Shown here: in pieces, positions 1-43,170 of the stretch
Layout of the letters: the number at the start of each line of letters is the position of its first letter
Numbering within the stretch: the stretch's first letter is position 1
Assembly (NCBI GenBank): GCA_017461475.1
Contig: JAFTXX010000003.1
Location: forward strand, 1 to 43,170
DNA length: 43,170 bases
Direction of reading: 5' to 3'
Source of the DNA: Clostridia bacterium
GTDB lineage: Bacteria > Bacillota > Clostridia > Oscillospirales > CAG-272
Notes under the pieces: generated by a model
Database searches by the model: none
What the model saw: only the letters and a program-made list of their open reading frames with translations
Told to the model about the DNA's origin: nothing
Position numbers and translations under genes: made by a program

Positions 1-142
1 CGTAGCCACAGATGAAATCTGTGTTAAAGGGGTTCGGGGATGTTTCCCAGACAAGCGATTTATAAGCTCCTGCTTCGGCAGGGGCTTATAAATTTTGCAC
101 GAGTGGGTACCGCCGTGCATTGCTTGCCAAGTATGTTTCGCA
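1..142. other. Left-edge non-coding region, possible mobilisation-region remnant
   Basis: No convincing gene is seen. The stretch has a G-rich then C-rich segment (about 28-50), then a near-perfect hairpin (arms 61-73 and 78-90, loop TTCG) followed by AAATTTT. A conserved-looking tract ending in GCCGTGCA comes next. It recalls the non-coding DNA beside relaxase/oriT regions of clostridial elements, but no nick site or relaxase can be confirmed. The hairpin could also simply be a terminator for a gene left of the window. Confidence 0.3.
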
Positions 143-1120
143 TTATCTATGCTTAAATGGTTCGGTAAATAATCCGTTGGTATCTATATAAGACCACAAC
201 GTGACTTCTTCACAGTTTTCTCCACCAAAGCCATCCTCGTCCTCAAAATATCTGCCATCCGGCTGTAACGTCCATTCAACCGAGGCTTTACCATCCTTGT
301 AATCGTAAATCCAGAAACGAAACTGCGTTATTTTACCAAGCGGAAATTCCAATTCGTTTTTCCAATCTCCGTCTACAATACCAGGGAAGTTTTCAATCGT
401 GCCACTTTCATCGACAATGCAATGCTTGAAAGAAGGATCATCAATTTTTAAGAGATATACATTTATCATACGGTATCCGCCCATACCATTAGATACCTCA
501 TCAAATTCAAAATAGAATCCTTCGCCGAGCTTGAACCGAGGTTCTTTGCGAGCTGGCGGATCAATTGTTTGCTTCAAAGTATTATTTTCTGGAATTACAT
601 CTTGAAAATACTTTTTGAGAGGCTCTGGATATTGAAATACCTGTGCATACCCTTCGATATGAGCAACCCGGTATCCGCCCGTGCAATAAACTGCTCGGAT
701 GAGTCCGTTATGCTCTTGCAGCAGAAATAAATCATGCCACGAATCGTACTCTCTGTCACCCGAATCAAAAGTAGGGATACTAAGGCTGAGACGCACGATT
801 GTTTTGTATTTTGTACTTTCAAAGATTGCAACATTAGTACCACAATACTTCTCCTCAATGTCACGCCGAGAGCCGCTTGTGAAAAAATCAACTTCACGTT
901 CGGTCACTTGCATCGCTTCTGGAGAGAATAGGAATCCATTACCAAATTCTCGCTTAATATGTTCATACGAGACAGCATCTTTATGTGAGATAGGTTCTTC
1001 TGCTTTTTTCAGACTCTCTTTTGCAGAGGAATGAATAGGAGAAGAATTCGCTTTCTGCGCAGCAATTGCAGTTTCTTTATTTCCAAGCAATTTATCAAGT
1101 AAGTCACTAAGAAAACCCAT
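143..1120 (-). CDS. Hypothetical protein, 325 aa
   Basis: I do not recognise this family. The start has a clear ribosome site (GGGAGG, 8 nt upstream). The N-terminus is a short amphipathic helix (MGFLSDLLDKLLGN) that could bind membrane, followed by a Ser/Lys/Glu-rich linker (about residues 15-50). The rest is a soluble domain with alternating aromatic and acidic stretches, and no signal peptide or membrane segment. It is the last visible gene of the leftward run, 29 nt after the VWA gene, so it is probably co-transcribed with it. Confidence 0.6.
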   Translation of the reverse strand: MGFLSDLLDKLLGNKETAIAAQKANSSPIHSSAKESLKKAEEPISHKDAVSYEHIKREFGNGFLFSPEAMQVTEREVDFFTSGSRRDIEEKYCGTNVAIFESTKYKTIVRLSLSIPTFDSGDREYDSWHDLFLLQEHNGLIRAVYCTGGYRVAHIEGYAQVFQYPEPLKKYFQDVIPENNTLKQTIDPPARKEPRFKLGEGFYFEFDEVSNGMGGYRMINVYLLKIDDPSFKHCIVDESGTIENFPGIVDGDWKNELEFPLGKITQFRFWIYDYKDGKASVEWTLQPDGRYFEDEDGFGGENCEEVTLWSYIDTNGLFTEPFKHR

Positions 1121-1149
1121 ATTAGATACCTCCCGAACGTAAATAATGG

Positions 1150-1797
1150 TTATTTCTTTCTGCTGTTATAGTCCTTGTCTATTTCTTCTTTCCAGTTGTC
1201 TGCTACGCTGTTACCTTTTCTGACCGATGTGAACATTTTACCAACAGCCACAAAATTAGTTGCCGTACCGACACCATCGGCATGATAATTAGCTGCACGG
1301 CTTGCATCAATACCCATGCTTCCTGCGACAGAAATCGCATCAATGTTAGCACCCATAAATACAAATTCCCATCCAAACTCTTTCTTCTGCTTTTCGATCA
1401 TCGCCTTTACTGTTTGGAGCTTATATTCCTTGCTTGCGTTTTCCATTCCATCGGTGATGATAACCACAACAGTTTTTGCAGGAACAGCACTATCAACAGA
1501 ATTGTTGTGTCTCGCTGCAACTTGGTTGATAGTCTTGCCGATTGCATCAAGAAGTGCAGTCATGCCTCTGGCGTAATATTCTTTATTAGTGAGTTCAGAC
1601 ACCTTCTTAATGTCTACGTTATCAAAAAGGACTTCGTACTGGTCATCAAATAATACGGTTGTAACTGAAGCCTCGCCGTCCTCGCCTCGCTGCTTATCGA
1701 TCATGCTGTTGTAGCCACCAATCGTATCAGAAACGAGATTTTGCATCGAGCCGCTGCGATCCATTATAAAAATCATTTCAGTTAAGTTCTTATTCAT
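1150..1797 (-). CDS. VWA-domain protein (TerY-like)
   Basis: A stand-alone von Willebrand factor A domain of 215 residues. The metal-ion-dependent adhesion site is visible: DRSGSM near residue 13, a Thr in GMTALLDAI and an Asp in ITDGMEN. No signal peptide or membrane segment is present, so it should act in the cytoplasm as a metal-dependent protein-binding module. TerY proteins of tellurite/stress systems have this architecture, but TerC/TerD partners are not visible. The ATG at 1797 is preferred because GGAG lies 8 nt upstream. It overlaps the metallophosphoesterase stop by 8 nt, implying translational coupling. Confidence 0.85.
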   Translation of the reverse strand: MNKNLTEMIFIMDRSGSMQNLVSDTIGGYNSMIDKQRGEDGEASVTTVLFDDQYEVLFDNVDIKKVSELTNKEYYARGMTALLDAIGKTINQVAARHNNSVDSAVPAKTVVVIITDGMENASKEYKLQTVKAMIEKQKKEFGWEFVFMGANIDAISVAGSMGIDASRAANYHADGVGTATNFVAVGKMFTSVRKGNSVADNWKEEIDKDYNSRKK

Positions 1798-2611
1798 TTT
1801 CAACACTCCAATCTGTTGTTATATGTTCTTTGATTAAAAGCTTTTCGCTGTGAATCCCCTTAATAATTACAGAGATTTCGGTTTTGGAAATTTCGAGCAG
1901 AGTTACATTGCCTTGCTGGGTCGCTGTTTCTGTGCCTTTAACTGTGGTCGGGCAAACACTTCCGTTGTTGAGATACAGATTACCACGAGCCTCATCAAAT
2001 TCAATCGATGGTGAGACGTGGGTATGTCCCGATAGGAAAATTACTTTTTTGTTTTCATCAATAATTTTTTGAAGTCGTGTGTCTTGCTCTGCAACGATAT
2101 ATGATGCCATATCCGCTGTGCGTTGAGGATTATGTGTAATCAGCGGTGGATGACACATCACAATATGGTATTTACACAAGCTTGCATCTAATCGTCTTTG
2201 CAAGAAGTCAATTTGCACTCCCTTATTAGGAAAGAAAAATTGCTTTTGGTGATATAAGGGATTGAGACCAATGAGATCAATGTGCTCATTGACATACTTG
2301 TAAAACGCACCGCACCCATCAACAATGGAGGGATACTCATTGTTGATCCTTCTTTCAAATTGTCTATAGCTTGTATCATCTCTTGCGGGATTGTCGTGAT
2401 TACCGGAAACGCAATACACGGGCATATTGTGAAATCTTTCGTCAAACAAATTGAGAAAAATATCGTATTGCTTCTCATCCGCTCGATCAGCAATATCACC
2501 AACGATCAAGAGCAGTTCAACGTCATGTAATTTTGAAAGAGCTTTTTCAATATTCGCAGTTTTGTTGAATAAATGCAAATCGCTTATGACACCAATTTTT
2601 GTTTTCATCAT
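1790..2611 (-). CDS. Metallophosphoesterase (calcineurin-like)
   Basis: All metal-binding motifs of the calcineurin-like phosphoesterase fold are present in order: DLH near residue 12, GDIADR near 39, GNHDNP near 71, CHPP near 153 and GHTH near 196. The 273-residue single-domain layout resembles cyclic-nucleotide phosphodiesterases of the CpdA/Icc type, but the substrate cannot be read from sequence. Position between a NADAR-macro fusion and a VWA protein suggests a nucleotide or ADP-ribose phosphoester substrate; this is inference. The ribosome site is weak, and the gene starts 5 nt after the upstream stop, so it may depend on coupling. Confidence 0.9.
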   Translation of the reverse strand: MMKTKIGVISDLHLFNKTANIEKALSKLHDVELLLIVGDIADRADEKQYDIFLNLFDERFHNMPVYCVSGNHDNPARDDTSYRQFERRINNEYPSIVDGCGAFYKYVNEHIDLIGLNPLYHQKQFFFPNKGVQIDFLQRRLDASLCKYHIVMCHPPLITHNPQRTADMASYIVAEQDTRLQKIIDENKKVIFLSGHTHVSPSIEFDEARGNLYLNNGSVCPTTVKGTETATQQGNVTLLEISKTEISVIIKGIHSEKLLIKEHITTDWSVENE

Positions 2612-2616
2612 AATGA

Positions 2617-3627
2617 TTATTCGTTCTCTGTATCTTTCAATTCTGAATAAATCAGTTCATAGATAGTAGGGTCAACGCACGAAAATACGACTTTCATGCT
2701 ATAATCACAGTTTTCTTTCAACCACCTTTTTACAGTTTGTACAGCAATACGGCAAGCTTCTTTCTTGGGATAACTAAACTTTCCTGTAGAAATCGAGGGG
2801 AATGTAATGCTGTGGATTCCGTTCTTTTTGGCAAGATTTAGACTTTCTATATAACACTTTGTCAAATTCAACTGGCAATTCTCTGTAGGATATTTCGGTC
2901 CAACTGTATGGATAATATATTTTGCCTTCAATTTATATCCACTTGTAAGTTTAGCTTCACCTACATTGCAACCTCCGAGTGTGGCACATTCAGCTCTGAG
3001 TTCGGAACCGGCTGCACGATGGATGGCACCGTCTACACCGCCGCCTCCGAGAAGAGTTTCATTTGCGGCGTTGACGATACATTCACATTCTGACAAGGTG
3101 ATGTCACGGTCGTCGATCCAGATTCCTCCGAACGGTCCTTTTAGGGAATTACACGGAAAAGAGGCGTTGGGGATTCCGTTACTACGAAAATAATCCCGTA
3201 ATCGCATTAGTATTTTTCCAAGATGGTTTTCTCCTTCGCCTGTCTTCAAATCCACCCCCCAATACAGGTCTTTCCAGTAGTTTCCTTCTTTTAATGTCTT
3301 ATTTCCCGTATCCAGTAAATCTTGCGCAAGTGTAGGGTTCTGTATAAATTTCTCATACACAATCTTTTCCATAATACTACACTTAACTTCATCCCAATCC
3401 GTTCGTCGCTCGATTTTCTGACCGAGACGCTTTGCTTCATCAGAAGACAGGCGAGCAAAGCGCATACGTTCTTCCGGATGAAGACATTTCTGTGCTTGAT
3501 AGGCTGCTTCTGAATTAAAATAAGTGATTCCATCAAATACAACTTTTGTAGGATAGAAGTTACTTAAAAATTCGTATTCCTCACGAAAATAGTCAATTTC
3601 TTCTCGTGGCGTTTCATAGTATCTCAT
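2617..3627 (-). CDS. NADAR-macro domain fusion protein
   Basis: Two ADP-ribose-related domains are fused in 336 residues. Residues 8-165 match the NADAR/YbiA family: FLSNFYP, EAAYQAQK, then DLYWGVD and GENHLGKILMRLRD. Residues 175-335 form a macro domain of MacroD/YmdB type: IVNAAN, GGGGVDGAIHRAAG, HTVGP and PSISTG. Known NADAR proteins remove ADP-ribose from guanine bases and macro domains bind or hydrolyse ADP-ribose or its derivatives, so the fusion probably reverses ADP-ribosylation or clears its products. No ADP-ribosyltransferase is visible. The ATG at 3627 follows AGGAGG by 8 nt and is preferred to an upstream TTG. Confidence 0.92.
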   Translation of the reverse strand: MRYYETPREEIDYFREEYEFLSNFYPTKVVFDGITYFNSEAAYQAQKCLHPEERMRFARLSSDEAKRLGQKIERRTDWDEVKCSIMEKIVYEKFIQNPTLAQDLLDTGNKTLKEGNYWKDLYWGVDLKTGEGENHLGKILMRLRDYFRSNGIPNASFPCNSLKGPFGGIWIDDRDITLSECECIVNAANETLLGGGGVDGAIHRAAGSELRAECATLGGCNVGEAKLTSGYKLKAKYIIHTVGPKYPTENCQLNLTKCYIESLNLAKKNGIHSITFPSISTGKFSYPKKEACRIAVQTVKRWLKENCDYSMKVVFSCVDPTIYELIYSELKDTENE

Positions 3628-3660
3628 ATTGCTTACCTCCTGTCCGATTTTTCGCAAATA

Positions 3661-4389
3661 TTACTCTGCAATCTTTGTGTGGAACTCTCTAACCCTATCC
3701 ATAAATTCTTTTACATACGCTTCGCATACGTCTCCGTAATCATGATGACCGTCCTTCAGCCAACTTCCAATAATGACACCATCTGCAAACTGCAACTTTT
3801 CGCAAACATTGTCGGCAGTAACACCTGCACCGACGATCAAAGGGAAGCCACTCAACACCGATCTAAACTCAACCAATTTTTCGGTTGGACAATCTTTTCC
3901 GGTTCCTTCTCCGGTTGTTACAACTGCATCACAGCGTTGCTTTGCAAGAACTGCATCCTCCTCAAGCGTTCGCCCGCTTTTGATAGGCTGATACTTAAAG
4001 CGGAGACCGCCGAGAACTTGAAACGATCTGTCATTCATCAGCTTGATGAGCTCATCCGCATACACCATATCTTTTTCGGGAGTTAAGTGACCGCATACAG
4101 AGTCGATCTGCACGAAATCAGCACCGTACTTTTCTGCGAGTTCAAATGCCGTTCTGTAATCTCCGAGAATATTTACTCCATAGAGCTTGTCCGGCATATT
4201 TTTATGTAAATAGTCGAGTGCCTGTACGCAGTTTCTTGTGTCTCCAAAATAGTTTTCTACAAGAACTGCATCAACACCGTTTTTATAATAGATTTCTGTT
4301 TCTTTTATCATTCGCTCCATTATTTCTACATCCGAATTTCCTTTCAGATGAAGCATAGCAATAATAGGCTTTGTTTCAAAATTTAGCAT
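3661..4389 (-). CDS. BtpA/SgcQ-family TIM-barrel protein
   Basis: A 242-residue protein with BtpA/SgcQ-family signatures: PIIAMLHL at the N-terminus, GVDAVLVENYFGD, FVQIDSVCGH, VTTGEGTG and the C-terminal VGAGVT and ADGVIIGSWLK phosphate-binding-like segments. The family is a TIM barrel; BtpA was named for photosystem I biogenesis in cyanobacteria, but in Firmicutes members are probably sugar-phosphate or nucleotide enzymes of unknown substrate. The start at 4389 is chosen for GAGG 8 nt upstream. It sits directly before the NADAR-macro gene, consistent with a nucleotide or ADP-ribose salvage role (inference). Confidence 0.82.
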   Translation of the reverse strand: MLNFETKPIIAMLHLKGNSDVEIMERMIKETEIYYKNGVDAVLVENYFGDTRNCVQALDYLHKNMPDKLYGVNILGDYRTAFELAEKYGADFVQIDSVCGHLTPEKDMVYADELIKLMNDRSFQVLGGLRFKYQPIKSGRTLEEDAVLAKQRCDAVVTTGEGTGKDCPTEKLVEFRSVLSGFPLIVGAGVTADNVCEKLQFADGVIIGSWLKDGHHDYGDVCEAYVKEFMDRVREFHTKIAE

Positions 4390-4441
4390 TTGCATATCCT
4401 CATGTGTTTTTGTCCTAAATAATATGGATACGAGACGTTGA

Positions 4442-4741
4442 TTATTTCACTTCAAAACCATCAATGCGGAATGAGAGTCCTTTCTTTTCAGCGTACTCCA
4501 TGACAGACTCGATAATCTTTTCCTTGTTTTTATTAACAAGCATTACCGCAATTTCATCTTTGGTTTCTTGCGGCAGCATATCAATCATTTTTCCTGCAAT
4601 CGACGGTGGCATTCCTGCAATCTTTGCCAGAATAGCTATACCTGTACCATCTTTTTCTACCAATTTATCGTGTACCATTGGTAAGAATAATTCCACCAAT
4701 GCACCATAGTCTATATTGTTAATATCGAGGGTGATCTTCAT
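4442..4741 (-). CDS. Hypothetical protein, 99 aa
   Basis: A small acidic-to-neutral protein with predicted helical heptad-like stretches and no membrane segment or cysteines. No family is recognised. The start (MKITLD) has AGGAG about 7 nt upstream, which partly overlaps the stop of the DUF1810 gene 10 nt before. An in-frame start further upstream would read into that gene and is rejected. Tight spacing puts it in the same transcript; its role may be regulatory or as an adaptor, but nothing in the sequence decides this. Confidence 0.65.
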   Translation of the reverse strand: MKITLDINNIDYGALVELFLPMVHDKLVEKDGTGIAILAKIAGMPPSIAGKMIDMLPQETKDEIAVMLVNKNKEKIIESVMEYAEKKGLSFRIDGFEVK

Positions 4742-4751
4742 TTTTGTTCTC

Positions 4752-5180
4752 CTATACTGAATGGTTATATAATATATGGAGTGTGTTCCTGTCCTTCTGT
4801 CCGGCGTAGTATTTGTCAATAACCTTTCCAAAGACTGAATCGTAACCTTCAACTTCTGCAAATAGCGTCATCGAAGAGCAGAGCTTCAAACCATCAATAT
4901 CGCCCATAACTCTGTATGGATCGTTCGTTTCAAGTTTCAGCAACGCTTCGCTGATTTCTTTTAATCTTGTGCCAAGCACAGGATGTGTGAGGTACATTTT
5001 TGCTTCTTCGAGATTTTCTATCCCGTAATATTTTGCAGTAGAACTTCTGCCAAGTTCTTTGAGCTGCGGGAAAATATACCACATCCAATGGGTCCGCTTG
5101 AATCCGTTTTTTATTTCCGCCAAGGCAGTTTTGTAACTACATCCTTGAGCTTGAATAAATCTATCTAAATTGTAATTCAT
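4752..5180 (-). CDS. DUF1810 family protein
   Basis: The 142-residue protein matches DUF1810 along its whole length: DRFIQAQG near the start, ALAEIKNGFKRTHWMWYIFPQL in the middle (two overlapping blocks, residues 19-40), and LGTRLKEISEAL then LKLCSSMTLF towards the C-terminus. The family has no firmly established activity that I know of. It is soluble and compact. Its place in a run with NADAR-macro, BtpA and phosphoesterase genes suggests a linked nucleotide-related role, which is inference. The ribosome site is AGGA about 11 nt before ATG. Confidence 0.88.
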   Translation of the reverse strand: MNYNLDRFIQAQGCSYKTALAEIKNGFKRTHWMWYIFPQLKELGRSSTAKYYGIENLEEAKMYLTHPVLGTRLKEISEALLKLETNDPYRVMGDIDGLKLCSSMTLFAEVEGYDSVFGKVIDKYYAGQKDRNTLHILYNHSV

Positions 5181-5204
5181 AAGTCTTGTTTCCTGTTTGG
5201 ATTG

Positions 5205-5417
5205 TTAGTCAATCACATTTTTAATTGAAGCGGCAAGCTTTTTTGCATAAGTGAATGCTTTTTTTCCAACAACAATTGGCGTGATAGGAATAAACGGCAT
5301 CGGCGCAGGATCAACAATCACTGTACTTCTAAACTTTATTGCCTCTATATCAGCAACGAATGCATCTTTAATAGATAATTCGTTAATGTTTTCGGTTATA
5401 GGTGTTTTTTCACTCAT
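5205..5417 (-). CDS. Hypothetical small protein, 70 aa
   Basis: A 70-residue protein of unknown family. A proline-rich segment ([17 protein letters not shown], about residues 37-53) sits between a polar N-terminal half and a short Ala/Lys-rich C-terminal helix. The preferred ATG at 5417 has AGAGG about 5 nt upstream, and it overlaps the stop region of the HD-domain gene (stop at 5410-5412), so the two are translationally coupled. The proline-rich segment could bind a partner or be a short membrane-associated loop; neither is shown. Confidence 0.55.
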
Positions 5418-6048
5418 ATTTTTCCTCTTTGTTTTCATATGCTTGCATTGTCAGATCAATGGCATCGACAACACTTGTAATATGGTATTTCAATGTAAAT
5501 AGTCTGTCAGATTCTTCCGGAAAATGGTCTTTAGCCTGTCTCAGCAAAGGTAGCACATAGGTCCTTGTTTCATCTATGTACGATTTAAGTTTTTCGATAG
5601 AAAATGTTCCAGCCATACTTGATACATTATGGCAACGATCAATCAGTTTAGTTATAACAGCTTCTTTGCTTTGAATCAGCATATTATAATACCGTGTCTT
5701 GGCGATCTCTTTCGTTTCACCATCCAACACGGTAAAAGTCATTAGTTGTACCCCCCTGCGAACCACATCATTCACAGGAAGCTCTTGTAAGGAAACGCCA
5801 CAATCTTCACACACATCATGTAGGAGAATGGTCGCAATAATATTATCGTCTTTAATTCCCATACTCATTGCATCACAAGCCATAGTAAGCGGATGAACAA
5901 TATAAGGTTCTCCGCTTTTTCTCAATTGACCTTGGTGTTTCTCTCTTGAAAAAGTCAATGCTTTAAGAGTTTGTTCCATCCTCAAAGCTGTTGCGAAACC
6001 TCTTATATAAGTGTACATTTTGTCAGGACTAAAAACGGATTTACTCAT
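5410..6048 (-). CDS. HD-domain hydrolase, SpoT/RelA-HD-like (possible alarmone hydrolase)
   Basis: A 212-residue protein matching the HD hydrolase domain of RelA/SpoT enzymes and of small alarmone hydrolases. Visible motifs are [17 protein letters not shown], then the HDxxED motif as HDVCED (about residue 77), and KLIDRCHNV near residue 139, all metal or substrate ligands in that family. No synthetase, TGS or ACT domain follows, so it would be hydrolase only. The substrate could be (p)ppGpp or a related nucleotide. GGGGG lies about 9 nt before ATG. Confidence 0.85.
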
Positions 6049-6078
6049 AATGTTACCCCCACACTTTATTATGATTTA

Positions 6079-6852
6079 TCAACTATCGGAATATTGTTTT
6101 AGTAGACGATATTGATAATTCAATTTTGCAAAACGTTGAATACGATGTAAGAACACCGTATCGGAAACCCCGCCAATTACACCTACAACCGGAATCCCTT
6201 GTACAAACTTCAAAAACAACATCTCATCAGCCAGTGATGAAGCGGAAGCTTTGATTTGGTCTTTGATAGTATCTTCAGAAGGAATAACAACCGTTTGCGT
6301 ATATGAATCAAGCTGATCTAAACAGTTTTTCAGATTGTCTCCATATGACATAGCTCCCTGGATTATTAAAAGCTGATAGAGCTGTTCTTCTGGATTTGTA
6401 TAATCATATCCGTAATTCGTGGATATTTCGTATAGGCTCCGAAGAATAACAGCCGTAAGTAATGGAATATCGGGGATGCCACATCCAACAAGTCCGAGTC
6501 CGATTCCTTCGACACCGGAAATAAGCAGATTGATAGAGTTCGACGTGTTGGATTGTCTTGAAAAGGCTCTGAGAGACTTTTTGTTTTGCCTCACTTCATA
6601 TGCAAAACGGTTGATTTGATATTGCTCCTCAGCGTTTTTCTTGTTATATGTTTTGTCAATCAGCGGTGTTCCGTTTTTGTAAATAACTTCAAACGCCTTG
6701 CAGAACGCTGCATTCAAAGTGGCTCGTAGTTTTTCCGGAACCTTTGCGGTAAGCTCTGGTGCCAGTTCTTTTTTAGCCGCATGTTGCTTTAGATATTTTG
6801 TACGTTTGTTGATTAATGCAGACAATTCTTTGTCCGCAATTTTGGTTTTCAT
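6079..6852 (-). CDS. EcsC family protein
   Basis: The 257-residue protein resembles EcsC-family proteins: a central hydrophobic Gly-rich helix pair (about residues 110-145, with EGIGLGLVGCGIPDIPLL) followed by a helical region ending in GIPVVGVIGGVSDT (about residues 218-232), which is typical of the family. It lacks a signal peptide and is probably peripheral to or inserted in the membrane. EcsC function is poorly known, and the Ecs transporter genes are not here. The start is taken at 6852 (AGGA about 10 nt upstream). A 176-nt gap separates it from the radical SAM gene, so it may have its own signals. Confidence 0.75.
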   Translation of the reverse strand: MKTKIADKELSALINKRTKYLKQHAAKKELAPELTAKVPEKLRATLNAAFCKAFEVIYKNGTPLIDKTYNKKNAEEQYQINRFAYEVRQNKKSLRAFSRQSNTSNSINLLISGVEGIGLGLVGCGIPDIPLLTAVILRSLYEISTNYGYDYTNPEEQLYQLLIIQGAMSYGDNLKNCLDQLDSYTQTVVIPSEDTIKDQIKASASSLADEMLFLKFVQGIPVVGVIGGVSDTVFLHRIQRFAKLNYQYRLLKQYSDS

Positions 6853-7028
6853 CACTGCTTCATCCTGTTCTGTATTGGGAGTGTAGTAATAATCTTTATC
6901 CGTTTTGCTGTGAGGTAGTCTTTTTTATGTGCAATATGTTTTTAGCTGCTCCAAAGCATACTTTCTGGAAGATACACAAAATGGCTTAGGTATAGCTCAT
7001 TCAGCTCGGACACTTTAGTGATGTTGCC

Positions 7029-8159
7029 TTAATACTTCATACCTATTCTGCCGTCGTCAAAAGCCTGCAGAAGATTATAGGTGGCGTTAATAATTCTTTT
7101 CTCCCTTTCGGTATATGCCTCTTTGCCTTTCAATCTGCCTATCCACAAATGTGCGGATGCTCTCAAATTCGCCTGATAAAGTTTGCAGTGCAAAGGATCT
7201 CTGAAACGGATATCTCCTCTATATAAATAATTGGCACCCAAACAGGAATAACAGGTATGCTTTACTGCACAGTGCTTACAACGCGGGTCTTCATAATCTG
7301 TATCCTTATCAAAAAACTTGCCTTTCAGTGTCCTGTCTTCCGGCATAACCAGGTTTGACAGCATGTGGCACGGATATGCCGCGCCTTTCATATCGTAAAA
7401 AAACATAGAAATTCCCGCGCTGCAATAGCATGGCTGTTTTTCTTCTTCAGGATGATCAAGTACTGATTCTATTTCCACAATCAGGTTGCATGGGTTGATC
7501 CGCGGATGATTTATATAATAATTCGCCAAACGATAAAGCGATAATTCATATTGCAAAACCGACTCATCAGACCATGCACTTTCTTCATAGGCGACATTCG
7601 CGGTAAACGGAACCCCCTGCTCCTGAAGAGCAATGACGTCGCGGTCCACATAGGGGGCAGTGCTTTCGCTTATTGTCATTTTCCAGGGCTGTTTTGGCCA
7701 GGTTTCTCTAAAGAAATCTCTGTCGATATGAACAGAAGAATTGCTCCTGTTCATATCCTGAGATTCATCATCGCCATCATAACTCAGTCCCAAAGAAACA
7801 ATATCCCTGTACTCTCCAAACCATCGTTTCATTTCGTCTGTTAACAGAGTACCGTTGGTCGCAATAAAAAAGACAACTTTTCTTTCGCTTTCAAAAGCAA
7901 TCACACGTTCTACGATTTCTTTTAATTCATCAAAATGTGTCAATGACTCTGCCCCCATAAACATAACCCCCAAAGGGATCTTATCAGGAGCCAGTTCCTT
8001 GCATATCAGTTCAACCGCTAAATCCACATCTATTGTTTCGTTGCTTTTTTGCTTTATATAACAATAGCTGCAATTTAGATTGCACGCATTAGTAAACCAG
8101 ATACCAAGCATATTGACACTCTGCCCGCAAGGGGAACATTCTTGTGTAAAGATAGTCAT
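7029..8159 (-). CDS. Radical SAM/SPASM peptide maturase
   Basis: A 376-residue radical SAM enzyme. Cys26, Cys30 and Cys33 (CNLNCSYC) form the CxxxCxxC site for the SAM-binding [4Fe-4S] cluster. A C-terminal SPASM region (about residues 240-325) holds many further cysteines (CYC, YPCHML, CKHC, CYSC, then HCKLYQ) for auxiliary clusters. An extra CxxC (Cys8, Cys11) precedes the core. This layout is typical of enzymes that crosslink or epimerise ribosomal peptides. It starts 6 nt after the stop of a gene whose product ends in a Cys/His repeat, the obvious candidate substrate. The ribosome site is weak, suggesting coupling. Confidence 0.92.
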   Translation of the reverse strand: MTIFTQECSPCGQSVNMLGIWFTNACNLNCSYCYIKQKSNETIDVDLAVELICKELAPDKIPLGVMFMGAESLTHFDELKEIVERVIAFESERKVVFFIATNGTLLTDEMKRWFGEYRDIVSLGLSYDGDDESQDMNRSNSSVHIDRDFFRETWPKQPWKMTISESTAPYVDRDVIALQEQGVPFTANVAYEESAWSDESVLQYELSLYRLANYYINHPRINPCNLIVEIESVLDHPEEEKQPCYCSAGISMFFYDMKGAAYPCHMLSNLVMPEDRTLKGKFFDKDTDYEDPRCKHCAVKHTCYSCLGANYLYRGDIRFRDPLHCKLYQANLRASAHLWIGRLKGKEAYTEREKRIINATYNLLQAFDDGRIGMKY

Positions 8160-8165
8160 AATTGA

Positions 8166-9056
8166 TCAGTACCCCGAACACCAATGTGATCCCATGCATC
8201 CATGACCCGAGCCGCAAGAAGAACCCTGCTTGAGGACGGTACCAATATCATCGGGACCCTTATATGTTTCTGTAATTTCCGCTTTAGCCTTCATTTCGGA
8301 TATGGCGTTCATATCATCGCTAACAATATCCTCTAATGCCGCACCTGCTTTTGATATTTCAATACTTCCCGGATCGGCTACCTCTTTTGCCAGCGGGATT
8401 TCAATCGAATATGTATCATTACCTGCCTCGGACAGATAATCGTCAACAACTTCTTCTGCAAAAGCTCTTGCATCTGTTTCGATTGCCTGACTTTGATAAC
8501 CCTCAAAATCATAAGAGGGGTCAATATAATTGGTAAACTCATATTCCCACTGATCTAACGTTTCTTGGGGAATATCCGGGAAAGCATCGGGATTTCTGAG
8601 AGCATCTGTCTGAAGCTGATGTCTCATTTCATGTGTAGTAGTATTCAGCAATTCGCTTAACCGAGAAGAATCTGCTACAAGTCGAACATCAATCCCTAAA
8701 TAGCCATCTCCACAATTAACACCCTGTGTACCATATCCATACATCTCATACAAATCAGCAACATACACACCCTTTGTGTCTATACCAAGGGCTTGTCCTG
8801 CTTGTGCGTAGTATTCATTAAGATATGATGTTCTTTCTTCGATAGAGAGATTTTCCCAATTTGAAATTACCTCATCAGTAAAAATCTCGCCCATAATATC
8901 AGCAGCGGTTTCGATTCTTTCAAGATCGGCTTCGCTATACTCAACACCTTCTGAATTTCTGATTTCTTTATTTTCGGGAGCTTCATTTACTCCTTCGCTA
9001 AAACCTTTATTTGTAGAGAGCGTACCGCTAAAAATGTCAAGAGCAGAGTCTAACAT
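8166..9056 (-). CDS. HExxH metallopeptidase-like protein with C-terminal Cys/His-repeat tail (candidate radical SAM substrate)
   Basis: A 296-residue protein without signal peptide. His142-Glu143-x-x-His146 (THEMRHQLQ) is a zinc metallopeptidase motif. About 46 residues later comes QAIETDARAFAEE (Glu193), a layout seen in metallopeptidase-like toxin domains, with Glu193 as a possible third ligand. The last 20 residues are unlike the rest: after VLKQ there are Cys281, Cys287 and Cys293 spaced exactly six apart, with His285 and His291 each fifth in their hexad. The adjacent maturase gene suggests this tail is modified. AGGAGG lies 8 nt before ATG. Whether the peptidase is active, and whether it frees its own tail, is unknown. 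Confidence 0.85.
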   Translation of the reverse strand: MLDSALDIFSGTLSTNKGFSEGVNEAPENKEIRNSEGVEYSEADLERIETAADIMGEIFTDEVISNWENLSIEERTSYLNEYYAQAGQALGIDTKGVYVADLYEMYGYGTQGVNCGDGYLGIDVRLVADSSRLSELLNTTTHEMRHQLQTDALRNPDAFPDIPQETLDQWEYEFTNYIDPSYDFEGYQSQAIETDARAFAEEVVDDYLSEAGNDTYSIEIPLAKEVADPGSIEISKAGAALEDIVSDDMNAISEMKAKAEITETYKGPDDIGTVLKQGSSCGSGHGCMGSHWCSGY

Positions 9057-9112
9057 CTTTTATTCCTCCTGTATCTTTATTTTTCATCCGAACGAACTTT
9101 TTTGAATGTTGG

Positions 9113-9421
9113 TTACTTTTTAATCCTTACCACGTGTTTGCTGTGTTCAATGGACTTTTTAGCGGCAAAGGGATCTCGTCTCAACCAGTCAAGAGAGAGA
9201 TATGCTGCAAGCACGGTTAAATGAGGCTGAGCCTTCAAAATAGAGTTAACATCATGTCCTGCATATTCCGGGCTTGCAATAGTATCTGTTTCGATCCACT
9301 TTTCAAATGCTTCCCGAATGTCGGGGGAGAGCGCTTCAATCTTTCCCGACACACGCTCAACCTGCACTTTGTCAAGTTTCTTATTCTCGACTAATTCCTT
9401 TATAATTTCCTGAATCGTCAT
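9113..9421 (-). CDS. Hypothetical protein, 102 aa, first gene of the radical SAM unit
   Basis: A helical, soluble protein of unknown family with no cysteines. The sequence begins MTIQEIIKELVENKK and ends in a basic stretch (KHVVRIKK). GGAGG lies 8 nt before the ATG at 9421, so an in-frame TTG upstream is rejected. It is followed 57 nt later by the HExxH protein and preceded by a promoter-like element near 9472-9477. It may be an escort, immunity or regulatory protein for the modified tail system, but there is no direct evidence. Confidence 0.65.
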   Translation of the reverse strand: MTIQEIIKELVENKKLDKVQVERVSGKIEALSPDIREAFEKWIETDTIASPEYAGHDVNSILKAQPHLTVLAAYLSLDWLRRDPFAAKKSIEHSKHVVRIKK

Positions 9422-9436
9422 TTGGGTTACCTCCAA

Positions 9437-9543
9437 TTATTTTTTGATTAGGTATTCTTGATTACATACAAAGTATAGCATAAATCGACACGAATTTTCG
9501 TTATCGTGCATTTTTGACCCTTCAAGGTGTATTTTCTGTCATA
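9437..9543 (-). promoter_or_regulatory. Putative promoter of the radical SAM unit
   Basis: Reading leftward, an extended -10 box (TGC then TATACT, + strand 9472-9477) lies about 50 nt before the 102-aa gene. No good -35 is seen, but the TG extension can compensate. No rho-independent terminator for the upstream ATPase gene (stop at 9544) is visible, so read-through from the dynamin/ATPase operon is also possible. Confidence 0.5.
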
Positions 9544-12500
9544 TCATTCTTTGTCTGCCAACCACTCGAAATAAAATGACTTTGCTTGTGGGTTTACGGA
9601 ATTTCGGCTCATTATTAAAACTGCAAGAAAATCCGTGATTGTGCTCTCGTTTATGCAGACATAATCTTTCATATACTCATATGCTTTTTTGTTCCAATCC
9701 GCAGCGTCATTGGGGAATGGATTGAACAGCTTGTCTGAATCAAACGAGGTTCGCGCAATTCTACACATTTCATCAAAGGAGTCCCAAGCTGTCATTTTGC
9801 CTACAGCAAGATAGTTCTTAATGTACTGACTGATCTTTCTGTCGTTTTTATCCCGGCTTAAAGACAGTACATCCATTGCATCTGCACAGTACTGCTTTGG
9901 TGGAACGTTTCTTTTCATTCTCTTGCAAAGCAATAATTCCAGAAATACGCCTCTTGCCTTAAGGAGAAGGTCTTTAGGCACCTCATACGGAGTATAATCC
10001 AATGGGCAAAAGCTTTCCGAAGGGAAAAGATCAATTTTGCACAAAACGGGATTCAACCATCCGCTTTGATGAACAACCGCCACACCCGTATTAAGACGTG
10101 CAATTTCTTCGATTTGAGAAGCATTGAGTGAAACTGCTTCACTAACAGGTGTTCTATCTTTAATATTCGGAAGTCTGAAAATCACCTTTGATCCCGTGTT
10201 GCTGATTACGGCTTCGGACATAATAGACGGTGTTTGATCGGCAATAATGAAGCCTTCGCCGTATGTTCGCATTTCAGCAATAGCATTAGTCAAGATTTCA
10301 ACAGACATTCCACGAAGATTTGCACTTTCCATAGATTGTGCTCCAGAGGTAGCTCTCAGCAAATGGTGTGCTTCTTCAAGTAACGTAACATGACGCAGAT
10401 CTTGATTGATACCTGTACGTTTACAAGAACGATGTTCCTGCAGACGAATAATCAAAATGCCCATAATAAGAGCTTTTGTTTCACCGGAACCAATGCGGCT
10501 AATATCTATGATGGTGTTCTCGTCAAACAGCTTTTTGTTGTCAATTTCCTGGGAGCAGAAAATCTGTCCGCAGATGCCGTTTGTCATAGACTTAACACGA
10601 GTAACCAACGAACCGATATAATTGCTCGTTACCTCCTGGGAGTAAGCTGCATCCTTGATGACTTTTGGCAAAATATCAAGAAGATCTGCAAATGTCGGGA
10701 AAATGGGAACATCATGAGAGCAGGTGCTTGTGAGCAAATCCCAACCACACGAAATATAAACTTGTTCAAGCGCATCCTTTAGTATAGCAGGCATAGCTGC
10801 ATACATAGGCCAGCTTGCATTGAATACTTCGATAATTCTATCCATGTGCTCAAGAACATCAACTCCATCCGGGAATGCAAACGGATTGATGGACAGCACA
10901 GGAGTATATTTACTGTTCGTACCATAAACATTAACATCGTCTCTGCCGCCAAAAACAGTAGAATACTCGCCCTTTGCAGGTTCGACCACAAGGAAATTTA
11001 CACCGCTTTTTGCCAACCTATCCAGAAGAACATAACAGAAATTCGATTTACCGGAACCGGGCTGACCGGCAATAAATGTATGTTTTCTAAGTTCGTTCAA
11101 TGACAAGCTTACCTTGCTGTCACTTACACTACCCATATGCGTAATGTTACCGATCACCACGCCGGTGTCATTGTCATCGGTTTTGATGATATCACGAGAA
11201 AATTCGGCGTGGGAAGTAACCATCAAGCCGGGCAGAGACTTTCTGGGCCATGCAAAATGCAAAGGAAGGTCCTGTGAAGATGCTGTAGTGGTTGCTGTAA
11301 CATCACCTAAAAGCTCGTTGCCAACAGAGAAACGAGGGTGTTTCATATGTTTGAAATACTCGCAAAGCAACGCAGTATCTTTGTGCTCTTGCCATACATT
11401 TACATACGAAACGCTTGCTTCGGGAGATGACCCTGTCAACAAAGAACGATACAAGCTGGCTCCCATTCTTGCGGTAGCTTGATCTGCCGCCATCAAGTAT
11501 GCTGCACATTGGAAAGCACCGTTTCCTTCGCAAGCAGTTAAGCGGTTAATATGAACATCAATAGCAGAGAGAAGACTTCCTACCGAACGGTTCTCCATAG
11601 AGTATTGCATAGTTTTTCCGGTAGAGTGTGTATCTCCCATAGTGTCAGTAGTAGTATCTGTTTTTCCTTCTGCTTTGCTTTCGGAATAATTTGTGCCCTT
11701 GCTAATGGAAATTCCCTTGTTTTCAGAAGATCCTTCTGAAGTGCTTGCGGTAGGAGATTGAATCATCGTTTGAGCTGCTTTACCAATCGCTCCACCTATA
11801 CTTCCACCAACACTTGCAAAGATAAAATCACCGCCACCAAGGACAGCACCGCCAACCGCACCGGCTACGTTTGCGGCAGCCGCAAAAATATCAACAGCCT
11901 TATCCTTCTTTGTCTTTTCATCCTGCTTTGTTCTTGTAAGTGTACGAGTCATGCCGGTTGTATCAGTTGTAGAGTCGGTGCTTCCTTCTGATGTTGTCAT
12001 AGTCTGAGAAAGGGATTCACCAATAGAACGAGAAAAGCTCTGTGTATCTGTATCTGACATTGATGCGCTCAGCTTATGGAACGGTGTTAATTGCGTATAG
12101 AGGCTCTCATAACCGTTCTTGATCGCCGAAATTGTCTTGTGTGATAGAGCAGATGCCAAAACCACAAGATTGAAAGGAATACCGTTCATACCATCCACAA
12201 GCTTTTCCATGCCCTGCAGATAGGATGCACCTTCGCCTCTGGTGGAGGCAATGCTTGAAATAGAGGCAATCGCCAGAGAATCTTCGTGGTCATAATCCAT
12301 TACGTTGTCGAGCAATTCTTTGACTTGTTCTTCTGTTGTGCTTTCAGAAATACAACCGGGAAAGTTTCCGGAAAGGGCACGAGAGAAGGTTCTGGAAGCA
12401 AGCTGAACTTTTTGTGGGTCATCACAAGCGGTGCCCATATACAAATCGGTTTTGCTTCCGTCATGCTTCAAAATAAATACTGCCGTTGCGTCGTAACCGG

Positions 12501-12780
12501 CAATGGAATTAAATACTCCAGACAGTTTATCAGAGATACTTTCGTTTTCATCATACGTCAAGCAAGCCATATGATAGAGTCTTACCTTTGATTCCGGCGC
12601 AATCCTCTTTTCCTTGTCAGACAGAGGAATGATTTCCATGTTGTCAAGCTCCGCTAAGTATTGCATACGAACCATTTTATCGGCTGTATCCAATGCTTCT
12701 GCCAACGCTTTTTCAGAGGGTACAATATCTGTTGCCGATTGTTCTGCCGTTACGATTGCATTATTTTCATTCATAATCAT
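9544..12780 (-). CDS. Large HerA/DUF87-type ATPase
   Basis: A 1078-residue protein with a HerA/FtsK-like ATPase in its C-terminal half. Walker A (GQPGSGKSN) is near residue 570 and Walker B (TLLEEAHHLL) near residue 800, with GFIIADQTPS after it, as in HerA/DUF87 motors. The N-terminal half is unlike known helicases: a roughly 230-residue folded region, then Ser/Thr-rich low-complexity stretches (about 245-285 and 345-390) flanking a Gly/Ala-rich hydrophobic segment (about 295-340) that may enter a membrane. HerA-like motors often pump DNA or work in anti-phage systems. RBS AAAGGA precedes ATG. It ends the dynamin operon. Confidence 0.85.
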   Translation of the reverse strand: MIMNENNAIVTAEQSATDIVPSEKALAEALDTADKMVRMQYLAELDNMEIIPLSDKEKRIAPESKVRLYHMACLTYDENESISDKLSGVFNSIAGYDATAVFILKHDGSKTDLYMGTACDDPQKVQLASRTFSRALSGNFPGCISESTTEEQVKELLDNVMDYDHEDSLAIASISSIASTRGEGASYLQGMEKLVDGMNGIPFNLVVLASALSHKTISAIKNGYESLYTQLTPFHKLSASMSDTDTQSFSRSIGESLSQTMTTSEGSTDSTTDTTGMTRTLTRTKQDEKTKKDKAVDIFAAAANVAGAVGGAVLGGGDFIFASVGGSIGGAIGKAAQTMIQSPTASTSEGSSENKGISISKGTNYSESKAEGKTDTTTDTMGDTHSTGKTMQYSMENRSVGSLLSAIDVHINRLTACEGNGAFQCAAYLMAADQATARMGASLYRSLLTGSSPEASVSYVNVWQEHKDTALLCEYFKHMKHPRFSVGNELLGDVTATTTASSQDLPLHFAWPRKSLPGLMVTSHAEFSRDIIKTDDNDTGVVIGNITHMGSVSDSKVSLSLNELRKHTFIAGQPGSGKSNFCYVLLDRLAKSGVNFLVVEPAKGEYSTVFGGRDDVNVYGTNSKYTPVLSINPFAFPDGVDVLEHMDRIIEVFNASWPMYAAMPAILKDALEQVYISCGWDLLTSTCSHDVPIFPTFADLLDILPKVIKDAAYSQEVTSNYIGSLVTRVKSMTNGICGQIFCSQEIDNKKLFDENTIIDISRIGSGETKALIMGILIIRLQEHRSCKRTGINQDLRHVTLLEEAHHLLRATSGAQSMESANLRGMSVEILTNAIAEMRTYGEGFIIADQTPSIMSEAVISNTGSKVIFRLPNIKDRTPVSEAVSLNASQIEEIARLNTGVAVVHQSGWLNPVLCKIDLFPSESFCPLDYTPYEVPKDLLLKARGVFLELLLCKRMKRNVPPKQYCADAMDVLSLSRDKNDRKISQYIKNYLAVGKMTAWDSFDEMCRIARTSFDSDKLFNPFPNDAADWNKKAYEYMKDYVCINESTITDFLAVLIMSRNSVNPQAKSFYFEWLADKE

Positions 12781-12795
12781 ACTTGTCCTTTCTAT

Positions 12796-13731
12796 TTATT
12801 TAAGGCTGATGCAAAACAGGTCATCTATCCTGTCTGAAATATCAATTAAGAAACTGTTTGTGTCATGGTCTGGAAACATATGTAGTATTTCTACCGTCTT
12901 TTGTTTTGTAATAGGAAATACTGCGAGATAATACATCTTTACAATCTCTAAGATGTAGTTTTCTCCATCGTTTTCGATATACTTAATGTTAGAATCGCCA
13001 GTGCCATTGAGTGATACAACAGCATCAAATAATGTCTCATTATCTCTTGCCGAAATGTTTATAACTAAATATTTTTTGTTCGCTCCATTCTTCTCAAGCA
13101 ACGACGATAGGAAATGACGTATGTTGGAAACAGAAACACTTCCATCAACAGGGATAACCGTCAAGTCCGAATCTTCACGCAAAGAAACTTTGTGGTTCTG
13201 AAGCAGACTTTCAAACGAAGTAGCAGAAGTAATGTAGTCCGCTTTCATTGCTATGTTGCAGGTGCAAATAACATCTTTTACGGAATCGATTTTCTCAATA
13301 ATCTCATCCTCGCCCCAATTGTCTGCCTCAACACGCAAATCATCCAAAATATCAATCATTTCCTTGATCGTATTGCGAGGGTTGCATGTATCTGCAAAGT
13401 CAAAACCCACATCGACAGCGCCGCCATTTCTATTCAATTTTGCTTGTTGCAGAAGAATACATTTTTTGAATATAGTAAAATCTGCTTTACAACCGGAGAA
13501 AAGAAACTGAATAGATTTATCGTTGAACTCCTCGATTATTTCTGCAAGCAACCCATCCCACACAAATAATTTCTTTTTGTATGGATTGAGCCATTTCCTC
13601 ATTGGTTGATAAACCACCAAATTTGTTAGGCGGTTATCCTTGCTATCAATCTTGTTGCCATCTACAACAAGACGAGTTTTGACTTCATTATCTTTTGCGT
13701 GCGGGACGATATACAATTCTATTTTTTTCAT
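12796..13731 (-). CDS. Hypothetical protein, 311 aa
   Basis: Family not recognised. The ATG at 13731 follows AAGGAG by about 8 nt and overlaps the upstream gene's end (stop at 13745) only in its ribosome site. The sequence is soluble, mixed alpha/beta, with repeated aromatic/hydrophobic strands (LFVWDGLLAEII, YLVINISARD, YILEIVKMYYLAVF) and scattered cysteines. No nucleotide-binding motif is seen. It lies directly before the HerA-type ATPase (16-nt gap) in an operon with three dynamins, so it may be an accessory or substrate-recognition part of that system (inference). Confidence 0.65.
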   Translation of the reverse strand: MKKIELYIVPHAKDNEVKTRLVVDGNKIDSKDNRLTNLVVYQPMRKWLNPYKKKLFVWDGLLAEIIEEFNDKSIQFLFSGCKADFTIFKKCILLQQAKLNRNGGAVDVGFDFADTCNPRNTIKEMIDILDDLRVEADNWGEDEIIEKIDSVKDVICTCNIAMKADYITSATSFESLLQNHKVSLREDSDLTVIPVDGSVSVSNIRHFLSSLLEKNGANKKYLVINISARDNETLFDAVVSLNGTGDSNIKYIENDGENYILEIVKMYYLAVFPITKQKTVEILHMFPDHDTNSFLIDISDRIDDLFCISLK

Positions 13732-13744
13732 TAACGCCTTCTCC

Positions 13745-14233
13745 TTATCGGTATTTTTTTGCTTCGGCAATCAGCTTCTTGTACCAAATAACAAGAGGGG
13801 ATTCCTGGTTGCTGTCAACAGATTGAAAGTTCAAACACTCCAAAAGCAGTTCGTCTTGTTCATCAAAACACGACAAAAGCTCCTGATTAGTTATAACCGT
13901 GTAGTATTTTTTGAGTTTCTGTGTGATGGTGCGGTTTTCATTCTTTTCAGCAATTACATTCCAATCAATATCTTTCCACTCTGGCAGGGTTCGGAGGTTG
14001 TTGTAAGTTAGTATTGTTGCCGAAGGATAGCCAATCCTTAGATATGCAAATGGTGGCGACAAGGTATCCATTTTTTCTGTGGACGTAACTTTGAAAAAGG
14101 GAACGATATATTCAGTACCTTGCTTCACGGCAATAGGAAAGCCCATACAAGCTTCCATTGGAATCAGCATACATACCTTTCTGGAAAAACGGATGTTGTT
14201 GAGCCATTCCTTAAAATCAATGTCATAATTCAT
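13745..14233 (-). CDS. Hypothetical protein, 162 aa
   Basis: Soluble protein of unknown family, rich in Tyr, Trp and charged residues, with an N-terminal segment VCMLIPMEACMGFPIAV that could be a buried beta-hairpin rather than a membrane helix. Its ATG overlaps the preceding stop codon by 2 nt and its ribosome site GGAGG lies inside the end of that gene, so the pair is translationally coupled and probably made in a fixed ratio. No catalytic motif is visible. Confidence 0.65.
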   Translation of the reverse strand: MNYDIDFKEWLNNIRFSRKVCMLIPMEACMGFPIAVKQGTEYIVPFFKVTSTEKMDTLSPPFAYLRIGYPSATILTYNNLRTLPEWKDIDWNVIAEKNENRTITQKLKKYYTVITNQELLSCFDEQDELLLECLNFQSVDSNQESPLVIWYKKLIAEAKKYR

Positions 14234-14856
14234 TTATACACCTCCAACATCCAACCATCTTTGGAAAGCCAAGTAAAAGCAGTTGTATCTAACCGTTTTT
14301 TACCACCATCAGCAGAAGATAGATCGTTAATAAGGATTGCGTTATCGTCAAGTACTTCGACAATTTCAACGGTTCGCATTCCCAATACCTCGCTTGGTAG
14401 ATGGGAAAGTTGATTAAAGTATTCTCGCCATACCAAATCGGGGAAATAGGCTATGATTTTACCACCGTTTTCAAGGCAGGCTTTTATATTCGCAATAGTG
14501 AGTTCGGAGAGTTGAACAAACGCTTTTTGTGACAGCATTTCGATAATATCTCCTGCACTATACCCATCTTCTTTGTCATTACGAAACCAGCTCTCGCCGG
14601 TCAAATCGATCATGATTTTTTCTACAGTAAGTTTTGTTACTTTGGATGGCACATCACTAAATCTCCATCCTTCATCATCTTCATCGATTTCTATTGCAAT
14701 ATTAGAAATCAACCGTATTTGTTCCATGTTGGAATCATGAATCGTTTGTATCGTGAGCCTTTCAATCACATTTTTATCCGGGATAGGTGCTATCTCAATA
14801 GGGTTATCATTTGCATCACGCAATTTGTTGTTCTCATTAACTTCAAACGGTTTCAC
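14230..14856 (-). CDS. Unknown protein with degenerate C39-like (papain-fold) C-terminal region
   Basis: A 208-residue protein starting with GTG (AAGGAG about 9 nt upstream), overlapping the LytTR gene by 14 nt. From residue about 95 the pattern looks like C39-type cysteine-peptidase-like domains: DGYSAGDIIEML, then LENGGKIIAYFP, VEIVEVLDDNAILINDLS and GGKKRLDTTAFTWLS. The catalytic Cys and His expected in that fold are not seen, so if the match is right it is a pseudo-enzyme or binding module. This is a pattern-based guess that needs structure prediction. Confidence 0.5.
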   Translation of the reverse strand: MKPFEVNENNKLRDANDNPIEIAPIPDKNVIERLTIQTIHDSNMEQIRLISNIAIEIDEDDEGWRFSDVPSKVTKLTVEKIMIDLTGESWFRNDKEDGYSAGDIIEMLSQKAFVQLSELTIANIKACLENGGKIIAYFPDLVWREYFNQLSHLPSEVLGMRTVEIVEVLDDNAILINDLSSADGGKKRLDTTAFTWLSKDGWMLEVYK

Positions 14857-15562
14857 AAATCACATCTCCTTTCAATGAGGCTATCAGCGTTGGATACTGT
14901 GCCTTACTTGAAAACACCTTTGCTCCCGACTTAAATAAAACTGTCTTTTCAGACTTGTTGACTGAGGCAATGTTTTTCAAATTTACCAAATAACTTTTAT
15001 GACATCTGCAAAAGATGTTTGAAGGTAGCATAGCTTCAACTTCGTCCAGTTTTGCAGTTATTGTTTCGTATGTACCATCGGTTCTGTGAATATGGACAAT
15101 CCTATATTCACTCTCAAAATAATCAATGTCTTTATATTCTAATTGTAAAATCTGCGTCCTCGATTCATGGCAGAATATCTTTTTCCCCGACATTACCCAT
15201 GATGCAGCTCTTAATATTATTTCAGAAAGTCTCTGTTTTTCCTTTGGATCAATTAAATAAGCTATCGGGAGAGATCGAAATGCACGGTAGACATTTTTAT
15301 CGTCGTCTGCCAAGAACACAATCGTAGTTGTTCTATTCGTCTTTCTTAATTCTTCTCCAAAACCAATTCCAAATGATGTTGCTGGCAGAAACAGCAAATC
15401 AACATAAGGATACGTTGTTGTTGTTTTCCTTAACGCAACTTCTGTAGAACACGACAAAACTTTTGCACGATAATCAGCATGAAATAAGACCGCAGCAATA
15501 AATCGTTGCAGTAGCTCAACCTCGTCATTATTCACGTTATATATACATACCGATATTTCCAT
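14843..15562 (-). CDS. LytTR-type response regulator with degenerate receiver
   Basis: A 239-residue regulator. The C-terminal 100 residues are a LytTR DNA-binding domain (YKDIDYFESEYRIVHIHRTDG, split across strands, then FCRCHKSYLVNLKNI). The N-terminal 120 residues resemble a CheY receiver, but the phospho-acceptor position reads LLFLPAT where LLFLDI would be expected, so phosphorylation is unlikely. No histidine kinase is nearby. It sits between the third dynamin and the small unknown genes and may regulate the operon without a kinase. The start at 15562 is chosen for the AAGGTTGGTG segment upstream. Confidence 0.85.
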   Translation of the reverse strand: MEISVCIYNVNNDEVELLQRFIAAVLFHADYRAKVLSCSTEVALRKTTTTYPYVDLLFLPATSFGIGFGEELRKTNRTTTIVFLADDDKNVYRAFRSLPIAYLIDPKEKQRLSEIILRAASWVMSGKKIFCHESRTQILQLEYKDIDYFESEYRIVHIHRTDGTYETITAKLDEVEAMLPSNIFCRCHKSYLVNLKNIASVNKSEKTVLFKSGAKVFSSKAQYPTLIASLKGDVICETV

Positions 15563-15627
15563 CGTGTTCACCAACCTTTTTATCCACGGCGAATGACACA
15601 AAGGTCATTCGCCGTGGTTCCATTTTC

Positions 15628-17673
15628 TTATGCCAATGCTTCTGTGCGAATCTTGTCTGCTGTATCAATAATTGTATTGATGTCAGCGATCCATGTAGTG
15701 ATGTTTGCTTTACGAGTCTTAACTGCTTCTTCGCCCTTTTTCTTATCATCAAGCAACTGCTTCGTTTCACGTTCGATCTGCTTGATGTCTGCAAAAGCGG
15801 ATTCTTTAGCTTCTTCACTCAGTTTTGCAAACTCGGTTTTAAGCTGATTATAGATATTATTTACCATATTATCAACTTCGGTCGGATCGGAGAGGATTCT
15901 CTTGTATTCTTCAACAATTTTGTTGCAGACCTTCTTTTCCATAATCGCCTTGTTTCGCCCACCAGTGATCAAAATCTGCGCAATTTCACCAGCGATGATG
16001 ACAGGAAGACCAACCGTTGAACCAAAGACAAGCAGAATTGCAAGGTTAATACCAATATTAGCTACAATACCTTTAATCAAGCCCTCCATACCGACAGCCA
16101 TACCAGCACTTGCACCAATTACATCGAATGTAAGCAAACCGTAAACAACAGATGCAACCTTGGAGCCAGTAGAACTCATTTCATCGGTCGAGGTATGTGT
16201 CAAATTCAACCCAACCTTGATATCGTTGATCGTTTCATCAAGATCGTTGGCTCTATTCTTTAACTTCTCGCCAATTTTCTTCATCTTTTTTGTTACTTCC
16301 GGTTTGAGAACATTTTCAGTCCAATCAACAGTAAAACTTTCATACTGCCCCTGCATATGAACCTCAAATTCCTTTGCAATCGCTTCTGCAGTTCTCTTGG
16401 GGTGAAGCATTTCCTTTTTTACAGAACACTGATATGTACTTCTCCATGTGTCAATTTGATCAAATGCCTCTTTGGGCATTGCCTTGCAAGTGGTTTTGAG
16501 TTCGGTAAGAGCATTATCTAATTCAAGTTCAAAGCTCTGGACGAAAAGTTCAGCCTGTGCTTTAGCAGATTCCATACGAGCTGTTACATCTTTGATTCGC
16601 TGTTCAAATTCCTCCAGTGAAAGATCAGCGGCATTAAACTGTGCATTAAGACTTTGAATAGCATCATTTCCGACGGTTCTGATGCCTTCAACAATCATCT
16701 TGGAGAGTTCATCGCCTTTACACTTGATAAGATAATCGCTCAAATAGCGTTCAAAATCCTGGTATCCAGACTCTTTAAGAAGATCAGTATTCCACGGAGA
16801 AGAATGCTTTGCCTTCTTTGCGTCACGAGAGGATACAAAGAAAATTCCATTTCCATCAAGCATGGATGTGTACTGAGGCTTAACCAAATCGGTGTGTTTT
16901 GCAAGGTCTGCGGTTACGGTCTTTCTGAAAATTTCAAGTTCTTCGGGGTCGCCGCCGCTATTTTCGTTGTCTTCACATACATTGTCGTATCGAGTGACCA
17001 AGAACATAGGAGTTGTATAGTGCTTTAAGATTAGGTTTTCAATAACAACCTTTTCGCTCTGGCTGTATGCTCTCAAACCATTTACGCAATAGATGATAGC
17101 ATGTACGTTGGGAAGATATTTATGCGTAATATCGCCATGGCTTGCAGGGTCATTCAGACCGGGAGAGTCGATGATCTCAACGCCATCCTTCAGAATGTCG
17201 AGAGGCATAAAGACTTCAGCTCTTTCAAACGGAGAGGCAATGACATTACCCTCCATTGTATTGGCATCTTTTCCATCAGCTTCACCGATGTTGTGATTGA
17301 TCAAAAGGTACTTTCTGAGTTCGGTAACAGGAACTTCAAAAGGAGCGTCGCCGCCTTTCCATCTTCCCTTGATAGGGTAGATGACCGCTTTCTTGTCTGC
17401 ACCATACTTGATTTCGGTGATAATAGCAGTAGCTGTCAATGCTCTTTCGGGAAGGATAGGTTCACCTATAAGAGCGTTTATCATAGTGGATTTACCTGCA
17501 CTAAATTCGCCCATAACAAGAACCTTAAAGTTCTTACTCTGATTTTTTTCTTTAAGTGTTTTGATTTTTTCAACAACGTCCTGCTGTGTACCGGTACTCT
17601 GAGCGATCTCCAACAGCTTGTCCAATTGTCCGTCGAGTTTGCTGACTGTTTCCTTAAATACTGCTGTGTTCAT
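15628..17673 (-). CDS. Dynamin-like GTPase (third of three)
   Basis: A 681-residue dynamin-family protein. G1 is GEFSAGKSTM (about residue 57), followed by a switch region with TATAIITE, G3 as DSPGLND and G4 as TRYD. Long helical stretches flank a hydrophobic region (about residues 508-570, with IGINLAILLVFGSTVGLPVII) that could form the membrane-inserting hairpin of bacterial dynamin-like proteins. Such proteins remodel membranes and some protect against phage or membrane stress. Bacterial dynamins often work as pairs; three in one operon is unusual. RBS AAGGAG, 8 nt before ATG. Confidence 0.9.
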   Translation of the reverse strand: MNTAVFKETVSKLDGQLDKLLEIAQSTGTQQDVVEKIKTLKEKNQSKNFKVLVMGEFSAGKSTMINALIGEPILPERALTATAIITEIKYGADKKAVIYPIKGRWKGGDAPFEVPVTELRKYLLINHNIGEADGKDANTMEGNVIASPFERAEVFMPLDILKDGVEIIDSPGLNDPASHGDITHKYLPNVHAIIYCVNGLRAYSQSEKVVIENLILKHYTTPMFLVTRYDNVCEDNENSGGDPEELEIFRKTVTADLAKHTDLVKPQYTSMLDGNGIFFVSSRDAKKAKHSSPWNTDLLKESGYQDFERYLSDYLIKCKGDELSKMIVEGIRTVGNDAIQSLNAQFNAADLSLEEFEQRIKDVTARMESAKAQAELFVQSFELELDNALTELKTTCKAMPKEAFDQIDTWRSTYQCSVKKEMLHPKRTAEAIAKEFEVHMQGQYESFTVDWTENVLKPEVTKKMKKIGEKLKNRANDLDETINDIKVGLNLTHTSTDEMSSTGSKVASVVYGLLTFDVIGASAGMAVGMEGLIKGIVANIGINLAILLVFGSTVGLPVIIAGEIAQILITGGRNKAIMEKKVCNKIVEEYKRILSDPTEVDNMVNNIYNQLKTEFAKLSEEAKESAFADIKQIERETKQLLDDKKKGEEAVKTRKANITTWIADINTIIDTADKIRTEALA

Positions 17674-17702
17674 AATAGGTTCTCCTTATAGTTCATTTAT
17701 TT

Positions 17703-19256
17703 TTATTCTTCATTAGAAAGTAAGGAACTGACAATTTCATCACACATACGGTTGATTTCTGAAATTGCCTTAAATTCAGCAAACACCTTGCTGTCTCCTT
17801 CGTTTGCAGGAGTCTTCGCAGTAGCTAACTGAAGATCCTGGATGGATATACTCATGCTCTTATAGCCGTATTCAATATTTTTCTTCAGCACTTCGATGTT
17901 GTCATCTCTGCTTCCGAGAATATATCTGGCGATTTCGGATTTCAAGCATTGCTGCCTATCGGCTTTTTCCTTTTTGGTTTCCATGAATGTCCAAAAACCG
18001 GTTCCTGCAACTGCCACACCCGCAAGTTTCCAATAGAGAGCGTTAATGCTGTGCATTGCCAATGCGGGATATACCAAAACGCCACACAAAGCAACTGACG
18101 ATACAAGCAATCCAGCCATTGCCAAGGTTTTTGTTGCTCTTGTACTGTTCAACCCATTGGGGGCAACACCAAAAACTACATCCTCAAGCTGCGTTTCGGA
18201 ATTGTTTGTATCAATAGAAAGTTTCGATCCAAAACGGTTTTCTACGGTCTGAACGAGCCAATCACGGTCATTGGTAAACTGAGAGCAAATGAGCTGATCA
18301 ATTTTGTTTGAAATTCTGATGATCTCTCTGCGGAATTCTTTTTCGAGCGACTGTTCCCACCACTCTTTAGGAGATTTCGCAAGCATCGCCTTATCTGCAA
18401 GAGTAGCAATACAATCCGCATACAGTCGATTCATTTCAACGGACATCGCTTCAATCAACTTGAGCTTCCGAGATTCAATCTCAAGTTTGATTTTGTCCCA
18501 AGCAATTTTTTCATCGAGAATAGTCTGCTTGGTCTGTCTTTCGTTATCAGATGCGATTTGCATTTTCTTCTTCAAAGAATCATATTTTTCTGCGATGTTC
18601 GCTTTCAAAACTTTCGCATAGCTTACGGCAAGCATATAATCTCGGATATCGATACTATCCTCAGCAGAAGCGAAGTCATTCATGATGGCTTGTTTTGTAG
18701 CTTCTTCATCTTTAGTGTTAATTACAATTAGAGAATCAGAGCCAAAGTGACGTTCCGCCTGCGTCTTGATATATGCAATGATTTCCTCTTTTTCTGATTC
18801 ATCTGTTGCATCCAACTTGTTTAAGACAAGAGAGCAAGGTACACCGTGAGACAGACACGCCTTGATAGCAACTACATCCTGCTGAGAGAACGGCGTAGTA
18901 GCAGAAAGCACATAAATTGCCGCATCAATGTGCCACAGAGGAGAATCAATTTCTTTTATGCCATCTCCGACATAAGCATTGGTACTCAATTCAACCCATC
19001 TACAATTGTTCTCCACAGATTCAACAAAAGCAACCTTTCCATGCTCGTTTGATCTTACAGAAACAGGGAGTTTCTTTTCGCCTGCCAAAATATTGATGAT
19101 TGTGCTTTTGCCAGCATTAACATCACCCAATACAGCGTACTGTTTCATAATGCTACGCTGCATCGACACCCGGACTTCATTGTAGCTTTCCTTCACCTCG
19201 GAGTATCCAGCTTGATCGGCAAGAGCGTTCAGCTTATTGTAGATATTTTCATTCAT
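17703..19256 (-). CDS. Dynamin-like/Era-type GTPase (second of three)
   Basis: A 517-residue GTPase. G1 is GDVNAGKSTI (about residue 42) and G4 is NKLD. The G3 position reads EIDSPLWH, so the usual Gly of DxxG is replaced and hydrolysis may be altered. Two membrane segments (about residues 378-395 and 408-425) follow, separated by a short loop, then a helical tail. Its ATG overlaps the stop of the first dynamin gene (ATGA), showing translational coupling. The atypical G domain suggests it could be the structural partner of a hetero-oligomer with its neighbours. Confidence 0.85.
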   Translation of the reverse strand: MNENIYNKLNALADQAGYSEVKESYNEVRVSMQRSIMKQYAVLGDVNAGKSTIINILAGEKKLPVSVRSNEHGKVAFVESVENNCRWVELSTNAYVGDGIKEIDSPLWHIDAAIYVLSATTPFSQQDVVAIKACLSHGVPCSLVLNKLDATDESEKEEIIAYIKTQAERHFGSDSLIVINTKDEEATKQAIMNDFASAEDSIDIRDYMLAVSYAKVLKANIAEKYDSLKKKMQIASDNERQTKQTILDEKIAWDKIKLEIESRKLKLIEAMSVEMNRLYADCIATLADKAMLAKSPKEWWEQSLEKEFRREIIRISNKIDQLICSQFTNDRDWLVQTVENRFGSKLSIDTNNSETQLEDVVFGVAPNGLNSTRATKTLAMAGLLVSSVALCGVLVYPALAMHSINALYWKLAGVAVAGTGFWTFMETKKEKADRQQCLKSEIARYILGSRDDNIEVLKKNIEYGYKSMSISIQDLQLATAKTPANEGDSKVFAEFKAISEINRMCDEIVSSLLSNEE

Positions 19257-21112
19257 TTTGCAATTTCTCCTTTCAATTCATCTATTTGCTGAAGAACAGC
19301 CTTAATCCTATTTTGAAGATCTTCGCTGTGTTTTATTTTTAGTGTGAGAGACAATTTCTCCATAGTAAACTGTTTTTCAAGTTTTTCGTAAACGGGCTTG
19401 TATTGAGCAACAAGCTCGTCCTTTTTTGTTTCCAATGCTTTTCTTGCTTTACTATAGTTAGTCTGCATTCCATTGCAGAGTTCTTGCACAATGGATTTTG
19501 AAATTTCCGGAATCTTTCCGGAAACCGACTCTCTGACCTTGCTACGAGACGAATCTACAAACAATCTGTCTCCGCCAATTAAAGCCGCAACACCTCCGAT
19601 AATCCATCCGATGGGACCCAATCCTGTCAGAATGATTGCCGCAAGTCCTGCTCCTCCTACTGCCGTTGCAATATCAATTTTTCCTTCGTAATCACCAATC
19701 ATACCGCTTAAGCCAGTAAGCTTGTCCGCTATGGCTATTTGATGTTCCGAAGTCGATAGAGAGGAGTTTTCGGGTAAAACACTTCCGATTTCCCCATAAT
19801 ACTTTTTCAGTTTTTCGATCATCCCAGCAATAGCAGAGGAGAGTGCTTTGTTGAGGTTCTGCGTATGCTGTGTTGAAGTTGCATATATACCTTTGCAAGC
19901 ATCTTCTATATCGGCGGCAAGAGAGTTATTGACATACTTTGTCACACCCGATCTTGTATCACAAGCGTTCAGTCCAGAATTCACTTTCTGCATGATCTTG
20001 TTTTCAAGGTATGTACTTTCGCTCTTTATTGCCGTATTGTGTGCGGTCTGAATCTTAGACAATTCATCAATCGCTGCAACCTTACTATCTGCAAGAACAG
20101 AGATTAGGTTTGGAACAGAGTGATTTTGAAGAACTGTTAGTCTATTTTCAAAACCTGTTTTTTGACTGAGTATTTCGCTCTGAATAGAGGTCAGCAATTC
20201 GTTGGACAACTTAATGAGTCTTTCGGTTACAATTCGTTGCCTATTCTGTGCCAGTTTGTCCATCAGACTTTTTTCAAATTCCTTGAATTTGTCTGTCCAA
20301 TAAGGATCTTTACCAGATAGCATTGCTGAACAAGATAATACCTGGGGATCTTTTAAGTGGAAATTGTTGCGGAGATTTGTCTTTACAAACCTAATAACAT
20401 CATCCCGTTCTTCTTCGTCTACTCTATCCATCATCGTGACAACGAAGATGGCATCCTTCATAAAGTATTCTGCATTATCCTTTAGGAATTTCTCAAAAGA
20501 CTGAGTATACGCCTGATCTGCAGGGAAAAGAATAATAATTGCATCAGCTTTTTCATTGAGAATGTGTTTGGTGATTTCTGCGTGTTTTTCAGCAAAATCA
20601 GCACCAGGATTGATTCCAGGGGTGTCGATGATGCAGAGACCATTGGCGAGTTCATCGTCCGGTAGCTCTATGTTCACCGCTTCGATCTTCAAAGACAGCT
20701 CTTTGTCGGCTGTTAAAAGCGAAATTCTTTCATCAATTTCTGTTGGAAGCTGAATGCCGAATTCCTTTTCAAATTTTCTTACATCTGTTTCGGAAGTCAG
20801 ATCGTATTTTTTTCCGTTGTCACATTTAACATTAACAACAACACGATTATTTTTTCCTTTGTAGATATAGGTAGGAACTGCAGTAGTTGCGGCATGAGCA
20901 ACTTTTAGGAGCTTTCTCTTAATAATTGTGTTAATCAATGTGCTTTTGCCAGAGCTAAAATCACCGATAGTGGAGAGATAGAAATTTGTATCTCTGCTTC
21001 TGAGTGATATTTTTAAGTATTGTTCTCTGAATTCGGCAATCTTTTTTTCATCGATAGATAATTCATCAATGATGCTGCCTATAGTTTCTATGCTTTCAGA
21101 TATGTTGTGCAT
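19253..21112 (-). CDS. Dynamin-like GTPase (first of three)
   Basis: A 619-residue dynamin-family protein. G1 is GDFSSGKSTL (about residue 50), a switch Thr lies in HAATTAVPT, G3 is DTPGINPG and G4 is VTMMDRVD. A hydrophobic Gly-rich hairpin (about residues 478-515, GGAGLAAIILTGLGPIGWII) is the likely membrane paddle. Helical bundle regions on both sides match bacterial dynamin-like proteins. ATG at 21112 is preferred; an in-frame GTG at 21121 is possible. It opens the three-dynamin run, 124 nt downstream of the XRE gene. Confidence 0.88.
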   Translation of the reverse strand: MHNISESIETIGSIIDELSIDEKKIAEFREQYLKISLRSRDTNFYLSTIGDFSSGKSTLINTIIKRKLLKVAHAATTAVPTYIYKGKNNRVVVNVKCDNGKKYDLTSETDVRKFEKEFGIQLPTEIDERISLLTADKELSLKIEAVNIELPDDELANGLCIIDTPGINPGADFAEKHAEITKHILNEKADAIIILFPADQAYTQSFEKFLKDNAEYFMKDAIFVVTMMDRVDEEERDDVIRFVKTNLRNNFHLKDPQVLSCSAMLSGKDPYWTDKFKEFEKSLMDKLAQNRQRIVTERLIKLSNELLTSIQSEILSQKTGFENRLTVLQNHSVPNLISVLADSKVAAIDELSKIQTAHNTAIKSESTYLENKIMQKVNSGLNACDTRSGVTKYVNNSLAADIEDACKGIYATSTQHTQNLNKALSSAIAGMIEKLKKYYGEIGSVLPENSSLSTSEHQIAIADKLTGLSGMIGDYEGKIDIATAVGGAGLAAIILTGLGPIGWIIGGVAALIGGDRLFVDSSRSKVRESVSGKIPEISKSIVQELCNGMQTNYSKARKALETKKDELVAQYKPVYEKLEKQFTMEKLSLTLKIKHSEDLQNRIKAVLQQIDELKGEIAK

Positions 21113-21235
21113 TTCACTCACCGTCCTTTGAGTATATCATACTACAAAATTCTCATTTTTCTCATTTTTCGTCATAATCGGACCTCAAAACTGCATTTTT
21201 GGCAAAAACCTTATTGAGAAGTTCATTGCTGACTC

Positions 21236-21472
21236 TTAATTATCATCTTGATATTCAACTGTTGGGGCATCGTCCTTAACAAAGCTCATCATATCTGCTA
21301 CATCACAATCAAGTACATCGGCTATCTTAAGGAGCACGGATAAAGCAACTTCTTGATTACGACGCAGTTTGGTAAATGTGGCTGGAGCGATACCAGCAAG
21401 TTTTCTCAATTCCGCTTTACTCATTTCTCTATGTGCAAGTAGAATCCACAAGTTTTTATAACTTACTTTCAT
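21236..21472 (-). CDS. Small XRE-family regulator
   Basis: A 78-residue HTH protein of Cro/CI (XRE) type: WILLAHREMSKAELRKLAGI, then APATFTKLRRNQEVALSVLLKIADVLDCDVADMM (two consecutive blocks) covers the helix-turn-helix and following helices. There is no effector domain, only a short acidic tail. AAGGAGG lies 7 nt before ATG. It heads the dynamin/ATPase gene run and has a strong promoter just upstream (21516-21544), so it is the natural candidate for autoregulating that operon. Confidence 0.88.
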   Translation of the reverse strand: MKVSYKNLWILLAHREMSKAELRKLAGIAPATFTKLRRNQEVALSVLLKIADVLDCDVADMMSFVKDDAPTVEYQDDN

Positions 21473-21515
21473 GCAAAACCCTCCTTATATATCGGGACAC
21501 ATAGTAACAATTTAC

Positions 21516-21544
21516 ATTATACCACAAAAATCGACAAAATACAA
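21516..21544 (-). promoter_or_regulatory. Promoter of XRE/dynamin operon
   Basis: Reading leftward: -35 TTGTAT (21539-21544), 17-nt spacer, extended -10 TGG-TATAAT (box at 21516-21521). It lies about 45 nt before the XRE start. The neighbouring 21545-21671 stretch holds no gene that I can support. Confidence 0.75.
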
Positions 21545-21671
21545 TGAGTGATTGTAAAATTCTCGAAAACAATAGCAGAAAATCTAATGACTTTTCGAGA
21601 TGTTGAACTAAATGTGAAAGATTGCATACTGGTAAAGTGCTAAAGTGACTTGTGGATCAAATGCTACCAAA

Positions 21672-22169
21672 TCATTGGTAACAAGGGGATTCTATTGACT
21701 CGCTTTCGTCTGCAAGATTGACAATATGCTTACTGCATTTTTGGGCGTAACACATCGTTTTATATGCTCCACCTGTTTCACGATCTACACAGAAAACAAC
21801 GAGATCTGAACGGTCGATCATTTCACGGTTGCGTGTTTGGTGTGCTCCTTTGAAATGACTGCCTGCGGAAGCTCCGCAGACCTCAACCTCGTCGTAATAG
21901 TCGTGAAATGCTTCCATGTTATCCCGATATTCTGCAGTTTCATAAGGCAAAACCCATACAAGTGAGCTGTTATCATCACGGATAGCTCTTTTGCATCGTC
22001 TTACCGTGGAGGAAACAAGCTGATCGAAGTCTCCGTCACGCCCTACAAGAAACTCCACATAATCCTTGCTATTCAGCAGCCCTCGTATGATTTTTTCAAG
22101 TTTCTGTTCTACCGGAAATGGATTGTCAAGTATCCTGTGTCCGAAAAAAGCAACCGTAAAAATGTTCAT
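21672..22169 (-). CDS. SLOG/DUF1273-like (YpsA-type) nucleotide-binding protein
   Basis: A 165-residue protein with the SLOG/Rossmann-like pattern of DUF1273/YpsA relatives: VAFFGHR at the N-terminus, FLVGRDGDFDQLV, VLPYETAEY, and a C-terminal SDLVVFCVD and GGAYKTMCYA. Such proteins bind nucleotide-type ligands and are frequent cargo of mobile elements; the ligand here is unknown. ATG at 22169 is chosen because GAGGG lies 8 nt upstream. A terminator hairpin directly precedes it (see the leader), so expression is probably attenuated. Confidence 0.8.
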   Translation of the reverse strand: MNIFTVAFFGHRILDNPFPVEQKLEKIIRGLLNSKDYVEFLVGRDGDFDQLVSSTVRRCKRAIRDDNSSLVWVLPYETAEYRDNMEAFHDYYDEVEVCGASAGSHFKGAHQTRNREMIDRSDLVVFCVDRETGGAYKTMCYAQKCSKHIVNLADESESIESPCYQ

Positions 22170-22416
22170 ATCGAATCCCTCATAAACAAAAATGCCCACC
22201 GAACAAATCATGTCCGGTGGGCTTTCTCAATGACTCGGCTATCCTCTAAGTCCCTTGCGGGTAACTGAGCCGGTTCTTACCACATATAGCGGATCGTCGC
22301 AGCCCTTCTTATATTTGATGTGTGTATAGCGGTCATATAAGAAACGATTTTCAATTTGACATGGCTTGTTTATGCCCTATCCAAATACTATAAGCACAGA
22401 AAATTTACCTATACAG
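22170..22416 (-). ncRNA. Structured 5' leader RNA before the SLOG gene (unrecognised)
   Basis: About 245 nt of leader between the promoter and the SLOG start. Reading leftward it has a stem CGGCT/AGCCG enclosing a CCC-GCAA-GGG hairpin with a GNRA tetraloop (about 22228-22275), two CCGCTATA direct repeats further upstream, and finally an intrinsic terminator. The compact folded part next to a terminator suggests riboswitch-like or protein-controlled attenuation. I do not recognise it as a named RNA family. Confidence 0.55.
22183..22222 (-). terminator. Attenuator terminator in the SLOG leader
   Basis: Perfect 8-bp stem (GCCCACCG with CGGTGGGC, + strand 22194-22201 and 22215-22222). Reading leftward it is followed by ATTTTTGTTT. 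It ends about 14-25 nt before the SLOG ATG, so it must be read through for the gene to be expressed. Confidence 0.75.
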
Positions 22417-22497
22417 ATTTATAGTATAGCACAAATTGGAAACAATATCAATAGTCTGTGGAAATTTTGTTTGAATATTTATAGACTATATATAGTG
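22416..22497. promoter_or_regulatory. Putative XRE operator sites in divergent region
   Basis: The motif ATTTATAG recurs at about 22417-22424 (followed by TATAGC) and about 22477-22484 (inside a tract ending in the palindrome ACTATATATAGT). A wider inverted repeat ATAGTCT/AGACTAT spans 22451-22488. These lie over both promoters and are likely binding sites for the adjacent XRE protein. Confidence 0.4.
22423..22451 (-). promoter_or_regulatory. Promoter of the SLOG leader
   Basis: Reading leftward: -35 TTGATA (22446-22451), 17-nt spacer, -10 TATACT (22423-22428). It faces away from the XRE gene at 22518, making a divergent control region. Confidence 0.75.
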
Positions 22498-22517
22498 AAA
22501 AAAGGATGGATAAGACA

Positions 22518-22856
22518 ATGAGTGAAATTGCAAAAATAGTAGGTCAGCGAATCAGAAATTACAGAACACGACAGGGATTGAGCCAAGAAAAGCTTGCGGA
22601 AATGTCGGGATGTCACCCGACTTATATCGGGCAGGTTGAACGTGGTGAGAAAAATGCAACACTTGAAAGTATTGAGAAGATCGCCGCTGCGTTGAACGTA
22701 TCTTTGTCAAAGCTCTTTGAGAAGCTTGGCGGGCAGGATGCTGAAACCAGGGATATACCCCTTGAGTGTTATGAATTTCTCTCCGCAAAAACCAAAGAGG
22801 AGCAGGAGCACCTATACCGTATTCTGCTTGAAATGGACAAGTACAAGAGAAACTGA
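22518..22856 (+). CDS. XRE-family regulator, 112 aa
   Basis: An N-terminal HTH of Cro/CI type is clear: VGQRIRNYRTRQGLSQEKLA, then EMSGCHPTYIGQVERGEKNATLESIEKIAAAL (consecutive blocks). A short helical C-terminal tail (residues 75-112) may dimerise. The ATG at 22518 is preferred because AAAGGATGG sits upstream at a usable distance; an in-frame ATG at 22506 overlaps that site. Divergent from the SLOG leader and ended by a strong terminator, so it forms a single-gene unit. Confidence 0.88.
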   Translation: MSEIAKIVGQRIRNYRTRQGLSQEKLAEMSGCHPTYIGQVERGEKNATLESIEKIAAALNVSLSKLFEKLGGQDAETRDIPLECYEFLSAKTKEEQEHLYRILLEMDKYKRN

Positions 22857-22865
22857 AAGTTAAAA

Positions 22866-22898
22866 GGATACCGCCAATGACGGCGGTATCCTTTTTTT
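22866..22898 (+). terminator. Intrinsic terminator after XRE gene
   Basis: Perfect 10-bp stem GGATACCGCC/GGCGGTATCC (22866-22875, 22882-22891) followed by seven T residues. Confidence 0.92.
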
Positions 22899-23110
22899 GC
22901 GTTTTGCGGTTCTTACTTATCCATATTTATCTCGCAGATTGCAAAGCATAAACGCTGAGTCACCGGATACAGACCCCATAAATCAAAGATATTACGTTGT
23001 TTCCGTATATTCTACGCAAAAAGCGTAAAATTCTGTAATATCCTGTCGAATTAAGCGTAAGCCCTTGGGTTAGTGAAACCGCCTTTTCGTCTACAATATA
23101 TAGTGGAGAG
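22899..23110. promoter_or_regulatory. Control region of second XRE gene with inverted repeat
   Basis: No gene is seen. A perfect inverted repeat TACGC-N5-GCGTA lies at 23013-23027, with a further GCGTA half-site about 30 nt on, typical of an XRE operator. A TACAAT box near 23093 could be the -10 of the following gene, but no good -35 is spaced correctly. Confidence 0.45.
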
Positions 23111-23122
23111 GTGGTGAGGCAA

Positions 23123-23437
23123 GTGGATACTAAGTTTATTCGTGATAGGATTACGCAGTTAAGGATACAAAAGGGTGTATCCGAGTACAAAATGAGTTAT
23201 GATCTCGGTCATAGCCGCAGTTACATATACAATATTTCTTCCGGTAAATCTTTGCCTCCCATGGCAGAGTTCCTTGAAATATGTGATTACTTTGAAATAA
23301 CTCCAAGTCAGTTTTTCAACGATGCAACCGAGAACCCGGCTCTGTTACAATCCGCCATTGAGGAACTAAGGAAACTCAACGACGATGATCTTATGCTTGT
23401 AATCAGCAATACACGTCGGCTGAACAAAGACAAATAG
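23123..23437 (+). CDS. XRE-family regulator, 104 aa
   Basis: A second HTH protein: FIRDRITQLRIQKGVSEYKM followed by SYDLGHSRSYIYNISSGKSL and PPMAEFLEICDYFEITPSQFF. This form, with SYIYNISSGKSLP, is common in regulators of clostridial mobile elements. The GTG at 23123 has AGGTGG about 8 nt upstream; another GTG at 23111 is possible. The C-terminal helix (about residues 75-104) has no known effector function. A terminator follows. Confidence 0.82.
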   Translation: MDTKFIRDRITQLRIQKGVSEYKMSYDLGHSRSYIYNISSGKSLPPMAEFLEICDYFEITPSQFFNDATENPALLQSAIEELRKLNDDDLMLVISNTRRLNKDK

Positions 23438-23470
23438 TAAGTATATTCGCCGACTCATAAAAAATGATAA

Positions 23471-23516
23471 GACTGCGAGACGTTCGGCATATTTCCCGAA
23501 GTTTCGCAGTCCTTTT
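23471..23516 (+). terminator. Intrinsic terminator after second XRE gene
   Basis: Long imperfect stem starting GACTGCGA and ending TTCGCAGTC, followed by CTTTTCG. It separates the XRE gene from the GAF-BTAD gene. Confidence 0.75.
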
Positions 23517-23561
23517 CGTATATAATATAAAGAAAAAGGTAAAAAAGGAGGAAGTAGCGTC

Positions 23562-24974
23562 ATGGCTAAATTATTCAGCGGTTTCTTCAAGCAGATTGAA
23601 AAGCCGCAATCCGTTCATCCCCCGTCCGTTTCGCAGGAGTTCTCGCAGCATGACAGCGAGTACATTGCATATTGTATCGAGCAGGAGCAAGCCATTAGCA
23701 AACTGGAGGCGGGATTACATACAAACGACGAACCGGAGCTGATCGCCAAGAAAGCATTGGCGACGGCGTGTGAGTTTTACGGTGCAGATTGGGCGGGCAT
23801 TATTGAGCTTGACCTGGAACTCAACATCTGGACTAACGGATGGTGGCATAACACCGACCCTCAAATTAAGTCCCTTCAAAAGCTGCAGGAATTTGAGAAC
23901 CTTATGGTTATGCCGAGCATCGTGGAAGCTATTAAGAAGCAGAAGCCCATTATCATCACGGACGTTGATGACATTATGAAATCTTCACCCAAGGAGTATC
24001 AAGTGTACAAGCGGCTTGAAGCTCAATCTATTATGGCTGTGCCTTTCGGACCCAAACCGATGGGCTTTCTTGCGATCAGAAATCTCAAAAAGTATATGAA
24101 CCGGACAAGCACCCTCAATACGCTTGCCTATGTCATTCATCGTGCAATCGCACAGAAAAACACAATGGATAGAGTCAGAATGGCTCTTTCTCCCGACGAA
24201 ATAAAGACCGACAATGACGTTATCATTAACTTCTTTGGCGGCATGGAGATAACAACCTCGGCAGGCGTATGGAAAGAACATGACTTCAACTCTCCCAAGA
24301 GCAGCCGTGCTGTTGCGTACATTTTGCTTCAAGGCAAATCCGCACATTCAGCTTTAGCCATTGCCGATGCTCTATACCCCGAAGATGGCTCTGATATAGA
24401 CATCATAAATAAGAATATTCGTGGTTACATATACCGCTTTAGGAAGTCGTTTGAGCCTATTTGCAAGCATAAGCTCATAGAATATACGCCAAACGGCTAT
24501 AAATTGAATCCGTCCCTCAATGTTATGACAGACTTGCAGAAATATGAAAGGCTGTGGAAACAAGCTCAGCAGGATATTCCCATTCCTCAAAAAGTACACA
24601 CATTGAAACACGCAATCAAGCTGTATAGAGGTCATGTGTTGGGAGCTGCCTGTGATGACCATTGGCTCGTCGGTATCGCTACGGATTATAAAATGAAGTA
24701 CATCACCATGGTCAATGAGCTGCTTTCGATCTTCGCAGAATTTGAGGATTATGATGCAGTTCATCACTTTGCAACCAAAGCTCTCAATGTTGTTCCAGAA
24801 AACGTCAAGGCGCAATACTGGCTCGTGTATGCGATCTATCATTCCGGTGTTGTGGCACTCGCTAAGAAAGAAATAGAAAAAGCAAAATGCCGTTTAACCG
24901 CAGATGAATTTGATACACTTCAAAAGTTCATCTGCAAGGATGAATCACTTCCATACGGACAGCTATTTGAGTAA
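23562..24974 (+). CDS. GAF-BTAD transcriptional regulator
   Basis: A 470-residue protein in three parts. Residues about 45-200 look like a GAF sensor domain (ALATACEFYGADWAGIIELD, SIMAVPFGPKPMGFLAIRNL). Residues about 222-310 form an OmpR-like winged helix (SRAVAYILLQGKSAHSALAI, then IRGYIYRFRKSFEPI and GYKLNP). Residues about 318-460 are a BTAD/TPR-like helical region (TLKHAIKLYRGHVL, ALNVVPENVKAQYWLVYAIY). This combination suggests a ligand- or redox-sensing activator. AAAGGAGG lies upstream of ATG. It stands between element regulators and the sigma-like gene, so it may control transfer or cargo genes. Confidence 0.82.
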   Translation: MAKLFSGFFKQIEKPQSVHPPSVSQEFSQHDSEYIAYCIEQEQAISKLEAGLHTNDEPELIAKKALATACEFYGADWAGIIELDLELNIWTNGWWHNTDPQIKSLQKLQEFENLMVMPSIVEAIKKQKPIIITDVDDIMKSSPKEYQVYKRLEAQSIMAVPFGPKPMGFLAIRNLKKYMNRTSTLNTLAYVIHRAIAQKNTMDRVRMALSPDEIKTDNDVIINFFGGMEITTSAGVWKEHDFNSPKSSRAVAYILLQGKSAHSALAIADALYPEDGSDIDIINKNIRGYIYRFRKSFEPICKHKLIEYTPNGYKLNPSLNVMTDLQKYERLWKQAQQDIPIPQKVHTLKHAIKLYRGHVLGAACDDHWLVGIATDYKMKYITMVNELLSIFAEFEDYDAVHHFATKALNVVPENVKAQYWLVYAIYHSGVVALAKKEIEKAKCRLTADEFDTLQKFICKDESLPYGQLFE

Positions 24975-24992
24975 AAACCATACAATCTAATC

Positions 24993-25038
24993 GACAGGGG
25001 GTACGAATCTACAAAAGGTTCGTGCCCTCTGTTTTTTT
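24993..25038 (+). terminator. Intrinsic terminator after GAF-BTAD gene
   Basis: Stem beginning ACAGGGGGTACGAA pairs with TTCGTGCCCTCTGT (one mismatch or G-U pair), followed by seven T residues. Confidence 0.85.
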
Positions 25039-25051
25039 GTCGAAAAATGAC

Positions 25052-25180
25052 CATTTGACTTTCGTGCGACACCCTATGCGACTCTCGTGCGACACCTCTT
25101 TTTACCATTTGACTCTCGTGCGACGCAAACAGGGGTCATTTGACTCTCGTGCGACTCTCATACCACTTTCAAGCGACACC
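25052..25180. repeat. Iteron-like direct repeats
   Basis: Four good copies of a 20-21-bp unit with core GACTCTCGTGCGAC (first copy has one T for C) start at about 25052, 25075, 25106 and 25137. A degenerate fifth (ACTTTCAAGCGACACC) is at 25165. Three copies begin CATTTGACT. Spacing is about 23-31 bp on the same strand. This is the look of binding sites for a replication, transfer or transcription protein. No gene is in this stretch. Confidence 0.75.
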
Positions 25181-25226
25181 CGTAAGTTAGCCTTTAAGAG
25201 CAAAAGCTCTAAAGACTAATTTACGG
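25180..25226 (+). promoter_or_regulatory. Long hairpin before the leader ORF
   Basis: An imperfect stem: CCGTAA, TTAG, CTTTA and AGAGC pair with GCTCT, AAAG, CTAA and TTACGG around an AAAA loop. The 3' arm reaches the GG of the leader ORF's ribosome site (GGAGG at 25225-25229), so folding may limit its translation. Confidence 0.6.
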
Positions 25227-25237
25227 AGGTTTTAATT

Positions 25238-25345
25238 TTGTACCACACATTCCTCAACAGGGGTGCTTTTGCCAAACGCAGAAGCACCCCTTCTTTTTTT
25301 GTCAGCCGTAGTACAGTACACGGTTGTCGTGATCCTCCGAACTGA
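25238..25345 (+). CDS. Putative leader peptide, 35 aa
   Basis: A short reading frame starting with TTG, 8 nt after a strong GGAGG. It encodes a basic peptide (MYHTFLNRGAFAKRRSTPSF at the start). Its middle lies over a terminator hairpin and its stop codon lies inside the 5' arm of a hairpin that hides the next gene's ribosome site. Translation would therefore both stop termination and open that hairpin. This positional logic, rather than any homology, is the support; it resembles the leader-peptide attenuation described for tet(M) in Tn916. Confidence 0.55.
   Translation: MYHTFLNRGAFAKRRSTPSFFVSRSTVHGCRDPPN
25260..25300 (+). terminator. Terminator/attenuator inside the leader ORF
   Basis: Perfect 9-bp stem GGGGTGCTT/AAGCACCCC (25260-25268 and 25282-25290) followed by TTCTTTTTTT. 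It would end transcripts before the sigma-like gene unless disrupted, for example by a translating ribosome. Confidence 0.8.
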
Positions 25346-25386
25346 AATTTGACTTTACCCAAAATCAAATTTCAAAAACTCGGAGG
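25334..25386 (+). promoter_or_regulatory. Hairpin sequestering the ribosome site of the sigma-like gene
   Basis: CCTCCGA (25334-25340) pairs with TCGGAGG (25380-25386), and TGAAATTTGA (25343-25352) pairs perfectly with TCAAATTTCA (25365-25374). The outer helix covers the GGAGG used by the ATG at 25395. The leader stop codon (25343-25345) lies in the 5' side, so a terminating ribosome would melt it. Confidence 0.75.
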
Positions 25387-25394
25387 AAAACATA

Positions 25395-25940
25395 ATGACA
25401 ACCAAAAACAGATTTGAACTTGAGCAGGCTTTCAAGGCAGAGTGCAAGGTGATCGACCTCAAGCACGAGTACACCGGATACAGAGAGAACATTAGATGGG
25501 CAATCGCTACAGCCCTCACAGAAACAGCCCTCAGATCGAAGTACGGCGAGATCGTTTCGCAGTATGAACCGTTCCTACTTCTCACAGAAGAACACGCCAA
25601 GATCTTCGTGCAATTCCATAGTAATGAAAGAAAACACAAAATGCGCAACGCAGAACACGGTGATGCTTTCGGCTATGAAGATGGCGAAATGGAGAAGTAC
25701 CATCCCGAACTGATCGAGAATCCTTTTGACCGTCTTTTCGACGAGCAATTCGATTCTGCTGAATTGTATAAGGCATTGGACAAGCTGGAGCCTACCCGCC
25801 GTGAAAGGGTTATCAAGCACCACATACACGGCATCAGCATCGTAGAAATTGCGGAAAAAGAGGGCGTATCGCCCCAAGCAGTTCAACAGAGTATCGCCCG
25901 TGCGCTAAATTTTTTGAAAAAATTTTTGAAAGACCGTTGA
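25395..25940 (+). CDS. Sigma-70 region 4-like DNA-binding protein of mobile element
   Basis: A 181-residue protein. The C-terminal 55 residues match sigma-70 region 4: ALDKLEPTRRERVIKHHIHG followed by ISIVEIAEKEGVSPQAVQQS and IARALNFLKKFLK. The N-terminal two thirds lacks a clear region 2 and contains a charged, Tyr/Phe-rich segment. Proteins of this kind occur in many clostridial integrative elements as putative regulators of excision or transfer. Expression appears to be tightly controlled by the leader upstream. Confidence 0.82.
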   Translation: MTTKNRFELEQAFKAECKVIDLKHEYTGYRENIRWAIATALTETALRSKYGEIVSQYEPFLLLTEEHAKIFVQFHSNERKHKMRNAEHGDAFGYEDGEMEKYHPELIENPFDRLFDEQFDSAELYKALDKLEPTRRERVIKHHIHGISIVEIAEKEGVSPQAVQQSIARALNFLKKFLKDR

Positions 25941-26012
25941 TTTTTGCCCTTTGAAATTCCGAATCAGTGAGAGGCATTGACCTCTACGATTATGAAAGTG
26001 AGAATTTACATT

Positions 26013-26543
26013 ATGGAAAACAGAAAAGTTAAGCACGGCGACATCTTTTGTTATGACTTCGGAACCAACGAGGGTTCTATCCAGAACGGTATCAGACCGG
26101 CGCTTGTTATTCAAGCTAACAACTTCAATGCCAACAGCCCGACCACCGTTATTGCTGCTATTACCACGGCGCAGAAAGGAATGTATCTTCCTTCTCATAT
26201 TTTCCTTGGCGAGCGTTATGGGCTTGATCGTCCATCCACCGTCATGTTGGAACAGCTTCGCACGGTGAACCAAGATGATCTCGGTCCGTATATCGGAACC
26301 GTGGAAGATCACACCACCCTCAACGCTATCTCCAAGGCACTCAAAAAGACCTACGGGCTGTGGTTCTACCAAGCACCCAAGGACGATGTGCGTTGCCTCT
26401 GCAGACGTTGCTTGGATGAATACAGAGACAGTAACGAATATATCATCAGCCGCCGAGACCCGTTCCAGAAGGAAAAGGAACCCTGCGACAGATGCCGTCA
26501 TCCTGGTTACGATTACGTTCTGAAACCTCGTCGCAAAAACTAA
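26013..26543 (+). CDS. PemK/MazF-type protein with Cys-rich C-terminal extension
   Basis: A 176-residue protein. Residues 5-115 match the PemK/MazF endoribonuclease fold: VKHGDIFCYDFG, GIRPALVIQANNFN (Arg28 in the usual catalytic place), AAITTAQKG and RPSTVMLEQLRTV. The last 60 residues add CLCRRC and CDRC motifs with further basic residues, possibly a zinc-binding knob, which ordinary MazF toxins lack. No antitoxin gene is visible next to it, so it may act as a regulator or RNA-binding protein of the element rather than a classic toxin. Upstream in-frame ATGs exist; this one has AAGTGAG about 10 nt before it. Confidence 0.8.
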   Translation: MENRKVKHGDIFCYDFGTNEGSIQNGIRPALVIQANNFNANSPTTVIAAITTAQKGMYLPSHIFLGERYGLDRPSTVMLEQLRTVNQDDLGPYIGTVEDHTTLNAISKALKKTYGLWFYQAPKDDVRCLCRRCLDEYRDSNEYIISRRDPFQKEKEPCDRCRHPGYDYVLKPRRKN

Positions 26544-26562
26544 ATATCCATACTTAACAGAA

Positions 26563-26594
26563 AGGGCTTGCAGTTCGCTGCAGGCTCTTTTTGA
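26563..26594 (+). terminator. Intrinsic terminator after PemK-like gene
   Basis: Stem AGGGCTTGCAG/CTGCAGGCTCT with a TTCG loop (two G-U or mismatched pairs), followed by a T run. Confidence 0.8.
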
Positions 26595-26644
26595 CGTTCG
26601 CAGAAAAGTTACATTTGTGGCAATTATAAATTTTGGCGAGATAA

Positions 26645-26673
26645 TTGTAATTTTGCCGAATTTGTGTTATAAT
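26645..26673 (+). promoter_or_regulatory. Orphan promoter
   Basis: -35 TTGTAA (26645-26650), 17-nt spacer, -10 TATAAT (26668-26673). No gene with a ribosome site follows within 500 nt; a small hairpin (GCTCC-ATCAA-GGAGC) lies just downstream. It may drive a small RNA or a gene lost at the element boundary. Confidence 0.6.
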
Positions 26674-27121
26674 GAATATGCTCCATCAAGGAGCACGACC
26701 TTTACATCTACCTTTGTATTCAAACATCAAAGCCATTTGGAACTTTAGTACGAGCCAAGTATCACTTACTGGAAAAGAATAACGAATTTTTTCTCCGCCG
26801 ATTTTTCGGAAAATTGATACCAAGCTTTGATACCAAAACAGTACCAAGCGGGCTGAGAACACAGAGAATACAGAGAAAAACGAAGCAAAACGAGAGAAAT
26901 CTCACGGAAATTAGCCCAAAATAAGGCGAAAAGTAACTGTGGGAAAGAACTCGTAAGCGAATGGGAATAATCCCACATCCCCGAAAAGCCTTGTATTTCA
27001 AGGTTTTTCGAGGTTTTAGGCTCGGAGAAAAATGGTTTTTGACGCACATTTGACGCACATTTTTTGAAAAGCACTAAATTCAGAAGCAAAAATGCTCTGC
27101 TGAAATCAAAACAAAGACAAC
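26674..27121. other. Non-coding stretch with short direct repeats, possible element end
   Basis: No supported gene. TTGATACCAA occurs at 26814-26823 and 26827-26836, with a partial third copy near 26841. TTTGACGCACAT occurs at 27038-27049 and 27049-27060. A short inverted repeat CCTTG/CAAGG is near 26990. Such closely spaced short repeats are typical of integrase arm sites or recombination ends, but no integrase gene or duplicated attachment core is visible here. Confidence 0.4.
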
Positions 27122-27154
27122 GAACCCACAGCAGAATCTTCTTGCTGTGGGTTC
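27122..27154 (+). terminator. Intrinsic terminator-like hairpin
   Basis: Perfect 12-bp stem GAACCCACAGCA/TGCTGTGGGTTC (27122-27133, 27143-27154) followed by TCAATTTTTATG. It may end the transcript from the orphan promoter at 26645. Confidence 0.7.
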
Positions 27155-27207
27155 TCAATTTTTATGATACAATGAGTTCGATAAACTTGAATTTGACGAG
27201 GTGTAAA

Positions 27208-27405
27208 ATGAAAAAACATAAAATTTGTTCTATGCTTTACTATATAACGGCAGTGTTGTTCTACTTATCAGCAATTGTAACTTTTGTAGGTGGAAACAAC
27301 AATTCTATGGGTGTTGTATGGTTATGTCTTGGTTCGACATTTCTTTGTTTAGGTTCTGTATATTTAAACAAGGCAAAAGAGAACAAGGACAATAAAGATA
27401 AGTAA
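27208..27405 (+). CDS. Small membrane protein, 65 aa
   Basis: Two membrane segments are visible (about residues 9-27, SMLYYITAVLFYLSAIVTF, and 34-52, GVVWLCLGSTFLCLGSVYL) with a short loop GGNNNS between them and a charged tail rich in Lys, Asn and Asp. GAGGTG lies about 6 nt before ATG. No family is recognised. Start at 27208 is preferred over longer in-frame options because of this ribosome site. Function is unknown. Confidence 0.65.
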   Translation: MKKHKICSMLYYITAVLFYLSAIVTFVGGNNNSMGVVWLCLGSTFLCLGSVYLNKAKENKDNKDK

Positions 27406-27440
27406 ATTCCAATTTGTCGAACAGTTTAATAATCAAGAAA

Positions 27441-27470
27441 AATGCTCTGGCGAATTTTCGCCAGAGCATT
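27441..27470. terminator. Bidirectional terminator hairpin
   Basis: Perfect 14-bp stem AATGCTCTGGCGAA/TTCGCCAGAGCATT with a TT loop, flanked by AAA on one side and TTG on the other. It serves the membrane-protein gene and the truncated gene converging on it. Confidence 0.85.
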
Positions 27471-27486
27471 TTGTTATAGGCAATAT

Positions 27487-27706
27487 TATTCCTCCACCTC
27501 AAACAGTTCCATATATTCCTCAGCAGTTAAATGTGCTTCTGCCCATACCTTGACTTCTTTTTCAGTCATGGGAATGATGTCTTCGCTCCAACACATACCA
27601 CCGCCATACGACTTCCCGTAGATGCTCATAGCACCACCACTTCCATGCAAAAAGTATTCACCGTTTTTCTTCTGATAAATGTCTTCTGTGCAATAGGGTT
27701 ACAGCA
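27487..27706 (-). pseudogene. 5'-truncated gene fragment of a mobile-element protein
   Basis: Reading leftward, an open frame without start encodes about 70 residues, beginning PYCTEDIYQKKNGEYFLHG and including MSIYGKSYGGG and IIPMTEKEVKVWAEAHL. It ends properly at TAA (EVEE stop). The pattern resembles a small protein common in Firmicutes mobile elements. An in-frame stop lies just upstream, immediately beside a large palindrome, so the 5' end seems lost. Confidence 0.55.
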
Positions 27707-27711
27707 ACACC

Positions 27712-27762
27712 GTCAACTAAAAATATGCAATTTTGCATATTTTTAGTTGACTTTTTTTTTTT
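27712..27762. repeat. 19-bp perfect palindrome with T tract
   Basis: GTCAACTAAAAATATGCAA (27712-27730) and its exact inverse (27733-27751) are separated by two bases and followed by ten or eleven T residues. It separates the truncated fragment from the HTH-dynamin remnant. It could be a terminator, an operator, or a recombination scar. Confidence 0.7.
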
Positions 27763-27770
27763 AGAATTAT

Positions 27771-27780
27771 GTGGTATACT
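27771..27780 (+). promoter_or_regulatory. Extended -10 promoter of HTH-dynamin remnant
   Basis: TGG followed by TATACT lies about 35 nt before the start at 27811. No well-spaced -35 is seen; a TTGACT upstream is too far (22 nt). Confidence 0.45.
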
Positions 27781-27810
27781 GTAGAAAAATAAATGATTGG
27801 AGTGGATTTA

Positions 27811-28359
27811 ATGGAATTAAAATCATTTCGTGAAGATAAACTTAAAATGACACAAGCTCAATTTGCAGAGCTAATAGGAGAAGAACAATCAAATATTTCC
27901 CGTTGGGAAAAGTCGGGTGAACCACCTCTAACAGTTATACAAAAGATTAGCCAAAAGACAGGTGTTGATTTTAATACTTTATTAGGCTGGACTCCACCTT
28001 CACACGAGGCTTTGAATGTGAAGAACAACTGGACTAATACAGAGTTTACAAAACGAAGTTTGACAGATTATATTGAAGATGCATTAAATAAGATGGATAT
28101 TCCTGAAGAACAACGCAATTCATATATTGACGATTTGCAAGCGGGTGTTCTTGATAGTTTAATAAAGCCGAAGATAGCAATTGTTGGGCGTTCAGATACT
28201 GGAAAAAGTACAATGATAAACTCATTATTAGGAATGGATAAAATGCCAACTTCGTGGACTCCTAAACAAATCTGTTTAGCATTAGAAAAACTTTGCCGAG
28301 TGGGAATAAGCTTAGTAAAATTAAATAATAGCGAACGGACTATATCAATATTGGTATAG
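27811..28359 (+). pseudogene. Truncated HTH-dynamin-type GTPase
   Basis: The 182-residue frame has an N-terminal XRE HTH (MTQAQFAELIGEEQSNISRW, residues about 14-33) and then, after a helical linker, the start of a dynamin-type G domain: KIAIVGRSDTGKSTMINSLL (G1) and KMPTSWTP. After that point (near 28265) the family pattern stops; the G3 and G4 motifs are missing, and the frame runs through an unrelated-looking tail into a terminator. It is most likely the 5' remnant of a full-length HTH-dynamin gene cut by a deletion or recombination. RBS GGAGTGG, 5 nt before ATG. Confidence 0.7.
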
Positions 28360-28370
28360 TCCGTTTTTTC
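28334..28370 (+). terminator. Intrinsic terminator
   Basis: Perfect stem AACGGACTATA/TATAGTCCGTT followed by TTTT. It overlaps the end of the truncated HTH-dynamin frame. Confidence 0.85.
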
Positions 28371-28391
28371 ACTATGTTATTGCGGGAAATT

Positions 28392-28568
28392 AATGTTTTA
28401 ATCGCTTGAAAATACAAGCATTTTCAAGTGGAAGCAAAACCGCAAGTCTCTCAGGCGCCTAGGAACCTTTGGTTCCTACCGACCTAAAGGTCGCTCACCG
28501 GCGCGGTTTTTAAGGAGTTTTCAAGCCGGCGTATGTCCGTCTTGAAAACGGATTTTAATCGTATAAAC
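28392..28568. repeat. Structured interspersed repeat, copy 1
   Basis: About 175 bp closely matching 30919-31094. It is built of nested hairpins: CTTGAAAAT/ATTTTCAAG, AGGAACC-TTT-GGTTCCT, CGACC-TAAA-GGTCG, and an outer AACCGC/GCGGTT pairing. The ends read AATGTTTTAATC and GATTTTAATCGTATAAAC. Terminal inverted repeats are less perfect than in copy 2. Confidence 0.88.
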
Positions 28569-28626
28569 AATATCTTATCGCAACAAAACAAAGGCGGCTG
28601 AAATGCAAAAATCCGCTTTGGTTGTA

Positions 28627-28655
28627 TTGCAAACGCGGCGAATGTGTATTATAAT
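28627..28655 (+). promoter_or_regulatory. Promoter of Gly/His-rich protein gene
   Basis: -35 TTGCAA (28627-28632), 17-nt spacer, -10 TATAAT (28650-28655), about 35 nt before the ATG with AGGAGG between. Confidence 0.75.
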
Positions 28656-28690
28656 ATAAACAAATAAACCAATTATAGGAGGTATATGAT

Positions 28691-29647
28691 ATGCCAGGAC
28701 CCGGAGGAGGAGCGCGCGGCGGCGGTGGCGGTCGCGGCGGATTTGGCGGAGGCTCACGCGGTGGCGGTGGTTTCCACGGAGGAGGACATCGCGGCGGCGG
28801 TTTTCATGGCGGCGGATTCCACGGAGGACCGCACGGCGGATTTCACGGTGGATTCCATGGCGGATTTTACAGAGGTCCGCGTTATTACGGAGGTGGCGGT
28901 GGTTGCCTTGGCGGACTTTTAGGCATGATACTTACGCCTATTATATTGATATTTTTTGCCGTTACTATATTGTTCTCGTCTGTTTCAACGTCGTTTTCCG
29001 CTTTAAAGCAGGGCGGCATGCTTGCTTATAATGAAGAGCAGTTCCAAGACTACGCTGATGCGCAGTATGCCGCGGAATTCGGCAACCTTTCTGCGTATGA
29101 AGACAATATTCTTTTAGTTTTTCTCACCGACAAAGACTACTACGATTACTATTATATTGCGTGGGTTGGAGATCACATTGTCACGGATATCAATTACATG
29201 TTCGGCAATGAATATACCGAGCTCGGAAAGGCAATATCGGCTTCGGTAAACACATCGTCGTACAAGTATTCGCTCGATTCAAACCTTGCGCAGGCAGTCG
29301 ACACCATGACGCAGAAAATAGAAGCGCTTGAGCTCGAAACATCGTTTTACTGCAGTGAGGAACACGCGGAACCGGTATCTCATTTAGTCAACAAAACAGA
29401 GATTCCCATGACCGCGGAGACCGTAAACAAATCTCTTGAAGCGTTCACCGAAGAAACGGGAATTTCTATAGCGGTAGTTGTGGACGATATGGAAAATGTG
29501 TTTGAAAGAGCAATGCCTGCAAACGCTGTAATTACTCTCGTAATTGCTGTTGCACTTGTTGCGCTTGCGGTATATCTTATAGTCCGTGCCGTTCGCAGCA
29601 AAAAAGATGACGGCGAAAACGGCGATTATCAGCAGTATAATAATTGA
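28691..29647 (+). CDS. Gly/His-rich membrane protein with TPM-like domain
   Basis: A 318-residue protein. Residues 1-75 are low complexity, built from GGFHGG/RGGG units rich in His and Arg, which may bind metal or nucleic acid. A membrane segment follows (about residues 76-100, MILTPIILIFFAVTILF), then an extracellular or cytoplasmic globular region (about 110-270, with NILLVFLTDKDYYDYYYIAW) resembling TPM-type domains, and a second membrane segment (about 281-303) before a short acidic tail. The TPM assignment is tentative. AGGAGG is 8 nt upstream; a nearby out-of-frame ATG at 28686 is rejected. Confidence 0.75.
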   Translation: MPGPGGGARGGGGGRGGFGGGSRGGGGFHGGGHRGGGFHGGGFHGGPHGGFHGGFHGGFYRGPRYYGGGGGCLGGLLGMILTPIILIFFAVTILFSSVSTSFSALKQGGMLAYNEEQFQDYADAQYAAEFGNLSAYEDNILLVFLTDKDYYDYYYIAWVGDHIVTDINYMFGNEYTELGKAISASVNTSSYKYSLDSNLAQAVDTMTQKIEALELETSFYCSEEHAEPVSHLVNKTEIPMTAETVNKSLEAFTEETGISIAVVVDDMENVFERAMPANAVITLVIAVALVALAVYLIVRAVRSKKDDGENGDYQQYNN

Positions 29648-29670
29648 CATTAAATATCACGGAGCAAAAA

Positions 29671-30834
29671 ATGAAATTCTCAAAGCGTATGGACAGATTT
29701 GGCGACGAGGTGTTCGCCGCGCTTAACGTAAAAAAAGTAGAACTTGAGGCAAAAGGGCGCACGATTTACAATCTCAGTATCGGCACGCCCGATTTTGAAA
29801 CGCCCGAGCATATCCGCCGCGCCGTGGCTGACGCGGCAATGGACTCCCGTAACTGGAAATACAGTCTGCGCGACATTCCGGAACTTCTTGACGCGGTCTG
29901 CAAGTATTATAAAACGCGCTTCGGCGTGACAGTCACCCCCGACGAGGTTGCAAGTTGCAACGGAAGTCAGGAGGGAATGGGTCACATCGGCATGGTGCTC
30001 TGTGACGAGGGCGACACCGTGCTTTTGCCCACACCTTGCTACCCCGTATTCATCGCGGGCGCGAAAATGGCGGGCGCTGAGCCGTGGTATTATCCGATGT
30101 CCAAAGAAAACGGATTTCTCCCCAATGTCGCCGACATCCCCGATGATGTGGCAAAGAAAGCGAAATACATGATAGTTTCGCTCCCTGCAAACCCTGTTGG
30201 AAGTGTCGGCACGCCGGAGCTTTATGAGGAAATCGTCGCTTTTGCCAAGAAGTATGATATCCTCATTATCCACGATAACGCGTACAGCGACATAATTTTT
30301 GACGGCGTGCAGGGGAACAGTTTCTTCAACACTCCCGGCGCGCTCGATGTCGGTGTCGAGTTCTTCAGCCTTTCAAAAAGTTTCAACGTCACGGGCGGAA
30401 GAATAAGTTTTCTCGTCGGCCGCAGTGATGTTGTCGGCGCGTTCAGAAAACTTCGCTCCCAAATAGATTTCGGCATGTTTTTGCCTCTCCAGTATGCGGC
30501 AATCGCCGCGCTCAGCGGTCCGCTCGACACCGTGAAAGAGCAAAATAAGATGTATGAGGAGCGCCGCGACGCTCTTTGCGGCGGACTTCGCGCAATAGGC
30601 TGGGACGTGCCCGACAGCAAGGGAAGCATGTTCGTATGGGCTCCGCTGCCAAGCGGTTACACCGACAGTATGGCGTTCTGCATGAAACTTGTTGAAGAAT
30701 GCGGCGTACTATGTACACCCGGCGCGAGCTTCGGTCCCGCAGGTGAGGGGTATGTGCGTTTCGCTCTCACATTGCCGCCCGAAAAAATCAACCTTGCTAT
30801 AGAGGCAATCAAACAAGGCGAAATACTGAAATAA
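29671..30834 (+). CDS. Class I/II PLP-dependent aminotransferase
   Basis: A 387-residue fold-type I aminotransferase. Visible signatures are NLSIGTPDFETPEHI, GSQEGMGHIGMVL, LPTPCYPVF, the Asn in SLPANPVGS, IIHDNAYSDI and the PLP lysine in SLSKSFNVTGGR (about residue 236), with an Arg in VRFALT near the C-terminus for the substrate carboxylate. It is closest in pattern to LL-diaminopimelate/aspartate-type aminotransferases, but substrate cannot be fixed. Start at 29671 has ACGGAG about 8 nt upstream. It lies 23 nt after the Gly-rich gene and may share its promoter. Confidence 0.9.
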   Translation: MKFSKRMDRFGDEVFAALNVKKVELEAKGRTIYNLSIGTPDFETPEHIRRAVADAAMDSRNWKYSLRDIPELLDAVCKYYKTRFGVTVTPDEVASCNGSQEGMGHIGMVLCDEGDTVLLPTPCYPVFIAGAKMAGAEPWYYPMSKENGFLPNVADIPDDVAKKAKYMIVSLPANPVGSVGTPELYEEIVAFAKKYDILIIHDNAYSDIIFDGVQGNSFFNTPGALDVGVEFFSLSKSFNVTGGRISFLVGRSDVVGAFRKLRSQIDFGMFLPLQYAAIAALSGPLDTVKEQNKMYEERRDALCGGLRAIGWDVPDSKGSMFVWAPLPSGYTDSMAFCMKLVEECGVLCTPGASFGPAGEGYVRFALTLPPEKINLAIEAIKQGEILK

Positions 30835-30842
30835 GTAAAAAG

Positions 30843-30889
30843 AAAACCTTACAAAGTCCGATTTTTTCGAATTATGTAAGGTTTTGTCT
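30843..30889 (+). terminator. Terminator after aminotransferase gene
   Basis: Perfect 11-bp stem AAAACCTTACA/TGTAAGGTTTT (30843-30853, 30875-30885) followed by GTCTT. Confidence 0.8.
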
Positions 30890-30911
30890 TCTATAAGTCT
30901 TTTTGTGAAGG

Positions 30912-31103
30912 TAAATAAATGTTTTAATCACTTGAAAATGCAAGCTTTTCAAGTGGAATCAAAACCGCAAGTCTCGCAGGCGCCAAGGAACCTTTGGTTC
31001 CTACCGACCTAAAGGTCGCTCACCGGGCGCGGTTTTTAAGGAGTTTCAAGCCGGCGCATGTCCGTCTTGAAAACGGATTTTAATCGTATAAACATTTATT
31101 TAC
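30912..31103. repeat. Structured interspersed repeat, copy 2, with terminal inverted repeats
   Basis: Same element as 28392-28568, with the same internal hairpins. Here the ends form a perfect 14-bp terminal inverted repeat: GTAAATAAATGTTT (30912-30925) and AAACATTTATTTAC (31090-31103). The layout is that of a miniature inverted-repeat element without coding capacity. Confidence 0.88.
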
Positions 31104-31118
31104 TCCACAAAAACATTA

Positions 31119-31159
31119 AAAAGCTTACAAATTCCGCAAAACGGAATTTGTAAGCTTTT
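31119..31159. terminator. Bidirectional terminator between converging genes
   Basis: Perfect 18-bp stem (31119-31136 with 31142-31159) around a CAAAA loop, AAAA on one side and TTTT plus CTTC on the other. It ends the leftward permease transcript and backs up the rightward one. Confidence 0.9.
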
Positions 31160-31192
31160 CTTCTTGAACCTTTCTTTGTATTATACGGCTTC

Positions 31193-32602
31193 TTAATGTG
31201 TCAAAAGCAGCATTGCGACAAACAGAAGCGCAATTACCCATGAGCTGCCTTTGATTTTCTTTATATCACCGCAGAAAACGCTGATGATGATATATGAAAT
31301 AAGTCCAAATGCAATACCGTATGATATGTTGTAAGTGAATGGCATTACCGCGAGAGTGAGAAACGCAGGGACGGAGACTTTGAAGTTGTCCCATTCGATA
31401 TTTTTGACCGATGCCATCATCAAAATGCCGACATAAACCAGCGCCGCTGCCGTGGCGCAACTAGGAACAAGCTGAGCTATAGGGCTCAAAAACATTGCAA
31501 CAAAGAAGAACGCTCCGCAGAAAACGGATGTAAGACCGGTGCGTCCGCCTGCCGCAACGCCTGCATTAACTTCGCTGAAAGTAGTAACGGTAGACGTACC
31601 GCAAATAGCACCCGCGGTGGTTGCAATAGCGTCGGAAAGCATGCCGCGGTTCATATTGAGCGGCTCGCCGTTTTCGTCAAGCAGGTCAGCGCGCTCGCAA
31701 GCGGCATACAGAGTGCCGAGAGTATCAAACATATCAACCATGCAAAATGCAAGCGAAGTTGTTACAACGGTAAGAATGAGATTTGCGCTTCCGTGCTCTG
31801 ACGCATAAGCGGAAAAGTCAAGTCCTTCGGTAAACACCTTAAACAAGGATTGCTCACCGAATTCCTCAAACGCTTCAATAGGGCTTATAAAATCAATATT
31901 GAAATTCGCATAAAATCCGGAAACGGTAAGTCCGAGAAGATAATACAGCGCCATACCTCCGACAATACCGATTAGCACCGAGCCGCGAATCTTTTTCTGG
32001 CTCATGATAACAATGGCAAGGAAAGTGCAAAGCGTCACAATCATCGGCATAATGTCGCCCCAGCTCTGACTAAGCAGATTAAATGAAGCAAGATTTACGC
32101 AAGTGGAGCTGTCAGGTACGACGATGCCCGCGTTCTGCAGTCCGAGCAGGGCAATAAAGAGACCGATACCCGACGGTATCGCAACTCTGACCACGTCGGG
32201 CAGCGCGTCAAAAATCTTTTTGCGAAGACCTGTTACGGTAAGAAGTATAAAAACAATACCTTCGATAAGTATAAGCACGAGCGCATTGGCATACGACAAA
32301 CCGAAGCCTATGCAAACGGTATACACGAAAAACGCGTTAAGACCCATGCCGCTTGCCTGCGCTAATGGCAGATTGGAAAGCAGCCCTGCAAGCACAGTTC
32401 CCACAACCGCGGAAATCGCCGTCGCTATGTAAATCGCGCCGTACGAAACTCCGAGAGGATTTGAGCCGTCGCCGAACGGGTCGGCGAACATGTTTGCGTT
32501 GACCATCAAAATATAGACCATTGCAAAAAATGTGGTCATACCAGCGATAAATTCGGTCTTAACCGTGGTTCCGCGTTCTTTGAGTTTGAAAAAACGTTCC
32601 AT
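31193..32602 (-). CDS. NCS2-family purine permease (AzgA/PbuG-like)
   Basis: A 469-residue polytopic membrane protein with about 12 hydrophobic segments. GMTTFFAMVYILMVNANMF at the N-terminus, QASGMGLNAFFVYTV and CGTSTVTTFSEVNAGVAAGG are hallmarks of the guanine/hypoxanthine/adenine branch of NCS2 proton symporters. No purine riboswitch is recognisable in its 5' region. It is a single-gene unit with its own promoter and a strong terminator. Substrate specificity (adenine versus guanine/hypoxanthine) cannot be decided. Confidence 0.93.
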   Translation of the reverse strand: MERFFKLKERGTTVKTEFIAGMTTFFAMVYILMVNANMFADPFGDGSNPLGVSYGAIYIATAISAVVGTVLAGLLSNLPLAQASGMGLNAFFVYTVCIGFGLSYANALVLILIEGIVFILLTVTGLRKKIFDALPDVVRVAIPSGIGLFIALLGLQNAGIVVPDSSTCVNLASFNLLSQSWGDIMPMIVTLCTFLAIVIMSQKKIRGSVLIGIVGGMALYYLLGLTVSGFYANFNIDFISPIEAFEEFGEQSLFKVFTEGLDFSAYASEHGSANLILTVVTTSLAFCMVDMFDTLGTLYAACERADLLDENGEPLNMNRGMLSDAIATTAGAICGTSTVTTFSEVNAGVAAGGRTGLTSVFCGAFFFVAMFLSPIAQLVPSCATAAALVYVGILMMASVKNIEWDNFKVSVPAFLTLAVMPFTYNISYGIAFGLISYIIISVFCGDIKKIKGSSWVIALLFVAMLLLTH

Positions 32603-32631
32603 ATAGTGTCTCCTTTTAGGGGTATAAGGAT

Positions 32632-32640
32632 ATTATAGCA
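32632..32640 (-). promoter_or_regulatory. Promoter of NCS2 permease
   Basis: Reading leftward, TGC followed by TATAAT (-10 at 32632-32637), an extended -10. The -35 (TGGAAT, 16-17 nt upstream) is weak. It lies about 30 nt before the permease start. Confidence 0.6.
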
Positions 32641-32659
32641 TAATTTTTACAAAATTCCA

Positions 32660-32880
32660 CCTTTTTCTTGATTGTTTTAGCGATGCAATTTTTTGTAGGC
32701 ATTGAACATCTGCGGACAGGTAAAAAACACTTTCGTTTCTTAGGTTCATCAAAGGTTATACATTTATAATAACCGCAGAAAGCAGAGAGACAATGCAAAT
32801 GCGACACGAAGTCAAGCATGAACTGCAGTAAAACGGGCCGTTGAGGACGTTGCAGCTGCTCGCATAAAATAATTTAACGG
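32660..32880. other. Intergenic region without supported gene
   Basis: Between the permease promoter and the hydrogenase-maturation promoter no reading frame has a ribosome site or recognisable product. No riboswitch consensus for purines was found when I looked for it on the permease strand. Confidence 0.5.
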
Positions 32881-32909
32881 TTGACTTTGCCGCGCACTGA
32901 GTATATAAT
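32881..32909 (+). promoter_or_regulatory. Promoter of hydrogenase-maturation operon
   Basis: -35 TTGACT (32881-32886), 17-nt spacer, -10 TATAAT (32904-32909), near consensus. A leader of about 105 nt follows with a GC-rich hairpin (GCCGC...GCGGC, about 32974-32997) before AAGGAG and the first ATG. Confidence 0.85.
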
Positions 32910-33020
32910 ATAGTAAGACCCCTAACACAAAGATTTTCTGCGTGAAAGGCGTTGACAAATACGTATGTTTTTTTGCCGCGCCTTTTTGGGTGCGGCATAT
33001 TTATTTTAAGGAGAAAAATA

Positions 33021-33275
33021 ATGGAAACACGTGTTGCCGTAATGAGTATTATAGTTGAAAACGCCGAGTCGGTAGAAACGCTCAATTCGCTTCTTCACGA
33101 GTACGGTCAGTATATCATCGGACGTATGGGTCTGCCGTACCGCCCGAAAAATATCAATATCATCAGTATCGCCATTGACGCACCGCAGGATATGATCTCC
33201 GCGCTTGCAGGCAAAATAGGAAAGCTCGCGGGCGTCAGCGTCAAGACCGCGTTTTCAAGTGTAGGCAATGCGTAA
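33021..33275 (+). CDS. TM1266-like iron-only hydrogenase system regulator
   Basis: An 84-residue single-domain protein matching the TM1266 family (ACT-like ferredoxin fold): RVAVMSIIVENAESVETLN, then IIGRMGLPYRPKNINIISIA and SALAGKIGKLAGVSVKTAF. Such genes regularly accompany [FeFe]-hydrogenase genes and are thought to be regulatory or ligand-sensing. AAGGAG is 7 nt before the ATG; longer in-frame starts upstream lack a site. It overlaps hydE by 8 nt, so the two are coupled. Confidence 0.9.
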   Translation: METRVAVMSIIVENAESVETLNSLLHEYGQYIIGRMGLPYRPKNINIISIAIDAPQDMISALAGKIGKLAGVSVKTAFSSVGNA

Positions 33276-34311
33276 ACTTATTGACAAGCTCGCATTCGCG
33301 CACTCCCTTGAGATAGGCGAATACCTTGAAATAATCAAAAATGCAACCGCCGCCGACGCGGCATATCTTGCAGAAAAAGCGTGCGCGGAAAAGGAAAAGC
33401 ACTACGGCAAAGAGGTATTCATCCGCGGACTTATCGAGGTCAGCAATATTTGCAAAAATGATTGCTACTACTGCGGCATCCGAAAGAGTAACCAAAATTG
33501 CGAGCGCTATCGCCTTTCGGAAGATGACATCCTCGAATGTTGCCGCGAGGGGTATGAGCTCGGTTTTCGCACCTTTGTAATGCAGGGCGGTGAGGATGCG
33601 TATTTCACCGACGAGCGCCTTGTTTCTATAATTACAAAAATCAAGCAAAACTATCCCGATTGCGCCGTGACGCTTTCACTTGGCGAAAGAAGTGCCGAGA
33701 GCTACAAACAGCTTAAAGCCGCAGGCGCAGACCGTTATCTCTTGCGCCATGAGACCGCAACGAAAGAGCATTACACAAAACTTCACCCCGAGAATCTTTC
33801 ATGGGAAAAGCGCATGGAGTGCCTTAGGAATCTTCGCGCCTTCGGCTATCAGGTTGGATGCGGTTTTATGGTCGGCTCGCCGTATCAGACGGGCGAAATG
33901 CTTGCGCGCGAGCTTAAATTTATCGAAGAATTTAAACCCGACATGTGCGGCATAGGGCCGTTTATCCCACATAAAGACACATGCTTTCGGGATTCCGCGG
34001 CAGGCTCGGTCGATATGACCTGCCTGCTCCTAAGTATGATAAGGCTCATTCATCCCACGGTGCTTTTGCCCGCGACAACAGCGCTCGGAACGCTCTCGGA
34101 AAACGGACGCGAGCGCGGCATAATGTCGGGCGCAAACGTAGTCATGCCCAATCTTTCCCCCGCATCCGTGCGCAAAAAATATATGCTCTACGACAACAAA
34201 CTCTCCGACGGCGCAGAAAGCGCACAGAGCCTTGAAGCACTTAAAAAACGCATCGCCTCTATAGGTTGCACCGTATCAATAAACCGCGGCGACGTGAAGA
34301 AATCAACATAG
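33268..34311 (+). CDS. hydE: [FeFe]-hydrogenase maturase HydE (radical SAM)
   Basis: A 347-residue radical SAM protein. CKNDCYYC (about residues 63-70) gives the CxxxCxxC cluster site. EVFIRGLIEVSNICKN before it, TFVMQGGEDAYF, GLGCGFMVGSPYQT-like segment (as VGCGFMVGSPYQTGE) and GIGPFIPHKDT are HydE/BioB-type signatures. HydE works with HydG and HydF to build the di-iron subcluster of the H-cluster, processing the complex B or cysteine-derived intermediates. Length is normal for the family. It overlaps the TM1266-like gene and is followed by hydG after a repeat-bearing gap. Confidence 0.95.
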   Translation: MRKLIDKLAFAHSLEIGEYLEIIKNATAADAAYLAEKACAEKEKHYGKEVFIRGLIEVSNICKNDCYYCGIRKSNQNCERYRLSEDDILECCREGYELGFRTFVMQGGEDAYFTDERLVSIITKIKQNYPDCAVTLSLGERSAESYKQLKAAGADRYLLRHETATKEHYTKLHPENLSWEKRMECLRNLRAFGYQVGCGFMVGSPYQTGEMLARELKFIEEFKPDMCGIGPFIPHKDTCFRDSAAGSVDMTCLLLSMIRLIHPTVLLPATTALGTLSENGRERGIMSGANVVMPNLSPASVRKKYMLYDNKLSDGAESAQSLEALKKRIASIGCTVSINRGDVKKST

Positions 34312-34332
34312 CAAACGGCTATCCACCGACAT

Positions 34333-34399
34333 CGTAGGGGCGATTAGTAATCGCCCGCCGAACCTCAGCGAAAACGGGCGATTAGTAATCGCCCCTACG
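34333..34399. repeat. GTAGGGG palindromic repeat, copy 1
   Basis: Outer arms CGTAGGGGCGATTAGTAATC and their inverse (ending CCCCTACG) enclose a short spacer. Each arm itself holds GCGATTAGTAATCGC, a smaller palindrome. It lies between hydE and hydG. Confidence 0.88.
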
Positions 34400-34483
34400 G
34401 GTTTGATGTGGCTATTAACTGTGTGCAAAATAATTTTTTATCTAATAGGGAAGAACATCTGACCTAAAAGAAAGGAACATATC

Positions 34484-35932
34484 ATGGCAAATTATAACCC
34501 CAAATCTCTCAAAGCAGAGGAATTTATCAATGACGGCGAAATTCTTGAAACGCTGAGGTACGCCGAGGAAAACAAGAATAACGTCGAACTCATCGACCAG
34601 ATTCTTGAAAAAGCAAGACCTCGCAAAACCGAAACAGGCTGGCATTGCGAGGGGCTTACCCACAGAGAAGCGTCCGTGCTGCTCGCTTGCGACATCCCCG
34701 AAAAAATTCAGAAAATTTACGAAATTGCAGAGGAGATCAAGCTCGCGTTTTACGGCAACCGCATTGTAATTTTCGCGCCTCTTTACCTCTCAAACTACTG
34801 TGTAAACGGATGCGTTTATTGCCCCTACCACCTCAAAAACAAGACTATCCCGCGCAAAAAGCTTACGCAGGAAGAAGTCAAAGCCGAGGTTATCGCACTG
34901 CAGGACATGGGCCACAAGCGCCTTGCTATTGAAGCGGGCGAAGACCCCGTCAATAACCCCATCGAATACATCCTCGAATGTATCAAAACCATCTACAGCG
35001 TACACCACAAAAACGGCGATATCCGCCGCGTTAACGTAAACATTGCCGCAACCACCGTTGAAAACTATCGCAAACTCAAAGAGGCGGGCATCGGTACATA
35101 CATCCTCTTCCAGGAGACTTACCACAAGGAAAGCTACGAGCAGCTTCATCCCACCGGACCTAAGCACAACTACGCTTATCACACCGAGGCAATGGACCGC
35201 GCAATGGAAGGCGGCATCGACGATGTAGGTCTCGGAGTACTTTTCGGACTTGAACTTTACAAGTACGAGTTTGCAGGACTTATCATGCACGCAGAGCACC
35301 TTGAAGCCGTTCACGGTGTAGGCCCGCATACAATCAGCGTTCCGCGACTCAAGAGAGCCGATGACATCAACCCCGATGACTTTGACAACGGTATCGACGA
35401 TGATACTTTCGCAAAAATCACAGCGTGCATCCGTCTCGCTGTGCCTTACACAGGTATTATCATTTCTACACGCGAATCCGAACAGGTTCGTGCAAAGTTG
35501 CTTCGACTTGGCGTATCGCAGGTCAGCGGCGGCTCACGCACATCCGTAGGCGGCTACGCCGAAAAGGAGCGCCCGCACGACACCGAGCAGTTTGACGTGT
35601 CCGATCAGCGCACACTTGACGAGGTCGTAAAATGGCTTATGGAAAACGGTCATATCCCGTCTTTCTGCACCGCATGCTATCGTGAGGGACGCACCGGTGA
35701 CCGCTTTATGAGCCTTTGCAAGGCGGGACAGATCTCAAACTGCTGCCATCCCAACGCCCTTATGACCCTCACCGAATACCTCGTTGACTATGCAAGCGAG
35801 GAGACAAAGAAGCTCGGTTTTGAGGTGGTTGAAAAAGAGCTTTTGAACGTACCAAAGGAAAAAGTTCGCGCAATTGCCGCCGAGCATATAGAAGATATTA
35901 AAAAGTCCAATAAGAGAGACTTCAGGTTCTGA
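34484..35932 (+). CDS. hydG: [FeFe]-hydrogenase maturase HydG (radical SAM tyrosine lyase)
   Basis: A 482-residue protein. CVNGCVYCPYH (about residues 107-117) holds the SAM-cluster CxxxCxxC; the C-terminal CTACYREGRTGDRFM and CKAGQISNCCHPNA hold the auxiliary cluster ligands. These are diagnostic of HydG, which cleaves tyrosine to CO and CN for the H-cluster. AAGGAACATATC precedes the ATG. It ends 2 nt before hydF. The 172-nt gap from hydE is occupied by a palindromic repeat, which could alter transcript stability. Confidence 0.96.
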   Translation: MANYNPKSLKAEEFINDGEILETLRYAEENKNNVELIDQILEKARPRKTETGWHCEGLTHREASVLLACDIPEKIQKIYEIAEEIKLAFYGNRIVIFAPLYLSNYCVNGCVYCPYHLKNKTIPRKKLTQEEVKAEVIALQDMGHKRLAIEAGEDPVNNPIEYILECIKTIYSVHHKNGDIRRVNVNIAATTVENYRKLKEAGIGTYILFQETYHKESYEQLHPTGPKHNYAYHTEAMDRAMEGGIDDVGLGVLFGLELYKYEFAGLIMHAEHLEAVHGVGPHTISVPRLKRADDINPDDFDNGIDDDTFAKITACIRLAVPYTGIIISTRESEQVRAKLLRLGVSQVSGGSRTSVGGYAEKERPHDTEQFDVSDQRTLDEVVKWLMENGHIPSFCTACYREGRTGDRFMSLCKAGQISNCCHPNALMTLTEYLVDYASEETKKLGFEVVEKELLNVPKEKVRAIAAEHIEDIKKSNKRDFRF

Positions 35933-35934
35933 TT

Positions 35935-37125
35935 ATGAGTTTAAACGAAACCGTATCCGCCGACCGCGTGCATATCGCGTTTTTCGGCAAACGAAACGCA
36001 GGAAAATCCAGCCTTGTAAATGCTGTCACAGGGCAGAGTTTGGCGGTTGTGTCCGATGTAAAAGGCACCACCACCGATCCTGTGAAAAAGGCAATGGAGC
36101 TGTTGCCAATTGGCCCGGTGATGATAATTGACACCCCCGGCTTTGACGACGAGGGCGACCTCGGCGCACTCCGCGTGAAAAAAACGCGCGAGGTGCTCGC
36201 AAAGTGCGATATTGCCGTTCTCGTTGTGGACACAACAGCAGGCTGCGGCAAAGAGGAAGAGGAGTTCCTTTCGCTCGTCAAAGAAAAGGGAATCCCTTGC
36301 ATAACAGTTTTCAATAAGTCGGATTTGACCGCAGCACGCGAAGATAATGCCGTGTACGTCAGCGCCAAAAACGGCGACGGCGTGACCGAGCTTAAAGAAA
36401 AACTCGGATTACTCGCAAAGACCAAGGAGAACACAAAGCGTATCGTCGCCGATTTGCTATACGAAGGCGATGTTGTTGTGCTCGTCACCCCCATAGACGC
36501 ATCCGCCCCGAAAGGCAGACTGATTTTGCCCCAGCAGCAGACAATCCGAGACATCCTTGACGCGAACTGCATCAGCATTGTCACGCAGGTAGAACAGCTT
36601 GCGGCAACTCTCGCGGCGCTGAAAGAGCCGCCGAAAATGGTCATCACTGATTCGCAGGCTTTCGGCAAAGTGTCAAAAATCGTTCCCGAAAACATTCCGC
36701 TTACGTCGTTTTCGATCCTGTTCGCACGCTACAAAGGCGACCTTATAACGCAGGTGCAGGGCGCTGCAGCACTTTCCAAACTCCGTGACGGCGACAAAGT
36801 TCTCATCAGCGAGGGCTGTACCCATCATCGCCAGTGCGGCGACATCGGCACGGTAAAAATGCCCGCGTGGATAGGAAATTTCTCGGGTGCAAAGGTCGAA
36901 TATGTGTTTACCTCAGGCGGCGAATTTCCCGCTGACCTTGCTGAGTATAAACTGGTAGTACATTGCGGAGGCTGTATGCTAAACGAAGCGGAAATGAAAA
37001 GCCGCGTAGCCGCGGCAACCGCGGCAGGCGTTCCCGTAGTCAACTACGGCGTGGCAATTGCCCACATGCACGGAATTTTACGCCGCAGTCTCGAACTTTT
37101 CCCCGATGTGTATAAGTTGATATAG
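35935..37125 (+). CDS. hydF: [FeFe]-hydrogenase maturase HydF (GTPase/scaffold)
   Basis: A 396-residue protein with an N-terminal Era-like GTPase domain: GKRNAGKSSLVNAV (G1), GTTTDPV (switch I), DTPGFDD (G3) and NKSD (G4). The C-terminal region has the cluster-binding ligands EGCTHHRQCGD and, about 50 residues later, VHCGGCMLNEAE. HydF is the scaffold/carrier that delivers the di-iron precursor to the hydrogenase. Length is normal. It ends the operon; no hydrogenase structural gene is in the window. Confidence 0.95.
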   Translation: MSLNETVSADRVHIAFFGKRNAGKSSLVNAVTGQSLAVVSDVKGTTTDPVKKAMELLPIGPVMIIDTPGFDDEGDLGALRVKKTREVLAKCDIAVLVVDTTAGCGKEEEEFLSLVKEKGIPCITVFNKSDLTAAREDNAVYVSAKNGDGVTELKEKLGLLAKTKENTKRIVADLLYEGDVVVLVTPIDASAPKGRLILPQQQTIRDILDANCISIVTQVEQLAATLAALKEPPKMVITDSQAFGKVSKIVPENIPLTSFSILFARYKGDLITQVQGAAALSKLRDGDKVLISEGCTHHRQCGDIGTVKMPAWIGNFSGAKVEYVFTSGGEFPADLAEYKLVVHCGGCMLNEAEMKSRVAAATAAGVPVVNYGVAIAHMHGILRRSLELFPDVYKLI

Positions 37126-37126
37126 C

Positions 37127-37159
37127 AAAAGGTCGATGCAGTTTTGCATCGACCTTTTT
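37127..37159 (+). terminator. Terminator of hydrogenase-maturation operon
   Basis: Perfect 14-bp stem AAAAGGTCGATGCA with its inverse around GTTT, ending in TTTTT. Confidence 0.9.
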
Positions 37160-37210
37160 GTGTTGATGGGGAATAAATGTTTATGTGTTGTTATTGTAGC
37201 GCACAAATCC

Positions 37211-37285
37211 GTAGGGGCGATTAGCAATCGCCCTAAAAGCAGGGAGTAGATGTTTTACAAGCGGGCGATTAATAATCGCCCCTAC
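37211..37285. repeat. GTAGGGG palindromic repeat, copy 2
   Basis: GTAGGGGCGATTAGCAATCG at one end and the matching GCGATTAATAATCGCCCCTAC (split: GGGCGATTAATAATC then GCCCCTAC) at the other, with a diverged central part. Same family as the 34333 copy. Confidence 0.85.
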
Positions 37286-37337
37286 AATGTTTGTGCATCG
37301 CCATATCACTAACCATTAATTTATTTCAAATCCCCCC

Positions 37338-37390
37338 TTGACAAATCGGTTTACATGGTGTAAACTAATTACAGTCTACAAAATGTAAAC
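37338..37390 (+). promoter_or_regulatory. BlaI-type promoter with two operators
   Basis: -35 TTGACA (37338-37343), 17-nt spacer, -10 TAAACT (37361-37366). A perfect dyad GTTTACATGGTGTAAAC (37349-37365) covers the spacer and -10. A second dyad GTCTACAAAATGTAAAC (37374-37390) lies just downstream, 25 bp centre to centre. Both carry the TACA/TGTA core of BlaI/MecI operators, so the following gene should repress itself. Confidence 0.88.
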
Positions 37391-37405
37391 CAAAGGAGAC
37401 TTACA

Positions 37406-37768
37406 ATGAACGATATTCAACTTGGCGTGATCGAATCAAAATTCGCAGATATAATATGGCAAAACGAACCGCTCACTTCTTCCGATTTGGTAAAGCGCAG
37501 CGAAAGCGAACTCGGGTGGAAGAAGTCGACCACCTTTACCGTGCTTCGCCGCCTTTGCGAAAAGGGACTTTTTGAGAACAACAAGGGTACGGTGACATCG
37601 CTTATCTCGCGCGACGAGTTTTACTCAATGCAGAGCGAGCGGTTTGTCGACGAGACCTTTGACGGCTCTCTCCCCGCGTTTCTCGCCGCTTTTACAAAGC
37701 GGAAAAACCTCACAAAAGAAGAAGTAGCCCAACTCCGCCGCATGGTAGCGGAATATGAGGAGGAGTAG
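37406..37768 (+). CDS. BlaI/MecI/CopY-family repressor
   Basis: A 120-residue protein with the family's winged helix: IWQNEPLTSSDLVKRSESEL and KKSTTFTVLRRLCEKGLFE, where TFTVLRRL is the recognition-helix region. The C-terminal helices (about residues 85-120) would dimerise and contain the site where M56 signalling usually leads to cleavage. It is the natural partner of the M56 sensor downstream. AAAGGAG lies 8 nt before ATG. No beta-lactamase is present, so the target may be another envelope-stress gene. Confidence 0.92.
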   Translation: MNDIQLGVIESKFADIIWQNEPLTSSDLVKRSESELGWKKSTTFTVLRRLCEKGLFENNKGTVTSLISRDEFYSMQSERFVDETFDGSLPAFLAAFTKRKNLTKEEVAQLRRMVAEYEEE

Positions 37769-37917
37769 CGTGAAAGTTTAATTAGCAATTTGTTTTACAT
37801 GAATTGTTTCACGCTTGAACTCCTCGCAAAATGGGACCCAACCCATTTTGCCGCACTAAGTGCGGTACCGAGGATTTCATTTGTAGTTTTGTGCCGCCGC
37901 CTGGCGGCGGAATGGAG
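37769..37917. repeat. Multi-hairpin insert between blaI-like and M56 genes
   Basis: Four dyads in a row: CGTGAAA/TTTCACG (37769-37775, 37807-37813), AAAATGGG/CCCATTTT (about 37828-37849), CCGCACTAAGTGCGG (about 37851-37865) and GCCGCCTGGCGGC. Outer CTCCTCG/CGAGGA arms bracket the middle two. It has no gene and may be another dispersed element or a processing site that uncouples the two genes. Confidence 0.7.
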
Positions 37918-37923
37918 ATTAAT

Positions 37924-39978
37924 ATGTCAGAACTGTTTTTAAAACTTCTCAATATGAGCATCACCGCAAGTTGGCTTGCGCTTGCGGTCATAGTCTTGCG
38001 CTTGTTGCTCAAAAAAGCGCCGAAAGCTATTGTCTGCGTCATGTGGGCGCTCGTCGGCGTGCGCCTTGTCTGCCCGTTCTCGATTGAAAGCGTGCTCAGC
38101 CTTATCCCCAGCGCCGAGACCGTGCCGCAGGAAATAGTGTATTCACCCGCACCGACGATACACACGGGGATAGCTACATTTAATACTATGGTCAACCCCA
38201 TTATTTCCGAGCAGCTTGCCCCCAAGGTCGGCGCAAGCGTAAATCCCATGCAGGTTATCACCTTTGCCGCGTCCGTGATATGGATAGTCGGCATGGCGGC
38301 AATGGTCTTGTACACCGCCGTAAGTTATCTGCGACTATATTTCAAAGTGCGCGAGGCTGTAAAGTGCGGCGACGTGTGGCTGTGCGACAATATTTCAACG
38401 CCGTTTATCCTCGGAATTATTCGCCCGCGCATTTATATACCGTCGTCCATGAACGAGGTTGATATCGAATATGTCGCCGCGCACGAAAAGGCGCATATAA
38501 AACGCCTCGACTATATATGGAAACCGCTCGGCTTTGCACTCCTCACGGTCTATTGGTTCAACCCTGTAATGTGGGTGGCATACGTGCTCCTTTGCCGCGA
38601 TATCGAACTTGCCTGCGACGAAAAGGTGATAAAAGAAAATGGCACAGAGATAAAGAAACCCTATTCCGACGCGCTGATAAATTGCAGCGTTCCGCGCAAA
38701 ATGATTTCGGTTTGCCCCCTCGCGTTCGGCGAGGTCGGCGTGAAAGGCAGAGTGAAGAATATACTGAGCTACAAAAAGCCCGCGTTTTGGATAATCATCG
38801 TTGCGATAGTCGCTTGCGCCGCCGTCGCCGTGTGCTTTCTCACTGATCCCAAAGAGGATGAAAAAGTTACTTTCAGCGGCATACCGCTCACCTTTGCCGC
38901 GGATGATTGCTATGTTTTCTATCCGCAGGAGTCGGTATATGACTGTGCGGTGTTCTCGTCTGTACAAAGTGCCGATGCCGCACCCGATTACAGACTTCAC
39001 GGCGACATGACCTTTGAGGAACTGACAAGCGAAACAATAAATGTACTCGGCACTATGAGCGAAGTTACCCTCACTGAGAAAAACTTCGATACAACATTTG
39101 ATGCATACGGCAAGGACACCGCCGCGGCTTTGCGCAAAAACAACCGCCGCGCGTGGGAACTTCACCAAAAAGTCGGGGAGAACAATATGTGGTATACCGT
39201 GCTTGAGCAAAAGGATGGCACATATTACGTCGGAGTAGGGTATTATGAGCATCTTGATGACGGCAGCGACCTTATGCGCTGGGTTTACCGTGTTAACAAG
39301 CAAAACCAGACCTACATTGAAGAAATAGATGAGTTCGGCGGATATAATGTATATAAATTCTATGATTCCGTAGACCCCGTCGCACCGTCGATATTTCTGT
39401 ATGACGATCCGCAAACGTTCTCATTTACCTATTCCGCGTTCAGCAGTTACTTTGCTGTAGGTACGTACGAACTTACCGACGACACGCTCACCCTAAAAAC
39501 CAATGACGGTATGAATACATATGTGTTCGACGTAGCTGACAATACCTTTGTATTTGATGCATCCCGCTCGTCTAAAATTCCCGAATACCGCTATTCGGGT
39601 GACTCAATGGAACCCGAATGCCCTGTCCCCGACGGCGCCGTGTTTGAGTTCGAAAGCCGCATGAACAAGTACACTGGTGTTGAAGACACAGCACATTATG
39701 ACATAGACAACGACGGCAAAAACGAAATATTGGTACTCTGTGCAGGACCGACCTCGGGAGTGGTAACATTTACATTTAGTGTAGTTGACGATAACGGCGA
39801 AGAATATACAGAAATGTTTTTCGGCGGCGATTGGCGTGATTACGGCTTTGAAGAGTCGGATGACGGCACGGTGCGCTTCTACTATATTGAACGCGAAAAC
39901 GGAAGCAAGTCTTCATGCAACATCGGCTTTGAAAACGGACACATAGTCCGCGACGGTCCGTGGCATTTGGAAAAGTAA
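37924..39978 (+). CDS. BlaR1/MecR1-type M56 metallopeptidase sensor
   Basis: A 684-residue membrane protein. Four hydrophobic segments precede and follow the zinc site HEKAH (about residue 187), with the second motif ELACDEKVI about 40 residues on, as in M56 peptidases. LNMSITASWLALAVIVLRLL marks the first membrane helix. The outside C-terminal part (about residues 315-684) is not a penicillin-binding domain but an unknown region with Asp/Thr/Tyr-rich repeats, so the sensed signal is not obviously a beta-lactam. Start at 37924 has TGGAG nearby; in-frame upstream ATGs are possible. Confidence 0.88.
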   Translation: MSELFLKLLNMSITASWLALAVIVLRLLLKKAPKAIVCVMWALVGVRLVCPFSIESVLSLIPSAETVPQEIVYSPAPTIHTGIATFNTMVNPIISEQLAPKVGASVNPMQVITFAASVIWIVGMAAMVLYTAVSYLRLYFKVREAVKCGDVWLCDNISTPFILGIIRPRIYIPSSMNEVDIEYVAAHEKAHIKRLDYIWKPLGFALLTVYWFNPVMWVAYVLLCRDIELACDEKVIKENGTEIKKPYSDALINCSVPRKMISVCPLAFGEVGVKGRVKNILSYKKPAFWIIIVAIVACAAVAVCFLTDPKEDEKVTFSGIPLTFAADDCYVFYPQESVYDCAVFSSVQSADAAPDYRLHGDMTFEELTSETINVLGTMSEVTLTEKNFDTTFDAYGKDTAAALRKNNRRAWELHQKVGENNMWYTVLEQKDGTYYVGVGYYEHLDDGSDLMRWVYRVNKQNQTYIEEIDEFGGYNVYKFYDSVDPVAPSIFLYDDPQTFSFTYSAFSSYFAVGTYELTDDTLTLKTNDGMNTYVFDVADNTFVFDASRSSKIPEYRYSGDSMEPECPVPDGAVFEFESRMNKYTGVEDTAHYDIDNDGKNEILVLCAGPTSGVVTFTFSVVDDNGEEYTEMFFGGDWRDYGFEESDDGTVRFYYIERENGSKSSCNIGFENGHIVRDGPWHLEK

Positions 39979-40015
39979 ATAATGTTCACATTAGTAATTG
40001 TGACGCACCAACCTT

Positions 40016-40086
40016 GTAGGGGTCGACGTCCTCGACGACCCGCATGAACTATGGCAAAACGGGACGTCCAGGAGGTCGTCCCCTAC
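40016..40086. repeat. GTAGGGG palindromic repeat, copy 3 (diverged)
   Basis: Begins GTAGGGGTCGACGTCCTCGA and ends in GACGTCC ... GTCCCCTAC. The outer arms match the other copies; the inner GACGTC/TCGACG parts differ, forming a second sub-family. It lies just after the M56 gene. Confidence 0.8.
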
Positions 40087-40133
40087 GGTTTGTGGGGGAC
40101 AATTTACTCCCCTAACATTAATCTACCAAACAT

Positions 40134-40159
40134 AAAAATCCCGCTTCGGCGGGATTTTT
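40134..40159. terminator. Terminator after M56 gene
   Basis: Perfect stem AAAAATCCCGC-TTCG-GCGGGATTTTT. Nearly the same hairpin recurs at 40851-40878. Confidence 0.88.
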
Positions 40160-40160
40160 A

Positions 40161-40189
40161 TTTACTATAACAGTATTCTGTTGTATAAT
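40161..40189 (+). promoter_or_regulatory. Promoter of GNAT gene
   Basis: -35 TTTACT (40161-40166), 17-nt spacer, -10 TATAAT (40184-40189), about 30 nt before the ATG. Confidence 0.75.
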
Positions 40190-40225
40190 ATAATCACAAC
40201 TACTTTATTTGTACAGGCAGGAAAT

Positions 40226-40732
40226 ATGACAACAAGCAGATTATTGATAAGAGAAATAACTCCCGACGACTGGCGGGGACTGCAGAAAACAGCACTCGAT
40301 TTTTGCAAGTCTGAATATGCGGTATACGACATGCCGCTGCCCACAGAAGATGGCGCAATAAAGGAACTGACAAAGAAATTTGCAGAGTCACACTTGTTTT
40401 TCGCAGTGTTTTTAAAAGATAAAGCCGAGATGATCGGTTATGTATGTTTCCATAAAGACGGAGAAAACTACGACCTCGGCTACTGTTTTCTTTCCGAATA
40501 TCAAGGCAGGGGATATGCTTTTGAGAGTTGCAAGGCTGTGATAGAGCATATTGAGCAGAATTATACCGTAAACAGTTTCACGGCAGGAACTGCTTTGAAA
40601 AACATCCCATCGGTAAAATTACTTGAAAAACTCGGATTTGTGCTCACGGGAACAGAGATGCTCTCGTTTCACAAGGACGCAAGCGGAAACGACATAGTTT
40701 TCGAGGGCGGAAATTTTGTAAAACCGCGATAA
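40226..40732 (+). CDS. GNAT-family N-acetyltransferase
   Basis: A 168-residue acetyltransferase resembling the RimJ/RimL-type branch: TSRLLIREITPDDWRGL at the start, AEMIGYVCFHKDG, then LGYCFLSEYQGRGYAFE, where QGRGYA is the acetyl-CoA pyrophosphate loop, and NIPSVKLLEKLGFVLTGTE near the end. The substrate (protein N-terminus, antibiotic or metabolite) is not evident. GCAGGA lies 5 nt before the chosen ATG; an upstream in-frame start lacks a site. Single-gene unit with its own promoter and terminator. Confidence 0.9.
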   Translation: MTTSRLLIREITPDDWRGLQKTALDFCKSEYAVYDMPLPTEDGAIKELTKKFAESHLFFAVFLKDKAEMIGYVCFHKDGENYDLGYCFLSEYQGRGYAFESCKAVIEHIEQNYTVNSFTAGTALKNIPSVKLLEKLGFVLTGTEMLSFHKDASGNDIVFEGGNFVKPR

Positions 40733-40850
40733 CTGTTGCGAGAGTATAAAGGCAGTATCAACGTAAGCATTGGAGCGATGACAACCCCGACGGATGAGGG
40801 AAAATGCCAAACTCTCCGCTAACCATCAATCTACCTTTTCAACTTTAAAC

Positions 40851-40878
40851 AAAAAATCCCGCTTTGGCGGGATTTTTT
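40851..40878. terminator. Bidirectional terminator between GNAT and AraC genes
   Basis: Perfect stem AAAAAATCCCGC-TTTG-GCGGGATTTTTT, serving converging genes. Confidence 0.9.
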
Positions 40879-40882
40879 ATGT

Positions 40883-41665
40883 TTATTGGCTGGCTATTCC
40901 GAACATTTTTACATATTCGCTCGGGGTGTAGCCCGTGGCTTTTTTAAACGAGCGGGAGAAGTGGTACACGCTTGAAAAGCCCGACATCTCGGCGATAGAC
41001 GTTATCGAAAGGTACTCGTTGCGGAGCATGTTTTCCGCGTTGCGTATGCGGAGGTCCTGGATGTATTGCTTCGGCGACGTGCCGTACTGGCTTTTGAACA
41101 CGCGGCGGAAATACACCTCGCTGACTGCGGCTTTTTCGGCGAGAATTTTGTTGTTTAGCGTCGGGTCGTTGAAATTGTCCTCGAGGTATCTCACAGCGGG
41201 GCGGATGATGTCGTAGTTTTTGTCGCGGTGCGCGGCGAGTTCGTTTTTGTACAGACGGTTGAAAATTTCATATATCGTCCGAAGCGCGCTCAGGTGACCG
41301 TTAGGCGGCTTTATCAGCCATAGTTTTTCCAGTTTGTGAAATTCGCCGAGATAGTTTTCAACGTCGTTTATTTCAATGCTTATAAACTCATTTGGCGCGG
41401 TGCCGTCAAGCGCGAGATACTGTATAAGCGGGAACTCGCCCTCCTCGGTGCAGGACTGCGTGTAGGTTGCGCCTTTGGGCAAAAGCAGTACGTGATTTCT
41501 GTCGGAGATGTATTCCTTGCCGTCATGGTAGTAGGTCATCTTGCCCGATGTTGCAAAGCAAATGCCGTAATACTTGCGGTCCTTTTGCTCCCTTATTTTG
41601 AAAACGGAGTTCTTTATAACAAGTGCGCCCGCAAATCGGATGGGAGTGATTTTTTCAATGCTCAC
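40883..41665 (-). CDS. AraC-family transcriptional regulator
   Basis: A 260-residue protein: an N-terminal cupin-like ligand-binding region (about residues 10-110, with KMTYYHDGKEYISDRNHVLL) and a C-terminal pair of HTH motifs (about 155-255; LAEKAAVSEVYFRRVFKSQ then SITSIAEMSGFSSVYHFSRS and FKKATGYTPSEY). This is typical of sugar or small-carbon-source regulators. It is divergent from the AroD-like gene and shares a control region with operator-like repeats, so it probably regulates that gene and the secreted protein after it. Confidence 0.93.
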   Translation of the reverse strand: MSIEKITPIRFAGALVIKNSVFKIREQKDRKYYGICFATSGKMTYYHDGKEYISDRNHVLLLPKGATYTQSCTEEGEFPLIQYLALDGTAPNEFISIEINDVENYLGEFHKLEKLWLIKPPNGHLSALRTIYEIFNRLYKNELAAHRDKNYDIIRPAVRYLEDNFNDPTLNNKILAEKAAVSEVYFRRVFKSQYGTSPKQYIQDLRIRNAENMLRNEYLSITSIAEMSGFSSVYHFSRSFKKATGYTPSEYVKMFGIASQ

Positions 41666-41776
41666 CTTGTATACTTTCTCCTTTCGGAAACATTTTTTAT
41701 GAGTATATCATTTTTGTTAAATAAAATCAAGGAAAAATAAGGAAAATGCAATAAATTGTATCACTTTTAACAAATA

Positions 41777-41821
41777 TGTATCAATTTTTGCATTGATATA
41801 CACTATAGGCAATGGTATCAT
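41777..41821 (+). promoter_or_regulatory. Promoter and operator of AroD-like gene
   Basis: -35 TTGATA (41793-41798), 17-nt spacer, -10 TATCAT (41816-41821). An inverted repeat TGTATCAA/TTGATATACA (41777-41802) covers the -35, and further TGTATCA copies lie near 41757. These are likely AraC-type binding sites. Confidence 0.65.
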
Positions 41822-41862
41822 TAAATTGTATTAAAATGCAAGTTTGAAAGTGAGGTATAAAA

Positions 41863-42654
41863 ATGAAACCGACATTTTTAGGACACAAGAGACCGCTTTT
41901 AGTAGATATGATAATTGTTGAGACTCCGACACAGGCGGTCAACAACATCCGCAACGCCATTTACGACGGTGCCGAGGCGTTCGGTATGCAGATGGAGCGC
42001 TTGCGCCCCGAGTACAGAACCGAGGATATATTAAAGAAACTCACCGCGTACATGGGCGACCGTCCGTTTTATCTCACCAACTACCGCGGCGCTTATAATA
42101 AGGAAATGAGTGAGGAAGCGCGCATGGAAGAACTCATGCTCGGCATAAAGTGCGGTGCTACACTCGTTGACCTCACGGGCGACACCTTTGACCCCACCCC
42201 CGGCGAAATGACATACAATCCCATTGCTATTGACAAGCAGAAGGCTCAGATTGAAAAATTCCACGAGGCGGGCGCCGAGGTGCTTATGTCCTCGCATATC
42301 TTCAAGTACATGGAGCCCGAAAAGGTGGTTGAACTCGCGCTCGAGCAACAGAACCGCGGCGTTGACATCGCAAAGTTTGTTACGGGCACTGAAACCGAAG
42401 AACAACTTTGGAACAACCTTAACACCATTAAACTGTTAAAGCAGGAACTTAAGATTCCGTTCCTTTTTCTCTCAAACGGACCATGGTGCAAGATGCACCG
42501 CGTGCTCGGACCTTACTTCGGCGTTTGCATGTGGCTTTGCGTACAGCAGTATGACGCGCTTTCCTCGCGCGACCAACCTCTTCTTCGCTCAATGAAGCAG
42601 ATAGTTGAGAACTTCGACGCGGCTCCCAATATCCGCGAAGGACTTGAATTCTAA
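41863..42654 (+). CDS. Type I 3-dehydroquinate dehydratase-like protein (AroD family)
   Basis: A 263-residue TIM-barrel protein matching AroD type I. His145 (in SSHIFK) and Lys171 (VDIAKFVTG) correspond to the catalytic base and Schiff-base lysine (His143/Lys170 in E. coli AroD). The loop SNGPWCKMHRVLGPYFG resembles the AroD substrate loop with its Arg. Lengths agree. No other shikimate gene is near; control by AraC and the neighbouring secreted protein suggest a catabolic role (quinate or related plant-derived substrate) rather than aromatic biosynthesis. GTGAGG lies 8 nt before ATG. Confidence 0.85.
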   Translation: MKPTFLGHKRPLLVDMIIVETPTQAVNNIRNAIYDGAEAFGMQMERLRPEYRTEDILKKLTAYMGDRPFYLTNYRGAYNKEMSEEARMEELMLGIKCGATLVDLTGDTFDPTPGEMTYNPIAIDKQKAQIEKFHEAGAEVLMSSHIFKYMEPEKVVELALEQQNRGVDIAKFVTGTETEEQLWNNLNTIKLLKQELKIPFLFLSNGPWCKMHRVLGPYFGVCMWLCVQQYDALSSRDQPLLRSMKQIVENFDAAPNIREGLEF

Positions 42655-42673
42655 TTTCTGAAAGGAAAAAACA

Positions 42674-43170
42674 ATGACGAGAAAATCATTTTCCCGTAAA
42701 TTTTTAATTTGCCTTGTTACGGCGGTGCTTCTCGCACTGCTGACGCTCGGCGCGTCCGCCGCGGGCGACACCGTTTACCTCGACGGAACCGCGGGCAACG
42801 ACTCATACTCGGGTACCGACGCAGGCTCGCCGTTTAAAACTCTCGACAAAGCCATTGAGACTGTCGCACACGGCGGCACCATTGTCCTTGTAGACGACTA
42901 TATTATAAGCGGCGACTATGTTCAGCCTGCTCACACGGGTGAAATTGTCATCACCTCAAACGACGGCACAAAGAATTACGGCGGTGCGCTTAAATTCAAT
43001 GTCTCGGCCAATACATATCACCGCCTGAGCGGTCCTACAACTTTCCGTGACGTTACAATTTCAATGTCGCACTTCGTCCTTTTTGTAGCAAACTTCAATT
43101 CGCTCACCTTTGATACGGGACTCAACGTGACAAACGGTGCAAAATGGGCGTTTGTTGTAGGCGGTTATCA
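42674..43170 (+). CDS. Secreted protein, N-terminal part (beta-helix-like, DUF1565-type start)
   Basis: The frame is open to the window end (165 codons seen). It has a signal peptide: basic MTRKSFSRKF, a hydrophobic core (LICLVTAVLLALLTLG) and ASA-A cleavage site near residue 29. The mature start YLDGTAGNDSYSGTDAGSPF followed by KTLDKAIETV is typical of right-handed beta-helix or surface repeat proteins. GGAAAAAAC precedes ATG, 19 nt after the AroD-like gene, so both may be one unit under AraC control. The 3' end is missing. Confidence 0.82.
   Translation, partial: MTRKSFSRKFLICLVTAVLLALLTLGASAAGDTVYLDGTAGNDSYSGTDAGSPFKTLDKAIETVAHGGTIVLVDDYIISGDYVQPAHTGEIVITSNDGTKNYGGALKFNVSANTYHRLSGPTTFRDVTISMSHFVLFVANFNSLTFDTGLNVTNGAKWAFVVGGY

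Follow-up and report, generated by a model that had tools for sequence, protein, structure and literature searches.

Several described systems come close to the locus analysed here. In the freyrasin system the minimal core of the precursor PapA, CSANDA, is a hexad in which the linked residue stands in fifth place (PMC9413430). QhpD is a SPASM enzyme which links Cys to Asp or Glu within an enzyme and not in a released peptide (PMC8326336). RiPP-type domains on large carriers are known from the bufferins, which are modified by an MNIO enzyme and include MerC and cytochrome/FGE fusions (PMC12452194). Polymorphic toxin systems combine swappable toxin-type domains with small partner genes and SUKH immunity; their processing peptidases are located N-terminally or before the C-terminal toxin domain, their toxin peptidases C-terminally (PMC3482391).

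Our window, a stretch of 43,170 nucleotides from a Clostridia bacterium, contains a HExxH protein with a Cys/His tail (P0001), a radical SAM/SPASM maturase (P0002) and a small gene (P0003), all on the minus strand (Table 1), and it resembles each of these systems in part. The hexads CGSGHG and CMGSHW of P0001 share the register of CSANDA, and the best NCBIfam match of P0002 is the PapB model (NF047865), but its 110.5 bits lie far under the cut-off of 340, and the tail shows CX3H twice instead of the CX3D/CX3E repeats of PapA, having His as the fifth residue where PapA has Asp/Glu. Furthermore the core of P0001 is fused to a peptidase, and whereas PMC9413430 expects an RRE domain to bind the leader, the radical SAM core of P0002 is preceded by little sequence. 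The model for CXXX-repeat targets (TIGR04115) matches 14 of 14 scanned maturases (best E 7.5e-51), and CxxxC repeats are found in many precursors of the P0002 group, but P0002 itself reaches 66.4 where the cut-off is 350, and the tail of P0001 has a spacing of six, not four. As with QhpD, the target would be an enzyme rather than a released peptide, but P0002 reaches only 61.9 with a cut-off of 453, and no subunit of the QhpD kind is seen here. In the bufferins, too, large proteins carry a domain whose Cys are modified, but the enzyme class is MNIO and not radical SAM, and the carriers described in PMC12452194 relate to metals, not toxins. With polymorphic toxins the locus shares the exchangeable toxin-type domains and small partner genes, but no delivery domain was recognised in P0001; the accessible part of PMC3482391 assigns FtsK/HerA ATPases to the type VII route and mentions neither dynamin nor a modified tail. 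Neither a radical-SAM-modified tail on a toxin nor a dynamin/HerA/toxin operon was found in the literature searched, subscription papers lying mostly outside it. The first-pass annotation knew of no described system with this layout, which fits that literature, except that RiPP-type fusions to large proteins as such are known from the bufferins.

Results and Discussion

P0001 ends in ...SSCGSGHGCMGSHWCSGY, following the pattern C-X3-H-X-C-X3-H-X-C, and its four Cys are located at positions 115, 281, 287 and 293 of the translation. The first-pass annotation had described three Cys spaced by six at the end of the protein, a maturase starting 6 nt past its stop and a small gene ahead of both (ATG at 9421, stop at 9113), and all three observations hold on the sequence. 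Its further statement that His is the fifth residue in each hexad is right for both complete hexads (2/2), the third one being cut off by the stop. With four Cys placed randomly in 296 residues, the probability that at least three fall in the last 16 residues is p = 5.6e-4, and that of finding a 6-6 spacing somewhere in the protein is p = 2.9e-4, both tests being post hoc as the pattern had already been seen.

Table 1: Features of the locus within the window, with the evidence for each.
Feature	Position	Strand	Evidence
P0002, radical SAM/SPASM maturase, 376 aa	7029..8159	minus	motifs, family models, tree
P0001, HExxH protein with Cys/His tail, 296 aa	8166..9056	minus	ORF; sampled windows show in-frame codon usage
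Core-like tail of P0001, residues 279-296, C-X3-H-X-C-X3-H-X-C	8169..8222	minus	sequence
C-terminal extension of P0001, residues 216-296	8169..8411	minus	not present in any of the 7 homologues found
Leader-like helix motif, residues 243-257, DIVSDDMNAISEMKA	8286..8330	minus	motif score; weak
Metallopeptidase-like domain, residues ~65-215, relative of DUF6782/SprT-like zincins	8412..8864	minus	alignment with 5 homologues; L125 homologue passes the DUF6782 cut-off
E193 in ETDARAF, likely third metal ligand	8478..8480	minus	invariant in 6 aligned sequences
HEMRH motif, residues 142-146	8619..8633	minus	H142, E143 and H146 shared by all 6 sequences of the alignment
P0003, small partner gene, 102 aa	9113..9421	minus	relative of small genes beside tail-less HExxH homologues
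P0005, HerA/DUF87-like ATPase	9544..12780	minus	family models; homologues followed by toxin-type genes
P0010, dynamin-family GTPase, same gene run	15628..17673	minus	Pfam Dynamin_N
P0011, GTPase	17703..19256	minus	Dynamin_N below cut-off
P0012, dynamin-family GTPase	19253..21121	minus	family model

The fusion of HExxH domain and tail is a single known case from a draft genome of 86 contigs with a completeness of about 76%, and no second protein of this kind was present among the matches listed in the genome sample. It is probably no frameshift artefact, because the annotated frame is the one preferred by codon usage in 34 of 34 sampled windows of 25 codons including the junction (residues 209-250), with a weak in-frame score (0.08) for the last 27 codons taken alone. 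A split of P0001 by an internal start was also considered and rejected, as no convincing ribosome site precedes M248 or M255 by eye. An AlphaFold model from the single sequence (mean pLDDT 40, pTM 0.30) was uninformative and showed the extension without predicted structure.

Residues ~65-215 of P0001 are likely a zincin-type metallopeptidase-like domain, judged from the conservation of a HExxH motif together with a likely third ligand: H142, E143, H146 and E193 are shared by all six aligned sequences. P0001 itself has no DUF6782 match in Pfam at E up to 1, while its homologue in locus L125 (E 2e-10) lies over the gathering score of that family (30.1 vs 27); matches of P0001 relatives to SprT-like, M76 and other metallopeptidase models stay below cut-off. 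For P0001, Pfam and PHROG gave weak matches only, NCBIfam none at E up to 1 and PADLOC none at E up to 0.01; comparison with the sequences of solved structures gave no known-family match, and plasmids and phages gave no match. A single-protein scan of viral contigs likewise found no close relatives of P0001 or P0002. The domain might also be a HExxH 2-oxoglutarate-dependent oxidase which tailors the tail together with P0002; the silence of NCBIfam, which presumably contains a model for such oxidases, would speak against this. HExxH oxidases do occur in RiPP clusters, even in fusion with radical SAM domains (PMC12636437; cf. Morishita 2024), but the metallopeptidase matches of the relatives, and the existence of homologues without tail or recognisable radical SAM gene, make this reading very improbable.

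Altogether seven homologues of the HExxH domain were found (L002-L006, L101 and L125), a HExxH protein in L127 having been ruled out as a relative (best BLASTP E 0.72). All seven have the same catalytic residues as P0001 and end near the domain, the tail being present in none of them, and no maturase was recognised in the surrounding stretches of 2.9 to 18 kb. The first-pass annotation had named homologues lacking both tail and maturase as evidence against its reading, and this is in part what we observe, with seven of seven lacking the tail and no maturase recognised nearby. For the same reason tail and maturase are, by sequence comparison, an addition to the peptidase and not part of its family.

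P0002 shows the radical SAM motif CX3CX2C (C26, C30, C33) followed by seven SPASM-type Cys, as is expected of a radical SAM/SPASM maturase. In an alignment of 14 family members, 246, 264, 294, 297, 303 and 306 of these seven are invariant and 325 is almost invariant. The SPASM spacing CX5CX2C is one residue off the canonical form, the branch in the tree is long (1.57), and P0002 has GAES in place of the GGEP that is found in nearly all relatives of the alignment. It belongs to a group of 16 maturases from, going by record titles, at least five phyla (tree support 97/92 among 37 sequences), and in 14 of the 16 loci a Cys-rich gene, judged by eye, is the neighbour, L023 and L097 having no credible one. 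A mechanical test for Cys-rich neighbours gave 14/16 group members compared to 21/68 control ORFs. The Cys-rich segment is mostly C-terminal and its carriers vary: a double zinc ribbon with tail (L018), a protein with a Tat-like signal below cut-off (L024), a protein of 232 aa (L025) and two paralogues of 118 aa with an internal Cys-rich stretch (L100). Most of these precursors have tighter Cys repeats compared to the six-residue spacing with His in P0001. In the sister group, locus L085 has a Cys-rich protein of 667 aa, and L042 a short Cys-rich precursor adjoining an ABC transporter, the classic layout for a released peptide. As 14 of 16 group members adjoin a Cys-rich gene, the tail of P0001 is probably the substrate of P0002, and the earlier prediction to this effect is supported by both counts.

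Cys/His patterns often bind zinc, and P0001 could instead be an ordinary metalloprotein beside a P0002 that is dead or acts elsewhere. The GAES motif, and the fact that P0002 passes no NCBIfam cut-off among the models shown, would suit this explanation. The gaps around the trio hold three mechanically called ORFs, each 24-27 aa long and containing two Cys, so another substrate of P0002 is conceivable, but by eye they are unlike the precursors of its group. With the Fe-S cluster Cys of P0002 kept, the maturase only 6 nt away and its group tied to Cys-rich segments, we regard a purely metal-binding tail as quite unlikely.

Of the layout expected for a RiPP precursor, the core and the adjacent maturase are clear and the leader motif is weak. 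This leader-like motif lies about 37 residues ahead of the first tail Cys and has a score of 8.82, for which p is 0.005 when the extension alone is considered and 0.023 across P0001; it was obtained with a motif block from an alignment that had the window sequence in it; one of 11 control proteins, P0012, scored higher (11.19). A Pfam scan of eight neighbour proteins from seven group loci, a part of all neighbours, gave one M18 aminopeptidase and neither an ABC exporter nor a C39 peptidase, and therefore, within this partial sample, a tail that stays on is favoured. The HExxH domain might instead be a built-in leader peptidase which acts, in cis or in trans, after cross-linking by P0002: a cut somewhere in residues 216-280 would release a small cyclised peptide as the active product. 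It sits directly ahead of the leader-core unit with its candidate metal ligands kept, a position that fits the processing peptidases described in PMC3482391, and L042 shows that a released-peptide layout with ABC transporter exists in the sister group. However, no exporter gene was seen among the scanned genes around the trio, and as the seven homologues have no tail to release, the HExxH domain has another job there, which makes a built-in leader peptidase unlikely and leaves self-release of the tail, an earlier suggestion that none of the results supports, as a possibility that the homologues do not favour. We give little credence to a related reading, in which P0001 is a toxin with a RiPP warhead, the metallopeptidase domain carrying a radical-SAM cross-linked Cys/His peptide and freeing it once inside the target cell or in response to a signal, with a new ring type (Cys-to-His or Cys-to-backbone across the CX3H hexad).

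The gene run around the trio places P0001 in a toxin slot. In 11 of the 12 P0005-homologue loci read, a toxin-type gene follows within two genes downstream, so that variable toxin domains occupy a fixed slot as in polymorphic toxins; these are mostly nucleases including colicin-type DNases, SUKH immunity genes are present in 4/12 loci, and L118 is the locus without a toxin-type gene. Dynamin genes lie upstream in L120-L123 and L125, in L124 by likeness, and not immediately upstream in L118 and L119. The slot of L125 holds the tail-less P0001 homologue together with a homologue of P0003 (E 5e-7), and the two effectors of this locus have a common N-terminal motif of 32 aa (53% identity, E 5e-7). 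The tail-less homologue L002 likewise has a HerA-type ATPase upstream, at a distance of about 3 kb (L102). The trio of the window occupies the same slot behind P0005, which lends support to the earlier suggestion of a tail on a peptidase toxin.

P0003 has only weak family-model matches, none over a cut-off, and compares at 26% and 24% with the small genes next to tail-less homologues; it is located ahead of the effector, whereas the small gene follows it in L004, L101 and L125. Among 59 relatives P0003 was found in one, its own genome, and P0005 in two, and both are absent from five genomes of the same genus (53-84% complete). Rfam gave no match at gathering score, and scans for promoters and terminators around the trio stayed near or under the level of shuffled sequence (6 vs 10.4; 5 vs 3.4, sd 2.2).

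The dynamin/HerA operon might also be a phage-defence module which senses infection and unleashes the effector in its own cell, with P0003 restraining it. WYL-type regulators are annotated beside two operons (L120, L121), the PADLOC models for LeoA/LeoBC and HerA match the dynamins and P0005, and operons are carried on plasmids. On the other hand SUKH immunity and colicin-type DNases, both present in the slot loci, are typical of inter-bacterial toxins, and we know of no defence phenotype for such an operon. We consider phage defence a serious if doubtful possibility; it concerns the target of the effector and is compatible with any reading of the tail, so that its probability does not add to theirs.

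Our tentatively preferred explanation, held with slightly less than even confidence, is that P0001 is a metallopeptidase effector of the variable slot behind the dynamin/HerA-ATPase operon which gained a maturase-modified tail that stays attached. Its catalytic part would be the zinc-metallopeptidase-like domain (residues ~65-215) and P0003 its cognate partner, perhaps an immunity protein. At its C-terminus the effector of this lineage would have acquired a RiPP-precursor unit of a weakly supported helical leader (~243-257) and an 18-residue Cys/His core, and P0002 would bind the leader and cross-link the core. The simplest chemistry would be thioether rings from each Cys to a residue inside its own hexad, perhaps His (cf. 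PapB, CX3D). The modified tail would then form a compact cap which remains on the effector and may serve stability, loading, targeting or gating of the peptidase.

Conclusion

The P0002 group seems to treat the leader-core unit as a portable tag which can be placed on zinc ribbons, Tat-like exported proteins or an enzyme. If such a tag is modified while part of a large protein and is then kept, it would offer a route to enzymes capped by constrained peptides. The dynamin/HerA operon with its swappable toxin gene merits study by itself. If our explanation is true, P0001 would be a toxin with a tail of modified peptide that arms or controls it, and would link radical-SAM peptide chemistry with exchangeable bacterial effectors, two fields that seldom meet.

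Results and Discussion

A re-reading of the sequence bore out what the first-pass annotation had described, namely a metallopeptidase-like protein (P0001) with an HExxH motif and a C-terminal tail C-X3-H-X-C-X3-H-X-C, followed after a gap of 6 nt by the gene of the radical SAM/SPASM maturase P0002. The last 16 residues of P0001 hold three of its four Cys (p 5.6e-4, random placement) and the tail Cys keep a 6-6 spacing (p 2.9e-4), both tests being post hoc. The annotated frame of P0001 was top-scoring by codon usage in all 34 windows sampled, the junction included; the final 27 codons, taken alone, gave a frame score of only 0.08. The chief reservation concerns the fusion of peptidase and tail, a single case from one draft genome.

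Genes of the trio in the window, and toxin-type genes in the slot downstream of homologues of the ATPase P0005 in other loci (L-numbers)
Feature	Position or locus	Strand	Remark
P0003, small partner gene	ATG 9421, stop 9113	-	first of three in gene order
P0001, HExxH protein	9056-8166	-	second in gene order
P0002, maturase	8159-7029	-	third in gene order
Colicin-type DNase/WHH	L110, L119, L121, L122		
HNH nuclease	L120		by annotation
GH-E nuclease	L123, L124		
Non-specific endonuclease	L126		
Papain-fold Gln amidase	L128		
HNH-like protein	L125		by eye, no Pfam match; DUF6782 HExxH further on
Peptidase_Mx1-like HExxH	L127		below cut-off

None of the 25 NCBIfam models shown is matched by P0002 above its cut-off, the top match being the ranthipeptide maturase PapB (110.5 bits vs a cut-off of 340); for the remaining 13 members of the family alignment the NCBIfam matches are by E-value only, without cut-off comparison. 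In its own order P0002 is without relatives at E 1e-20 (one of 394 genomes, its own). The class search gave nine of 391 genomes at E 1e-15 including its own, two others being below 1e-40, and the phylum search three of 398 at 1e-60, the own one counted. Plasmids yielded four records, of which the best one was taken, viral contigs one relative, and reference genomes the best 80 of 422 relatives; among the matches listed the best nine have E ≤3e-39 and the tenth 9e-20. In a tree of 37 sequences, 16 maturases including P0002 form one side of a branch with support 97/92, the other 21 sequences being 20 radical SAM rows chosen by us and the enzyme of locus L127. According to the record titles this group spans Bacillota, Bacteroidota, Synergistota, Acidobacteriota and Pseudomonadota. 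The branch of P0002 is long (1.57) and its placement within the group, with two Alistipes sequences, is moderately supported (91/81). Residues 69-72 of P0002 (gene 7029-8159) read GAES where nearly all aligned group members have GGEP, which may be relevant to SAM binding.

By eye, a Cys-rich segment is present in an adjoining gene for 14 of the 16 group members (window, L008, L009, L016-L022, L024, L025, L099 and L100) and in none adjoining L023 and L097. It is C-terminal or nearly so in 13 of these 14 and internal in L100. A mechanical test was also positive for 14 of 16, vs 21 of 68 other long ORFs of the same loci; it missed L009 (two Cys only) and counted L097, whose ORF is doubtful. The carriers vary, with a double zinc ribbon in L018, a Tat-like signal below the cut-off in L024 and a 232-aa protein in L025. 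The L018 protein (5587-5931), directly 5' of its group maturase, is a second protein made of carrier plus Cys-rich tail. Just upstream of the precursor in L020 (4053-5624) are another gene with a radical SAM-like motif and two short ORFs that are very rich in Cys.

A Pfam scan of eight group-neighbour proteins from seven loci revealed neither a C39 peptidase nor an ABC exporter, which favours a tail that would remain on P0001 after modification. Locus L042 from the sister group, with a short Cys-rich precursor and then an ABC transporter, shows that a released-peptide layout exists nearby. Also in the sister group, L085 (3387-5390, Candidatus Termititenax) encodes near its maturase a 667-aa very Cys-rich protein with CGxxC-type repeats and no Pfam match.

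The precursors of the group have a loose helical leader in common. Scored with a matrix from ten precursors, the top window of P0001 is residues 243-257 (8.82; p 0.005 within the extension of residues 216-296 and 0.023 across the whole protein). Because the leader block was taken from an alignment that itself contained the window sequence, the leave-one-out scores of the members range from -0.5 to 17, and the dynamin-like P0012, one of the 11 window proteins used as controls, scores higher (11.19), this candidate leader is suggestive only.

Homologues of P0001 were found five times beyond its own genome among 394 genomes of the order, and together with L101 and L125 they make a set of seven. 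In all seven the HExxH domain is the C-terminal end and the tail is absent, and no radical SAM gene was recognised in the 2.9 to 18 kb read beside them (about 3 kb for L005 and L006). All six sequences of an alignment keep H142, E143, H146 and E193 unchanged. The L125 homologue is above the cut-off for DUF6782, 'putative metallopeptidase', and P0001 itself has no Pfam match reaching this model. An 883-aa ORF near L002, caught by a motif filter, is a HerA-type ATPase according to Pfam (DUF87 and HerA_C). It lies at L102:12326-14977, about 3 kb upstream of L002, which is therefore a second tail-less homologue near such an ATPase. Relatives of the small partner P0003 adjoin the homologues in L004, L101 and L125 (24%, 26% and E 5e-7, respectively), downstream in these loci and upstream in the window. 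As the homologues are without tail and without a recognised radical SAM gene in the stretches read, and P0003 relatives stand beside three of them, peptidase and small partner look like an older pair on top of which tail and maturase would have been added. The homologues also speak against self-release of the tail, as considered in the first-pass annotation, having been the original job of the HExxH domain. In P0001 the tail may persist on the protein, be removed by the HExxH domain itself or gate the active site of that domain.

Just upstream of the trio lies P0005, a HerA/DUF87-like ATPase with homologues in one other genome in one search, seven in another and 41 plasmid records. Twelve loci were read (L110 and L118-L128; eight genomes, four plasmids), and in 11 of them a toxin-type gene follows at most two genes downstream of the homologue, L118 showing none. 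SUKH immunity genes then follow in L110, L119, L120 and L122. Among the loci other than L128, dynamins are found upstream in L120-L123 and L125, as in the window, and by likeness in L124; the gene just upstream has no dynamin match in L118 and L119, none was seen by eye in L126, and L110 and L127 stop at the contig edge. Positions 9544-21121 of the window and the 12 loci present an operon of dynamins and a HerA-type ATPase in which the ATPase is followed by an interchangeable toxin gene, the dynamins being confirmed in some of the loci; plasmids of Lactococcus, Treponema and Exiguobacterium carry this operon too. In L125 (6724-8366) the HNH-like and HExxH effectors share, as modular effectors do, an N-terminal FKEIKP...FWNK motif (32 residues, 53% identity), possibly a loading signal.

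The layout of the window recurs in L127 (8418-13655) as HerA-like ATPase, small gene, HExxH protein and radical SAM enzyme (475 aa). This HExxH protein has no BLASTP relationship to P0001 (E 0.72), a Cys tail was not seen in it, and its neighbouring radical SAM enzyme does not group with the 16 maturases in the tree. A 2714-aa RHS-like protein (by eye) then follows.

Elsewhere in the window, the stretch 1150-6855 looks like a conflict-gene island, with vWA, NADAR-plus-Macro, DUF1810, HD_4 and EcsC proteins (Pfam) and, by eye, a metallophosphoesterase and a BtpA-like protein. At 33268-37125 hydF (HydF domains, Pfam) comes after hydE-like and hydG-like genes, both named by eye, the first being a radical SAM gene (Pfam).

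Conclusion

Our literature search, covering partial texts, turned up no toxin-slot peptidase with a tail linked to a radical SAM enzyme. Two papers describe related cases, the bufferins as RiPP-type domains on large proteins (PMC12452194) and QhpD as a SPASM enzyme acting on an enzyme (PMC8326336). PapB crosslinks Cys with the residue four positions further along in hexads of the CSANDA type (PMC9413430). In our proposal P0002 would bind the leader of P0001 and form rings in the tail core, with a chemistry analogous to that of PapB, and P0003 would hold the capped effector until use.
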